Below, piece after piece: positions 1 through 44,730 of a DNA stretch of 44,730 nt. The notes under the pieces were generated by a model, which was not told the DNA's origin, ran no database searches, and saw only the letters and a list, made by a program, of their open reading frames with translations. Position 1 is the stretch's first letter. Every line of letters begins with the position of its first letter. A program made the translations under genes and the position numbers. Location: positions 1 to 44,730 of the IMG/VR virus record IMGVR_UViG_3300010354_000159; one strand, given 5' to 3'. The stretch comes from a virus.

Positions 1-153
1 GATACTATTCTTGATAATACTATGGGATCAGGAACAACTGGTGTTGCATGTGTGAATACCGATAGAAACTTCATTGGAATTGAGAGTGATTCTGAATACT
101 ACAAGATTGCTCATGATCGTATTAGTAATCCTCTCATGAGTGCGATGTCATAA
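1..153 (+). CDS. DNA methyltransferase, C-terminal fragment (5' end outside window)
   Basis: The reading frame is open from the first base and ends at TAA 151-153, giving 50 residues. The segment [13 protein letters not shown] matches the S-adenosylmethionine-binding motif I of amino-methyltransferases (usual form DPFxGSGTT), and [18 protein letters not shown] matches the stretch that normally follows it and ends such enzymes. In the beta class of N6-adenine/N4-cytosine methyltransferases the catalytic DPPY motif precedes motif I, so it would lie upstream of this window. The enzyme probably methylates phage DNA, perhaps against host restriction. The target base and site cannot be read from this fragment. 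The stop codon touches the first copy of the 33-bp repeat. Confidence 0.85.
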
Positions 154-184
154 AGGGGGGACGCCCAAAGTGTCCTAGTAGTAT
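152..184 (+). promoter_or_regulatory. 33-bp intergenic element, copy 1
   Basis: First of ten copies of a fixed-length element: AAAGGGGGGACG, seven variable bases containing AAA, TGTCC(C), then TAGTAT. Here the right arm reads GTCCT, so a GGGAC/GTCCC hairpin would need a G-U pair. The last bases give the ATG (183) of the next gene. It may be a promoter (TAGTAT as -10) or a translation element; see the findings. Confidence 0.8.
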
Positions 185-341
185 GAGACAAACGCACCGC
201 TTCCTAACTTTCAAAGAGGCACTCAACTTTCTGATGAGTGAGTTTCAGATGAGCAATCAACAGGCAACTCATTTCATCTGGGACAATCAGTTTACTATGG
301 GAACTGATCGTGCAATTTGGATTACTGAACCTGCAAACTGA
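183..341 (+). CDS. Small hypothetical protein (52 aa)
   Basis: The ATG at 183 is supplied by the repeat element just upstream, and the frame stops at TGA 339-341. The sequence begins MRQTHRFLTFKEALNF and is mixed polar/aromatic, with no membrane segment or cysteine motif. A second in-frame ATG lies at 234 (residue 18). The next gene starts two bases after the stop, so the two are probably co-transcribed. I do not recognise the family. Confidence 0.6.
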   Translation: MRQTHRFLTFKEALNFLMSEFQMSNQQATHFIWDNQFTMGTDRAIWITEPAN

Positions 342-343
342 TT

Positions 344-787
344 ATGACTACTACCTTCGCTGATTACGCTGCACAGCAAGAGGCAAAGCAAAACATTACT
401 CTTGCTGTTCTTTCTCACACCTTCGCTCTTTGTGAAGCACTGCGTCACAATTACATTCAGTATGCTATTCGTGGGCATCAAAAGTTTGTTGCCGATGCTG
501 ATACTCATGACTACCACAAACAGCAGATTGAGAAACTGAAGCAATCTATTTCTCCTGTTGATTTTATTGTAGAGTCTGGACGTAAGTATCACAAAGTTAT
601 CTTTGTTGATGGTGGCGGATCACGCTCTGTTCACTGCTTCATTGATAAGAAAACTGGTCAAGTTTATAAGTCTGCCAGTTGGAAAGCACCTGCCAAAGGT
701 GTTCGCTACGATCTGCGATTGGTCAAAGATCGTGAATGGTTGTTTGAAAATGCTGACTGGTCTGGTGGTTATCTCTACGCAAAATGA
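344..787 (+). CDS. Conserved phage protein of unknown function (147 aa)
   Basis: An N-terminal helical part (about residues 1-75, rich in Gln, Lys and His) is followed by a compact beta-rich C-terminal part with SRSVHCFIDKKTG, VYKSASWKAPAKGVRY and a terminal ADWSGGYLYAK. That C-terminal pattern (RSVH.F.DKKTG.VYKSASW..PAKGVRY) is familiar to me from T4-like cyanophage proteins that carry no functional name. The start at 344 follows the previous stop closely, without a clear Shine-Dalgarno sequence. The stop overlaps the next ATG (ATGA), a sign of coupled translation. Confidence 0.85.
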   Translation: MTTTFADYAAQQEAKQNITLAVLSHTFALCEALRHNYIQYAIRGHQKFVADADTHDYHKQQIEKLKQSISPVDFIVESGRKYHKVIFVDGGGSRSVHCFIDKKTGQVYKSASWKAPAKGVRYDLRLVKDREWLFENADWSGGYLYAK

Positions 788-945
788 CTAACACTATCTC
801 CAAGCAACATTGGGACACTCTTTATACGAAACTCTATGAAGCGTATGAAGAGTGCAGCAAGAACTACGATGAAACTTACCGACAAAAGATCGGTATGATT
901 CTTGATCACATGATTTACAATCAACCTCACCTGAACATCAAATGA
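784..945 (+). CDS. Small hypothetical protein (53 aa)
   Basis: Starts at the ATG of an ATGA overlap with the upstream gene and ends at TGA 943-945, itself overlapping the next ATG (942). The product (MTNTISKQHWDTLYTK...) is predicted to be mostly helical and polar, with many Tyr, Lys and Glu residues. Translational coupling on both sides supports it as real although it is short. Function unknown. Confidence 0.6.
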   Translation: MTNTISKQHWDTLYTKLYEAYEECSKNYDETYRQKIGMILDHMIYNQPHLNIK

Positions 946-1085
946 AATACGAAGTTAAACTCTACGTTGGTGGCAAAGTCTTCACAGAGGAAGTACATGC
1001 TGTCAATCAAAAGGATGCACGAGAAACTGCACAAGCACGAAATCCTAAAGCGAGGATAATCGGTGTGAACGTAAAGTTCTGGTGA
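942..1085 (+). CDS. Small hypothetical protein (47 aa)
   Basis: The ATG overlaps the preceding stop. The product reads MKYEVKLYVGGKVFTEEV...DARETAQARNP...IIGVNVKFW, an alternating beta-alpha-beta pattern typical of tiny standalone phage domains. This shape (short strand, helix containing DA..TAQ.RNP.A, final strand) recurs in cyanophage small proteins, but I know of no function. It is the third gene of an overlapping set beginning at 344. Confidence 0.65.
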   Translation: MKYEVKLYVGGKVFTEEVHAVNQKDARETAQARNPKARIIGVNVKFW

Positions 1086-1122
1086 TACTGTCTGAGACCC
1101 CACTACAATCGCCTCTAACGCT

Positions 1123-1320
1123 ATGAAAACTGTGACTGTGCCTGTTAGCACCATTGAGACCTTAATTGAAGGTTTGCAGTGTGCTGTCAACGTGTGCTAT
1201 AATGTTGACAGTAAGGAAGAAGATGCTGAGAAGTCTTATCCCTATGCGGTGGGATTCTCAGAGTCTACGATGAAGTTCATTCTCAAAGATCTTCAACGAC
1301 TGAAAGAAAAGGCAGACTAA
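1123..1320 (+). CDS. Small hypothetical protein (65 aa)
   Basis: Begins MKTVTVPVSTIETLIEGL and ends LKDLQRLKEKAD: a short strand, a helix with two Cys, an acidic linker and an amphipathic C-terminal helix. No signal peptide or known motif. It follows a 37-base gap and is followed three bases later by repeat copy 2. A dyad and a good -10 hexamer lie inside the gene (1184-1211). Confidence 0.65.
   Translation: MKTVTVPVSTIETLIEGLQCAVNVCYNVDSKEEDAEKSYPYAVGFSESTMKFILKDLQRLKEKAD
1174..1211 (+). promoter_or_regulatory. Possible intragenic promoter with overlapping dyad
   Basis: TTGCAG (1174-1179), 18 bases, then a perfect TATAAT (1198-1203). An 8-bp perfect inverted repeat, CTGTCAAC (1184-1191) and GTTGACAG (1204-1211), flanks the -10 hexamer. 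The site is inside a coding region and could be coincidence. If real it would drive the helicase gene at 1355. Confidence 0.25.
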
Positions 1321-1323
1321 CTG

Positions 1324-1356
1324 AAAGGGGGGACGCTTAAATTGTCCCTGTAGTAT
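1324..1356 (+). promoter_or_regulatory. 33-bp intergenic element, copy 2
   Basis: AAAGGGGGGACG, CTTAAAT, TGTCCC, TAGTAT at the same fixed spacing as the other copies. GGGAC and GTCCC can pair perfectly around nine bases. It abuts the helicase gene, whose first ATG (1355) begins within the last two bases. Confidence 0.85.
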
Positions 1357-2602
1357 GATGATGAACCAAATGCAAATCCAACTCCGTCCGCATCAAGAAC
1401 GTGGCGTTGCTGCTATGCTCAAGCATAACAAAGGTCAGGTGATTGTTCCTACTGGTGGCGGCAAGACGCTGAAGATGATCTATGATTCTCTGCGTCAGTT
1501 GCAGTCTGAAACTCCACAGACTATTGTAGTTGTTGCTCCTCGCATTCTGCTTGCTGAGCAACTCTCTTCTGAGTTCCTTGAGTTTATCACCAATGCTGCA
1601 GTGTTTCACATTCACAGTGGCGAAACTCATCACGAATCCTCTACTCGCCCTCTTGCTATTCGTCAGTGGGTGGAGAGTAATCAGTCGCGTCACAAGTTGA
1701 TTGTAACAACCTATCACTCTCTTTCTCGCCTTCAAGTGGCAGAGATTGATGTGGATACGATCTACTTTGACGAGGCACATAACAGCGTTCAGCGTCACTT
1801 TTTTCCTGCAACTGAGCACTTTGCTGCTAATGCACGACGCTGCTACTTCTTCACTGCAACTCCCAAACATTCTCTTGCTATGGGTAAACCTGGCATGAAT
1901 GATGCTTCTGTTTATGGTCAGGTAATCTGCAAAGTTCCTGCTCCTGAGTTGATTGCTGGTGGGTATATTGTTCCCCCTAAAGTGATCGTCAAGCAACTGC
2001 CGATGGTGAAGGGCAAGCAGACCAACTTTGACCGCGATGCAGAGAATCTGCTGGAAACGATTGATGAGAACAGCGTCAGCAAGATTCTGATTTGTGCTAA
2101 GGCAACCAAGCAAATCGTGTCGCTGGTGTCAGAAACTGACTTCATCACTCAATTAGAGGATCGTGGTTACTCTTGGATGTATATCACTGCCAAGACTGGA
2201 GCAGTCATTGACGGCAAGAAAGTGAACCGCGAAGTATTCTTTGACACGCTATCTGCATGGGGCAAGGATAACTCCAAGAAGTTCGTTGTTCTACATCACA
2301 GCATTCTGAGTGAGGGTATCAATGTGTCTGGACTTGAGGCAGTCTTGTTTATGCGTAACATGGACTACATTGGCATCTCTCAGACTATCGGACGGGTGAT
2401 TCGTCTGCATCACGATGATGCTGCTAAGTTGCGCTCTGGTGCTATTCAACCTGGCAACCTCAGTCAGTATAGCAAATCGTTCGGTCTTGTGTGTATTCCA
2501 GTCTACAGCAGCGTAGGTATTGCTACCGCTCGCAGTGTGCAGGCAGTTGTTGATGTTATCTTTGAGAAGGGGGAAGCGGCAACCAGCGTGGTTCGCAGGT
2601 GA
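1355..2602 (+). CDS. Superfamily 2 DEAD/DEAH-type helicase
   Basis: A 415-residue ATP-dependent nucleic-acid helicase or translocase. Motifs in order: Q-like LRPHQERG (10-17), Walker A PTGGGKT (32-38), Walker B FDEAHN (138-143), motif III TATP (167-170) and motif VI QTIGRVIR (343-350), so both RecA-like lobes are complete. The shape resembles phage UvsW-like or type III restriction-like helicases, and a role in recombination or replication fork processing is a reasonable inference. A methyltransferase fragment lies 1.2 kb upstream, but six small genes separate them, so a restriction system is not supported. Three ATGs in a row (1355, 1358, 1361) are followed by ATG 1370, which starts MQIQLRPHQERG directly before the conserved domain and may be the true start. 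A terminator follows at 2629. Confidence 0.9.
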   Translation: MMMNQMQIQLRPHQERGVAAMLKHNKGQVIVPTGGGKTLKMIYDSLRQLQSETPQTIVVVAPRILLAEQLSSEFLEFITNAAVFHIHSGETHHESSTRPLAIRQWVESNQSRHKLIVTTYHSLSRLQVAEIDVDTIYFDEAHNSVQRHFFPATEHFAANARRCYFFTATPKHSLAMGKPGMNDASVYGQVICKVPAPELIAGGYIVPPKVIVKQLPMVKGKQTNFDRDAENLLETIDENSVSKILICAKATKQIVSLVSETDFITQLEDRGYSWMYITAKTGAVIDGKKVNREVFFDTLSAWGKDNSKKFVVLHHSILSEGINVSGLEAVLFMRNMDYIGISQTIGRVIRLHHDDAAKLRSGAIQPGNLSQYSKSFGLVCIPVYSSVGIATARSVQAVVDVIFEKGEAATSVVRR

Positions 2603-2628
2603 GTCTCACTGAGAACCCTGTCCACCAC

Positions 2629-2651
2629 TGGGGTGAAAACCCCATTTTTTT
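2629..2651 (+). terminator. Rho-independent terminator after helicase gene
   Basis: TGGGGT (2629-2634), GAAA tetraloop, ACCCCA (2639-2644), then seven T. A compact six-pair stem with a GNRA loop and a T run is a textbook intrinsic terminator. It lies 27 bases after the helicase stop and closes that transcription unit. Confidence 0.9.
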
Positions 2652-2724
2652 GTAATTTCACTGCAGGGGTGCCATAGGTCATCCGCTGCAACCAAATCAC
2701 CGATTTATTGGAAAGTATAGTTCT

Positions 2725-2898
2725 ATGGAAGGATTCATTGTAGGTAAGGGTGACTATGCTGCTGTACCATTTGGTAAACAACTGATGATCATTCACAATG
2801 GACAGCAACTCAAAGTGTGTAGGACTGAATCATCAGCAAGGAAGTTTATTGATGCCCACAAAAAGGGTAAATCTGTAGCAAAACTTCCAGTTGACTAA
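2725..2898 (+). CDS. Small hypothetical protein (57 aa)
   Basis: Starts ATG 2725, 74 bases after the terminator, and stops at TAA 2896-2898 within the first bases of repeat copy 3. The product (MEGFIVGKGDYAAVPFG... ending ...VAKLPVD) has a beta-rich N-terminal half and a basic helical C-terminal half (SARKFIDAHKKGK). A weak GGAAAG lies about 10 bases before the start. Function unknown. Confidence 0.6.
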   Translation: MEGFIVGKGDYAAVPFGKQLMIIHNGQQLKVCRTESSARKFIDAHKKGKSVAKLPVD

Positions 2899-2929
2899 AG
2901 GGGGGACGCTGAAACTGTCCCCATAGTAT
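2897..2929 (+). promoter_or_regulatory. 33-bp intergenic element, copy 3
   Basis: AAAGGGGGGACG, CTGAAAC, TGTCCC, TAGTAT; the stem can form perfectly. The base after TAGTAT is A instead of G, so the usual ATG is lost and the gene must start at ATG 2951. This argues that the element's ATG is dispensable. Confidence 0.85.
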
Positions 2930-2950
2930 ACACCTGCTCTTGAAACTCTG

Positions 2951-3154
2951 ATGATTCTTCTCACCTATCCTGATCACGGTTGCGTTTATACTCTGTCGCA
3001 AGAGGATGGAGATGAGTTGTATTATGCTCCCATCTATGCGAACGGCAATGTAAATCTTGAGGAGTTTGCTCCTGTAGATTTAGATCGTGCAGATATGGAT
3101 GAAATGGAACTCTTTGACATTCGCAATCGTCTTCAAAAACTGGTTGAAGTTTGA
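2951..3154 (+). CDS. Small acidic hypothetical protein (67 aa)
   Basis: The ATG at 2951 is the first start after repeat copy 3. The product (MILLTYPDHGCVYTL...) is strongly acidic, with clusters such as SQEDGDELYY and DLDRADMDEMELFD, and has a short C-terminal helix. Small acidic phage proteins sometimes mimic DNA or inhibit host enzymes; that is only a possibility here. No family recognised. Confidence 0.7.
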   Translation: MILLTYPDHGCVYTLSQEDGDELYYAPIYANGNVNLEEFAPVDLDRADMDEMELFDIRNRLQKLVEV

Positions 3155-3181
3155 CTGTAACTGTTCTAAATTGTTTGTGTG

Positions 3182-3436
3182 ATGAACTATTCTAATCTCT
3201 CAAAGATTCGTCCTAAACTGAGAACATCTGGTAATGTAACAGGTAACTTTGGGAGACCTAAATCTAAGGTAGGTTCTTCACTCAATGAACTTGGTGGTGA
3301 TGGTAGCATAGGTGCAACACAAGATGAGTATTTGAATCGCCTTTATTATGCTTTTGATAACACCACAGACACTAAACTTCGTCAGTTTCTTTATACGGAG
3401 ATCCGCAAGATTCACGTTCAACGTGGAACGTGGTGA
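3182..3436 (+). CDS. Small hypothetical protein (84 aa)
   Basis: ATG 3182 is preferred over the GTG at 3179. The N-terminal half is basic and Gly/Ser/Asn-rich (SKIRPKLRTSGNVTGNFGRPKSKVGSS) and looks disordered. The C-terminal half is helical (TQDEYLNRLYYAF...KLRQFLYTEIRKIHVQ). This may be a small nucleic-acid- or protein-binding peptide; no family recognised. It ends nine bases before repeat copy 4. Confidence 0.65.
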   Translation: MNYSNLSKIRPKLRTSGNVTGNFGRPKSKVGSSLNELGGDGSIGATQDEYLNRLYYAFDNTTDTKLRQFLYTEIRKIHVQRGTW

Positions 3437-3445
3437 TGATGAATG

Positions 3446-3478
3446 AAAGGGGGGACGCCTAAACTGTCCCTGTAGTAT
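3446..3478 (+). promoter_or_regulatory. 33-bp intergenic element, copy 4
   Basis: AAAGGGGGGACG, CCTAAAC, TGTCCC, TAGTAT. Perfect GGGAC/GTCCC arms. The next gene's first ATG (3477) overlaps its end, and a second in-frame ATG follows at 3492. Confidence 0.85.
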
Positions 3479-4394
3479 GAGCACAAAGCAAATGCAGAAC
3501 AAACATATTGAACATCCCGAAGATTCCATCCTGACTGGTGATCTTACCATTCTTGATTGGTTCACTGCAGATTCTACTGTCAGTGTCAAGATTGATGGTG
3601 CTCCTGCTATTGTGTGGGGTTGCAATCCTGCCAATGGGAAGTTCTTTGTAGGCACCAAATCTGTGTTCAACAAAGTTAAAATCAAGATCAATCATTCTCA
3701 TGAAGAAATTGATGCGAACCATCAAGGTAAAGTTGCAGATATTCTTCATGCTTGCTTTGATTCTCTTCCTCGCACCCATTTTATCTACCAAGGTGATTTT
3801 ATTGGGTTTGGCGGTAGTGATACTTATTGCCCCAATACGATCACTTACAAGTTTGATGAAGTAATTGATCAAAGTGTAATCATTGCACCTCATACTCAGT
3901 ATGATTGTGATGATGATCTTCGCAATGCAGTTGCATATCCCTGTGAGCAACGTTTTGTTGATACTTTGGATGTGAAGTGGGTACAACCAGAAGCAGAAAT
4001 CTGCCCATTTCGTGAAGATATTGAGGATGTCTGTAAGTTTGCCAAACAGATGGCAACTCTCGTAGAGTTTGTTACTCCTAAGCAAGCAAAAGAGATCACC
4101 AAAGTTATCAATCGTTTCATTCGCGAAGGTATTGAAATTGATGAGGTTGGTGAGTATGACATTGCATGTGAATGTGAGTGTGATGTGAACCTCATTCGTT
4201 TGTGGAAGTTGGTTCAATCTATCAAGATGGATTTGTTCTGCTTCATTGAGAGCGACACCGATATTCGTTGCGAGATTGATGGAAAGTTTAGCGATCACGA
4301 AGGTTATGTAATGAACAACGAGTTTGGCACTTTCAAGATTGTAGATCGCGATCAATTCTCTCGCCTGAACTTCACTCTTCCTAAGAGTTGGTAA
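3477..4394 (+). CDS. Nucleotidyltransferase of the DNA/RNA ligase-capping enzyme type (putative)
   Basis: A 305-residue protein with an apparent set of covalent nucleotidyltransferase motifs: motif I K38-I-D40-G41 (nucleotide-accepting lysine), a motif III-like HFIYQGDFIGFG (101-112), motif IV E275-G-Y-V-M and motif V FKIVDR with K287. This is the signature of ATP-dependent DNA ligases, RNA ligases and mRNA capping enzymes. Positions 113-270 hold a large, partly acidic and helical insert with a cluster CECEC (231-235), which is unusual. No OB-fold follows motif V, so the enzyme is closer to minimal RNA-ligase-like proteins. The role (RNA repair, nick sealing or protein modification) is inferred and the substrate is unknown. 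The true start may be ATG 3492. Its stop TAA overlaps repeat copy 5. Confidence 0.65.
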   Translation: MSTKQMQNKHIEHPEDSILTGDLTILDWFTADSTVSVKIDGAPAIVWGCNPANGKFFVGTKSVFNKVKIKINHSHEEIDANHQGKVADILHACFDSLPRTHFIYQGDFIGFGGSDTYCPNTITYKFDEVIDQSVIIAPHTQYDCDDDLRNAVAYPCEQRFVDTLDVKWVQPEAEICPFREDIEDVCKFAKQMATLVEFVTPKQAKEITKVINRFIREGIEIDEVGEYDIACECECDVNLIRLWKLVQSIKMDLFCFIESDTDIRCEIDGKFSDHEGYVMNNEFGTFKIVDRDQFSRLNFTLPKSW

Positions 4395-4424
4395 GGGGGG
4401 ACGTTCAAAGTGTCCCTGTAGTAT
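4392..4424 (+). promoter_or_regulatory. 33-bp intergenic element, copy 5
   Basis: TAAGGGGGGACG, TTCAAAG, TGTCCC, TAGTAT. The first base is T rather than A, and TAA is the stop codon of the gene at 3477. The ATG that other copies provide is ATA here, so translation must begin at ATG 4439. Confidence 0.85.
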
Positions 4425-4438
4425 AAGCACTTCCTCAA

Positions 4439-4687
4439 ATGCAACTCTCTGCAATCTCTCAAATTGACGGCAAACCTTCCCTGACTGTTGATTACTTCCC
4501 TGTGAAAGACAGCACCCAATATATGTTTAAGGTGCTCAAGTTTCGCGGTGTTGATACGATGAGTTACAAATGTATCACCAAACGTGAGTTTGAGCGTGAA
4601 ATGGATGAGCGTATTGGTATGGGTTGGGAAGTGACTGGTTTCAATACTGAAGTTCGCAATGTTAATCCTATGGCAGGTGCAGTCTGA
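4439..4687 (+). CDS. Hypothetical protein (82 aa)
   Basis: Starts at ATG 4439 in a CTCAAATG context, 14 bases after repeat copy 5. The sequence (MQLSAISQIDGKPSLTVDYFPV...) suggests a beta-rich N-terminal half and a helix (KREFEREMDERIGMGWEVTGF) leading to a last strand. The phrase ERIGMGWEVTGF resembles small domains found in phage proteins with no known function. The next gene begins one base after its stop. Confidence 0.7.
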   Translation: MQLSAISQIDGKPSLTVDYFPVKDSTQYMFKVLKFRGVDTMSYKCITKREFEREMDERIGMGWEVTGFNTEVRNVNPMAGAV

Positions 4688-4688
4688 A

Positions 4689-4829
4689 ATGAGAATTGCA
4701 CTTGTATTCGCTACACTTTTCTTTGGTATTTCATTCGGTTCTAGTGCTATTGCTACTGTGAATGAGTATCAAGAACAGCAGGCAGATCGCTTCTGCCAAA
4801 TTGACACTAACTACTGCAACGCAAAATGA
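4689..4829 (+). CDS. Small membrane or secreted peptide (46 aa)
   Basis: Starts ATG 4689 right after the previous stop and ends in an ATGA overlap with the next gene. Residues 1-22 (MRIALVFATLFFGISFGSSAIA) form one positive charge followed by a hydrophobic segment with Gly/Ser and Ala at the end, as in a signal peptide or single membrane anchor; AIA looks like a cleavage motif. The short remainder carries two cysteines (FC and YC) that could form a disulfide. It may modify the host envelope, for example as an early-phase exclusion or inhibitor peptide; this is inference. Confidence 0.6.
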   Translation: MRIALVFATLFFGISFGSSAIATVNEYQEQQADRFCQIDTNYCNAK

Positions 4830-5044
4830 CACTTTCTCAACCTGAACTTGCTCAACTGATTGACAACTATGCCAACTATGTGATTGATGGCATGGATATG
4901 GATACTCTAGTGCAGTTTGCATATGAGAGTCTTGTTGCTGAGTTTAACAAATACAGTGAGAAAGAACTTATCTCTGAGATTGTAGAATTGTATGATGAAG
5001 AAGTCAAAGACATGCTGATGGAAAATGTAACAAATGCAGAGTGA
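4826..5044 (+). CDS. Small acidic helical protein (72 aa), conserved in T4-like cyanophages
   Basis: The product (MTLSQPELAQLIDNYANYVIDGMDMDTL...) is almost wholly helical and strongly acidic, with ELISEIVELYDEEVKDML near the end. The opening segment LIDNY..YV.DGMDM.TL is one I recall from short unnamed cyanophage proteins. No enzyme motif. It overlaps the upstream membrane peptide by an ATGA junction and is followed by repeat copy 6. Confidence 0.75.
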   Translation: MTLSQPELAQLIDNYANYVIDGMDMDTLVQFAYESLVAEFNKYSEKELISEIVELYDEEVKDMLMENVTNAE

Positions 5045-5047
5045 TGC

Positions 5048-5080
5048 AAAGGGGGGACGTGCAAAGTGTCTCAGTAGTAT
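5048..5080 (+). promoter_or_regulatory. 33-bp intergenic element, copy 6
   Basis: AAAGGGGGGACG, TGCAAAG, TGTCTC, TAGTAT. One arm base differs (GTCTC) and would form a G-U pair. Together with the first six codons of the next gene it is nearly identical to copy 8 (46 of 49 bases). Confidence 0.8.
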
Positions 5081-5243
5081 GAGCAACACTGAAACGATGC
5101 AAACTCTCACTCCTGATGATATTCAAAACCTTCTCACTTTGATTGACTTTCATGATGATTGGGATGAGGTAAAAGAGATCTGGGGGTTTGATATTGAACC
5201 GCTGTTCAATAAACTCAATGACATGCTGAAAGTTTCCAACTGA
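5079..5243 (+). CDS. Small acidic hypothetical protein (54 aa)
   Basis: ATG 5079 comes from the repeat; the first six residues, MSNTET, are shared with the protein at 6123. A second ATG at 5097 (MQTLTPDDIQN) may be the functional start. The rest is acidic and helical (IDFHDDWDEVKEIWGFDIEPLFNKLNDML). Frames reading upstream across the repeat are unlikely to be translated, because the element would then be coding in only this copy. Confidence 0.7.
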   Translation: MSNTETMQTLTPDDIQNLLTLIDFHDDWDEVKEIWGFDIEPLFNKLNDMLKVSN

Positions 5244-5253
5244 TTAACACAAA

Positions 5254-5436
5254 ATGACAAACTACAATCCTTACGTCCAAAACCTGATTGAAATGGGTTA
5301 TGATGAATCTGACTGCCGTATGGTTGCTGATGCTGGACGACAGAATGTAACCTATCCGCGTAACATTCATGGTCGCATCTTCAATACCAAAGAAGAGTAC
5401 GATTCTGCACTTGCTGATTATATCAACGGTCTCTGA
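5254..5436 (+). CDS. Small hypothetical protein (60 aa)
   Basis: Starts MTNYNPYVQNLIEMGYDESDCRMVADAGRQ, a UBA-like three-helix look (the LIEMGYDES..C phrase resembles ubiquitin-associated folds, perhaps by chance). It ends ...EEYDSALADYINGL. The start is 10 bases after the previous stop; no good Shine-Dalgarno sequence. It ends three bases before repeat copy 7. Confidence 0.7.
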   Translation: MTNYNPYVQNLIEMGYDESDCRMVADAGRQNVTYPRNIHGRIFNTKEEYDSALADYINGL

Positions 5437-5439
5437 TAC

Positions 5440-5472
5440 AAAGGGGGGACGTTCAAAATGTCCCTATAGTAT
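5440..5472 (+). promoter_or_regulatory. 33-bp intergenic element, copy 7
   Basis: AAAGGGGGGACG, TTCAAAA, TGTCCC, TAGTAT. Both arms are intact. It overlaps the ATG (5471) of the next gene; a second in-frame ATG follows at 5486. Confidence 0.85.
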
Positions 5473-5725
5473 GAGCACAACTACCATGCGAAAGTTTCAC
5501 CCGATGAGCATTGAAGATCGCGAGATGTTTAGTTACAATCGCACTTATCAACAGGTGCAAGATGAGATCAAGCGTATCAATGCACAACCTGAACAACCGA
5601 TGAAGTATTCTTTTGAGTTTCTGAAAGGTTATATCAAAGATGATGACGAAGGTATGAAGAAAAAGTGTTATGATGCAATCGCAAAGTATAGCGACAAACT
5701 TGACTGGTCCGAAGCACACTACTGA
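5471..5725 (+). CDS. Hypothetical protein (84 aa)
   Basis: MSTTTMRKFHPMSIEDREM...: the first five residues are encoded by repeat-linked sequence, and the second ATG (5486, MRKFHPMS) may be the real start. The product is charged and helical (QQVQDEIKRIN, KYSFEFLKGYIKDDDEGMKKKCYDAIAKYSDKLDW). No motif recognised. The frame extended to 5369 would run through the repeat and the preceding gene, and is rejected. Confidence 0.7.
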   Translation: MSTTTMRKFHPMSIEDREMFSYNRTYQQVQDEIKRINAQPEQPMKYSFEFLKGYIKDDDEGMKKKCYDAIAKYSDKLDWSEAHY

Positions 5726-5732
5726 ATCAAAA

Positions 5733-5897
5733 ATGTTTATTCTCAACGACACTGCAAAGAATGATCCTGCAGTACAACTTGCACTTCAATCCTATATGAA
5801 ACAACTCCATGCTGAGGAAGAATATAGGAAGCAAGTTCGCGCTGGATTGATTACTCCAGAACCCACAACTGTTTGGAACATTTCTGACCGCGATTGA
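5733..5897 (+). CDS. Small hypothetical protein (54 aa)
   Basis: ATG 5733 starts MFILNDTAKNDPAVQLALQS, seven bases after the previous stop. It is helical and polar through the middle (YMKQLHAEEEYRKQVRAGL) with a proline-containing tail (ITPEPTTVWNISDRD). An upstream start at 5670 would overlap the previous gene by 56 bases and is not favoured. Function unknown. Confidence 0.6.
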   Translation: MFILNDTAKNDPAVQLALQSYMKQLHAEEEYRKQVRAGLITPEPTTVWNISDRD

Positions 5898-5899
5898 TC

Positions 5900-6088
5900 A
5901 TGATGAAGTATAATGATTTCGTGAGAGAATTGCTGAAGCGCGGTTGTTATGAGCATCGCACATCTGGCAAACATTTGATCTATCGGCATCCAAATCTGAA
6001 TCGGAATCTTGTTATCACCAAGGCAAAGAGTGTATCCTCAGGAGTATACAAAGAGTGTGACAAGTTACTAACATCTATCGGTTGTTGA
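5900..6088 (+). CDS. HicA-like (YcfA family) small RNA-binding protein
   Basis: A 62-residue protein, MMKYNDFVRELLKRGCYEHRTSGKHLIYRHP..., with the layout of HicA toxins: an N-terminal helix (DFVRELLKRGCY), a strand, a SGKH motif with the presumed catalytic His (H25), YRHP, then a strand (NLVITKAK) and a final helix (SGVYKECDKLL). HicA proteins are mRNA-cleaving toxins with a double-stranded-RNA-binding-like fold, normally paired with the antitoxin HicB. No HicB-like gene is adjacent, so in this phage it may act alone on host mRNA or be a non-toxic relative. The start may be ATG 5900 or 5903; both follow the previous stop (5895-5897) directly. Confidence 0.6.
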   Translation: MMKYNDFVRELLKRGCYEHRTSGKHLIYRHPNLNRNLVITKAKSVSSGVYKECDKLLTSIGC

Positions 6089-6091
6089 ATG

Positions 6092-6124
6092 AAAGGGGGG
6101 ACGTGCAAAGTGTCCCTATAGTAT
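6092..6124 (+). promoter_or_regulatory. 33-bp intergenic element, copy 8
   Basis: AAAGGGGGGACG, TGCAAAG, TGTCCC, TAGTAT. Intact arms. It runs into the ATG (6123) of a gene whose first six codons match those after copy 6. Confidence 0.85.
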
Positions 6125-6371
6125 GAGCAACACTGAAACGCAAATGAAAGTCTACGCTGTGATCGGTGGTTGGAATTATGAAGGCGAATCCTTTGATTCT
6201 CTCCGCTTGTTTGATTGCCGTTCTACTGCCGTCGCTTATCATAAAGAACTGACGGAAGTTGAGGGTTATGATTATGCTCTTCTGCGCGAGCAAGAGATCA
6301 ATCTGAAGTCTATTCTGGCAGGTGTTAATCCTAACCTGAACAACGATAACGGTATCACAACTCCCTGGTAA
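6123..6371 (+). CDS. Hypothetical protein (82 aa)
   Basis: MSNTETQMKVYAVIGGWNYEGESFDSLRLFDC...: the conserved-looking body starts at the second ATG (6144, MKVYAVIGGWNYEGE), and the six residues before it duplicate the start of the 5079 protein. The body has a beta strand, G-W-x-Y-E-G-E, then a helix (STAVAYHKELTEV) and a strand (YDYALLREQEI). Small domains of this kind occur in cyanophages next to similar small genes; no function is known to me. Confidence 0.7.
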   Translation: MSNTETQMKVYAVIGGWNYEGESFDSLRLFDCRSTAVAYHKELTEVEGYDYALLREQEINLKSILAGVNPNLNNDNGITTPW

Positions 6372-6374
6372 TAC

Positions 6375-6407
6375 AAAGGGGGGACGTTCAAAGTGTCCCT
6401 GTAGTAT
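6375..6407 (+). promoter_or_regulatory. 33-bp intergenic element, copy 9
   Basis: AAAGGGGGGACG, TTCAAAG, TGTCCC, TAGTAT. Intact arms. As in copies 3 and 5 the ATG is replaced by ATA; the gene starts at ATG 6432, 24 bases after the element. Confidence 0.85.
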
Positions 6408-6431
6408 AAGCACACTTCACCAAACAAACAA

Positions 6432-6746
6432 ATGCGTAAGATTGAATCACAAATGAACCAAGCAATCCAGAATGAGATTGATTGGAAAAAGGATAACACT
6501 GAAGTTATCAATCAGAATGGAGTTTCTGAAGTGTATCTGCATAACAATCTGATTGCTAAGATTGGCGATACTTGGATGCAAATCTTTGATGGTGGTTATC
6601 AATCTAATACCACAAAGTCTCGCCTGAATGCTATTCTTCGCGCACACGGTTGTGAGAATGAGTATGTCTTTCAAAAGAACTTTCAGTGGTTCATTAACTA
6701 TCAAGGTGCTCCTATTCCCTTCTTCTCTGGTATGCGCCTGAACTAA
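6432..6746 (+). CDS. Hypothetical protein (104 aa)
   Basis: Starts at ATG 6432 in an ACAAATG context. The product (MRKIESQMNQAIQNEIDWKKDNTEV...) has a middle part, VYLHNNLIAKIGDTWMQIFDGGYQSNTTKSRLNAILRAHG, that I recall as a recurrent pattern in T4-like cyanophages (VYLHGN.IA...TTKSRLNAIL). It is probably a compact alpha/beta domain. No catalytic motif can be named. Two short genes follow within a few bases. Confidence 0.75.
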   Translation: MRKIESQMNQAIQNEIDWKKDNTEVINQNGVSEVYLHNNLIAKIGDTWMQIFDGGYQSNTTKSRLNAILRAHGCENEYVFQKNFQWFINYQGAPIPFFSGMRLN

Positions 6747-6749
6747 ATT

Positions 6750-6893
6750 ATGATTGATCAACAACTCAAACAACAAGCAATCACAGAGGCACTTGAGTAT
6801 TACATTTTCAAACTTAAGGAAGATAAGTGTAATCAAGCAGCAATTGATTTGTTTACTCAAGTTCTAAAAGAAGTGAATCCTAATGATGACTGA
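6750..6893 (+). CDS. Small helical hypothetical protein (47 aa)
   Basis: Starts ATG 6750, three bases after the previous stop, and ends at TGA 6891-6893, overlapping the next gene. The product (MIDQQLKQQAITEALEYYIFK...) is one or two amphipathic helices. The short length and lack of a recognised family keep confidence moderate; packing between genes supports it. Confidence 0.55.
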   Translation: MIDQQLKQQAITEALEYYIFKLKEDKCNQAAIDLFTQVLKEVNPNDD

Positions 6894-7062
6894 ACTCCAA
6901 GAAAAGTGTCTCTCTCTCGCTAATGCTTTTGCAAGTGAAATCAACGGTGATTTGTTCTATGTTCCTGATGAAGATGTGGAGCAATTGTTATCAAAAGTGA
7001 CGAAGAATAATCTCAAAGACGTTGCCTACGAAATCGCACAATTAGCACACTGGTATAACTGA
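6886..7062 (+). CDS. Small hypothetical protein (58 aa)
   Basis: Overlaps the previous gene by eight bases. ATG 6883 or 6886 could start it; 6886 gives MTELQEKCLSLANAFASEIN. The product is helical and acidic, with LFYVPDEDVEQLLSKVTKNNLKDVAYEIAQLAHWYN at the end (predicted two helices). Function unknown. Confidence 0.6.
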   Translation: MTELQEKCLSLANAFASEINGDLFYVPDEDVEQLLSKVTKNNLKDVAYEIAQLAHWYN

Positions 7063-7063
7063 A

Positions 7064-7192
7064 ATGTTCGTGATTCGTTATTTTACGCCTTATCAACAAG
7101 TCTGGAGAACGCAGTCATTTGATACACTAGATGAAGCAAAACGCATGGTAGAGTTCTATCGTTCTTGTGGATCTCCTGCTGAGTTAGTATAA
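7064..7192 (+). CDS. Small hypothetical protein (42 aa)
   Basis: Begins at ATG 7064, directly after the previous stop, and ends at TAA 7190-7192, six bases before a terminator. The product (MFVIRYFTPYQQVWRTQSF...) reads as a strand, turn, strand and helix (DTLDEAKRMVEFYRSCG), the pattern of tiny standalone phage domains. Last gene of the first small-gene array. Confidence 0.6.
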   Translation: MFVIRYFTPYQQVWRTQSFDTLDEAKRMVEFYRSCGSPAELV

Positions 7193-7197
7193 GATAG

Positions 7198-7223
7198 AGA
7201 CACCATGTAAGGTGTCTTTTTTT
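7198..7223 (+). terminator. Rho-independent terminator
   Basis: AGACACC (7198-7204), loop ATGTAA, GGTGTCT (7211-7217), followed by a run of T to 7223. A seven-pair stem with a T run. It ends the array of small genes and separates it from the noncoding locus that follows. Confidence 0.9.
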
Positions 7224-7305
7224 ATGCTCAAAAACACAATATAACGATAAAATGATATAAAAAACGTTTATAAATGTGTTTTTAAATGTATATGAGCGTT
7301 TTATC

Positions 7306-7349
7306 TTTTCCACAATAAATGTGGAAAACGTATGGTAATCTGTGGAAAA
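7306..7349. repeat. Three cyanobacterial-type DnaA boxes (inverted and direct repeats)
   Basis: TTTTCCACA (7306-7314) and TGTGGAAAA (7320-7328) form a perfect 9-bp inverted repeat around ATAAA; a third copy, TGTGGAAAA, lies at 7341-7349. The last two extend to a 12-bp direct repeat, TGTGGAAAACGT, with a period of 21 bases (two helical turns). TTTTCCACA is the DnaA-box form I know from cyanobacterial origins. The pair at 7306-7328 could also form an RNA hairpin. Confidence 0.7.
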
Positions 7350-7446
7350 CGTTGTATCTGTGGGTGCTTTTATGTGCTTTTAAATGTGCTGAGACCTTGT
7401 GATTGATACCCTTTAAATGCTCCCAGGTCTTGTGATCTTAGCGTGC

Positions 7447-7475
7447 ATAATATCACACACTCGCAAAAATGTCAA
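7447..7475 (-). promoter_or_regulatory. Leftward sigma70-type promoter
   Basis: On the minus strand: TTGACA (7475-7470), exactly 17 bases, TATTAT (7452-7447). The expected start near 7440 gives a leftward transcript across the DnaA-box and AT-rich region, where no minus-strand gene is convincing. This is the only strong minus-strand promoter I found. It may make an RNA primer or a regulatory RNA. Confidence 0.6.
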
Positions 7476-7549
7476 CCCCCCGAGTATTATAAAATCCACA
7501 CAGTCGTCTCATTACATATAAGGACCTCTGATAAATATCCCTCAGGACG

Positions 7550-7578
7550 TTGACAATATTTCCCAGGTATCTTAAGAT
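7550..7578 (+). promoter_or_regulatory. Rightward sigma70-type (early) promoter
   Basis: TTGACA (7550-7555), 17 bases, TAAGAT (7573-7578); predicted start near 7585. It drives the gene at 7607, which has a GGAG ribosome-binding site at 7596-7599. The consensus -35 and ideal spacing point to recognition by the unmodified host RNA polymerase early in infection. Confidence 0.8.
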
Positions 7579-7606
7579 AGTCTATGAACACCAACGGAGC
7601 AAACTC

Positions 7607-7780
7607 ATGTCAGTTGCGTATCATCAAGCACAGAAGCAGCGTTATAGAATCACCCTGGAACTTGATGTCTTAGGTGATTTTGATCCTCACAATTTAGACT
7701 GGGAGAGACTCTTTGATCTGCAACCAGCAGAGAAAGTTTCTGCGTATGTTGAGGACTTAAGTACTCCCGACCGTTGGTGA
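7607..7780 (+). CDS. Small hypothetical protein (57 aa)
   Basis: ATG 7607 is chosen because GGAG sits seven bases upstream and the longer TTG-started frame (7550) would begin inside the -35 hexamer. The product (MSVAYHQAQKQRYRITLELDVLGDFDPHNLDWERLF...) has a strand followed by acidic and aromatic residues, ending VEDLSTPDRW. The FDPHNLDWERLFDL phrase looks like a conserved core, but I know of no function. As the first gene after an early promoter it is a candidate host-takeover gene. Confidence 0.75.
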   Translation: MSVAYHQAQKQRYRITLELDVLGDFDPHNLDWERLFDLQPAEKVSAYVEDLSTPDRW

Positions 7781-7787
7781 GTAACTA

Positions 7788-7820
7788 AAAGGGGGGACGC
7801 CGAAAGTGTGCCTATAGTAT
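7788..7820 (+). promoter_or_regulatory. 33-bp intergenic element, copy 10
   Basis: AAAGGGGGGACG, CCGAAAG, TGTGCC, TAGTAT. This is the only copy whose arm has a true mismatch (GTGCC). It is also the only copy downstream of the noncoding locus. The ATG at 7819 overlaps its end. Confidence 0.8.
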
Positions 7821-8094
7821 GAGCACCACACTTCAAACCATGAGCACCACTTACCAGACCAACATCACCGACCAAACCTATAACGGTTGGGCAAATTATG
7901 AGACCTGGAATGTTGCGCTGTGGATTCAGAATGATGAGGGTCTGTATAACCTTGCTCGTCTGTATTCCAGTTACAGTGCTCTGATGTTTACCCTTTTTGA
8001 AGAGTGTGGACTGAAAGAAACTCCTGACGGTGTGAAGTTCAACGACCCGAAAATCAATCGGATTGAGATGAACCAAATGCTGCAAGATCTCTGA
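7819..8094 (+). CDS. GWANYETW-motif conserved protein (DUF7249-like, 91 aa)
   Basis: The N-terminal MSTTLQTMSTTYQTNITDQT is low-complexity; ATG 7840 (MSTTYQ) is an alternative start, at a distance from the repeat like that seen in other genes. The core YNGWANYETWNVALWIQND is the hallmark of a small conserved family found in phages, cyanophages and some bacteria (a DUF7249-type domain, named from memory). The rest is helical, with FEECGLKETPDGVKF. The function is not known. The family name should be verified by a profile search. Confidence 0.8.
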   Translation: MSTTLQTMSTTYQTNITDQTYNGWANYETWNVALWIQNDEGLYNLARLYSSYSALMFTLFEECGLKETPDGVKFNDPKINRIEMNQMLQDL

Positions 8095-8136
8095 CCTTAA
8101 GTAACACTCACTGAACACACACTACATAACACTCTC

Positions 8137-8298
8137 GTGCGTTACATTCCTTCTTCCCGTTATACTCTTGATGAGATTGCAGAACAATGTCGTCAGGCAG
8201 TATTGAGAGCACAAGGTAACAACAACTGTCAGACAGTAGATTACAATGAGGTTCGCAAGTTCTTCCGTTATGACAATGCTCTCCTAGTCACACAGTAG
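8137..8298 (+). CDS. Small hypothetical protein with GTG start (53 aa)
   Basis: An open frame from GTG 8137 to TAG 8296-8298: VRYIPSSRYTLDEIAEQ...NEVRKFFRYDNALLVTQ. The composition (TLDEIAEQCRQAV helix, then EVRKFFRYD) looks coding, and the stretch would otherwise be an unexplained gap between two genes. There is no in-frame ATG and no clear ribosome-binding site, hence moderate confidence. Confidence 0.5.
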   Translation: MRYIPSSRYTLDEIAEQCRQAVLRAQGNNNCQTVDYNEVRKFFRYDNALLVTQ

Positions 8299-8378
8299 GC
8301 ATCAGTCTCGGGACCTGAGTATGTCCTAAAACTGCTCACTCAAACAACACACAGTTTCTTACACTTTTCTTCTTCATT

Positions 8379-8519
8379 ATGTCCAAGTCCGTGATGCTTT
8401 CTCTGCTTGCTCAAGGTAACACTGGCACTGAGATTCTGTCCATTCTGGATACACTCACTGCTGATAATGTTTCGGAGTCTGATGATAACGCACCGACACT
8501 GAATAGCATCGCTTTCTGA
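8379..8519 (+). CDS. Small conserved peptide (46 aa)
   Basis: MSKSVMLSLLAQGNTGTEILSILDTL...: a helical N-terminal half with a G-N-T-G turn and an acidic Ser-rich tail (ADNVSESDDNAPTLNSIAF). The first half (MSKS.ML..L.QGNTG.EIL.IL..L) is a phrase I recall from many small cyanophage peptides of unknown function. Start at ATG 8379. A strong hairpin and a promoter follow. Confidence 0.75.
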   Translation: MSKSVMLSLLAQGNTGTEILSILDTLTADNVSESDDNAPTLNSIAF

Positions 8520-8529
8520 TAGCAACTGT

Positions 8530-8559
8530 GCTGCCTCCTAGTTGACTCTGGGAGGCAGC
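8530..8559 (+). terminator. Strong 9-bp hairpin without T run
   Basis: GCTGCCTCC (8530-8538), a 12-base loop, GGAGGCAGC (8551-8559). Perfect and GC-rich, 11 bases after the stop of the 46-residue peptide, but with no T run afterwards. It may protect the 3' end of the message or pause transcription. Its loop contains the -35 box of the next promoter. Confidence 0.5.
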
Positions 8560-8570
8560 TATGTTATGAT
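8542..8570 (+). promoter_or_regulatory. Sigma70-type promoter inside hairpin
   Basis: TTGACT (8542-8547), 17 bases, TATGAT (8565-8570), predicted start near 8577. The -35 lies in the hairpin loop and the right hairpin arm is the spacer. It would drive the unit 8577-8762 ending at a terminator. Confidence 0.65.
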
Positions 8571-8721
8571 GGTGAGAGACAGTGATTCGGCAGTGTTTTA
8601 TGCCGATCGTTTATATCGTCGCGGCGGCGTTGCGTTTATAAAAATCGATAAGTCCCTAACCTACAGAGGTGACAGATCGCCCGACATATATCAATCTCAA
8701 AAAAATTTTCCTGGGGTATGA
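8566..8721 (+). CDS. Possible small protein (51 aa), or noncoding RNA region
   Basis: An open frame from ATG 8566 (overlapping the -10 box) to TGA 8719-8721, reading MMVRDSDSAVFYADRL and then a basic middle (YRRGGVAFIKIDKSLTYRGDR). The composition is protein-like, but if the promoter at 8542 is used the start codon would not be in the transcript. Either this ORF is translated from upstream transcripts, or the unit makes a short RNA of about 185 bases. The segment also contains a CGGCA/TGCCG hairpin (8588-8605). Confidence 0.4.
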   Translation: MMVRDSDSAVFYADRLYRRGGVAFIKIDKSLTYRGDRSPDIYQSQKNFPGV

Positions 8722-8733
8722 AGTCCCTCAGAG

Positions 8734-8762
8734 GAGTCTCATATATAATGGGACTCTTTTTT
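8734..8762 (+). terminator. Rho-independent terminator
   Basis: GAGTCTC (8734-8740), a nine-base AT loop, GGGACTC (8750-8756) with one T-G pair, then six T. It ends the short unit started by the promoter at 8542. Confidence 0.8.
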
Positions 8763-8805
8763 ATGCGAGTTATAAAAAAAATTCTGAGAAAATTTTTGCC
8801 CCCAT

Positions 8806-8997
8806 ATGGAAAAAATATATCACATTTACGCAAAGAATAAGTGCTTGTATCACAGCCTACCCAAAGAGAAATTTGAGGAAACGTGGGAAATGATTCACAG
8901 AATGATTGAGTTACTTGGTTCGCCCGTCAAAAAAGAAGAGTTAACATACGAAGAAGTCACGGTTAACCGAATGATTTCGCTGCACTCTTCACATTGA
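8806..8997 (+). CDS. Conserved small cyanophage-type protein (63 aa)
   Basis: MEKIYHIYAKNKCLYHSLPKEKFEETWEMIHRMIELLG...: a strand, a KCLYH.LPKE.FE.TWEMIHRM helix, and a tail ending VNRMISLHSSH. I recall this pattern as a recurring unnamed protein in T4-like cyanophages. Start at ATG 8806, after a purine-poor leader. The stop TGA 8995-8997 lies inside the -35 box of the promoter for the glycosyltransferase. Confidence 0.8.
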   Translation: MEKIYHIYAKNKCLYHSLPKEKFEETWEMIHRMIELLGSPVKKEELTYEEVTVNRMISLHSSH

Positions 8998-9022
8998 CAA
9001 TTTCTAAATAGACTGATAAAAT
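8994..9022 (+). promoter_or_regulatory. Sigma70-type promoter upstream of glycosyltransferase
   Basis: TTGACA (8994-8999), 17 bases, TAAAAT (9017-9022); predicted start near 9029, 18 bases before ATG 9047. A late-type box sits within the spacer, so this gene could be transcribed both early and late. Confidence 0.7.
9004..9010 (+). promoter_or_regulatory. Late-type promoter box CTAAATA
   Basis: CTAAATA in the spacer of the sigma70-type promoter, 37 bases before ATG 9047. It resembles the T4-type late box (TATAAATA) recognised by the phage late sigma factor. Nesting of the two signals is the notable point. Confidence 0.5.
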
Positions 9023-9046
9023 TGATCTTGAAGGTTTATTCAACTT

Positions 9047-9814
9047 ATGACAAAAGGATTTACTGTTAAAGCAGCAGCACCAAAGGTCTCACAAGAAGAG
9101 TGGGACTTTGATGCAATTAAAGAAAGAATGAGAGGGAAGTCAATTGTTTTCTGTCTTCCAGGTCGTGGATGTTCTTTTACATTTCTGAAAGCATTTGTTC
9201 AACTATGCTTTGATCTTGTTCAGAATGGAATGAGCATTCAGATCTCTCAAGATTATTCCTCCATGGTAAACTTTGCACGTTGTAAAGTTCTTGGAGCAAA
9301 TGTTCTGAGGGGTCCGAAGCAAATTCCCTGGGACGGAAGACTTCCTTATGATTATCAACTTTGGATTGACTCGGATATTGTCTTTGACACTGTAAAGTTC
9401 TGGCAACTCTGTGATCTTGCTCTTCCTGCTGAAGGAGATGAGCGTGAAATCGTCGCTGGTTGGTATGCAACTGAAGATGGTGTCACAACCTCTGTCGCAC
9501 ACTGGTTAGAAGAAGATGACTTCCGTAGCAATGGTGGAGTTATGAATCATGAAACCACTGAGTCTATGTCAAAGCGTAAGAAGCCCTTTACGGTTGATTA
9601 CACTGGATTTGGTTGGGTTCTGATTAAGAAGGGTGTTTTTGAGAATCTTGAGTATCCTTGGTTTGCTCCTAAGATGCAAGTCTTTGAGTCTGGTGCAGTT
9701 CAAGATATGTGCGGTGAAGACGTTTCATTCTGTCTTGATGCCAAGGATCAAGGTTTTGAGATCTGGTGTGACCCGCGTGTACGTGTTGGGCACGAAAAAA
9801 CTCGTATTATCTGA
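9047..9814 (+). CDS. Glycosyltransferase, GT-A fold
   Basis: 255 residues. It transfers a sugar from a nucleotide sugar to an unknown acceptor. Visible: SIVFCLPGRG (32-41) as the first strand and loop of the nucleotide-binding fold; WIDSDIVF with the metal-binding D-x-D (D108-S-D110); TGFGWVLIKKGVF (186-198); and GEDVSFC (223-229) with a later acidic and His pair (GHEK, H249), as in GT2-like enzymes. No membrane segment. T4-like phages use glycosyltransferases to modify their DNA or virion or host surface glycans; the target here is unknown. Start MTKGFTV at 9047. The next gene starts on its last base (TGATG). Confidence 0.8.
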   Translation: MTKGFTVKAAAPKVSQEEWDFDAIKERMRGKSIVFCLPGRGCSFTFLKAFVQLCFDLVQNGMSIQISQDYSSMVNFARCKVLGANVLRGPKQIPWDGRLPYDYQLWIDSDIVFDTVKFWQLCDLALPAEGDEREIVAGWYATEDGVTTSVAHWLEEDDFRSNGGVMNHETTESMSKRKKPFTVDYTGFGWVLIKKGVFENLEYPWFAPKMQVFESGAVQDMCGEDVSFCLDAKDQGFEIWCDPRVRVGHEKTRII

Positions 9815-9999
9815 TGCCCATGACTAAGAAGTATAATATCCTTTGTAGGGGAAGAAAGATTTATAAATCTCTTACTGAAGAAGAATACTTCAATATAATG
9901 GAGGACCTGGCAATAGAATACTACAAAACAGGTTCTCCTAAACCAACTGATATTGATACAGAATCCTATACTGATTATTATTCCAAGGAGGGAATTTAA
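9814..9999 (+). CDS. Small conserved hypothetical protein (61 aa)
   Basis: Overlaps the glycosyltransferase stop. ATG 9814 or 9820 could start it; 9820 gives MTKKYNILCRGRKIYKSL. The central helix TEEEYFNIMEDLAIEYYKTGSP is the conserved-looking part, shared in pattern with short cyanophage proteins I recall (LCRGKKI...LTEEEYFD.M.DLAIE.Y.TGSP). Function unknown. Confidence 0.75.
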   Translation: MPMTKKYNILCRGRKIYKSLTEEEYFNIMEDLAIEYYKTGSPKPTDIDTESYTDYYSKEGI

Positions 10000-10001
10000 A
10001 A

Positions 10002-10151
10002 ATGGCAGTGAAAGCAAAAGGTGGTCTTGGTAAAACTCTGTTCCAAGCTGGACCCCCGAAGAAGACTCGTCAGGGGCGTTCTGCTCGCACATTACTCTCA
10101 GCAACCTCTCGTAATGGTCGCAAGAAAAAGTATCGCGGACAAGGCAAGTAA
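10002..10151 (+). CDS. Small very basic protein (49 aa), conserved in T4-like cyanophages
   Basis: MAVKAKGGLGKTLFQAGPPKKTRQGRSARTLL...RNGRKKKYRGQGK: Lys/Arg/Gly-rich throughout, about 14 basic residues and no acidic ones. It probably binds nucleic acid, or is a small virion component. A phrase like GKTLFQAG.PKKTRQG and a KKYRGQGK end recur in cyanophages in my memory. The start at 10002 lacks a strong ribosome-binding site, though AAGGAGGG lies at about 9984-9991. The last base of its stop overlaps the next ATG. Confidence 0.75.
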   Translation: MAVKAKGGLGKTLFQAGPPKKTRQGRSARTLLSATSRNGRKKKYRGQGK

Positions 10152-10786
10152 TGTATCACTTAGACCCAAAGGATGAATGGAATTCAATAAATTCAGAAGA
10201 TCTTTGGGTCTATAACAAACTAATCTTAAATAGTCGTCTAAGGCATCTCTGTGGACCTACAGGGGTGCCTGTTCCATGTCCAGGATATTATATCGTCCGA
10301 CCAAGTATTAATTTACTTGGTATGGGACGATTTTCTCGTATAGAGTGGATTGAAAAAGATACTGAGAACTTTCATCCAGCAGAATTTTGGTGCGAATTAT
10401 TCAAAGGAGAGCATATTAGTGTTGACTTTCAAAATAAGAAATCGGAATTAGTTGTATTAGGTGAAAGAGATGATGATGCTCCACTATATAAATGGAAAAG
10501 ATGGGTTAAAATAGATCGTAAGATTGAGTTTCCTAACATTTTAAATGATTTAAAGGGCAACTACGAGTGGATAAATTGTGAATTTATTGGAAATAATCTT
10601 ATAGAGGTTCATTTTAGAAGGAATCCAGACTTTAGATATGATAATACTGTCGCAGTTCCTGTATGGAAAGGTGATAGACCACAAAAAATGGGAGATTTAA
10701 CGTTCATCGATGACAAAGATTACTTGAGAAGGGGATTTTTTATCGATAAACGGGATAGCAACCCCGTAAAAAGTTCTGATTTTTAA
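10151..10786 (+). CDS. Hypothetical protein (211 aa)
   Basis: Starts at ATG 10151, overlapping the previous stop (TAATG). N-terminal MYHLDPKDEWNSINSEDLWVYNKLILNSRLRHLCGPTGVPVPCPGYYIVRPSINLLGMG, then a mixed alpha/beta body with EFWCELFKGEHISVDF and a C-terminal part with VPVWKGDRPQKMGDLTFIDD and DKRDSNP. The GPTGVPVP..GYYIVRP phrase is distinctive and reminiscent of other phage proteins of unknown function. No catalytic motif can be named. The gene is probably in the glycosyltransferase transcription unit. Confidence 0.75.
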   Translation: MYHLDPKDEWNSINSEDLWVYNKLILNSRLRHLCGPTGVPVPCPGYYIVRPSINLLGMGRFSRIEWIEKDTENFHPAEFWCELFKGEHISVDFQNKKSELVVLGERDDDAPLYKWKRWVKIDRKIEFPNILNDLKGNYEWINCEFIGNNLIEVHFRRNPDFRYDNTVAVPVWKGDRPQKMGDLTFIDDKDYLRRGFFIDKRDSNPVKSSDF

Positions 10787-10801
10787 ATCAGGAGCAAAAA
10801 A

Positions 10802-11053
10802 ATGACCAAACAAGTTGATAAAGACGAAAATTTTATGAAAAATGAGTGGGGAACTCAATATTTGTCAAGTGAATACGGTTGGGAAGGCAAAATTGACAAG
10901 CAAAAAATGCTTCGTGAGATCGCAAATGACGATCTGACACCCAAAAAGCATGATTTTTATCATCAAAACGAAATTCATGCAAAAATTCGTAATGATGAGG
11001 ACTACGATGACTGGGAATATGGTACTGAACCTCTCTATGAAGCTAATAAATAA
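10802..11053 (+). CDS. Hypothetical acidic protein (83 aa)
   Basis: MTKQVDKDENFMKNEWGTQYLSSEYGWEG..., with a good ribosome-binding site (AGGAG, about seven bases before ATG 10802). Very polar, rich in Asp, Glu and Lys, with a C-terminal acidic run (RNDEDYDDWEYGTEPLYE). Looks partly disordered. Located just before gp25, but I cannot assign it to a known T4 gene. The late promoter for gp25 overlaps its stop. Confidence 0.7.
   Translation: MTKQVDKDENFMKNEWGTQYLSSEYGWEGKIDKQKMLREIANDDLTPKKHDFYHQNEIHAKIRNDEDYDDWEYGTEPLYEANK
11046..11052 (+). promoter_or_regulatory. T4-type late promoter box before gp25
   Basis: ATAAATA ending in the stop codon (TAA 11051-11053) of the upstream gene, about 32 bases before ATG 11084. 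The motif is the core of the T4 late promoter. Confidence 0.6.
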
Positions 11054-11083
11054 GTTATAATTATAAACTTTGCGTTTTCTTTA

Positions 11084-11485
11084 ATGCCTTTACAGAGGGT
11101 AAACAGCGGTTTTAAGGATATTAGTATGTCATTTCAGAGCAATCCTCTGAATGGTGACCTGATTGCACTCAAAAATGAGAATGCAATCGCAAGATCAATC
11201 CGCAATATCGTGTTTACCCTTCCTGGAGAGAAATTTTTTAACGGAAACTTTGGATCAAGAATCAATAGGTCTCTATTTGATATTATTGATCCACTATCAG
11301 CGATTTCAATTAGAGAAGAAATTGAATATTCAATCAATAATTATGAACCAAGAGTCTCAATAGTAACTTTGGAGGTAACTCCAGATTATGACAACAATTC
11401 ATATGATGTGTTACTAATCTACAATATTATAGGAGCAGAGATCGCTCCACAACAATTAGAATTTGTCTTGCAGTCAACACGATAA
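11084..11485 (+). CDS. 25: Baseplate wedge protein gp25
   Basis: 133 residues, close to T4 gp25 (132). It opens MPLQRVNSGFKDISMSFQSNPLNGD and continues IKNE..AI..S..N.......E..F-type text (LKNENAIARSIRNIVFTLPGEKFF), then FGSRINRSLFDIIDPLSA and INNYEPRVSIVTLEVTPD, the pattern of the gp25/W-like baseplate family. It is a sheath-initiator protein in the baseplate wedge. The start is supported by the family-typical N-terminus. The next gene starts immediately after its stop. Confidence 0.93.
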   Translation: MPLQRVNSGFKDISMSFQSNPLNGDLIALKNENAIARSIRNIVFTLPGEKFFNGNFGSRINRSLFDIIDPLSAISIREEIEYSINNYEPRVSIVTLEVTPDYDNNSYDVLLIYNIIGAEIAPQQLEFVLQSTR

Positions 11486-13411
11486 ATGGCACTATCAAAT
11501 TTCACTAATCTGGATTTTGACCAGATTAAAGCAAGTATAAGGGATTACTTAAAATCTAATTCTAATTTCACTGACTATGATTTTGAAGGGTCCAACCTTT
11601 CAACAATCATTGATGTATTGGCTTACAATACTTACATTACCTCATACAATGCCAACATGGTGGCAAATGAGTCATTCATTGATAGTGCAACTTTAAGAGA
11701 AAATGTTGTTGCTCTTGCAAGAAACATTGGATACATTCCAAAGTCAAAGAAGGCAGCAAGAGCAACAGTTTCGTTCTTTATTGATACAACAAATATTCTA
11801 CCAACTCCCGCAACTATAACTCTTAAGAGAGGTCCAGTTGCTGCAACTTCAGGATCGTTTGGTACTCAATCATTTGTATTTTCAATACTTGATGACATTA
11901 CAGTTCCAGTATTTGATAATACTGCAACATTTCAAGATATTGAAATTTATGAGGGAATTCTTTTAACTGACTCATTTACATTCAGTTCAAGAAACCCAAA
12001 TCAAAAATTTATCCTCGGCAATGCTGGAATTGATACAAATCTACTGTCAGTGATTGTAAGAGGTAGTGAGCAATCAACTATTTCTACAAAATACACCATT
12101 CATGATAGTCTATTTTCGGTAAAACCCACTTCAAACGTCTTCTTCTTACAAGAAGTTGAAGATGAAAGATATGAACTTATCTTTGGTGATGGCATTTTTG
12201 GTAGTAAGTTGGATGAAGGAAATTATATTCAAGCATCATATATTGTAACTAATGGTGATAGTGCAAACGGAGTCAGTCAATTTGCATTTTCTGGAAGATT
12301 AGCATATACCAGGAATGGACTTGAGTATGAAGTTACCAGCGGAATATCGCTATTAACTACTGGTCTTATTGCATCTGGTGGTGAAAACATTGAAAGTGTA
12401 GAATCTGTTAGAAAATATGCACCAAGAATCTATGCATCACAAAACAGAGCACTTACATCAAACGACTACGAAACATTAATTCCAGAAAAAATTTATCCAG
12501 ATACAGAATCTATCTCAGTATTTGGTGGAGAAGAATTAGTTCCTCCACAGTATGGAAAGGTATTCATAAGTATCAAACCAAGATCTGGAGATTTTCTTCC
12601 AAATCTTACAAAACAAAATATTAAGATGAAGTTGAAAAAGTATGCAGTTGCTGGAATTGTTCCAGAACTTGTAGACCTGAAATACCTTTATCTTGAAGTT
12701 GATTCAAAAATTTATTATAACACAAACCTGGCACCCAGTTCTTCATACGTTTCAAGTATTATTCAGGATAATACAAATAGATATGCAGAATCAAGTGAGT
12801 TGAATAAGTATGGTGCAAGATTCAAATATAGTAAATTCTTAAAGATTATTGATGAAAGTCACGAATCTGTCACTTCAAACATCACTAAAGTGCAGATGAG
12901 AAGAGACCTAAGAGTTGCTGTAAATTCTCTTGCCGAATATTCTATTGGTTTTGGGAACCAATTCCACATTAAGAGTATGAGTGGATACAATATTCGTTCA
13001 ACGGCATTCAGAGTAAGTGGAATTCTTCAAGATGTTTATCTTTCAGATATTCCAGATACAAACGCAACGACAGGATCTATCTTTTTATTCACAGTCCCAA
13101 ATGCCGCTTCAACCTCTCCAACCATTTTGAGGAGAAGTGTTGGAAGAATAAATTATGAAACTGGCATTATCACACTGAATCCAATCAATATCATTTCGGG
13201 AAAATTAAAAGATGGTCAAACTATTATAGAAATATCTGCGGTACCGCAATCAAATGATGTGATTGGATTACAGGATTTGTATTTGCAGCTAGATATTAAT
13301 AAGAGTAATTTTGAAATGGTTATCGATGAGATTTCCTCTGGATTAGATCCATCAGCATCAAATTACATTGTAACCTCAAGCTACACTAACGGGAATTTAG
13401 TAAGATCATAA
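11486..13411 (+). CDS. 6: Baseplate wedge protein gp6
   Basis: 641 residues (T4 gp6 is 660). N-terminal MALSNFTNLDFDQIKASIRDYLKSNSNFTDYDFEGSNLSTIIDVLAYNTYITSYNANMVANESF is the characteristic gp6 start, and the helical ATLRENVVALARNIGYIPKSKKAARA segment follows. Gp6 dimers form the inner ring that ties wedges together. It is preceded by gp25 without a gap and followed after four bases by the giant gene, so all three are likely one late operon. Confidence 0.93.
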   Translation: MALSNFTNLDFDQIKASIRDYLKSNSNFTDYDFEGSNLSTIIDVLAYNTYITSYNANMVANESFIDSATLRENVVALARNIGYIPKSKKAARATVSFFIDTTNILPTPATITLKRGPVAATSGSFGTQSFVFSILDDITVPVFDNTATFQDIEIYEGILLTDSFTFSSRNPNQKFILGNAGIDTNLLSVIVRGSEQSTISTKYTIHDSLFSVKPTSNVFFLQEVEDERYELIFGDGIFGSKLDEGNYIQASYIVTNGDSANGVSQFAFSGRLAYTRNGLEYEVTSGISLLTTGLIASGGENIESVESVRKYAPRIYASQNRALTSNDYETLIPEKIYPDTESISVFGGEELVPPQYGKVFISIKPRSGDFLPNLTKQNIKMKLKKYAVAGIVPELVDLKYLYLEVDSKIYYNTNLAPSSSYVSSIIQDNTNRYAESSELNKYGARFKYSKFLKIIDESHESVTSNITKVQMRRDLRVAVNSLAEYSIGFGNQFHIKSMSGYNIRSTAFRVSGILQDVYLSDIPDTNATTGSIFLFTVPNAASTSPTILRRSVGRINYETGIITLNPINIISGKLKDGQTIIEISAVPQSNDVIGLQDLYLQLDINKSNFEMVIDEISSGLDPSASNYIVTSSYTNGNLVRS

Positions 13412-13415
13412 TAAC

Positions 13416-16400
13416 ATGGCAGAAAAAAGAGTTCAGTTTAACCAGATAGTACAAAATCAACTTCCTTCTTATGTAAAGGAAGAATTTCCGTTAGTATCCG
13501 AATTTTTATCACAATACTATCTGTCACAGGAGTTCAAAGGAGCTCCAGTTGACTTAATTCAGAACATAGACCAATATATCAAGGTTGATGAGACAACTAA
13601 CCTTGTAGGGTCTTCTACGCTACTCTCAGACATCAATACACTTGACGATGAGATCTTCGTGGATCTCTCACTTTCCCCAACAGGAACAAATGGGTTCCCA
13701 GATTCATATGGATTAATCCAAATTGATGACGAGATTATTACATATACTGGAAAAACATACAACTCTTTTACTGGATGTATAAGAGGATTTTCTGGTGTAA
13801 AATCACTAAAGAAAAATAATTCTCCAGAAGAACTTACCTTTGAAGAAACGGCAGCAGCTGCTCACACTGCAGGAACAAGTGTTGTTAACTTAAGTTACTT
13901 ATTCTTAAAAGAATTTCTCTTTAAGACCAAGTATCAACTGCTTCCAGGATTTCACAATAGAGAATTATCCTCAGAGTTAAATCAAGCAACCTTTATTAAG
14001 CAAGCAAAAGATTTTTATAGTAGCAAAGGAACTGACGAATCTTTTAGCATTCTTTTCAGATCTCTTTATGGTGAAGATGTTCAGATCATAAGACCAAAGG
14101 ACTTCTTAATTAAACCATCTGAGGCAAACTATAAAATTACTCAAGACTTAGTAGTTGAGGCAATCTCTGGCAACCCAGAAGATATAGTTGATTCTATTCT
14201 GGTACAAGATCAATATGGGGATATTGAGACTGCATATTCTCCTATTGCAGATGTTCAAAAAATCCTATCAAAAGATGGGAAAGTATACTACAAACTCAGT
14301 TTGGATGCAGGGAATCCAAATGATGTCAAATTCAATGAATCACTCTATGGAAAATTTACTGTACATCCACAGACAAGATTGATTGGAGATGTTGATAGTT
14401 CCAATTCTACTTTAGATGTTGATTCTACGATTGGATTTCCAAGTTCGGGAAGTCTTAGAGTTACATATTCTGATGAAACTGAAGGAGTAGTAACATATTC
14501 ATCAAAATCAATCACTCAGTTTTTAGGATGCTCTGGTATTGAAGGAATTATCTATGATGAATCCACAATCAATTTGGATACCTATGCATATTCAAATACT
14601 TTTGCTGGGGATATAGTCAAACTTAGAGTAACTTCTGTTATTGATGACATAAGCGTTCAATCAACAACAAAGTATATTTCATCAAATGATACAGTAATTA
14701 TTAAAACATTGGGAGATAATGCAAAAGATACCCTATCAAATTCTTGGTATCTTAACATATCGCCAAAGTTTGAAGTTAAATCAATAGAATTATTAGATAA
14801 CTCAGATAAAACTTATCGTGTAAATCTTACTTCAAACCATTCATTTAAGATTGGGGATCAAATCCTAATTAAGAACAATTATGGTGTTGAAAGATCTTCT
14901 ACAATCACTGCAGTAAACTCTGAAAAAACATTTGTAATAAGAGGGCAGGGAGACTTATCTCTAACAGAATTGTATACTGTTAAGAGAAAACTTTTAAAGG
15001 TAGATTCTCCCAATTTTCCAAATCTTTCAAATCTGAATGCAAATGTTCAGAACGTATATAATATTTACAAGTCACCACAAAGAACTCTTGTTGCATCAAA
15101 TTCAATACCATCATATGTAAACCAACCTCTTCTTATCCAAGAAAGGTCTGTAGTATTTTCTGGCAATTTTATTGGTGAAGAAATCCAAATAACCACAAAT
15201 TCCGATCATGGATTTTACACTGGTGACATGGTTTACTATACACCAGAAAAAATAGAGAGCGTAACATATATTGAAGAACTACCTGTTGTAAACTCTACTG
15301 TAATAACATCACTTTTTGCTGAAGGTGTTTATTATGTTAAGAGAGTAAGTTCCACAATTGTAAAACTTGCAAGGAGTAAGACAGATCTTTATAACTCGCA
15401 GTTTGTTTCTATAGACAGTCTGACTCAAGTAAATTCAAATAAAATTGAGTATTATAAATTCAGATCAAAAACTCTTTTACCACAAAAACTATACAGAGAA
15501 TTTGTTGCTCCAACAAATGATAGCACAAAATATAAAACAGATCCAGGTAATACTGGTATGTTTATTAACGGGGTAGAAATTGTTAACTACAAATCCAAAG
15601 ATGTAATTTATTACGGGAGAATTGACAAGATTGATGTTACATCTGCTGGTAGTGGTTACGATATTATAAACCCACCCAATATCATAATTGAAGATTTGGT
15701 TGGTGTAGGTGCTACTGGATATTGTTCAGTAAAGGGATCTCTTTCCGAAATTAGGATCATAAATCCTGGTTTTGGTTATGCAGATACTCCAATAGTAAAA
15801 ATTAGTGGTGGTAATGGAGTCGGTGCAGTAGCGTCTGTAAACATGACGTTAGTGACACATTCCCCATCTTTCAATAGTGAGGTAGCATCATCCCTTGTTT
15901 CACTATCAAATTCAACTATAGGATTTTCAACTTATCACAAGTTTACAAATTCGGAAAAAGTAATTTACAGAACCAACGGACAAAAAAATATTACAGGTTT
16001 AACCACAGACTCTGCATATTACGTCCGTGTAGTAGATCCACTTAAGGTTACATTGCACAAAAACGAAGGAGATACTATTGCAGGTATCAATACTATAACC
16101 TTAGGATCATATGGTGTTGGAAATCATAATTTAGAGTCATATCAGAAAAAGTCTATTATTGGTTCAATTAACGTCGTAAATTCTGGATTAAATTACGAAA
16201 ATAAGAAAAGAACTTGTCAGATCTCTGGAATTAGCACTTCTAAAGACTCCATCATTATAGAAAATCATGGATTCCTTGACAATGAAATTATAAATTACAC
16301 AACTACTGGCTCTGTAGTTGGTGGATTAACGGATAATGCCGATTATTATGCAATTAAAGTATCTGATAGTGAATTTAGACTTTCCTCCCAAATAAATGGG

Positions 16401-19400
16401 GAGCATATCAAGTTCACTTCCGTTGGAGTAGGAACTCATATTTTCAATTATCCAGAAATAAAAGTAGAAGTATCTGGTCAGATTGGAATCTCATCTATTA
16501 GTGGTGAAACATTCTCTGCTGTTGTTCAACCAATTTTCAGGGGTGAAATAACTTCTGTACATGTTTCAAATAATGGAGTTGGGTATGGATCTTCCGAAGT
16601 TATTAATTTCAATAGACAACCACAATTTACACTTGATAGTGGATCTGGAGCACAATTAACTCCTATAGTTTCTAATGGAAAAATCGTTCAAGTATTGGTC
16701 AATTCATCTGGAAAAAATTATAATTCTTCACCAAATTTAATCATTCGGGGATCTGGATTTGGTGCAGTATTAACTCCAATCATTCAGAATGGGCAAATAA
16801 CAGAAGTAAAAATAATTCAAGGTGGTATTGGATATAGTCCACAAGATACAGCAATAATTATTGAAACTGCTGGATCTGGTGCCAAATTCAATGCATCAAT
16901 TCAGTCTTGGAATATTAATCTTTTCCAAAAATTATATAATTTATTAACTTCGGATGATGGTATTTTAACAGAATCATTAAACTCCGAATATGGATTACAA
17001 TATTCGCATTTATATGCACCAAGAAATCTAAGACAGATTGTTTATTCTTTGGATCAAGGTGGGAAAATACTCTATGGAAAAACTGATCTAAGAAAGGTTA
17101 ATGGAGTTGAAGTATCATCCACAGATCACTCACCTATCATTGGTTGGGCATATGATGGAAATCCAATTTATGGACCTTATGGATACACAACAAAAAGTGG
17201 TGGAACAGTAACCCAATTAAAGTCTGGATATGAGGTAGATTTAAAGGAAAATAGACCTCCGCTCAGCACTTTCCCTGAAGGATTTTTTGTTGAAGACTTT
17301 ACTCACTATGAAACAAATGATGATAAAGTTCTTGACGTAAGAAATGGAAGATTTTGCGTAACTCCAGAATTTCCAAATGGAACATATGCATATTTTGTAA
17401 CTTTAAACGCATCTTCAGATTCCTTTGGCAAATTTGTTGGATACAAGAGACCAGTATTTCCTTACATAATTGGCAATGAGTATAAATCAAAGCCAAATGA
17501 ATTTAACTTCAAGAAGATTTCAAATCAAGATGATTTAGATTTAAATAATACAATTTGGTTAAGAAATACTAATCAATATAATTTGATTGATGAGAACACC
17601 CAATACAATTACACATCTATACCAAATCTTTTAGATCAAACTGCAAGAATTAAGTTTGCATCTCCTGGATTTGTTGAAAGTATTGGTATAAGCACTGGAG
17701 GAAGCAACTACAAGATAAATGACAGTTTGGTATTTGATAATACCAATACACAAGGTTCCTCCGCTGAAGCAAAAGTATCTAAAATTGGAGGCAAATCTGT
17801 AAGTAATATCAGTGTTGCTTCTACAACTTTGACAAATGTTGAAGTATACCCAATTACGGAAAAGGGAACATTCACCCTGTTAACTCAAGATTATCACAAT
17901 TTAAAGAACTTAGATATAATTAAAGTTTCTGGAGTAAGCACTACTTCATCAAAAATTGAGGGAATTTACGAAGCTGGAATTAGCACTAATAAATTATCTT
18001 TAAGATCTGGAATTGGATCAGCATCTTATACTGGAATAGTCACTTATATTTCAGTATTTGGTAATCTAAATTATCCAACAATAAAGGAAAATGATATCCT
18101 TCAAATTGGAATTGAAAAGGTAAAGGTATTAAATGTAGACAAAACATACTCCAGATTAAGAATTCTTAGAGGAGTTGATGGTTCTATTGGAATTTCCCAT
18201 ACTGCCACCGAGACCTTGTATGAGGTTTCCAAAAAAATCAATATTAATGTTGGTTTTGATACAACATACACATATAAGGTAAACAAAGAACTTTATTTTT
18301 ATCCCCAGGAATCTGTTGGTGTTGGAACCAGATCTGGTGTAGGAATTGGATCAACTCTGTCAATAAACACTCCATCTGGCATTACTTCAATTTTTATTCC
18401 AACTAAAGCAATTTATATTCCAAATCATGGATTAGAGACTGGCGACCAAGTAAATTACTACACAAACGGTGGTAGTGCAATTGGAATTTCCACGAATGGA
18501 ATTTCAACTTCCATGTCAATTTCTAATGGATCTGTTCTTTTTATTGCAAAAATTGATAATAATTTAATAGGTCTCTCTACAGTTAAAGTTGGAGTTGGTT
18601 CTACTGGAAACTTTGTTGGCGTTACTAGCACAACATCTTCACAATCAACACTATTCTTTACGGGAATTGGAACTGGCGTATACCATAGTTTTAAAACAAA
18701 TTATGAAAAGTTAATTACTAAAGTAACAAAAAACACTGTTACAGTAAGCACTTCACAAACTCATGGTTTGTCAGTTGGTGATCTTGTATCAATAAATGCA
18801 AATCCAAAATCTGAGACAACACATACTATAGTATACAGTGATTATAATAGAAGAGTTTTAGTTAATCCTCAAAACTTTATCTCATCTGGTATTAATACAT
18901 TATCTTCATTAATCAATATCCCAAATCATGGATTTGTTTCTGGGCAAAAAGTAATTCATACAGCAACTGCCCCCGCAGTAGGTCTAAACGATAATAAATC
19001 GTATTATGTAATTTCAATTGATAATGATAATATTAAACTATCAAACTCATATTCAGATTCTTTAAGTGTAACTCCAAATTATATTGGTATTACAAGTGCA
19101 TCAAATGGAACTTTATCTGCAGTTAATCCTCCAATAACAGTATATAAAAATTCAACTGTAACATTTGATCTATCAAGCAATACGTTATCTTATGAAAACC
19201 AAGCAACTCAATATTCTGCGTTTGAATTGAGATTCTATAAGGATTCTAAGTTTAAAGAATTATTTGATAAGACTGATGAGAATAAAGTTTTTGAAGTTCA
19301 AAGAAGTGGTAGAGTTGGAATTTCTTCAGATGCAAAAGTTATTTTAACCGTCAACGAAAACTTCCCAGAAAAACTTTACTACAATTTAGTTCCTGTATAT

Positions 19401-22400
19401 GAAAGCAATATTCCAGTTTATAAGGAAGAAATTTATGTTGATGAAGATTCAATTTCAAATAATCAAATTCAGGTAAAAAATAGTTATTACAATGGCGAAT
19501 TTTCTATTAGAAGCACGCCAACAGATTCTTCCTTTACTTATGATTTAGCAGAATATCCAGAGGCAGTATCTTATGGATCCTCAACATCTGAGATATCTTA
19601 TTATACAACTTCAGAAACTGCTTTTGGACCTATTGCAGATATTAAGATATTCAATAGAGGTAGGAATTACTATTCTTTACCTGGAATTTCTACAGTAACT
19701 ACAGCGTCTGGATCTGGAGCTCTTCTTGAAGTAAATAGCAGTACAATTGGAGTAACCAAAAAAATAGTAATTAAGGATATTGGCTTTGATTTTCCTTCAG
19801 ATTATACTATGAGACCAAGTGCATCTTTACCAAAGATTGCCCAGATAGAATCCTTAGCATCCTTTGAGAGTATTGGCATCACATCTTTCGGAAGAGGATA
19901 TAATACAGCACCATCTCTATTAGTATTTGATGGAAAAACAAATGAGTTAGTTCCAGAGGTTGATCTGAAATACACTCTTGGAGACGGCAACGTAACAATT
20001 TTAAAGAATACATTTGGAATTAGTAATGTAACTCCAAGAATACTGCCAATTCACAATTCAAATGGTGTTGGTATTTCTTCAATTAGTTTTAATAGCACCT
20101 CAAAAGATGTTACTGTAACTCTTGCTGTTGGATTTAGCACTGCAGATTCATTCCCATTTGCAGTAAATGATAAAGTATTAGTTGAGAACGTTAGCGTAGG
20201 TGTTAATTCTGAAGGAAAAGGATACAATTCTGAAAACTATGATTATCAACTTTTTACAATCAAGTATGTAAATGAAAACAGAGGTGGAATTGGAATTGTC
20301 ACCTTTAGTTTGGATGGATTTTTAGAAGAATCTGAATATCCAGGAAATTTCAATGCATCAAATTCTTCTGGAAGAATTATTCCAGAAAAACATTTCCCAA
20401 TATTCAATCCAATTTTAGTAAAAAATAATTTCATTGAAGGAGAAACTGTAAGATCAAATTCTGGAATTGGTTATGTTGAAAGTTGGGATTCAAAAACAAA
20501 TTATCTCAAGATAGTAACTAACGAGGATTTTGTTTCTGGAGAAATTATTGAAGGATTAACTTCAAAGTCTCAGGGAATAGCATCCACAATAACTTCATAT
20601 AATTCATACTTTACAACAAATTCCTCATCCTTTGTTGAAAATGGGTGGCAAAATTATATCGGTTTCCTAAACGATAATCTACAAAGAATTTCTGATAATG
20701 ATTACTATCAGAATTTTTCATACTCTATCAAATCAAAAGTGGATTATGAGACATGGGATGATGTAGTCAGTTCGTTAAATCACTCAGTAGGATTTAAGAA
20801 GTTTGGTGATTATCAATTAGAATCTTCATTACCTTCTGGAGGTTCTCGTTCAATGATTGTTGGACTATCTACAGATGTAACTTCATTTGAAGTTTCTACT
20901 GATATTATCAGTGTTGTAGATTTGAATTGTGTTTATGATTTTGACCTTGTTTCTGAAAATTCTTTAAATATTGGATCAAATATTATTTCAAGCGAAGTAA
21001 CTTTTGCAAATAGAGTTCTGACAGATTATTTTGAATCTGTTGGAAATAGAGTTCTATCAATTGATGATATTAGTGGGTTATTTAACAGTAATCCAAGATC
21101 AAGTAAGTTTAGTGAAGTTCATAGATTTCCTCTTTCGGATGCAAGAGCACAAAAATATGTAATGTTTATTAGGGATAAGAGATATGAACAAAGAAGACAA
21201 TTGATGCTCGTATCTCTTGTTCATAATAATACTTTTGGATTCTTGAATCAATATGGAAGAGTAGAATCTGATTATGATTTAGGATCGTTTGATTTTACTA
21301 TTGAGGGTAGTGAAGGAATTGTTCAATACTATCCAACAAAATTCTCGGTAAATGATTATGATGTAACTTCTCTTGTTTTCAACATCCATGATGAAATTAT
21401 CCCGAATGGGGGAATAAACCTTGGAGGGATTGTAGATATTGATACAAGTAATGTTTCAATTCCTTCAGGATCTGGAACAATTATCAGCATTCCGAATACA
21501 TATACTTCCATTAAAGGTATTACTAAAATTATTGGTGATGGTAATAATTATCAATTCAATGAGTTTAATCTTGTCCACGACGGATCAGAAATTGAATTTA
21601 TTGAATATGGACAATTAACCACATCAACTCTCAGTGTTAATAGTGATTCTGGTTTAGGAACATATAGACCATACTTTGCAGGGTCACAATTAAAGGTTGA
21701 CTTCATTCCTCATGCAGGAATAGGAGTCACTGCTAACACAATTTATATTGCAATCACGGACAATTCTTCTTCTGGAATTGGAACTATTGATTTGAAACAT
21801 GCTCGTTTGGGAGCAAGATCAACTTCTATAGCATCAACTGCAACACCATCACCAGTCGTAATCGCAGATTATCCAGACAATTATGAGGGTGCATATATGA
21901 TTGTTCAGGTTTCTGACCTGACAAATAATAGGCATCAACTTTCAGAAATTACTGTGATTGATGATGATAGCAATGATGTTTATATTTCAGAATTTGCAAT
22001 TATTGAGACGGATTCGACATTAGGAACTATTGGTGGTATTCGCCCATCAATTACTCAAATAACATTTACTCCATTACCAAATATAGATGTATCCGTTAAA
22101 GTTTACTTTAATGCTCTTAGATACGAAGATGATCTAAAAGATACTTTGAGTATTGACAATGCAAATATTGAATCAAATTATGGCGTATATTATGGAACAA
22201 ATAGAGATATTAGAAGATCTTTTGAGTTGACTAATAACACATATCCAATTTTCCAAAGATACTTTGAAGGAAATAATCCAAACGTCGTAAATGTTTCAGA
22301 TAACACCATTCAAATTGCAAATCATTTCTTTGTGACTGGTGAGGAAATTGTATATACCAATGCTGGAACAGGTTCATCAGAAGCGATTGGTATTGGAACA

Positions 22401-25400
22401 ACAAGTTTTGCGGGAATTGGAATTACTGATAAACTACCATCATCAATTTTTGTAGTCAAAGTAAATGAAAATTATATTAAACTTGCAAGAAATGCTGAAG
22501 ATGCTCTTCTCAATGTTCCAAAGATTATAGATTTGACAACGGTTGGAATTGGAACATCACATACTTTCACATCAACAAATCAAAATCCAAAAGTAATTGT
22601 TGCTCTTGATAATATTATACAATCACCTGTTGTTGCAACTGCATTGACAAGTTCATTGTCTGTCAGTTTGACAACTGTTGAGGATATTCTCTACTTCACT
22701 GGAATATCTTCATTCTTTGGTGGAGACTTGATTAGAATTGGCAACGAAATCATGAAGATTGAATCTGTAGGTGTTGGTAGCACCAATGCAGTGAAAGTTC
22801 AAAGACCTTGGCTTGGAACAAATGTTTCTGGATATTCTACAGGCACTTCTGTCACTAAGGTAACAGGAAATTATAATATTGTCAATAACACTATTAATTT
22901 TGTAGAACCTCCATATGGAAATCTACCATTTAGTAGTACAACTAATGCTCCAGATGATAGGGATTGGGTAGGAATTTCTACAGGATCAAGTTTCCAGGGA
23001 AGAGTTTTCTTAAGATCTGGATTCCCGAATGCATCATTTGAAACATATTCAAGAAATTATATTTTTGATGATATTTCAACTCAATTTGATGGAAGTAAGA
23101 GAAGTTTTGATTTAAAATCAAACACATCAAATGTTACAGGATTCTCAACAGAGAATGCAGTCATTCTTATAAATGATATCTTCCAAGGTCCTGGATTAAC
23201 GTATGATTACACTCTTGCAGAAACTGCTGGAATAAGCTCAATAAGATTTACTGGAACTGCGACTTCATTCCGTTCTGATGTAAATACATCAAATCTACCA
23301 GTTGGTGGGGTAATAGTTTCTGTAGGTTCAACAGAAGGATTTGGATATCAACCATTAGTTTCTGCTGGAGGAACTGCTATTGTTTCAGTTGCAGGAACAA
23401 TCGCATCTATCAGCATTGGCAACAGTGGATCTGGTTATCGTTCTGGATCTCAAGTTGTTAGGGTTGGAGTTGCTACTTCTTCGGTTTATACTCCAAATAT
23501 TCATTTTATTGGAACTGCAGTAGTTAGTGGTGGTCATGTTGTAAGTATTGCCATAACAAATCCTGGTGTTGGATATACTGCAACAAATCCACCTTTAGTT
23601 GTAATTGACGATCCACTGTCATATTCAGACATTCCAGTAATTTATAGTTCAGGATATTCTGGTCTGGGAACTGAAGCAAAAATTGACATAGTTGTTGGAT
23701 CAGGAACAAGTGTAGTTGATTTTGAAATCAAAAATAATGGATATGGATATGGTCAGAGCGATATACTGACGATTCCCGTTGGTGGTGCAACTGGCATTCC
23801 AACAACATCTGGATTTAAAGAATTCCAAATAAGTGTTCAAAAGACCTTTGCGGATAAATTTACTGGATGGTCTTTAGGTGAACTTCAAGTCTTAGACAAT
23901 CTCAATGACTTATTTGATGGAGAAAGAGTTGTTTTCCCAATTACAATATCGGATAACATAGTTACGATTAGATCTTCTCAAGGATCAAATGTTAATGTGG
24001 AAGATACTCTTCTTGTCTTTATCAATGATATTCTTCAAGTTCCAGGAAAGGCATACAGTTTCCCTGGAGGAAGTACTATAACATTCAAGGAAGCACCAAA
24101 AGAAGGTGATACATCTAAACTATTATTCTACAAGGGAAGTGGTGTAATTGATGTTATTGAAAGGAATATTCTTGAGACTGTTAAGACTGGTGATGAATTA
24201 ACTATTGGATATGATTCTTCTATTGGACAATCACCAATACTTCAGGAAAATTCAAGAGTTGTTTCCAGTGTAAATTCAACTGACTTGGTAAGCACAAATC
24301 CTTATTTTGGTCCAGGAAATACAGATGATGACACATTACTAAGACCAGTTACTTGGTGTAGACAAACCGAAGATAAAATAATTGATGGAAAAGAAGTTGC
24401 AAAAGATCGTATTCTCTACGAACCTATTATTAATCCATATGCATATGTAATTCAACCAGTTGGACTTGGATCAACGACTGTTTACGTTGATAACTTAAGA
24501 CCATTCTTTAACCAACAAAATGAGAGTAGCATTTCGTTAACCTTCCAAAATAAAGTTACTATAGATTCTCAGGATACTAAGGTTGGTGCATATGCCACCG
24601 CAATAGTATCAACAGCAGGAACTGTTTCTTCTGTTGTAATTTCAACAGGTGGTCTTGGATATAATTCTGCCCCTGCAGTAACAATCCAAAATCCAGTTGG
24701 ACTTGGGACAACTCAAAGAGCAACTGCGACTGCATTCATATCAAATACAACTGGAATTGTAACATCAATTTCAATTGTTGGTGCTGGAACTGGATATAGT
24801 CAATCTTCCCCACCAGTTGTTTTAATTGAACCACCTTCAGCAGATTCTGAAACTGATGATGTGACTACATATGCTGGAGATTCGGGAGTTATTGTTGGAT
24901 TTGGTCTTACGACAGTTCTGACCCAAAATTATATGATTTTTGATATGTATATTCCGCAGAATTCATATCTAAGATCAGCAAATCTTGTAGGAACAGCAGT
25001 CACAATTAGTTCTTTGGCACCCAATGACTATTTTGTTGTCCAAAATTCTAACGTTGGTATTGCAACAACATCCATTGTTTCTGGAAGAAGAGATGGATCA
25101 TATATTGGGATTGGAACTCAGTATGTTGATAACGTATATCAAGTTGATAGTTCCGAAATTGTCAGAACTAACGTAGTTGGCGTTGGAACTACTTACATTA
25201 GAAGAGTATTTGCAAGAATTATTGGAATTTCTTCAATTTCATTTAATTCAACATACATTACATTTGATTCTGGGATTATTAAGTTTGATTCCTCTCCTGG
25301 AATAGGATCCACATCCTATAGTGGAATAATAACATCCTCAAATTATTTTGGAAACTTTAGTTGGGGAAGAATATCACTTTCATACAGAAATGGAGATAAC

Positions 25401-25499
25401 TATTTCAATTTCTACGGTGAAAATGGTGTTGGTGGAATATCAACATCAGCAATAGTGAAAAGAACTTCTTCTCTGAAGTATTCGGATTACATTCAATAA
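13416..25499 (+). CDS. Giant virion protein at the gene 7 position (4027 aa)
   Basis: 12,084 bases, over a quarter of the window. Synteny (after gp6, before gp8) suggests the role of baseplate wedge gp7, but T4 gp7 has about 1030 residues, so equivalence is inferred only. N-terminal MAEKRVQFNQIVQNQLPSYV starts a likely wedge-binding part (1-220). A YHYH-type domain lies at about 1207-1350 (IIGWAYDGNPIYGPYGY, then VRNGRFCVTPEFPNGTYAYF). Most of the rest is built from repeats: about 13 GxGY...P units (near 746, 785, 1054, 1099, 1138, 1428, 2082, 2160, 3338, 3384, 3442, 3746, 3791); NHGF.TGD units (597, 840, 949, 1669, 1838, 2969); ID/IG.E...RG units (about 100, 1565, 3105); and two FDG...VFINDI.Q.PG modules (about 3216, 3495). 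Arg codons are almost all AGA. Probably a baseplate arm or adhesin. Confidence 0.9.
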   Translation: MAEKRVQFNQIVQNQLPSYVKEEFPLVSEFLSQYYLSQEFKGAPVDLIQNIDQYIKVDETTNLVGSSTLLSDINTLDDEIFVDLSLSPTGTNGFPDSYGLIQIDDEIITYTGKTYNSFTGCIRGFSGVKSLKKNNSPEELTFEETAAAAHTAGTSVVNLSYLFLKEFLFKTKYQLLPGFHNRELSSELNQATFIKQAKDFYSSKGTDESFSILFRSLYGEDVQIIRPKDFLIKPSEANYKITQDLVVEAISGNPEDIVDSILVQDQYGDIETAYSPIADVQKILSKDGKVYYKLSLDAGNPNDVKFNESLYGKFTVHPQTRLIGDVDSSNSTLDVDSTIGFPSSGSLRVTYSDETEGVVTYSSKSITQFLGCSGIEGIIYDESTINLDTYAYSNTFAGDIVKLRVTSVIDDISVQSTTKYISSNDTVIIKTLGDNAKDTLSNSWYLNISPKFEVKSIELLDNSDKTYRVNLTSNHSFKIGDQILIKNNYGVERSSTITAVNSEKTFVIRGQGDLSLTELYTVKRKLLKVDSPNFPNLSNLNANVQNVYNIYKSPQRTLVASNSIPSYVNQPLLIQERSVVFSGNFIGEEIQITTNSDHGFYTGDMVYYTPEKIESVTYIEELPVVNSTVITSLFAEGVYYVKRVSSTIVKLARSKTDLYNSQFVSIDSLTQVNSNKIEYYKFRSKTLLPQKLYREFVAPTNDSTKYKTDPGNTGMFINGVEIVNYKSKDVIYYGRIDKIDVTSAGSGYDIINPPNIIIEDLVGVGATGYCSVKGSLSEIRIINPGFGYADTPIVKISGGNGVGAVASVNMTLVTHSPSFNSEVASSLVSLSNSTIGFSTYHKFTNSEKVIYRTNGQKNITGLTTDSAYYVRVVDPLKVTLHKNEGDTIAGINTITLGSYGVGNHNLESYQKKSIIGSINVVNSGLNYENKKRTCQISGISTSKDSIIIENHGFLDNEIINYTTTGSVVGGLTDNADYYAIKVSDSEFRLSSQINGEHIKFTSVGVGTHIFNYPEIKVEVSGQIGISSISGETFSAVVQPIFRGEITSVHVSNNGVGYGSSEVINFNRQPQFTLDSGSGAQLTPIVSNGKIVQVLVNSSGKNYNSSPNLIIRGSGFGAVLTPIIQNGQITEVKIIQGGIGYSPQDTAIIIETAGSGAKFNASIQSWNINLFQKLYNLLTSDDGILTESLNSEYGLQYSHLYAPRNLRQIVYSLDQGGKILYGKTDLRKVNGVEVSSTDHSPIIGWAYDGNPIYGPYGYTTKSGGTVTQLKSGYEVDLKENRPPLSTFPEGFFVEDFTHYETNDDKVLDVRNGRFCVTPEFPNGTYAYFVTLNASSDSFGKFVGYKRPVFPYIIGNEYKSKPNEFNFKKISNQDDLDLNNTIWLRNTNQYNLIDENTQYNYTSIPNLLDQTARIKFASPGFVESIGISTGGSNYKINDSLVFDNTNTQGSSAEAKVSKIGGKSVSNISVASTTLTNVEVYPITEKGTFTLLTQDYHNLKNLDIIKVSGVSTTSSKIEGIYEAGISTNKLSLRSGIGSASYTGIVTYISVFGNLNYPTIKENDILQIGIEKVKVLNVDKTYSRLRILRGVDGSIGISHTATETLYEVSKKININVGFDTTYTYKVNKELYFYPQESVGVGTRSGVGIGSTLSINTPSGITSIFIPTKAIYIPNHGLETGDQVNYYTNGGSAIGISTNGISTSMSISNGSVLFIAKIDNNLIGLSTVKVGVGSTGNFVGVTSTTSSQSTLFFTGIGTGVYHSFKTNYEKLITKVTKNTVTVSTSQTHGLSVGDLVSINANPKSETTHTIVYSDYNRRVLVNPQNFISSGINTLSSLINIPNHGFVSGQKVIHTATAPAVGLNDNKSYYVISIDNDNIKLSNSYSDSLSVTPNYIGITSASNGTLSAVNPPITVYKNSTVTFDLSSNTLSYENQATQYSAFELRFYKDSKFKELFDKTDENKVFEVQRSGRVGISSDAKVILTVNENFPEKLYYNLVPVYESNIPVYKEEIYVDEDSISNNQIQVKNSYYNGEFSIRSTPTDSSFTYDLAEYPEAVSYGSSTSEISYYTTSETAFGPIADIKIFNRGRNYYSLPGISTVTTASGSGALLEVNSSTIGVTKKIVIKDIGFDFPSDYTMRPSASLPKIAQIESLASFESIGITSFGRGYNTAPSLLVFDGKTNELVPEVDLKYTLGDGNVTILKNTFGISNVTPRILPIHNSNGVGISSISFNSTSKDVTVTLAVGFSTADSFPFAVNDKVLVENVSVGVNSEGKGYNSENYDYQLFTIKYVNENRGGIGIVTFSLDGFLEESEYPGNFNASNSSGRIIPEKHFPIFNPILVKNNFIEGETVRSNSGIGYVESWDSKTNYLKIVTNEDFVSGEIIEGLTSKSQGIASTITSYNSYFTTNSSSFVENGWQNYIGFLNDNLQRISDNDYYQNFSYSIKSKVDYETWDDVVSSLNHSVGFKKFGDYQLESSLPSGGSRSMIVGLSTDVTSFEVSTDIISVVDLNCVYDFDLVSENSLNIGSNIISSEVTFANRVLTDYFESVGNRVLSIDDISGLFNSNPRSSKFSEVHRFPLSDARAQKYVMFIRDKRYEQRRQLMLVSLVHNNTFGFLNQYGRVESDYDLGSFDFTIEGSEGIVQYYPTKFSVNDYDVTSLVFNIHDEIIPNGGINLGGIVDIDTSNVSIPSGSGTIISIPNTYTSIKGITKIIGDGNNYQFNEFNLVHDGSEIEFIEYGQLTTSTLSVNSDSGLGTYRPYFAGSQLKVDFIPHAGIGVTANTIYIAITDNSSSGIGTIDLKHARLGARSTSIASTATPSPVVIADYPDNYEGAYMIVQVSDLTNNRHQLSEITVIDDDSNDVYISEFAIIETDSTLGTIGGIRPSITQITFTPLPNIDVSVKVYFNALRYEDDLKDTLSIDNANIESNYGVYYGTNRDIRRSFELTNNTYPIFQRYFEGNNPNVVNVSDNTIQIANHFFVTGEEIVYTNAGTGSSEAIGIGTTSFAGIGITDKLPSSIFVVKVNENYIKLARNAEDALLNVPKIIDLTTVGIGTSHTFTSTNQNPKVIVALDNIIQSPVVATALTSSLSVSLTTVEDILYFTGISSFFGGDLIRIGNEIMKIESVGVGSTNAVKVQRPWLGTNVSGYSTGTSVTKVTGNYNIVNNTINFVEPPYGNLPFSSTTNAPDDRDWVGISTGSSFQGRVFLRSGFPNASFETYSRNYIFDDISTQFDGSKRSFDLKSNTSNVTGFSTENAVILINDIFQGPGLTYDYTLAETAGISSIRFTGTATSFRSDVNTSNLPVGGVIVSVGSTEGFGYQPLVSAGGTAIVSVAGTIASISIGNSGSGYRSGSQVVRVGVATSSVYTPNIHFIGTAVVSGGHVVSIAITNPGVGYTATNPPLVVIDDPLSYSDIPVIYSSGYSGLGTEAKIDIVVGSGTSVVDFEIKNNGYGYGQSDILTIPVGGATGIPTTSGFKEFQISVQKTFADKFTGWSLGELQVLDNLNDLFDGERVVFPITISDNIVTIRSSQGSNVNVEDTLLVFINDILQVPGKAYSFPGGSTITFKEAPKEGDTSKLLFYKGSGVIDVIERNILETVKTGDELTIGYDSSIGQSPILQENSRVVSSVNSTDLVSTNPYFGPGNTDDDTLLRPVTWCRQTEDKIIDGKEVAKDRILYEPIINPYAYVIQPVGLGSTTVYVDNLRPFFNQQNESSISLTFQNKVTIDSQDTKVGAYATAIVSTAGTVSSVVISTGGLGYNSAPAVTIQNPVGLGTTQRATATAFISNTTGIVTSISIVGAGTGYSQSSPPVVLIEPPSADSETDDVTTYAGDSGVIVGFGLTTVLTQNYMIFDMYIPQNSYLRSANLVGTAVTISSLAPNDYFVVQNSNVGIATTSIVSGRRDGSYIGIGTQYVDNVYQVDSSEIVRTNVVGVGTTYIRRVFARIIGISSISFNSTYITFDSGIIKFDSSPGIGSTSYSGIITSSNYFGNFSWGRISLSYRNGDNYFNFYGENGVGGISTSAIVKRTSSLKYSDYIQ

Positions 25500-25502
25500 A
25501 TA
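25496..25502 (+). promoter_or_regulatory. T4-type late promoter box
   Basis: ATAAATA including the stop codon (TAA 25497-25499) of the giant gene, 18 bases before ATG 25521 of the fibre-like gene. Confidence 0.6.
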
Positions 25503-25520
25503 TTTAAAAAGTATATAAAA

Positions 25521-27197
25521 ATGGCAAAGTTAGGTATTAATACTGGATCTATTCCCAATGATGGAACTGGTGACAGTTTATTAGCTGGTGCTGTAAAAAT
25601 TAATAGCAATTTTGGCGAATTATACACTTTGCTTGGTGATGGAACTAATTTAGCACCTGGAATTGTAACTTCTATTGTTGCTGGATCTGGTATCACAGTT
25701 ACTGGATCAACTGGAAGAGTTACTGTTGGTCTTGATCCATCAGTTGTTGGTGCTTCTGGAACTTGGTCAACCACAACTGTAGGAATCCATACCATCAAAA
25801 ATGTTGGTATAGGAACAACAAATCCAACACAAAAATTATCTGTTACGGGAAATGCGTTCATAACAGAATTTCTTGGATTGGGTACCGCATCTCCAGGGTA
25901 TCCATTGCATATTAGATCAAATCCTGGAACTGCAGAACCATCTATTGTTGTTTCTCCAAATACTCAGACAAGACCTGCAACAATAAGATTAACGAATGAT
26001 TCACCTTCAAAGTTCGTTCTTGGATTGCAGGATTCATCGGGAAATAGTGATTTTTCAACATTTCCAGCATATGCGGGTGTAGTTGGAGTAACATCAGCAA
26101 ATCCTCTAATTTTTGTTACCAATTCGGTAGAAGGATTTAGATTATCCGAAAATGGAAATCTTGGTCTTAACAGAAATTCTCCAACATCAAAACTTGACGT
26201 ATTTGGTGACGTAAGAATTAGTGGTGTTGTCACAGCAGCATCTTTTGTTGGGTCTGGTGTTGGATTAACTGGTGTTAATGCCAATTATACTAGCATTGCT
26301 GGAGTTGCAACATATGCTGGCAATGCTGGAGTTGCAACATATGCCAATACTGCAGGTATAGCAACTTATGCAAATACTGCAGGAGTATCTACAACATCAG
26401 GATATTCAAATACTTCTGGAGTGTCTACAACATCTGGATATGCAACTTTAAGTGGAATTGCTACTTATGCCACAAGAGCAGGTGTTTCTACAGCGACAGA
26501 AAGTATTGATATTACAAATACAAACGGATTGACTACAATATATTATCCAACATTTGTTGAAAATAGAACAACTGGGCAATTTTTAAGGGCAGACGTTGAT
26601 TTAACTTACAGAACAGATACAAATACACTTACTTCTGGTGGTGGATTCGTAGGAAACTTAACAGGAACTGCAACTACTGCAACAGTAGCACAAGGACTTA
26701 CAGGAACACCAAGCATTACTGTAGGTGCTATTACTGCCACTTCTGCTACATTTAGTGGCAACATTGGAGTAGGAACTACAAATGCAAATTCTGCGGTTAG
26801 TATAGCAAACACTGCAATTTTAAATGTTGGTATTGTTACAGCAAATACTTATTACGGAGATGCATCATATATTGTCAGTGGAAAATGGACCATTACTGGT
26901 GATGGATATAGCTTTATCTTTGTTGGTATTGGACTAAGTATTTCAACAAATGATCCCGTTCTTTATTTTGCAAGAGGATGCACATACCATATCGTAAATA
27001 ATGATGGCGATCATCCTTTTGAAATTAGAGATCAAAATGGTGGTACTGCTTACAATAATGGTGTTGTTGGTAATGGGCAGACAATGACAACTATCAAATT
27101 TACGGTTCCACTTGACGCACCAAATACACTTTATTATCAGTGTCCAGATCACACTGGAATGGGTAATACGATTAGAATTTATCCAGATCGTATTTGA
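25521..27197 (+). CDS. Fibre-like virion protein with C-terminal cupredoxin-like domain (558 aa)
   Basis: Residues 1-60 contain MAKLGINTGSIPNDGTGDSLLAGAVKINSNF, a head seen on cyanophage fibre proteins. The middle carries VGIGTTNPTQKLSVTGN and LNRNSPTSKLDVFGDV units, typical of trimeric beta-helical fibres, and an Ala/Gly/Thr/Tyr tandem repeat (260-310). The C-terminal about 105 residues (453-558) form a small beta domain with the type 1 copper ligand set: H498 (HPFEI), then C541-x2-H544-x2-M547 in YYQCPDHTGMG, the spacing known for amicyanin-like cupredoxins. Copper binding is inferred. The domain may bind a glycan or cell-surface structure. It sits between the giant protein and gp8, so it probably belongs to the baseplate or tail tip. 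Confidence 0.85.
   Translation: MAKLGINTGSIPNDGTGDSLLAGAVKINSNFGELYTLLGDGTNLAPGIVTSIVAGSGITVTGSTGRVTVGLDPSVVGASGTWSTTTVGIHTIKNVGIGTTNPTQKLSVTGNAFITEFLGLGTASPGYPLHIRSNPGTAEPSIVVSPNTQTRPATIRLTNDSPSKFVLGLQDSSGNSDFSTFPAYAGVVGVTSANPLIFVTNSVEGFRLSENGNLGLNRNSPTSKLDVFGDVRISGVVTAASFVGSGVGLTGVNANYTSIAGVATYAGNAGVATYANTAGIATYANTAGVSTTSGYSNTSGVSTTSGYATLSGIATYATRAGVSTATESIDITNTNGLTTIYYPTFVENRTTGQFLRADVDLTYRTDTNTLTSGGGFVGNLTGTATTATVAQGLTGTPSITVGAITATSATFSGNIGVGTTNANSAVSIANTAILNVGIVTANTYYGDASYIVSGKWTITGDGYSFIFVGIGLSISTNDPVLYFARGCTYHIVNNDGDHPFEIRDQNGGTAYNNGVVGNGQTMTTIKFTVPLDAPNTLYYQCPDHTGMGNTIRIYPDRI
26298..26450 (+). repeat. Tandem repeats inside fibre-like gene
   Basis: Three 27-base units (26298-26378, encoding AGVATYAGN, AGVATYANT, AGIATYANT) are followed by two 36-base units (26379-26450, encoding AGVSTTSGYSNT and SGVSTTSGYATL). 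The units are nearly identical at the base level, so copy number could change by slippage or recombination and alter fibre length. Confidence 0.8.
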
Positions 27198-27204
27198 TTC
27201 ACTA

Positions 27205-27211
27205 ATAAATA
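27205..27211 (+). promoter_or_regulatory. T4-type late promoter box before gp8
   Basis: ATAAATA, eight bases after the stop of the fibre-like gene and 19 bases before ATG 27230. Confidence 0.6.
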
Positions 27212-27229
27212 AAAAGAAAACACTGTAAA

Positions 27230-28780
27230 ATGGCAGCAATTATAACTGATCAAATTAGAATATTAAATGCCACAAACTTTGTTGCTGGAGTATCGGCTTC
27301 TGGTAATTCATATTATTCTTTCATTGGTTTACCCAATCCAACAAGCATTCAAAGTGATTGGGATTCTAATCCACCAGCTCCAAAAGATAATTTTGATGAG
27401 GAAAATAATTATTGGGATACTATGATTGCCTTGAAGAAAATCACTTCAAGCGATGTTAGACAGGTTGTTCAAAAAAGAGAGTGGACCTCAGGAACAATCT
27501 ACGATATGTATCGCCATGATTATAGTAGATCAAATATTGCAAAAGTATCTGGTGCAACTAATTTATATTCTGCATCTTTTTATATTATAAACAGTGATTA
27601 TAGGATTTATATTTGCTTACAAAATGGAACGGATCCAGAAAATCCAAGCGGAAGGCCATCGTTAGATGAACCAACATTTACAGATTTAGAACCTCGTGCT
27701 GCTGGAACAAGTGGTGATGGTTATATTTGGAAATATCTCTATACCATAAAACCAAGTGATATTAGAAAATTTGAATCTACAGATTTTATTCCCGTTCCTG
27801 CAGATTGGGCAACTGGAACTGATAATGCGTCCGTAAGAGATAATGCGGTTGATGGTTCCATTAAAATTGTTACAGTTACAAATAGGGGTGTTGGATTAGG
27901 AACTGCAAATACAACTTACTACAGAATTCCAATTAAAGGAGATGGAGTTGGTGCAGAATGCACGATTGTGGTTAATAATGACCAACAAGTAGAATCAATT
28001 ACAGTATCAAATCAAGGGTCTGGATATACTTACGGAAATGTTGATTTAGTTTCTGGTGGATTTCCAACTGGATTGACAAGACCATCATTTGATATAATTA
28101 TTTCACCCAAAGGTGGACATGGATCTGATATCTACAGAGAACTTGGCGCATATAATGTCCTTCTTTATTCGCGAATAGAGAATGATAATGAGAATCCTGA
28201 TTTTATTACAGGAAACCAAATAGCGAGAGTAGGAATAGTAGAAAATCCAAAGTCATTTGGATCTACTCAAGTTCTAACATCAGATAAAGCAAGTGCAGTT
28301 TATGCTTTGAGATTGGTCGGTGCTGGATATAGTTCAGCATCTTTCACTGCAGACAGCATAATTACACAAACAGTAGCGACTGGAGTAGTGGCTGCAGGCA
28401 AGGTTGTAAGTTATGATCAAACAACAGGCGTTTTAAAGTATTGGCAGGATAGAACTCTTGCTGGATTTAATACTGTTGGAACAGCACAGACAACTCCATC
28501 ATACAGTTTTGACCTTACAGAATTTACATCTTCACCATTGTCTGGAGGAAGTTTAGTTATTTCTGGTGGATCTGTGAACCTATCAATCAGCACTTCTTTC
28601 ACGGGTATTTCTACGGTAATAAATAATAGAACCTACTACCTTGGGCAATATTTTAATAACGGTTTGGCAAATCCTGAGGTTAAAAAATATTCAGGTAGAA
28701 TTATTTACATTGATAATAGACCTTCAATAACAAGGTCTGCAAATCAAAAAGAGGATATTAAAGTCATTTTGCAGTTCTAA
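27230..28780 (+). CDS. 8: Baseplate wedge protein gp8
   Basis: 516 residues (T4 gp8: 334). Family features: an N-terminal SADYS-like strand region (MAAIITDQIRILNATNFVAG), DNFDEENNYWDTMIALKKI, VQKREWTSGTIYDMYRHDYS, GDGYIWKYLYTI (T4: GDGYVWEYLFEI) and a terminal IIYIDNRPSITRSANQKEDIKVILQF (T4: MIYMENRPPI...EINILF). The extra length includes a GxGY repeat (near residue 262, VSNQGSGYTYGNVDLVSGG) of the same type as in the giant protein, inserted in the middle. Gp8 forms a dimer in the baseplate wedge. Followed six bases later by the next large gene. Confidence 0.92.
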   Translation: MAAIITDQIRILNATNFVAGVSASGNSYYSFIGLPNPTSIQSDWDSNPPAPKDNFDEENNYWDTMIALKKITSSDVRQVVQKREWTSGTIYDMYRHDYSRSNIAKVSGATNLYSASFYIINSDYRIYICLQNGTDPENPSGRPSLDEPTFTDLEPRAAGTSGDGYIWKYLYTIKPSDIRKFESTDFIPVPADWATGTDNASVRDNAVDGSIKIVTVTNRGVGLGTANTTYYRIPIKGDGVGAECTIVVNNDQQVESITVSNQGSGYTYGNVDLVSGGFPTGLTRPSFDIIISPKGGHGSDIYRELGAYNVLLYSRIENDNENPDFITGNQIARVGIVENPKSFGSTQVLTSDKASAVYALRLVGAGYSSASFTADSIITQTVATGVVAAGKVVSYDQTTGVLKYWQDRTLAGFNTVGTAQTTPSYSFDLTEFTSSPLSGGSLVISGGSVNLSISTSFTGISTVINNRTYYLGQYFNNGLANPEVKKYSGRIIYIDNRPSITRSANQKEDIKVILQF

Positions 28781-28786
28781 CGAATT

Positions 28787-31700
28787 ATGTCACAGGAAAC
28801 AAATCTAAATGTATCTCCATATTTTGATGATTTTGATGCAAACAATGACTATTATAAGGTTCTATTCAAGCCTGGATATCCTATTCAATCTAGAGAATTA
28901 ACAACTCTACAGTCAATTCTACAGAATCAAATTGAGAAATTTGGACAGGCTTTCTTTAAAGAAGGTGCAAAGGTAATCCCAGGTAATACTGGATACAATG
29001 CACTATATTACTGCGTTCAATTAAATAGCACATATCTTGGTGTTCCTGTTGAAGCATATGTTGACCAGATAGTTGGAACAAAAATCACTGGTCAAACTTC
29101 TGGCGTTACTGCCGTTGTAGAAAAAGTTCTTCTTTCAAGAGATTCTGAAAGAGGAAATACTACACTATACATAAACTACATTGGTTCAAGCACTCAGAAT
29201 AATTCATCTCAACAATTCCTTGATGGTGAAACACTAATAACAACTGCCACAATTTCTTCAGGTCTTCTTGGCAATACAACTATTGCTGCTGGACAACCAT
29301 TTGCAAACACTATTGCCAATGGTGCTTGTGCTACTGGATCTAGTTTTTCAATTTCAAATGGCGTATATTTCATCAGAGGTCAGTTTATAGCAGTAAATGA
29401 TGAAATTATTATTCTTGATCAATATGGCAACAAACCAAACTATAGAGTTGGTCTGTACGTAAACGAAGAAATTGTTAACTCAGATATTGATGAAACTCTA
29501 AATGATAATTCTCAGGGATTTAATAATTATGCAGCACCAGGAGCAGATAGATTAAAGATTAGTGTTTCTTTATATAAGAAGAGTCTAACAGATTTTAATG
29601 ATAATGGATTTGTTGAATTAGCAACTATCAAAGAGGGAGTTGTTAGATCACAGCAAAAATCTGCTGGTGGCGCAGCTGGTGGTGTTGCATATCAAGATTG
29701 GACAGACATCTTAGCAAGAAGAACTTACGCAGAATCTGGCGATTACTATGTAAATCCTTTTGATATTTCGCTCAAAGAGTCTTTAAATGATAATCAAGGA
29801 AATCGTGGCATATTTAATGAGGGTCAATTTACTTATGGTGGATCCACACCAACCGATGACTTAGCAATATATCAAGTTTCTCCAGGTAGAGCTTTTATTA
29901 GAGGTTATGATATTGAAACAATATCACCAACTTTCTTAGATGTTGCAAAACCTAGAACAACTGCAACCTTAGAAAATCAGGCAATCAATTATAATACTGG
30001 TCCAACATTTAAATTAAATAGAGTATTTGGATCTCCTACTGTTGGAATTGGAAATACATACGTCTTGAGTCTCAGAGATTCAAGAGCAGGAACCTCACAG
30101 ACTACAGCACCTGGAAAGGAAATTGGTGTTGCAAGAGTATATGACTTTAAACTTGAGTCTGGATCTTATAGTAATTCAAATTCAAACATTAATGAATGGA
30201 ACATTGCACTTTATGATGTGCAAACAGTTACAGAAATTACTCTAAATGAACCCATTACATTAAATGTTCCTGCAATTATTAAAGGAAATAGCAGCGGAGC
30301 AACAGCATTCCTCAAATCTTCAGTTTCAAGTTCAAATCTAATATCAGTTTATGAGAAAAAAGGAGACTTTATTCTCAATGAGTCATTTACTGTCAATGGA
30401 ATTTCTAACGGCAGAGTAGCAACAGCAATTACTTCATACGGATTATCTGATGTAAAATCGGTATTTGGTCAAGTTGGCACTGCAGCAACATTCTCAGCAG
30501 ACACTGTTCAGTCAAGTTCCTTCATTGTTGGTATTGCATCAATCAGCCCAGTTTCTGGTGGTATTAGCACAGTAAAGAGTACCAATTTAACTTTCCCAAC
30601 AAATATTAAAGTTGGCAATATTGTAAGATATAGTGATGTAACAAGTGTTGATCCAATTTATGCATCTGTTGCTGGAGTTGGGACAAATTTCATCACTGTT
30701 TCTGGTATTACGACTGTTACTGGAATATGCAATAACAGACTGCCATCTTCTTTCTTGTCGGTGGTAGATTTTACTGTTCTCAATACTTCTCTTGAGGCGT
30801 CTACAGATAACACATTATATACAAGACTTCCAAAAAATAATGTATCTAATGTAGATCTAACAGATGCATCCATTACGATTAGAAAATCATACACTGTAAA
30901 TATTTCATCAAATAGATTATCTACAGCAATTGACGCAGGCGCAAATCAAACATTCCTACCATTTGATGCAGAAAGATATTCTCTAATTAGATCGGATGGG
31001 ACCACAGAGGTATTAACTTCAGATAAGTTCTCATTCACAAATGCTTCAAGCACCCTACAAATCTATAATCTGGGATCTAATGATTCTGGTGCAACTCTAC
31101 TCACAACTATTAAAAAAATTAAGCCAAAAGCAAAAGTAAAGAGAAAGAATAGAGTAAATTCTATCGTAATAGACAAGTCAAAATATGAAGGATCTGGAAT
31201 AGGAGCAACTACATTTGATGATGGATTGGTATATGGTAATTATCCATATGGAACAAGAGTTCAAGATGAAGAAGTCTCTCTCAATGTTTCAGATATAATT
31301 GAAGTTTATGGAATTTTTGAGGCAATTGATTCATCCACAACCCCATCTGCCCCAACAATGGTCATTGCTGCTTCTGGAGGGGCAGTAACTCAGACAACAG
31401 ATTTAATAATTGGAGAAAAGTTTGTTGGACAATCCAGTGGTGCTACCGCTATTGTTGCAGAAAGGATAGAAAACTCTAAGATTTCTTTCCTATATAAGAA
31501 CGGAAATCTGTTTAGAGAAGGTGAAACTATTATCTTTGAGGAATCTAAGGCTCAGGCAACAATTACAACCTTAGATACTCCAAGTTATGATGTTTCATTA
31601 AACTTTAGCTTTACTAATGGACAAGAATCAACTTTCTACGATTACGGGGTCATCAAGAGAAAAGTATCTTCTCAAGAACCAGTAAGAAAAATTAAAGTAT

Positions 31701-34700
31701 ACTTCTCAAATGGGTTCTATGAGTCAACTGATGATGGTGACATTACAACAGTAAATTCATATTCTCAGTTCTCATACGGAAGAGATATTCAGACAGTAAA
31801 TGGAGTGAGAAATTCGGATATCTTAGATATCCGCCCCAAAACATCAGATTACACAGTATCTGAGGGATCAAGATCTCCTTTAGAATTTTATGGAAGAACA
31901 TTCAACTCTTCTGGAAATTCTGCTGCAAATATACTCGCATCCGATGAGTCAATTATTACAACATTCTCGTATTATCTTGGAAGAATAGATAGAATCTATC
32001 TCTCAAAAGATGGATCTTTCCAAGTAAAATATGGAACTCCTTCTGATAGACCAGAAAAACCAGTATCGGTTGATGATTCACTTGAGATTGCGACTATTAC
32101 TCTTCCACCATATCTCTACAATGTTTCTCAGGCTTCTATTCAGTTCCTGAACCATAAGAGATATAGAATGGCAGATATCAAGAATCTTGAGGATAGAATC
32201 AAGAGTCTTGAATACTATACAACATTGTCCCTCCTTGAGACAAATACATCAAACCTATTCATTCCTGATGGAGAAGGTCTCAATAGATTTAAGTCTGGAT
32301 TCTTTGTTGATAATTTTACTTCACTTCTTGCACAGGAAGAATCTGTAGAGTATAAAAATAGTATTGATATTGAAAATAAGGAGCTAAGACCACAACACTA
32401 TACAACTTCCATTGACTTAATCACTGGACCAGTTGAAGGAGTTGATCCAACAGCTGATTTGGCATTTGAAGATATTGAAGGAATTAATGTAAGAAAAACT
32501 GGCGATGTTATTACATTAGACTACTCAGAAGTTGAGTGGTTGAAGCAATCTTTTGCTACCAGAGCAGAAAGTGTAACTCCATTCTTAATTAGTTTCTGGC
32601 AGGGAACTCTTGAGTTAACTCCATCTACAGATACTTGGGTAGATACTGTCAGACTTGAAGCAAAAATTATCCAAACAGAGGGTAATTATGCAGAGACTCT
32701 ATCAAATGCAGTCAAGACTCTTAATGTAGATCCACAAACTGGATTTGCCCCTGTTGTTTGGAATGCTTGGCAAACAAACTGGACTGGTCAAGAGATTGTT
32801 AGAGGGACAAGAGAAAGAACTGTCGTTAGTGGTGGAGAATGGAGAGGTGGTGGTGGATGGATCGCCCAGGTGGACACTCAGACAACGACTGTTTTTAGGG
32901 ATGATTTATTAGAAATCAGAGATACTGGAGTACAAACTAGAACAGGTAATAGAACGATTATTACAGAACAATTTGATCAAACATCTGTTGGTGATAGGGT
33001 CGTTAACAGATCAATTGTTCCATACATGAGATCAAGGAATATTCAATTTATTACAAAAAAAGTAAAACCATTAACAAGATTATATGCATTCTTTGATGGT
33101 GTTAATGTCAGCAAGTATTGTGTTCCAAAACTATTAGAAATCAGTATGGTTTCTGGTGTATTTGAAGTTGGAGAAACTGTTGTGGGAACAGTTTCCAATA
33201 TTGGTTTGGGTGATAATATTAGAGCAGATATTCCTGGCATTACATTTAGAGTTGCACAATCAAATCATAGAGAGGGTCCATATAATGCAGCGTCTTTGAC
33301 ATTCCCACAAAATCCATACACTGGACAAACTTTACAGGGGACTTATTCATCAACATCCAATATTCTTAACATAGATACATTCTCTTTGGCAAATCAACCA
33401 CAGGGAAGCTTTAGTGGATGGGTAGAGTCTGGAATGAAACTTGTCGGAAGAACAAGTGGTGCTCAAGCAGTTATTACAAATGTAAGACTTGTTTCTGATA
33501 TTGGTGCAAATCTTTATGGAAATCTGTTCATTCCAAATCCAAACAACAACGCCCATCCCAAATTTGAAGTTGGAACAAAGACTCTAACATTTGTCAATAA
33601 TGATCAAAATGATCAAAATAATGCAACAACTATTGCTGAAGAAGGATTTACATCTTCTGGAACTTTAGAAACAGTTCAAGAAAATATCATTTCTGTAAGA
33701 AATGCAAGAATTCAAAACAAACAAGAATTTGAAGATAGAGCTGTTTCAAGAACAACTGGAACTCAAGTTGTAGGAAGTACTGTTCTTTCACAGTCAAGAA
33801 GAGATGTTGTTGTTGGATGGTATGACCCTCTTGCACAATCATTCTTAGTTGACAACTCAACTGGCATTTTCCTGACAAGATGTGATGTTTTCTTCAGAAC
33901 AAAAGATGATATGGATATTCCTGTCACTTTCCAGTTGAGAACTATGGAAAATGGTTTCCCAACTCAAAAAATTCTACCATTCTCTGAAATAACATTAGAT
34001 CCAGAACAGGTTACAACATCTGCAGACGGATCAGTATCTACATCATTTAATTTTTCTGCACCAGTTTATCTTGAAGGCGGTAAGGAATATGCAATTTGTT
34101 TAGCATCTAATTCCACAAAATATAGTGTATATGTATCAAGAATTGGTGAAAATGATCTTCTGACTCAGACTTATATTTCAAACCAACCATATCTTGGATC
34201 ACTATTCAAATCTCAGAATGCTTCAACTTGGGAAGCAAGTCAATGGGAAGATCTCAAATTTACATTATATAGAGCAGAATTTGCAACTTCTGGAACTGTA
34301 GAGTTCTATAACCCACAATTAACTGAAGGAAATAGTCAGATTGCAAATCTACTTTCAAATCCACTCAACTTAAGTTCCAGAAAGATTAGAGTATCTACTT
34401 CCATTGGAGTGACCGATTCTCAACTGAAGATTGGTAACACAATTTCACAACTTGGAACAAATGGAACTGGAAATTATGTTGGAAGTGCTGGAAGTGCCAC
34501 TGCAACTTTAAATATCATTAATGCTGGAATTGGATACACTCCCGCAAGTGGAGTTCTTCAGTTCAATAACGTAAACTTAACTTCAATTACTGGAAACGGT
34601 AGCGGAGCAACTGCTAATATAACAATTAGCAATGGAGTTGCTGTTGCCGCAACTATCTCTGGTGGTGGTAGTGGGTATATTGCTGGCGATGTTCTTGGTA

Positions 34701-36259
34701 TTACCTCAATAGGAAACTTGAATGTTGGCGCTAATGCAAGATTCTCTCTTGTTTCTATTGCGGGAACAAATCAGATTATCTTGGATAATGTCCAAGGTGA
34801 CTTTGAAGTTGGTGTAGGTAAGACACTACAATATACGAATATTTCTGGCATTTCAACGGGAATCAATGGTTTTTCTGGCAATGTTCTTGCCAATTCAATT
34901 GCTGTCGTCACAGATGGCACACATATTAAAGTGAATCACAGAAATCATGGAATGTATTCTGACCTAAATCTTGTTAATATCTCTGGCGTAAAACCAGATA
35001 CAAGACCCACCAAACTTGTTCTTCCAATTTCGTATGATTCCACTTCTGGCATAACAGTTGACGACATTGCAGGATTCAGCACTTTTGAAAAAGTTGGAGT
35101 TGGATCAACAAATCCAGGATACGCACTTGTTGGTGATGAAGTTATTTCTTATACGTCAGTATCTGGTTCCATCATTGGCGGAACAATCGTCAGAGGCATT
35201 AATGGAGTAAATGAAGACCATCCTGCAGGAACACCTGTTTATAAGTATGAATTGGGATCAATTTCTCTTAGAAGAATAAACATTACCCACAATTTACAAG
35301 ATGTAACTGTCTCAGATCCATTATTATTTGATTCTTATAATATTAAACTTGACATGTCCTCAAATGGTATTGATAGGTCATCATCTACAGGATTCCCAAC
35401 GCTATATGTTGATCAAACAAAATCTACTGGTGGATCTCAAGTTTATGCTTCTCAGAACATTCCCTTTGAAATTATCACCCCTCTTGTTCAAAATCTAACT
35501 GTTAAGGGCACATCCGTAAGTGGAGAGATTAGAACAATTACTGGAAAGAGTATTAATGGTAATGAGATACCATTTATTGACAATGGGTATCAGGCAATCT
35601 CACTGAATCAATCAAATTACTTGGATAGCACAAGACTAATCTGCTCATATGTAAATGAGCAAGATAAACTTAATAATTTTGTTGGAAATAAATCTTTCAA
35701 CATGAGACTCTTACTTGATACGACTGATACAATGCTCAGTCCTGTTATTGATACTCAGAGAGTTAGTGCAATTTATACTTCAAACAGGGTCAACAATGTC
35801 ATCTCTGATATTGCTACCGATAGAAGAGTGAACACTATTTCGGAAGATCCAACCTCATTCCAATATCTATCAAAAGAAATTTCTCTGGAAAATTCTTCAA
35901 CATCTATTAAGGTTATTCTATCCGCACATGTGAATAACTATTCTGACATTCGCGTTCTATATGCAATTGGAGATAAGCAAAACTTTACTCCAATATATGT
36001 CCCATTCCCAGGATATGCAAATCTTGACTATAGAGGAAGGGTAATTAATGCTAAGGATAATAATGGATCTTCCGATACTTTCGTTTCACCAACACAATCT
36101 TTAGGATTCCTATCCAAAGATATTGAGTATAAAGATTATACATTTACTGTGGATAACCTACCATCATTTAGAAACTTTAGAATTAAGATTATCGGAACAT
36201 CATCAAATCAAGCTTATGTTCCAAGATTTAGAGATCTTAGAGTTATTGCGCTTGCATGA
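28787..36259 (+). CDS. Large virion protein with DUF4815-like parts (2490 aa)
   Basis: MSQETNLNVSPYFDDFDANNDYYKVLFKPGYPIQSRELTTLQSILQNQIEKFGQAFFKEG is a head I know from phage DUF4815-type tail proteins (name from memory). Other parts: SFATRAESVTPFLISFWQGTLELTPSTDTW (about 1255-1290), SRNIQFITKKVKPLTRLYAFFDGVNVSKY, and a later DPLAQSFLVDNSTGIFLTRCDVFFRTKD (about 1683), typical of this family. Repeats shared with neighbours occur: SGATA-type units (about 105, 500, 880, 1550), a GxGY unit (about 1920) and ID.E...RG..G...H units (about 2105). It stands where T4 has genes 9-12, so it is likely an outer baseplate or tail-fibre-attachment protein. Start ATG 28787. Confidence 0.85.
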   Translation: MSQETNLNVSPYFDDFDANNDYYKVLFKPGYPIQSRELTTLQSILQNQIEKFGQAFFKEGAKVIPGNTGYNALYYCVQLNSTYLGVPVEAYVDQIVGTKITGQTSGVTAVVEKVLLSRDSERGNTTLYINYIGSSTQNNSSQQFLDGETLITTATISSGLLGNTTIAAGQPFANTIANGACATGSSFSISNGVYFIRGQFIAVNDEIIILDQYGNKPNYRVGLYVNEEIVNSDIDETLNDNSQGFNNYAAPGADRLKISVSLYKKSLTDFNDNGFVELATIKEGVVRSQQKSAGGAAGGVAYQDWTDILARRTYAESGDYYVNPFDISLKESLNDNQGNRGIFNEGQFTYGGSTPTDDLAIYQVSPGRAFIRGYDIETISPTFLDVAKPRTTATLENQAINYNTGPTFKLNRVFGSPTVGIGNTYVLSLRDSRAGTSQTTAPGKEIGVARVYDFKLESGSYSNSNSNINEWNIALYDVQTVTEITLNEPITLNVPAIIKGNSSGATAFLKSSVSSSNLISVYEKKGDFILNESFTVNGISNGRVATAITSYGLSDVKSVFGQVGTAATFSADTVQSSSFIVGIASISPVSGGISTVKSTNLTFPTNIKVGNIVRYSDVTSVDPIYASVAGVGTNFITVSGITTVTGICNNRLPSSFLSVVDFTVLNTSLEASTDNTLYTRLPKNNVSNVDLTDASITIRKSYTVNISSNRLSTAIDAGANQTFLPFDAERYSLIRSDGTTEVLTSDKFSFTNASSTLQIYNLGSNDSGATLLTTIKKIKPKAKVKRKNRVNSIVIDKSKYEGSGIGATTFDDGLVYGNYPYGTRVQDEEVSLNVSDIIEVYGIFEAIDSSTTPSAPTMVIAASGGAVTQTTDLIIGEKFVGQSSGATAIVAERIENSKISFLYKNGNLFREGETIIFEESKAQATITTLDTPSYDVSLNFSFTNGQESTFYDYGVIKRKVSSQEPVRKIKVYFSNGFYESTDDGDITTVNSYSQFSYGRDIQTVNGVRNSDILDIRPKTSDYTVSEGSRSPLEFYGRTFNSSGNSAANILASDESIITTFSYYLGRIDRIYLSKDGSFQVKYGTPSDRPEKPVSVDDSLEIATITLPPYLYNVSQASIQFLNHKRYRMADIKNLEDRIKSLEYYTTLSLLETNTSNLFIPDGEGLNRFKSGFFVDNFTSLLAQEESVEYKNSIDIENKELRPQHYTTSIDLITGPVEGVDPTADLAFEDIEGINVRKTGDVITLDYSEVEWLKQSFATRAESVTPFLISFWQGTLELTPSTDTWVDTVRLEAKIIQTEGNYAETLSNAVKTLNVDPQTGFAPVVWNAWQTNWTGQEIVRGTRERTVVSGGEWRGGGGWIAQVDTQTTTVFRDDLLEIRDTGVQTRTGNRTIITEQFDQTSVGDRVVNRSIVPYMRSRNIQFITKKVKPLTRLYAFFDGVNVSKYCVPKLLEISMVSGVFEVGETVVGTVSNIGLGDNIRADIPGITFRVAQSNHREGPYNAASLTFPQNPYTGQTLQGTYSSTSNILNIDTFSLANQPQGSFSGWVESGMKLVGRTSGAQAVITNVRLVSDIGANLYGNLFIPNPNNNAHPKFEVGTKTLTFVNNDQNDQNNATTIAEEGFTSSGTLETVQENIISVRNARIQNKQEFEDRAVSRTTGTQVVGSTVLSQSRRDVVVGWYDPLAQSFLVDNSTGIFLTRCDVFFRTKDDMDIPVTFQLRTMENGFPTQKILPFSEITLDPEQVTTSADGSVSTSFNFSAPVYLEGGKEYAICLASNSTKYSVYVSRIGENDLLTQTYISNQPYLGSLFKSQNASTWEASQWEDLKFTLYRAEFATSGTVEFYNPQLTEGNSQIANLLSNPLNLSSRKIRVSTSIGVTDSQLKIGNTISQLGTNGTGNYVGSAGSATATLNIINAGIGYTPASGVLQFNNVNLTSITGNGSGATANITISNGVAVAATISGGGSGYIAGDVLGITSIGNLNVGANARFSLVSIAGTNQIILDNVQGDFEVGVGKTLQYTNISGISTGINGFSGNVLANSIAVVTDGTHIKVNHRNHGMYSDLNLVNISGVKPDTRPTKLVLPISYDSTSGITVDDIAGFSTFEKVGVGSTNPGYALVGDEVISYTSVSGSIIGGTIVRGINGVNEDHPAGTPVYKYELGSISLRRINITHNLQDVTVSDPLLFDSYNIKLDMSSNGIDRSSSTGFPTLYVDQTKSTGGSQVYASQNIPFEIITPLVQNLTVKGTSVSGEIRTITGKSINGNEIPFIDNGYQAISLNQSNYLDSTRLICSYVNEQDKLNNFVGNKSFNMRLLLDTTDTMLSPVIDTQRVSAIYTSNRVNNVISDIATDRRVNTISEDPTSFQYLSKEISLENSSTSIKVILSAHVNNYSDIRVLYAIGDKQNFTPIYVPFPGYANLDYRGRVINAKDNNGSSDTFVSPTQSLGFLSKDIEYKDYTFTVDNLPSFRNFRIKIIGTSSNQAYVPRFRDLRVIALA

Positions 36260-36260
36260 T

Positions 36261-36488
36261 ATGAATTACATTAAAGTTGAAGGACATAGCAACCTTGTAA
36301 GGGATCCAAGAACAAATACTATCGTTAACATGGATTCATTTGAACATCAGGAATATATTTCAAGACGTGATACTAAGGATGAAGAGAATAAAAAGATACA
36401 GAATCTTGAGTCTGATGTTGCTAACATGAAGAGTGATCTGGATGAGATCAAAAACTTACTTAGGAGTTTAGTAAATGGATCCAAATAG
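36261..36488 (+). CDS. Small coiled-coil protein (75 aa)
   Basis: Begins one base after the previous stop. MNYIKVEGHSNLVRDPRTNTIVNMDSFEHQEYISRRDTKDEE..., then a C-terminal coiled coil (NKKIQNLESDVANMKSDLDEIKNLLRSLV) with heptad leucines, isoleucines and valines. Small proteins with this arrangement sit in front of gene 13 in T4-like cyanophages; function unknown, possibly a neck or baseplate accessory. An upstream start at 36123 would lie deep in the preceding gene and is not favoured. Its 3' end overlaps the next gene. Confidence 0.75.
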   Translation: MNYIKVEGHSNLVRDPRTNTIVNMDSFEHQEYISRRDTKDEENKKIQNLESDVANMKSDLDEIKNLLRSLVNGSK

Positions 36489-36654
36489 CATAGAATTAGA
36501 AAATCTGACAAAATCTTTTGAATATTTTAAACTGTGCTCCGAAATTGATAAGATTGACGATATTGATCAATTGAAAAATCTTGCGAAGTGCTCCTTTAAA
36601 TTATATCTCAAACAACAAGAGGTAGTTATTAATCTTTCGGCACCAAATCAATAA
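36475..36654 (+). CDS. Small helical protein (59 aa)
   Basis: ATG 36475 lies inside the end of the coiled-coil gene. The product (MDPNSIELENLTKSFEYFKLCSEIDKIDDIDQLKN...) is acidic and helical, with KLYLKQQEVV near the end. Translational overlap and the late promoter box at its stop support it. The pattern LTK.FEY.K....ID..DD...LKN is familiar from other T4-like phages without a function. Confidence 0.7.
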   Translation: MDPNSIELENLTKSFEYFKLCSEIDKIDDIDQLKNLAKCSFKLYLKQQEVVINLSAPNQ

Positions 36655-36657
36655 ATA
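36651..36657 (+). promoter_or_regulatory. T4-type late promoter box before gp13
   Basis: ATAAATA including the stop codon (TAA 36652-36654) of the upstream gene, 19 bases before ATG 36677. Confidence 0.6.
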
Positions 36658-36676
36658 TTTTAAATGGTAAGGTATA

Positions 36677-37519
36677 ATGGCTCAACCATCTACAAGGCAA
36701 GAATTAATTGATTACTGCAAACGAAAACTGGGAGCTCCAGTTTTAGAAATCAACGTAGCTGATGAGCAGATTGATGACTTAGTAGATGATGCCGTGCAAT
36801 TCTTCCAAGAAAGACATTTTGACGGAGTATATCAAACTTTCTTCAAATACAAACTAACCCAGAATGATATTGACAGGGGAAGGGGCACTATTGAAAATCC
36901 AGTAGGACTGGCAAGTACAAGTGCAACAGCAAATATTGTTGGAACTGCAACTACATTTACATATTATGAAACTAGTAATTACCTACAAATTCCACCTGGA
37001 GTGATTGGCGTAACTAAAATATTTCACTATGATGGATCAAACACTATTACACATAATATGTTTAGTGTCAAGTATCAGTTATTCTTGAATGATATTTACT
37101 ACTGGGGAACGACTGAACTCCTAAGTTATGCAATGGTTAAGACATATCTTGAGGATCTGAATTTTCTTTTAACGACTCAAAAGCAAATTCGTTTCAATAA
37201 AAGGCAGGATAGATTATATCTAGATATTGACTGGTCTTCAGTAAATGCTGGAGATTATGTAATTATTGATTGTTTTGCAGTTCTAAATCCAAATGACTAC
37301 GGAAGAGTGTGGAACGACTCATTCCTCAAACCATATCTAACATCTCTCATTAAGCGTCAATGGGGACAGAATTTAATTAAGTTCCAGGGAGTAAAACTAC
37401 CTGGTGGTGTAGAACTTAATGGTAGACAAATATATGATGATGCCCAAAGGGAAATTGATATCCTGATGGAAAAAATGTCTAATAATTATGAACTTCCACC
37501 ATTAGACATGATAGGATAA
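36677..37519 (+). CDS. 13: Neck protein gp13
   Basis: 280 residues (T4 gp13: 309). MAQPSTRQELIDYCKRKLGAPVLEINVADEQIDDLVDDAVQFFQERHFDGVYQTFFKYKLTQ is the family-typical start; also GVIGVTKIFHYDG and DWSSVNAGDYVIIDCFAVLNPNDYGRVWNDSFLKPYLTSLIKRQWGQNLIKF near the end. In T4, gp13 and gp14 form the head completion/neck complex that closes filled heads and accepts the tail. Start ATG 36677 follows a GGTAAGG ribosome-binding-like sequence. Gp14 follows two bases later. Confidence 0.93.
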   Translation: MAQPSTRQELIDYCKRKLGAPVLEINVADEQIDDLVDDAVQFFQERHFDGVYQTFFKYKLTQNDIDRGRGTIENPVGLASTSATANIVGTATTFTYYETSNYLQIPPGVIGVTKIFHYDGSNTITHNMFSVKYQLFLNDIYYWGTTELLSYAMVKTYLEDLNFLLTTQKQIRFNKRQDRLYLDIDWSSVNAGDYVIIDCFAVLNPNDYGRVWNDSFLKPYLTSLIKRQWGQNLIKFQGVKLPGGVELNGRQIYDDAQREIDILMEKMSNNYELPPLDMIG

Positions 37520-37521
37520 AA

Positions 37522-38964
37522 ATGGCACTCAATCCTTTCTTTCTTCAGGGTTCTAAAGGCGAACAAAATCTTATTCAAGATTTGATTAATGAACAAATTA
37601 GAATGTATGGTGTAGAAGTTCACTATCTACCCAGAAAATTTTTAGTAGAAAAAACAGTTATAAAGGAAGTTATAGATTCTGCATTTGAGGATGCTTATCC
37701 AATAGAAGCATACTTAGAAAATTATGATGGATATGGAGATAATACTACTATTCTATCCAAGTTTGGAATTCAAGCATTAAATGAAGTAACCTTGACAATT
37801 TCAAGGGAAAGATTTGAAACTTATATTACACCCCTTTTGAAGAAAGAGAAAAATGTAAAACTTCGCCATAGACCAAAAGAAGGCGATTTAATTTATTTTC
37901 CTCTTGGTGATAGATTATTTGAAATTAAGTTTGTAGAGCACGAGCAACCATTTTATCAGTTAAATAAGACTTATACTTATACCTTAAAGTGTGAACTCTT
38001 CAGATATGAAGATGAGGATATTGATACTGGAATTTCAGAAATTGATGATGTTCTTGAGGGATCAGCATCTGGTGGATATGGATCAGAGTCTGGAGATAGT
38101 CTCACTGGAGTTCCTATTGGTCAGGTTTACCAACTAACAGTTGTTGGTGCTGCTGTAACTGCAACTGCATCTATCAGTATTGTGAATGGTGGAATTAGAT
38201 TCTTCACTATCAATAATAGGGGTGGTGGATATTCAAATGCACCAAGAGTTGCAATATCGTCAGCACCATCTGGTGGAGTTACTGGCGTTGGTTCTGCAAC
38301 GATGATTAGTGGAATTGTCGTATGTAATGAAAACGTTGATCCTGCTAAAAAGTCAGTTCAGTCTGTAGAAGTAATTAATGCTGGATATGGATACACAGTA
38401 GCACCAAAAGTTGCTTTCTATGGTGATGGTGTTGGTGCTGCTGCAACGTGTACAATCGGAGATGGTGTCCTATCACTTCCAGTAATTGGTAATGGTGGAT
38501 CTGGATATGTTAGCCCACCTACAATTACTTTTGTTGGAGTCTCTACAGTAAATATTTCAGCTGCAGCAACAGCGGTTGTAAGTGCCGCTGGATCAATAAC
38601 TCAAATCAGAATGATTGACTGTGGGGTTGGATATACTGTTGCACCTACTATATTGATTTCTCCCCCAAGTTCAGGTGGATCTGGAGACTATGAATTTAAT
38701 GAAGTTATTGTAGGATCTGCTTCAAGCACAAGAGCAAAAGTAAGAGCATGGAATAGTGTCACAAACATATTAGAAGTTTCAAATGTAACTGGACAATTTA
38801 TTGTAGGCGAAAATCTAATCGGAGAAACATCTGGAGCAAGTCATCCACTGAGAGTGGTTGATATAAATCCAGTTGATGATGGATATGCATCAAATGAATC
38901 AATTGAGGATGAAGCAGACCTAATTATAGATTTCTCAGAAAGAAATCCATTTGGAATGCCATAA
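37522..38964 (+). CDS. 14: Neck protein gp14 with inserted repeat domain
   Basis: 480 residues; T4 gp14 has 256. Residues 1-180 are the gp14 core (MALNPFFLQGSKGEQNLIQDL, ...KEGDLIYFPLGDRLFEIKFVEHEQPFYQLNKTYTYTLKCELFRYEDEDIDTG). Then come four GxGY...P repeat units (about 233, 288, 327, 369: RGGGYSNAPRVAIS, GYGYTVAPKVAFYG, GSGYVSPPTITFVG, GVGYTVAPTILISPP) and an SGASH-type unit, ending in ADLIIDFSERNPFGMP, the usual terminus. The insert has the same repeat family as the giant protein, probably a surface-exposed beta structure. Gp14 joins the neck with gp13. Confidence 0.92.
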   Translation: MALNPFFLQGSKGEQNLIQDLINEQIRMYGVEVHYLPRKFLVEKTVIKEVIDSAFEDAYPIEAYLENYDGYGDNTTILSKFGIQALNEVTLTISRERFETYITPLLKKEKNVKLRHRPKEGDLIYFPLGDRLFEIKFVEHEQPFYQLNKTYTYTLKCELFRYEDEDIDTGISEIDDVLEGSASGGYGSESGDSLTGVPIGQVYQLTVVGAAVTATASISIVNGGIRFFTINNRGGGYSNAPRVAISSAPSGGVTGVGSATMISGIVVCNENVDPAKKSVQSVEVINAGYGYTVAPKVAFYGDGVGAAATCTIGDGVLSLPVIGNGGSGYVSPPTITFVGVSTVNISAAATAVVSAAGSITQIRMIDCGVGYTVAPTILISPPSSGGSGDYEFNEVIVGSASSTRAKVRAWNSVTNILEVSNVTGQFIVGENLIGETSGASHPLRVVDINPVDDGYASNESIEDEADLIIDFSERNPFGMP

Positions 38965-38967
38965 ATA
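38961..38967 (+). promoter_or_regulatory. T4-type late promoter box before gp15
   Basis: ATAAATA with the gp14 stop codon (TAA 38962-38964) inside it; 40 bases before ATG 39008. Between them a small palindrome TTATGAT-CAA-ATCATAA (38975-38991) may form a hairpin. Confidence 0.55.
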
Positions 38968-39007
38968 TAAGTTATTATGATCAAATCATAACAAAGGTTA
39001 AAAAAAA

Positions 39008-40009
39008 ATGTTTGAGTATTTTTATAACGAAATTTTAAGGAGAACTGTTGTTGCTTTTGGATCTCTATTTAACAATATAACAATTAAGCATACGGATTCT
39101 TCCAACAATGTTGTTAGTGAGTTTAAAGTTCCTTTGGCATATGGTCCTACTCAGAAGTTCTTAGCTAGGTTGGAGCAATCTCCAGATTTAAATAAACCAG
39201 TTCAAATTACATTACCAAGAATGTCATTTGAGTTTACTGGATTGACTTATGATGCAACCAGAAAGGTAACTCAAACTCAAACATTTACTGCATATTCTGA
39301 TGCGGATGGTGAAACCAAAAAAGTATACATGCCAGTTCCCTACAATATGGCATTTGAACTAAGTATAATGGCAAAATTGAACGATGATGCTCTTCAAATT
39401 GTTGAGCAAATTCTGCCATATTTTCAACCATCATATAATTTAACTGTAGAATTAGTCAACGCCATTAATGAGAAGAGAGACATTCCAGTGGTGTTGGAAA
39501 ATGTCACTATGCAAGATGATTATGAGGGAAATTTTTCCACAAGAAGAGTTTTAATTTATACTTTAAGATTTACTGCAAAGACATATCTCTTCGGTCCAAC
39601 TACGACATCTGCTGCGAAAGATATTATTAAGAAAACATCTATCAGCTACCTTACTGGAGACTCCAAAGATAATCAAACAAGGGAAGTTGTTTATGCTACA
39701 GAACCAAGAGCTATTAAAAATTATACTGGTGTCATTGTAACTAATCTTACCAAAGATATTACAACTGAAGAGACCCTCATAACAGTAAATAATTCAACAT
39801 CAATATTGAAAAATACATACCTTGATATTGATGGTGAGGAAGTTTATGTTACTGCCAAGAACGGAAATGTCTTGACAGTAAGAAGAGGTTCTGATGGAAC
39901 TAAGATTTCTTCACACCTTGCTGGTGCGGCAATAAAATCAATTACTACTGCCGATGATGCATTGATTGAAGATGGAGATGATTTTGGATTTAGTGGTACG
40001 ACATCATGA
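39008..40009 (+). CDS. 15: Tail sheath stabilizer/terminator gp15
   Basis: 333 residues (T4 gp15: 272). MFEYFYNEILRRTVVAFGSLFNNI parallels T4 MFGYFYNSSFRRYATLMGDLF. DALQIVEQILPYFQPSYN is nearly identical to T4 (QIVEQILPYFQPHFN), and RDIPVVLENVTMQDD matches its following strand. It caps the tail tube and sheath to join tail and head. The extra C-terminal stretch (about 240-320: DIDGEEVYVTAKNGNVLTVRRGSDGTKISSHLAG) is a repeat module also present in the giant and 2490-residue proteins. The last bases overlap the gp16 start. Confidence 0.93.
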   Translation: MFEYFYNEILRRTVVAFGSLFNNITIKHTDSSNNVVSEFKVPLAYGPTQKFLARLEQSPDLNKPVQITLPRMSFEFTGLTYDATRKVTQTQTFTAYSDADGETKKVYMPVPYNMAFELSIMAKLNDDALQIVEQILPYFQPSYNLTVELVNAINEKRDIPVVLENVTMQDDYEGNFSTRRVLIYTLRFTAKTYLFGPTTTSAAKDIIKKTSISYLTGDSKDNQTREVVYATEPRAIKNYTGVIVTNLTKDITTEETLITVNNSTSILKNTYLDIDGEEVYVTAKNGNVLTVRRGSDGTKISSHLAGAAIKSITTADDALIEDGDDFGFSGTTS

Positions 40010-40440
40010 AGATGACAAAAAAATTCGATGACCTCAACAATGCCTTTAATGTTTCTGGCGAGATAGTTCCAGAAATACAAGAAACAGTTATAGAAAAGGT
40101 TGAAAAAATATCTTCTTCTGCTGAAGATATTAGGAAGGATTATGAGTATACCAGAGGCAATTTATACTCAATCATAGAAAAGGGTCAGGAGGCAATCAAT
40201 GGAATTCTTGAGCTTGCTCAAGAAAGTGAGATGCCAAGAGCATATGAAGTTGCTGGACAACTAATAAAAAACGTTGCAGATGCAACCGATAAGTTAATGG
40301 AACTACAAAAGAAATTAAAGGATGTTGAGGAAGAAAGAGTGTCCAAAGGTCCAACAAATGTCACAAATGCTCTTTTTGTTGGATCAACAGCAGAATTATC
40401 AAAACTTTTGAAGAATCAACTTAACCCCGAAGATAAATAA
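40006..40440 (+). CDS. 16: Terminase small subunit gp16
   Basis: 144 residues (T4 gp16: 164). Mostly helical: a central coiled-coil pair (VIEKVEKISSSAEDIRKDYEYTRGNLYSIIEKGQEAINGILELA), then SEMPRAYEVAGQLIKNVADATDKLMELQKK, the pattern of gp16 central helices. It forms a ring that recognises DNA concatemers and regulates gp17 packaging. Start ATG 40006 overlaps the gp15 stop (ATGA); ATG 40012 is an alternative. Position directly after gp15 and before gp17 agrees with T4. Confidence 0.88.
   Translation: MKMTKKFDDLNNAFNVSGEIVPEIQETVIEKVEKISSSAEDIRKDYEYTRGNLYSIIEKGQEAINGILELAQESEMPRAYEVAGQLIKNVADATDKLMELQKKLKDVEEERVSKGPTNVTNALFVGSTAELSKLLKNQLNPEDK
40433..40439 (+). promoter_or_regulatory. T4-type late promoter box
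   Basis: ATAAATA overlapping the gp16 stop (TAA 40438-40440), 15 bases before ATG 40455; the spacer is A-rich (AAATAAAAATAAAAA). Confidence 0.5.
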
Positions 40441-40454
40441 AAATAAAAATAAAA

Positions 40455-42149
40455 ATGTCTAAATTGAAGTCCCATAAAACAGTTGAACAAATTGCAAAGA
40501 AGCATCGTCTTGATGTTTCTTTCATTCAAAAGCAACTTGATATGGGAGAACCAATTGAGCATGAGCATACAAAAGACCATGAACTTGCTATGGACATTGC
40601 TCTCCAGCATTTAGATGAAATTCCCGATTACTATACAAGACTCAAAAAAATGGAAGCATCTGCAAAGAAAGAGCACAATAAATTTAAAGATGTAAATGAA
40701 GGTCTTTTGGATAAATTAAGAGGAAGAAAACAGGTTGGAACCACTGGTTCTGGTGGAAAAGTTTATGTTTCTACAAAAAATAAACCATCAAATGTATCAT
40801 ATGATGGAAAATCACAATCACAAATTAGTGCAGAGAAGAAGCAGAAATCTGTAGATACTAAAAGAAAATCTCAGGTTGATAAAGGACAATATGATGATCC
40901 CTGGTTAAAGAGTGCTCCACACGCAGAAAGAAAGCAACACTATAGACAACTAAGAGGAGAATCCATGGAAGAAAAGAGATATTGCCCCCTATGTGATAAG
41001 AGAGAATCAAGATCCGAATGTTCTTACGGTGAGAAGGCATGGGATAAGGTGTCAGTTAAGGATGAAGAATATTCAATGGCTCGTTCAGAACTTGCAACTA
41101 TGACAGATGCAATTAAGAGATTGCAAATGAAAGTTGGAAAGGGAGAAGGAAATTTAGAGGCATGGATTCAGTCAAAAATTACAAAAGCAGCGGATTATAT
41201 TGATACTGCCGCAGACTATGTTGGTAGTAGAGAGATGGATGAGCAAAAATTAGTAAATAAAATTATTGATGAACTTAATGAAGGTAAAAAAAGAGGTTTA
41301 TGGGATAATATTCATGCAAAGAGAAAGAGAGGAGAACGTCCTGCTCGTCCAGGTGAAAAGGGATATCCAGAAACTCTCAACGTAGAAGAAACTGAAATTG
41401 AAGAGGGTTTAAAGCAAGCTCGCAAAAACGTTGGAGCATCTAAGTGCTGGACTGGTAAAAAGGTCGGAAGTCCTCCAACCAAAATGAAAGGTGGTCGCGA
41501 GGTTCCAAATTGTGTTCCTGAAAATGTAACCATTGAAGACGCAAATGGTAATACGTTTGCCGAGGTAATTGATTTGATCACACCAGAACCAATTAAAGGA
41601 TTCAAATCTCAAATTGAAGAAGCAACAAGAATTCAAACTCCAACGGGAAATATCATATCTGTGATATTGTCATGGAAAGGTAAGACATATTCATCAAGAA
41701 TGTTCTTCCCGCAAGTTTCCATTCCAAGTAGACAAGATATTGAATTTGAAATTCAAAAAATTTACCCAGGATCAAAAATTCTTCAACATAGAGTATCAGA
41801 TCTAAATCCAGGACAACCCCTAATAGTTGTTGACAGCTCTGCCCAGAGATCAAAAAACTATCTACTCAATAATAAAACAATTGGTGAGGAGAATATTGAA
41901 GAAGTTGCGGCATGGCAACGTTCTGAAGGTAAGAATAAGAAGGGTGGACTCAACGAAAAAGGACGCAAATCATATGAGCGTGAAAATCCTGGAAGTGACC
42001 TCAAATCACCTTCCAAGAAGGTTGGTAATCCTCGCAGAGCATCATTCTGTGCAAGGATGTCTGGAATGAAGAAAAAACTTACTTCGGCAAAAACCGCAAA
42101 CGATCCAAACAGCAGAATCAATAAATCACTTAGAGCCTGGAATTGTTGA
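40455..42149 (+). CDS. Modular cyanophage virion-type protein (DUF5661 and DUF6321-like ends, 564 aa)
   Basis: Lies between gp16 and gp17, a place T4 leaves empty. Modules in order: DUF5661-like head (about 28-68: GEPIEHEHTKDHELAMDIALQHLDEIPDYYTRL); Lys-rich linker (90-170); C177-x2-C180...C189 zinc-like cluster (YCPLCDKRESRSECSYG); AWIQSKITKAADYIDTAADYV (236-256); GLWDNIHAKRKRGERPARPG (281-300); a Lys/Cys segment (ASKCWTGKKVGSPPTKM, about 329-345); an unassigned beta region (about 385-470); and a DUF6321-like tail (about 482-564, ending SKTANDPNSR...LRAWNC-type text). The short modules recur separately in other phage structural proteins I know of. It may be packaged or scaffold-like; no enzyme activity is evident. 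Domain names are from memory. Confidence 0.8.
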   Translation: MSKLKSHKTVEQIAKKHRLDVSFIQKQLDMGEPIEHEHTKDHELAMDIALQHLDEIPDYYTRLKKMEASAKKEHNKFKDVNEGLLDKLRGRKQVGTTGSGGKVYVSTKNKPSNVSYDGKSQSQISAEKKQKSVDTKRKSQVDKGQYDDPWLKSAPHAERKQHYRQLRGESMEEKRYCPLCDKRESRSECSYGEKAWDKVSVKDEEYSMARSELATMTDAIKRLQMKVGKGEGNLEAWIQSKITKAADYIDTAADYVGSREMDEQKLVNKIIDELNEGKKRGLWDNIHAKRKRGERPARPGEKGYPETLNVEETEIEEGLKQARKNVGASKCWTGKKVGSPPTKMKGGREVPNCVPENVTIEDANGNTFAEVIDLITPEPIKGFKSQIEEATRIQTPTGNIISVILSWKGKTYSSRMFFPQVSIPSRQDIEFEIQKIYPGSKILQHRVSDLNPGQPLIVVDSSAQRSKNYLLNNKTIGEENIEEVAAWQRSEGKNKKGGLNEKGRKSYERENPGSDLKSPSKKVGNPRRASFCARMSGMKKKLTSAKTANDPNSRINKSLRAWNC

Positions 42150-42166
42150 TATAGAGGAATTTTATT

Positions 42167-43813
42167 ATGGCTGACAACATATATCTTGGCAATCCCAATT
42201 TAAAAAAAGCAAATACTCCTATTGAGTTTACTCAAGATCAAATTCTTGAGTTTGTCAAGTGTAAGGATGATCCAGTTTATTTTGCAAAAAATTATGTAAA
42301 AATTGTTACTCTTGATCATGGATTGATGTCATTTGAGATGTATCCATTTCAAGAAAAACTTGTAAATAATTTCCATAGGCATAGATTTAATATTTGCAAA
42401 ATGCCCCGTCAAACGGGTAAGTCTACAACTGTGGTATCTTTTCTTTTACACTATGCAGTTTTTAACGATAACGTAAATATCGGTATTCTTGCAAACAAGG
42501 CAGCAACTGCGAGAGAACTATTAGATAGACTACAAACTGCGTACGAGAATCTTCCAAAATGGATGCAGCAGGGTATTATTTCATGGAACAAAGGTTCTCT
42601 TGAATTAGAAAACGGATCCAAAATCCTTGCCGCTTCTACGTCAGCATCTGCTGTTCGTGGTATGTCATTTAACATTCTATTTTTGGACGAATTTGCGTTC
42701 GTTCCAAATCACATTGCAGATTCATTCTTTGCATCGGTTTATCCTACCATTACTTCGGGTAAAAATACCAAAGTAATTATTGTTTCTACTCCACACGGTA
42801 TGAATCACTTCTACCGAATGTGGCACGACGCTGAGCGTGGCAAAAACGAATATGTGTTTACAGATGTTCATTGGAGTGAGGTTCCTGGAAGGGATGAAAA
42901 ATGGAAAGCACAAACAATAGCAAACACTTCAGAATCTCAATTTAAAGTTGAGTTTGAGTGTGAGTTTCTTGGATCCGTTGATACTCTTATTGCACCAAGC
43001 AAACTTAGGAACCTCGTATTTGACCGCCCTAAGACCAGTAGTGCGGGTTTAGATGTGTATTTTGATCCAGAATCTCAGCACGATTATCTACTCACTGTAG
43101 ACGTTGCCAGAGGGGTTGGAATTGATTATTCAGCATTTACTGTTGTGGATATTACCCAGTTTCCACATAGGGTTGTAGCAAAATACAGAAATAATGAAAT
43201 TAAACCGATGCTATTTCCAAGTGTTATAGTTGATGTTGCTAAAAGTTATAATAGTGCATATATTTTATGTGAAGTAAATGATGTTGGCGATCAGGTTGCG
43301 AGCATCATTCAATATGATCTTGAGTACCAGAATCTTCTTATGTGTTCAATGAGGGGAAGAGCTGGACAGATTGTTGGGCAGGGATTCTCTGGAAAGAAGA
43401 CTCAACTTGGAGTCAAGATGTCAAAGACTGTTAAAAAGGTTGGATGTCTCAATCTCAAAACTATGATTGAAGAAGATAAACTCATCTTCAATGATTATGA
43501 GATTATGAGTGAACTTACGACTTTCATTCAGAAAAACAATTCATTTGAAGCAGAAGATGGTTGTAATGATGACCTTGCTATGTGCTTGGTCATTTATGCT
43601 TGGTTGGTTGCACAAGATTATTTTAAAGAACTAACAGATCAGGACGTTAGGAAGCGTTTGTATGAGGAACAAAAAAATCAAATAGAACAGGACATGTCTC
43701 CATTTGGTTTTATTTCTGATGGATTAGATGAGCAGAGTTTTGTTGATGCTGATGGGGAAAGATGGTTTACTGATGAGTATGGAGATCGCTCATATATGTG
43801 GGAATATATGTGA
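42167..43813 (+). CDS. 17: Terminase large subunit gp17
   Basis: 548 residues (T4: 610). ATPase part: Walker A PRQTGKST (80-87), Walker B ILFLDEFAF with D174-E175, coupling motif STPHG (207-211). Nuclease part: VDVARGVGIDYSAFTVVDI with D312, CEVNDVGD with E369, and CNDDLAM (D468/D469), matching the RNase H-like acidic triad of T4 gp17; the spacing between the first two acids (57) equals that of T4. It is the packaging motor that translocates and cuts concatemeric DNA. AGAGGAAT lies just upstream as the ribosome-binding site. The last base overlaps the next ATG. Confidence 0.96.
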   Translation: MADNIYLGNPNLKKANTPIEFTQDQILEFVKCKDDPVYFAKNYVKIVTLDHGLMSFEMYPFQEKLVNNFHRHRFNICKMPRQTGKSTTVVSFLLHYAVFNDNVNIGILANKAATARELLDRLQTAYENLPKWMQQGIISWNKGSLELENGSKILAASTSASAVRGMSFNILFLDEFAFVPNHIADSFFASVYPTITSGKNTKVIIVSTPHGMNHFYRMWHDAERGKNEYVFTDVHWSEVPGRDEKWKAQTIANTSESQFKVEFECEFLGSVDTLIAPSKLRNLVFDRPKTSSAGLDVYFDPESQHDYLLTVDVARGVGIDYSAFTVVDITQFPHRVVAKYRNNEIKPMLFPSVIVDVAKSYNSAYILCEVNDVGDQVASIIQYDLEYQNLLMCSMRGRAGQIVGQGFSGKKTQLGVKMSKTVKKVGCLNLKTMIEEDKLIFNDYEIMSELTTFIQKNNSFEAEDGCNDDLAMCLVIYAWLVAQDYFKELTDQDVRKRLYEEQKNQIEQDMSPFGFISDGLDEQSFVDADGERWFTDEYGDRSYMWEYM

Positions 43814-44043
43814 TGGAATTAGACAAGCAAGTAAGATTGGGACATTTACTGCTTAATGATAGAAAGTGTAGGGTTTGTGGCGAAGTAAAAAACTTAATAG
43901 ATAGCTTTTACCGAACACATAAAGAAAGAGGTGCGGTGGCATCATCATATTCATATGAGTGCAAAGAATGCACCATAAAAAGAGTAATCGTAAGCAAAAT
44001 ACAAACAACAGTTTGTGATAAATGGGAATATCCTGACTGGTAA
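43813..44043 (+). CDS. Zinc-ribbon protein, possible HNH endonuclease relic (76 aa)
   Basis: MELDKQVRLGHLLLNDRKCRVCGEVKNLIDSFYR..., with C19-x2-C22 and C50-x2-C53 (CRVCGE...SYECKECTIKR). This is the double-knuckle zinc ribbon (CxxCG.xK...F...C..C) found at the start of HNH-type homing endonucleases and of standalone zinc proteins in phages. The HNH catalytic part is absent, so it may be a remnant or an independent nucleic-acid-binding protein. The TGATG overlap with gp17 supports ATG 43813 over GTG 43798. Confidence 0.75.
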   Translation: MELDKQVRLGHLLLNDRKCRVCGEVKNLIDSFYRTHKERGAVASSYSYECKECTIKRVIVSKIQTTVCDKWEYPDW

Positions 44044-44084
44044 CTTGTTCACGCAGCATTTCCCCACTGTAAATACCGAAAACA

Positions 44085-44091
44085 ATAAATA
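44085..44091 (+). promoter_or_regulatory. T4-type late promoter box before gp18
   Basis: ATAAATA, 34 bases before ATG 44126, with a strong ribosome-binding site GGAG (44116-44119) after it. A strong late start is expected for the abundant tail sheath protein. Confidence 0.65.
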
Positions 44092-44125
44092 TTTTCAGAT
44101 AAACTGAGACTTTACGGAGAAAAAC

Positions 44126-44730
44126 ATGGCGACTCCTCAATTATCTCCAGGCGTACTCGTCAGAGAGGTTGATTTAACTGTAGGGAGAGCTGATAATGTT
44201 TTAGATAATATTGGTGCAATTGCTGGACCTTTCCCAATTGGACCTGTAGATTATCCTGTTGATATTGCTACAGAACAAGATTTAGTCAACGTATTTGGCA
44301 AGCCTTCAGCAGCTGATGCACAGTATGAGTATTGGATGACTGCTTCATCCTATCTCTCATATGGCGGTGTGCTTAAGGTTGTAAGAACAAGTGGATCAAC
44401 CCTAAACAACGCAAATGCTGGTGTTGGAATCGCTTCTACAAGTTCATTAAAGATTGACAACTACGACGATTACCAAGCAAATCACATCAATGCTGGTAAT
44501 TACACTTATGCAGCTAAGAATCCTGGTTCATGGGCAAATGGTCTTAAGGTCTGTGTAATTGACGATCTTGCAGACCAAACCGTTTCAATCTCAACTACTA
44601 ACCCAGGTTCATTGGGTGCTGTAGTTGGAAACGGCGTAACTGTTGCTCTCACAAACGCAGTAATTGCTGGAACTGGTTCAACATCAAACTTTAACGGATA
44701 TCTCAAAGCAATCATCACTGGAGTTTCAAC
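44126..44730 (+). CDS. 18: Tail sheath protein gp18, N-terminal part (continues beyond window)
   Basis: The frame is open to the end of the window (201 residues). MATPQLSPGVLVREVDLTVGRADNVLDNIGAIAGPFPIGPVDYPVDIATEQDLVNVFGKPSAADAQYEYWMTASSYLSYGGVLKVVR is the conserved start of T4-type tail sheath proteins (SPGV...E.DL...........G.....GP......I.......L...FG.P). It polymerises around the tube and contracts to drive DNA delivery. Ribosome-binding site GGAG lies six bases before ATG. Order after gp17 matches T4. Confidence 0.95.
   Translation, partial: MATPQLSPGVLVREVDLTVGRADNVLDNIGAIAGPFPIGPVDYPVDIATEQDLVNVFGKPSAADAQYEYWMTASSYLSYGGVLKVVRTSGSTLNNANAGVGIASTSSLKIDNYDDYQANHINAGNYTYAAKNPGSWANGLKVCVIDDLADQTVSISTTNPGSLGAVVGNGVTVALTNAVIAGTGSTSNFNGYLKAIITGVS

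Follow-up and report, generated by a model that had tools for sequence, protein, structure and literature searches.

Clustered DnaA boxes at a fixed genome position suggest that many T4-like marine cyanobacterial viruses start DNA copying with the host initiator

Known origins and the cyanophage locus

The choice and opening of origins in T4-type phages is an open question, explicitly so for T4 oriE and its iterons: oriE combines an early promoter with evenly spaced 12-nt iterons in syntenic places, and its mechanism is unresolved (PMC3016281). The cyanophage locus described here resembles oriE in belonging to a T4-type phage and in having an early host-type promoter, evenly spaced syntenic repeats and small early genes adjoining. 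No protein is known to bind the oriE iterons, which differ from DnaA boxes, whereas the cyanophage repeats equal the box of the host initiator and are swapped for other modules between relatives; furthermore, the activity of oriE has been measured whereas that of the cyanophage locus is predicted from sequence. With T4 oriF and oriG, the locus shares a promoter directed into an A+T-rich unwinding element, as well as a candidate R-loop primer. Unlike these origins, it has a full sigma70 -35 element (TTGACA) in place of a MotA-type middle promoter, and the minimal sequence of oriF/oriG contains no initiator repeats of the kind present in the cyanophage locus.

The sequence-only reading that first drew attention to the locus took TTTTCCACA for the cyanobacterial form of the DnaA box, an identification that has experimental support: most cyanobacteria have TTTTCCACA as their DnaA box, and DnaA binding was observed in vitro in Cyanothece (PMC4674748). 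The origins of Cyanothece, Anabaena and S. elongatus, similarly to the phage locus, contain TTTTCCACA boxes beside AT-rich intergenic DNA (PMC4674748). Unlike these origins, the phage locus is not located beside dnaN or dnaA, its promoter points inward, and its boxes are mostly phased at 21 bp or arranged as an inverted pair at 23-35 bp. The oriC of marine Synechococcus itself differs from the phage locus in that its boxes are degenerate. Iteron plasmid origins of the P1, pSC101 and R6K type contain DnaA boxes, with the plasmid encoding its own Rep protein and DnaA acting as a helper; the features in common with the phage locus are the helix-phased repeats by an AT-rich region and the exchange of modules between relatives.

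In the literature searched (cyanophage and T4-like DnaA boxes and origins, with most subscription journals outside the coverage), no earlier report describes this locus and none maps an origin in marine cyanomyoviruses; DnaA is absent from the T4 initiation review, and software-predicted DnaA boxes are described in a single, unrelated Pseudomonas phage (PMC11512268). Cyanomyoviruses belong to the most abundant marine phages, and the findings presented here suggest that many of them start DNA copying with the host initiator, which is not known for T4-type phages. If it is host DnaA that opens the origin, replication of the phage would be coupled to a protein with control over the host chromosome as well, and infection could be linked to host growth or to the day-night cycle.

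The locus in the window

The window, that is, the whole stretch of 44,730 nucleotides analysed, is a fragment of a T4-like cyanophage from IMG/VR, and its nearest named matches are Synechococcus phages of the Kyanoviridae. The locus and its borders consist of the following features:

7196-7219, plus strand: intrinsic terminator of the rightward operon upstream; left border of the locus
about 7220-7305: AT-rich low-stability block, candidate DNA unwinding element
7306-7314, plus strand: DnaA box 1, TTTTCCACA, opposite in orientation to boxes 2 and 3
7320-7328, minus strand: DnaA box 2, TTTTCCACA, inside the 12-bp repeat TGTGGAAAACGT at 7320-7331
7341-7349, minus strand: DnaA box 3, TTTTCCACA, inside the 12-bp repeat TGTGGAAAACGT at 7341-7352
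7379-7403 and 7412-7436: 25-bp element TTTAAATGTGCTgAGaCCTTGTGAT, two copies
7432-7447, minus strand: conserved core TGCACGCTAAGATCAC (GTGATCTTAGCGTGCA on the plus strand), at the predicted leftward transcript start
7475-7447, minus strand: strong leftward sigma70-type promoter, TTGACA (7475-7470), 17-bp spacer, TATTAT (7452-7447), extended -10
7550-7578, plus strand: rightward early-type sigma70-like promoter, TTGACA-17-TAAGAT, serving the next gene
7607-7780, plus strand: 57-aa gene (MSVAYHQAQKQRYRITLELD...), which adjoins the locus in family 1 and was used for finding relatives

The three copies of TTTTCCACA within 44 bases, one inverted and two direct, that the sequence-only reading had described are indeed found at 7306-7349, and the reported 12-bp repeat with a 21-base period consists of exact copies of TGTGGAAAACGT, with boxes 2 and 3 located 21 bp apart. 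Only 0.88 copies of TTTTCCACA are expected by shuffles in the entire 44.7-kb window, so the occurrence of three within 44 bp is not due to chance; a fourth, isolated copy is located at 39533. The AT-rich stretch noticed beside the boxes includes a 60-bp part that is less stable than 99.9% of the 60-bp stretches of the window. The block shows a 12-bp tandem similarity (AAAACGTTTATAAATGTGT / AATGTGTTTTTAAATGTAT), and its right border is AAATGTATATGAGCGTTTTATC, which is common to relatives of all module classes. The promoter said to point into the locus is the leftward one at 7475-7447 (TTGACA-17-TATTAT with an extended -10), which is directed into both the boxes and the AT-rich block.

The extent initially proposed for the locus, 7224-7549, is appropriate with respect to the absence of genes and the bordering terminator and promoter; the right end has to be moved given that conservation extends to about 7606, at the start of the 57-aa gene. 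No credible gene is present inside the locus, the sole overlapping ORF of at least 50 aa (7083-7313, minus strand) being mechanical, and scanning of the locus yielded neither an Rfam match above the gathering score nor a tRNA. Between the divergent promoters of the window, at 7530-7537, there is a T4-type late-promoter-like octamer, GATAAATA; several relatives have TATAAATA in the same place.

Conservation of the boxes upstream of the 57-aa gene

The loci with the 57-aa gene downstream (family 1) were gathered from IMG/VR by protein alone, using the 57-aa gene and the 255-aa gene two genes downstream; after removal of near-copies, the set comprised 126 distinct upstream regions (60.6 kb). These regions contain 149 copies of TTTTCCACA, with at least one copy in 54 loci, at least two in 47 and at least three in 26. 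By comparison, 400 permuted 9-mers of the same composition have a mean of 0.77 and a maximum of 11 copies, and none of them is present in two copies in more than one locus. Among the 54 box-bearing loci, TTTTCCACA is both the most frequent 9-mer and the one most often repeated per locus.

Neighboring boxes on the same strand are separated by 21 bp in 15 cases, by 20 bp in 5 and by 22 bp in 5; distances of 42 bp are found in 6 neighbor pairs (9 when all pairs are counted) and those of 11-12 bp in 3. These spacings approximate 10.5n, or about two, four and one helical turns, and the same preference is apparent among the 29 distinct box-to-box sequences; the Rayleigh p value of this phasing is merely descriptive because the family 1 loci are related by descent. 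Helical spacing of the boxes thus favors a protein bound to double-stranded DNA and disfavors an RNA element. In the homologous stretch of S-SM2, boxes 2 and 3 are intact and retain the 21-bp spacing whereas box 1 differs by one change (TTCTCCACA). The complete S-SM2 genome (190,789 bp) contains three copies of TTTTCCACA, two of which are those at the locus, 21 bp apart.

A second family and cultured isolates

A pair of boxes in ACG-2014d led to the identification of a second family of loci (family 2), in which the downstream gene is unrelated to that of family 1 as judged by alignment. All 26 distinct loci of this family contain a box, and 23 contain at least two; altogether, there are 55 copies of TTTTCCACA in 10.9 kb compared to a control mean of 0.14. 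Most often, the boxes form an inverted pair, TTTTCCACA-N14-TGTGGAAAA, or such a pair about one turn further apart. The boxes are thus conserved by a wide margin in both families, an outcome of the search in related phages that the sequence-only reading had itself offered as a refutation test, and the observation of a DnaA-box cluster at a fixed genome position is confirmed, in a stronger form than that reading could see.

The downstream gene of family 2 was found in 265 isolate records, and boxes were read in the isolates named here. At least two boxes are present at the locus in 14 isolates, one per genus, from 14 genera of Kyanoviridae (S-SM2, ACG-2014d, S-MbCM6, ACG-2014g, ACG-2014a, S-H25, Syn9, S-RIM12, S-RIM2, S-SM1, ACG-2014b, S-RIM8, S-RIM14 and S-E7); S-SSM6b and S-SCSM1 have one exact box accompanied by near-matches. 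In 7 examined isolates (Bellamy, SynMITS9220M01, S-B05, S-SRM01, S-CAM9, DSL-LC03 and P-RSM1), there are no boxes at this place, and therefore DnaA cannot be essential for all. The locus represents a precise 300-bp target in cultured isolates with sequenced hosts, namely Syn9, S-RIM2, S-RIM8 and S-SM2; its genome position is about 52.57-52.60 kb in Syn9, about 48.1 kb in S-RIM2 and 58.07 kb in S-SM2.

ACG-2014d (NC_026923.1) additionally contains a second pair of DnaA boxes, at 37690 and 37701, 11 bp apart and approximately 900 bp from the main pair. In P-TIM68 (KM359505.1), an inverted box pair, offset by 14 bp like boxes 1 and 2 of the window, is located elsewhere in the genome (58194-58216), on the upstream side of a leftward promoter-like site rather than on its downstream side. 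In Syn9 (DQ149023.2, 52477-52797), the annotated gp86 and gp87 overlie the boxes and promoters and are probably not genes.

Promoter, core and AT-rich block in relatives

The leftward promoter (TTGACA, 17-18 bp, TATANT, extended -10) followed by the core AAGATNACAA is present in 111 of the 126 family 1 loci, whatever the module they carry. The -35 element is TTGACA in 100 of these 111 loci, so the middle-mode (MotA) promoter without a -35 consensus that is typical of oriF/oriG is not found here. In family 2, a TTAGC core is present in 26 of the 26 loci, with a weaker -10 and a less certain leftward promoter. Leftward ORFs in the 126 homologous loci are no longer than those in shuffled sequence, and accordingly, a leftward small protein gene was rejected. 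The element adjoining the leftward promoter (TTTAAATGTGCTCAGGTCTTGTGAT; 7379-7436 in the window) is 25-33 bp long and varies in copy number, reaching five or more copies (e.g., in L213, L241 and L321).

The least stable 60 bp of the locus belong to the lowest 0.1% in the window, 0.01% in S-SM2 and 0.7-2.7% in three other sequences. In family 2, the median gap between the low-stability block and a box is 1 bp vs. 37 bp at random; in family 1, the median distance from a box to the least stable 40 bp is not below random, and only the tail of the distribution is shorter. The block is found mostly to the left of the boxes in family 1 and mostly to the right in family 2, and in some loci (e.g., L196 and L295), boxes are present on both sides.

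A turn of the GC skew, a property of DnaA-dependent origins for which the sequence-only reading had proposed to look, is absent at the locus in S-SM2, ACG-2014d, ACG-2014g and S-H25. The extremum of the detrended skew is located 10-17 kb upstream and has the sense opposite to that of a bidirectional origin. Such a turn is of little diagnostic weight in phages that have many origins and whose replication is driven by recombination.

Exchange of modules in the slot

Family 1 phages that lack boxes have the same frame, with other sequences in the slot. The shared AAATGTATATGAGCGTTTTATC is followed by TTTTCCACAATGGTTGTGGAAAA in the DnaA-box module (module A; L282), by ATTCTCAATAAGTGTTAGTTTATTGAGAATCAATA in module B (L344) and by TTTGATAATTATTGTTATTAAGAGGTGATAATGATATGAATTCGTATCA in module C (L231). 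With these classes, which were defined after inspection of the sequences, module A is found in 54 of the 126 loci, B in 18, C in 26 and none of these in 29; A never co-occurs with B (0 loci, 7.7 expected, p 1.5e-5) or with C (0 loci, 11.1 expected, p 4e-8). Module B consists of inverted and then direct TTATTGAGAAT repeats (L344, L250, L160, L240 and others, as well as S-SRM01, L466, 233-239), and module C of TGATAATTATTGTTATTA followed by TGATAATGATAAGAATTCGTATCA (L231, L251, L342, L178 and others). Modules B and C show some, faint likeness to Fur-family (Fur/Zur-like) boxes, and one match to a module in WH7803 adjoins ABC-transporter genes that, judged by eye, resemble znuCB. A fourth arrangement, tandem TTCGTGATTAGATAAGATTCGTAT upstream of a homologue of the 57-aa gene, is seen in L134, L138, L181 and three more loci.

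The whole genomes of Bellamy and S-B05 (about 205 kb each) contain no TTTTCCACA; thus, the module is missing from these phages, not relocated, and the possibility that the cluster has moved elsewhere was rejected for both. Given that other modules occupy the same position in box-free phages, the DnaA module is exchangeable, and the slot is a cassette site for different candidate DNA-binding proteins.

Host DnaA as the candidate binder

WH7803 encodes one DnaA, in which domain IV is intact, including the motif SLPRIGDTFGGKDHTTV that presumably contacts the box. The dnaN-linked origin of WH7803 contains degenerate boxes only, with the degenerate forms TTTTCCACG, TTTTCCCCA and TTCTCCACA found in WH7803 and RCC307, and the affinity of marine DnaA for TTTTCCACA is therefore an assumption. 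A better match to the box in the host's own oriC was sought and discarded, the boxes of both WH7803 and RCC307 being degenerate there. In the regions upstream of dnaN in WH7803 and RCC307 (L456, L457, L458 and L462), two boxes abut at 9 bp (TTTTCCACGTTTTCCCCA).

No DnaA gene was detected in the three phage genomes tested (S-SM2, SynMITS9220M01 and Bellamy), which led to the rejection of a phage-encoded DnaA. The same three phages have gp59, so that their helicase-loading set is not short of a component that DnaA would have to supply, and a role of DnaA as a stand-in for a missing helicase loader was rejected as well.

A probable origin and its alternatives

Taken together, the boxes and their spacing, the low-stability block, the promoter with its core, the fixed position and the exchange of modules, all of which are read directly from the genomes, indicate that the locus is, on balance, probably a replication origin of T4-like cyanophages (Kyanoviridae) similar to T4 oriE, with host DnaA sites as the iterons. 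DnaA binding, melting, priming and the start of replication would all take place at the locus. The origin proposed in the sequence-only reading thus fits the anatomy and the conservation of the locus and has the GC skew against it. As in DnaA-dependent origins, there are clustered boxes (at least two) of the host-group consensus, an adjacent low-stability AT-rich element (strong in family 2, statistically weaker in family 1) and a host DnaA with an intact box-binding domain IV (in WH7803); as in oriE-type origins, there are an inward early sigma70 promoter (uncertain in family 2) and evenly spaced, syntenic direct repeats.

Under this scenario, right after infection, host RNA polymerase would transcribe leftward from the sigma70-type promoter, via the repeats, into the AT-rich block. 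Host DnaA would bind the boxes, which share one helical face and border the block on a single side or on both, and would help to open the block. The leftward RNA would stay paired (R-loop) or mark the open site, and would be extended as the leading-strand primer, with phage gp59, gp41 and gp61 loading on the strand that is displaced. The two host factors, RNA polymerase and DnaA, would be at hand ahead of the synthesis of any phage protein. Where boxes are lacking, the same slot would be occupied by another binding module. A tentative proposal, put forward with considerable reservation, is that the locus is a dedicated origin opened by host DnaA in which the cassette is swapped so that different phages recruit different host proteins to origins of one kind, DnaA here and perhaps Fur-family regulators elsewhere.

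Among the alternatives, the one that survives best is a regulatory region without a replication start, where host DnaA, or another host regulator in the case of the other modules, would control either the non-coding transcript that runs leftward or the early promoter that points rightward, allowing the phage to sense the replication or nutritional state of the host. Transcriptional control is a known activity of bacterial DnaA, the locus is flanked by divergent promoters, and modules B and C are somewhat similar to boxes of Fur-family proteins, which are regulators, not initiators. However, the boxes lie past the leftward start, at roughly 200-380 nt from the rightward gene, and their distances to the promoters vary with the copy number of the 25-33 bp repeat, which is atypical of sites for a repressor or activator. 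Nor would such a region account for the low-stability block next to the boxes, and a purely regulatory role appears unlikely.

It is improbable that the 9-mer is bound by a phage-encoded protein, or another host protein, of the same preference, in which case the origin would stand and the host initiator would fall. Such a binder would be compatible with the degenerate boxes of the host oriC and with modules B and C, which indicate that the slot serves non-DnaA proteins in other phages, but it would have to be a coincidence that dozens of diverged loci match the cyanobacterial DnaA box at all 9 bases, and exact boxes occur both singly and in pairs, in both orientations.

The sequence-only reading had also considered a decoy, with the boxes titrating host DnaA and thereby stopping replication of the host chromosome. 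The boxes are perfect matches to the consensus, better than those in the host's own origin, and are carried by DNA that multiplies during infection. Titration, however, requires number, not place or phase, and does not call for an exchange with modules of other sequence, whereas the boxes number only 2-6 per phage genome and are found at a single site, in phase with the helix and next to a melting block. Given the few boxes and their conserved spacing and position, an origin is more likely than titration, which, on its own, is quite improbable.

Finally, a structured small RNA gene or terminator, with TTTTCCACA-ATAAA-TGTGGAAAA forming a hairpin in the leftward RNA, appears extremely improbable and is for the most part refuted by the occurrence of the boxes as direct repeats in relatives: a 9-bp stem can form between boxes 1 and 2 of the window, but the same-strand boxes in most relatives cannot pair, the fold is only mildly better than those of shuffles (z -1.89) and matches no Rfam family, conservation is low beyond the promoter start, and the stem is not followed by a T run.

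Additional observations

The IMG/VR-wide scan for box pairs includes unrelated phages and served as a lead, not as statistics. Among the matches listed, L037, L057, L074 and L110, contigs that do not look like cyanophages, have the common AAAGTTTTCCACAGG...GGGTTTATAAGATTTGCCCTGTGGAAAA, another recurrent arrangement of DnaA boxes in viruses among the matches listed. Elsewhere in the window, positions 13416-25499 and 28787-36259 are occupied by single ORFs of 4027 aa and 2490 aa, respectively, which is unusual for a cyanomyovirus.
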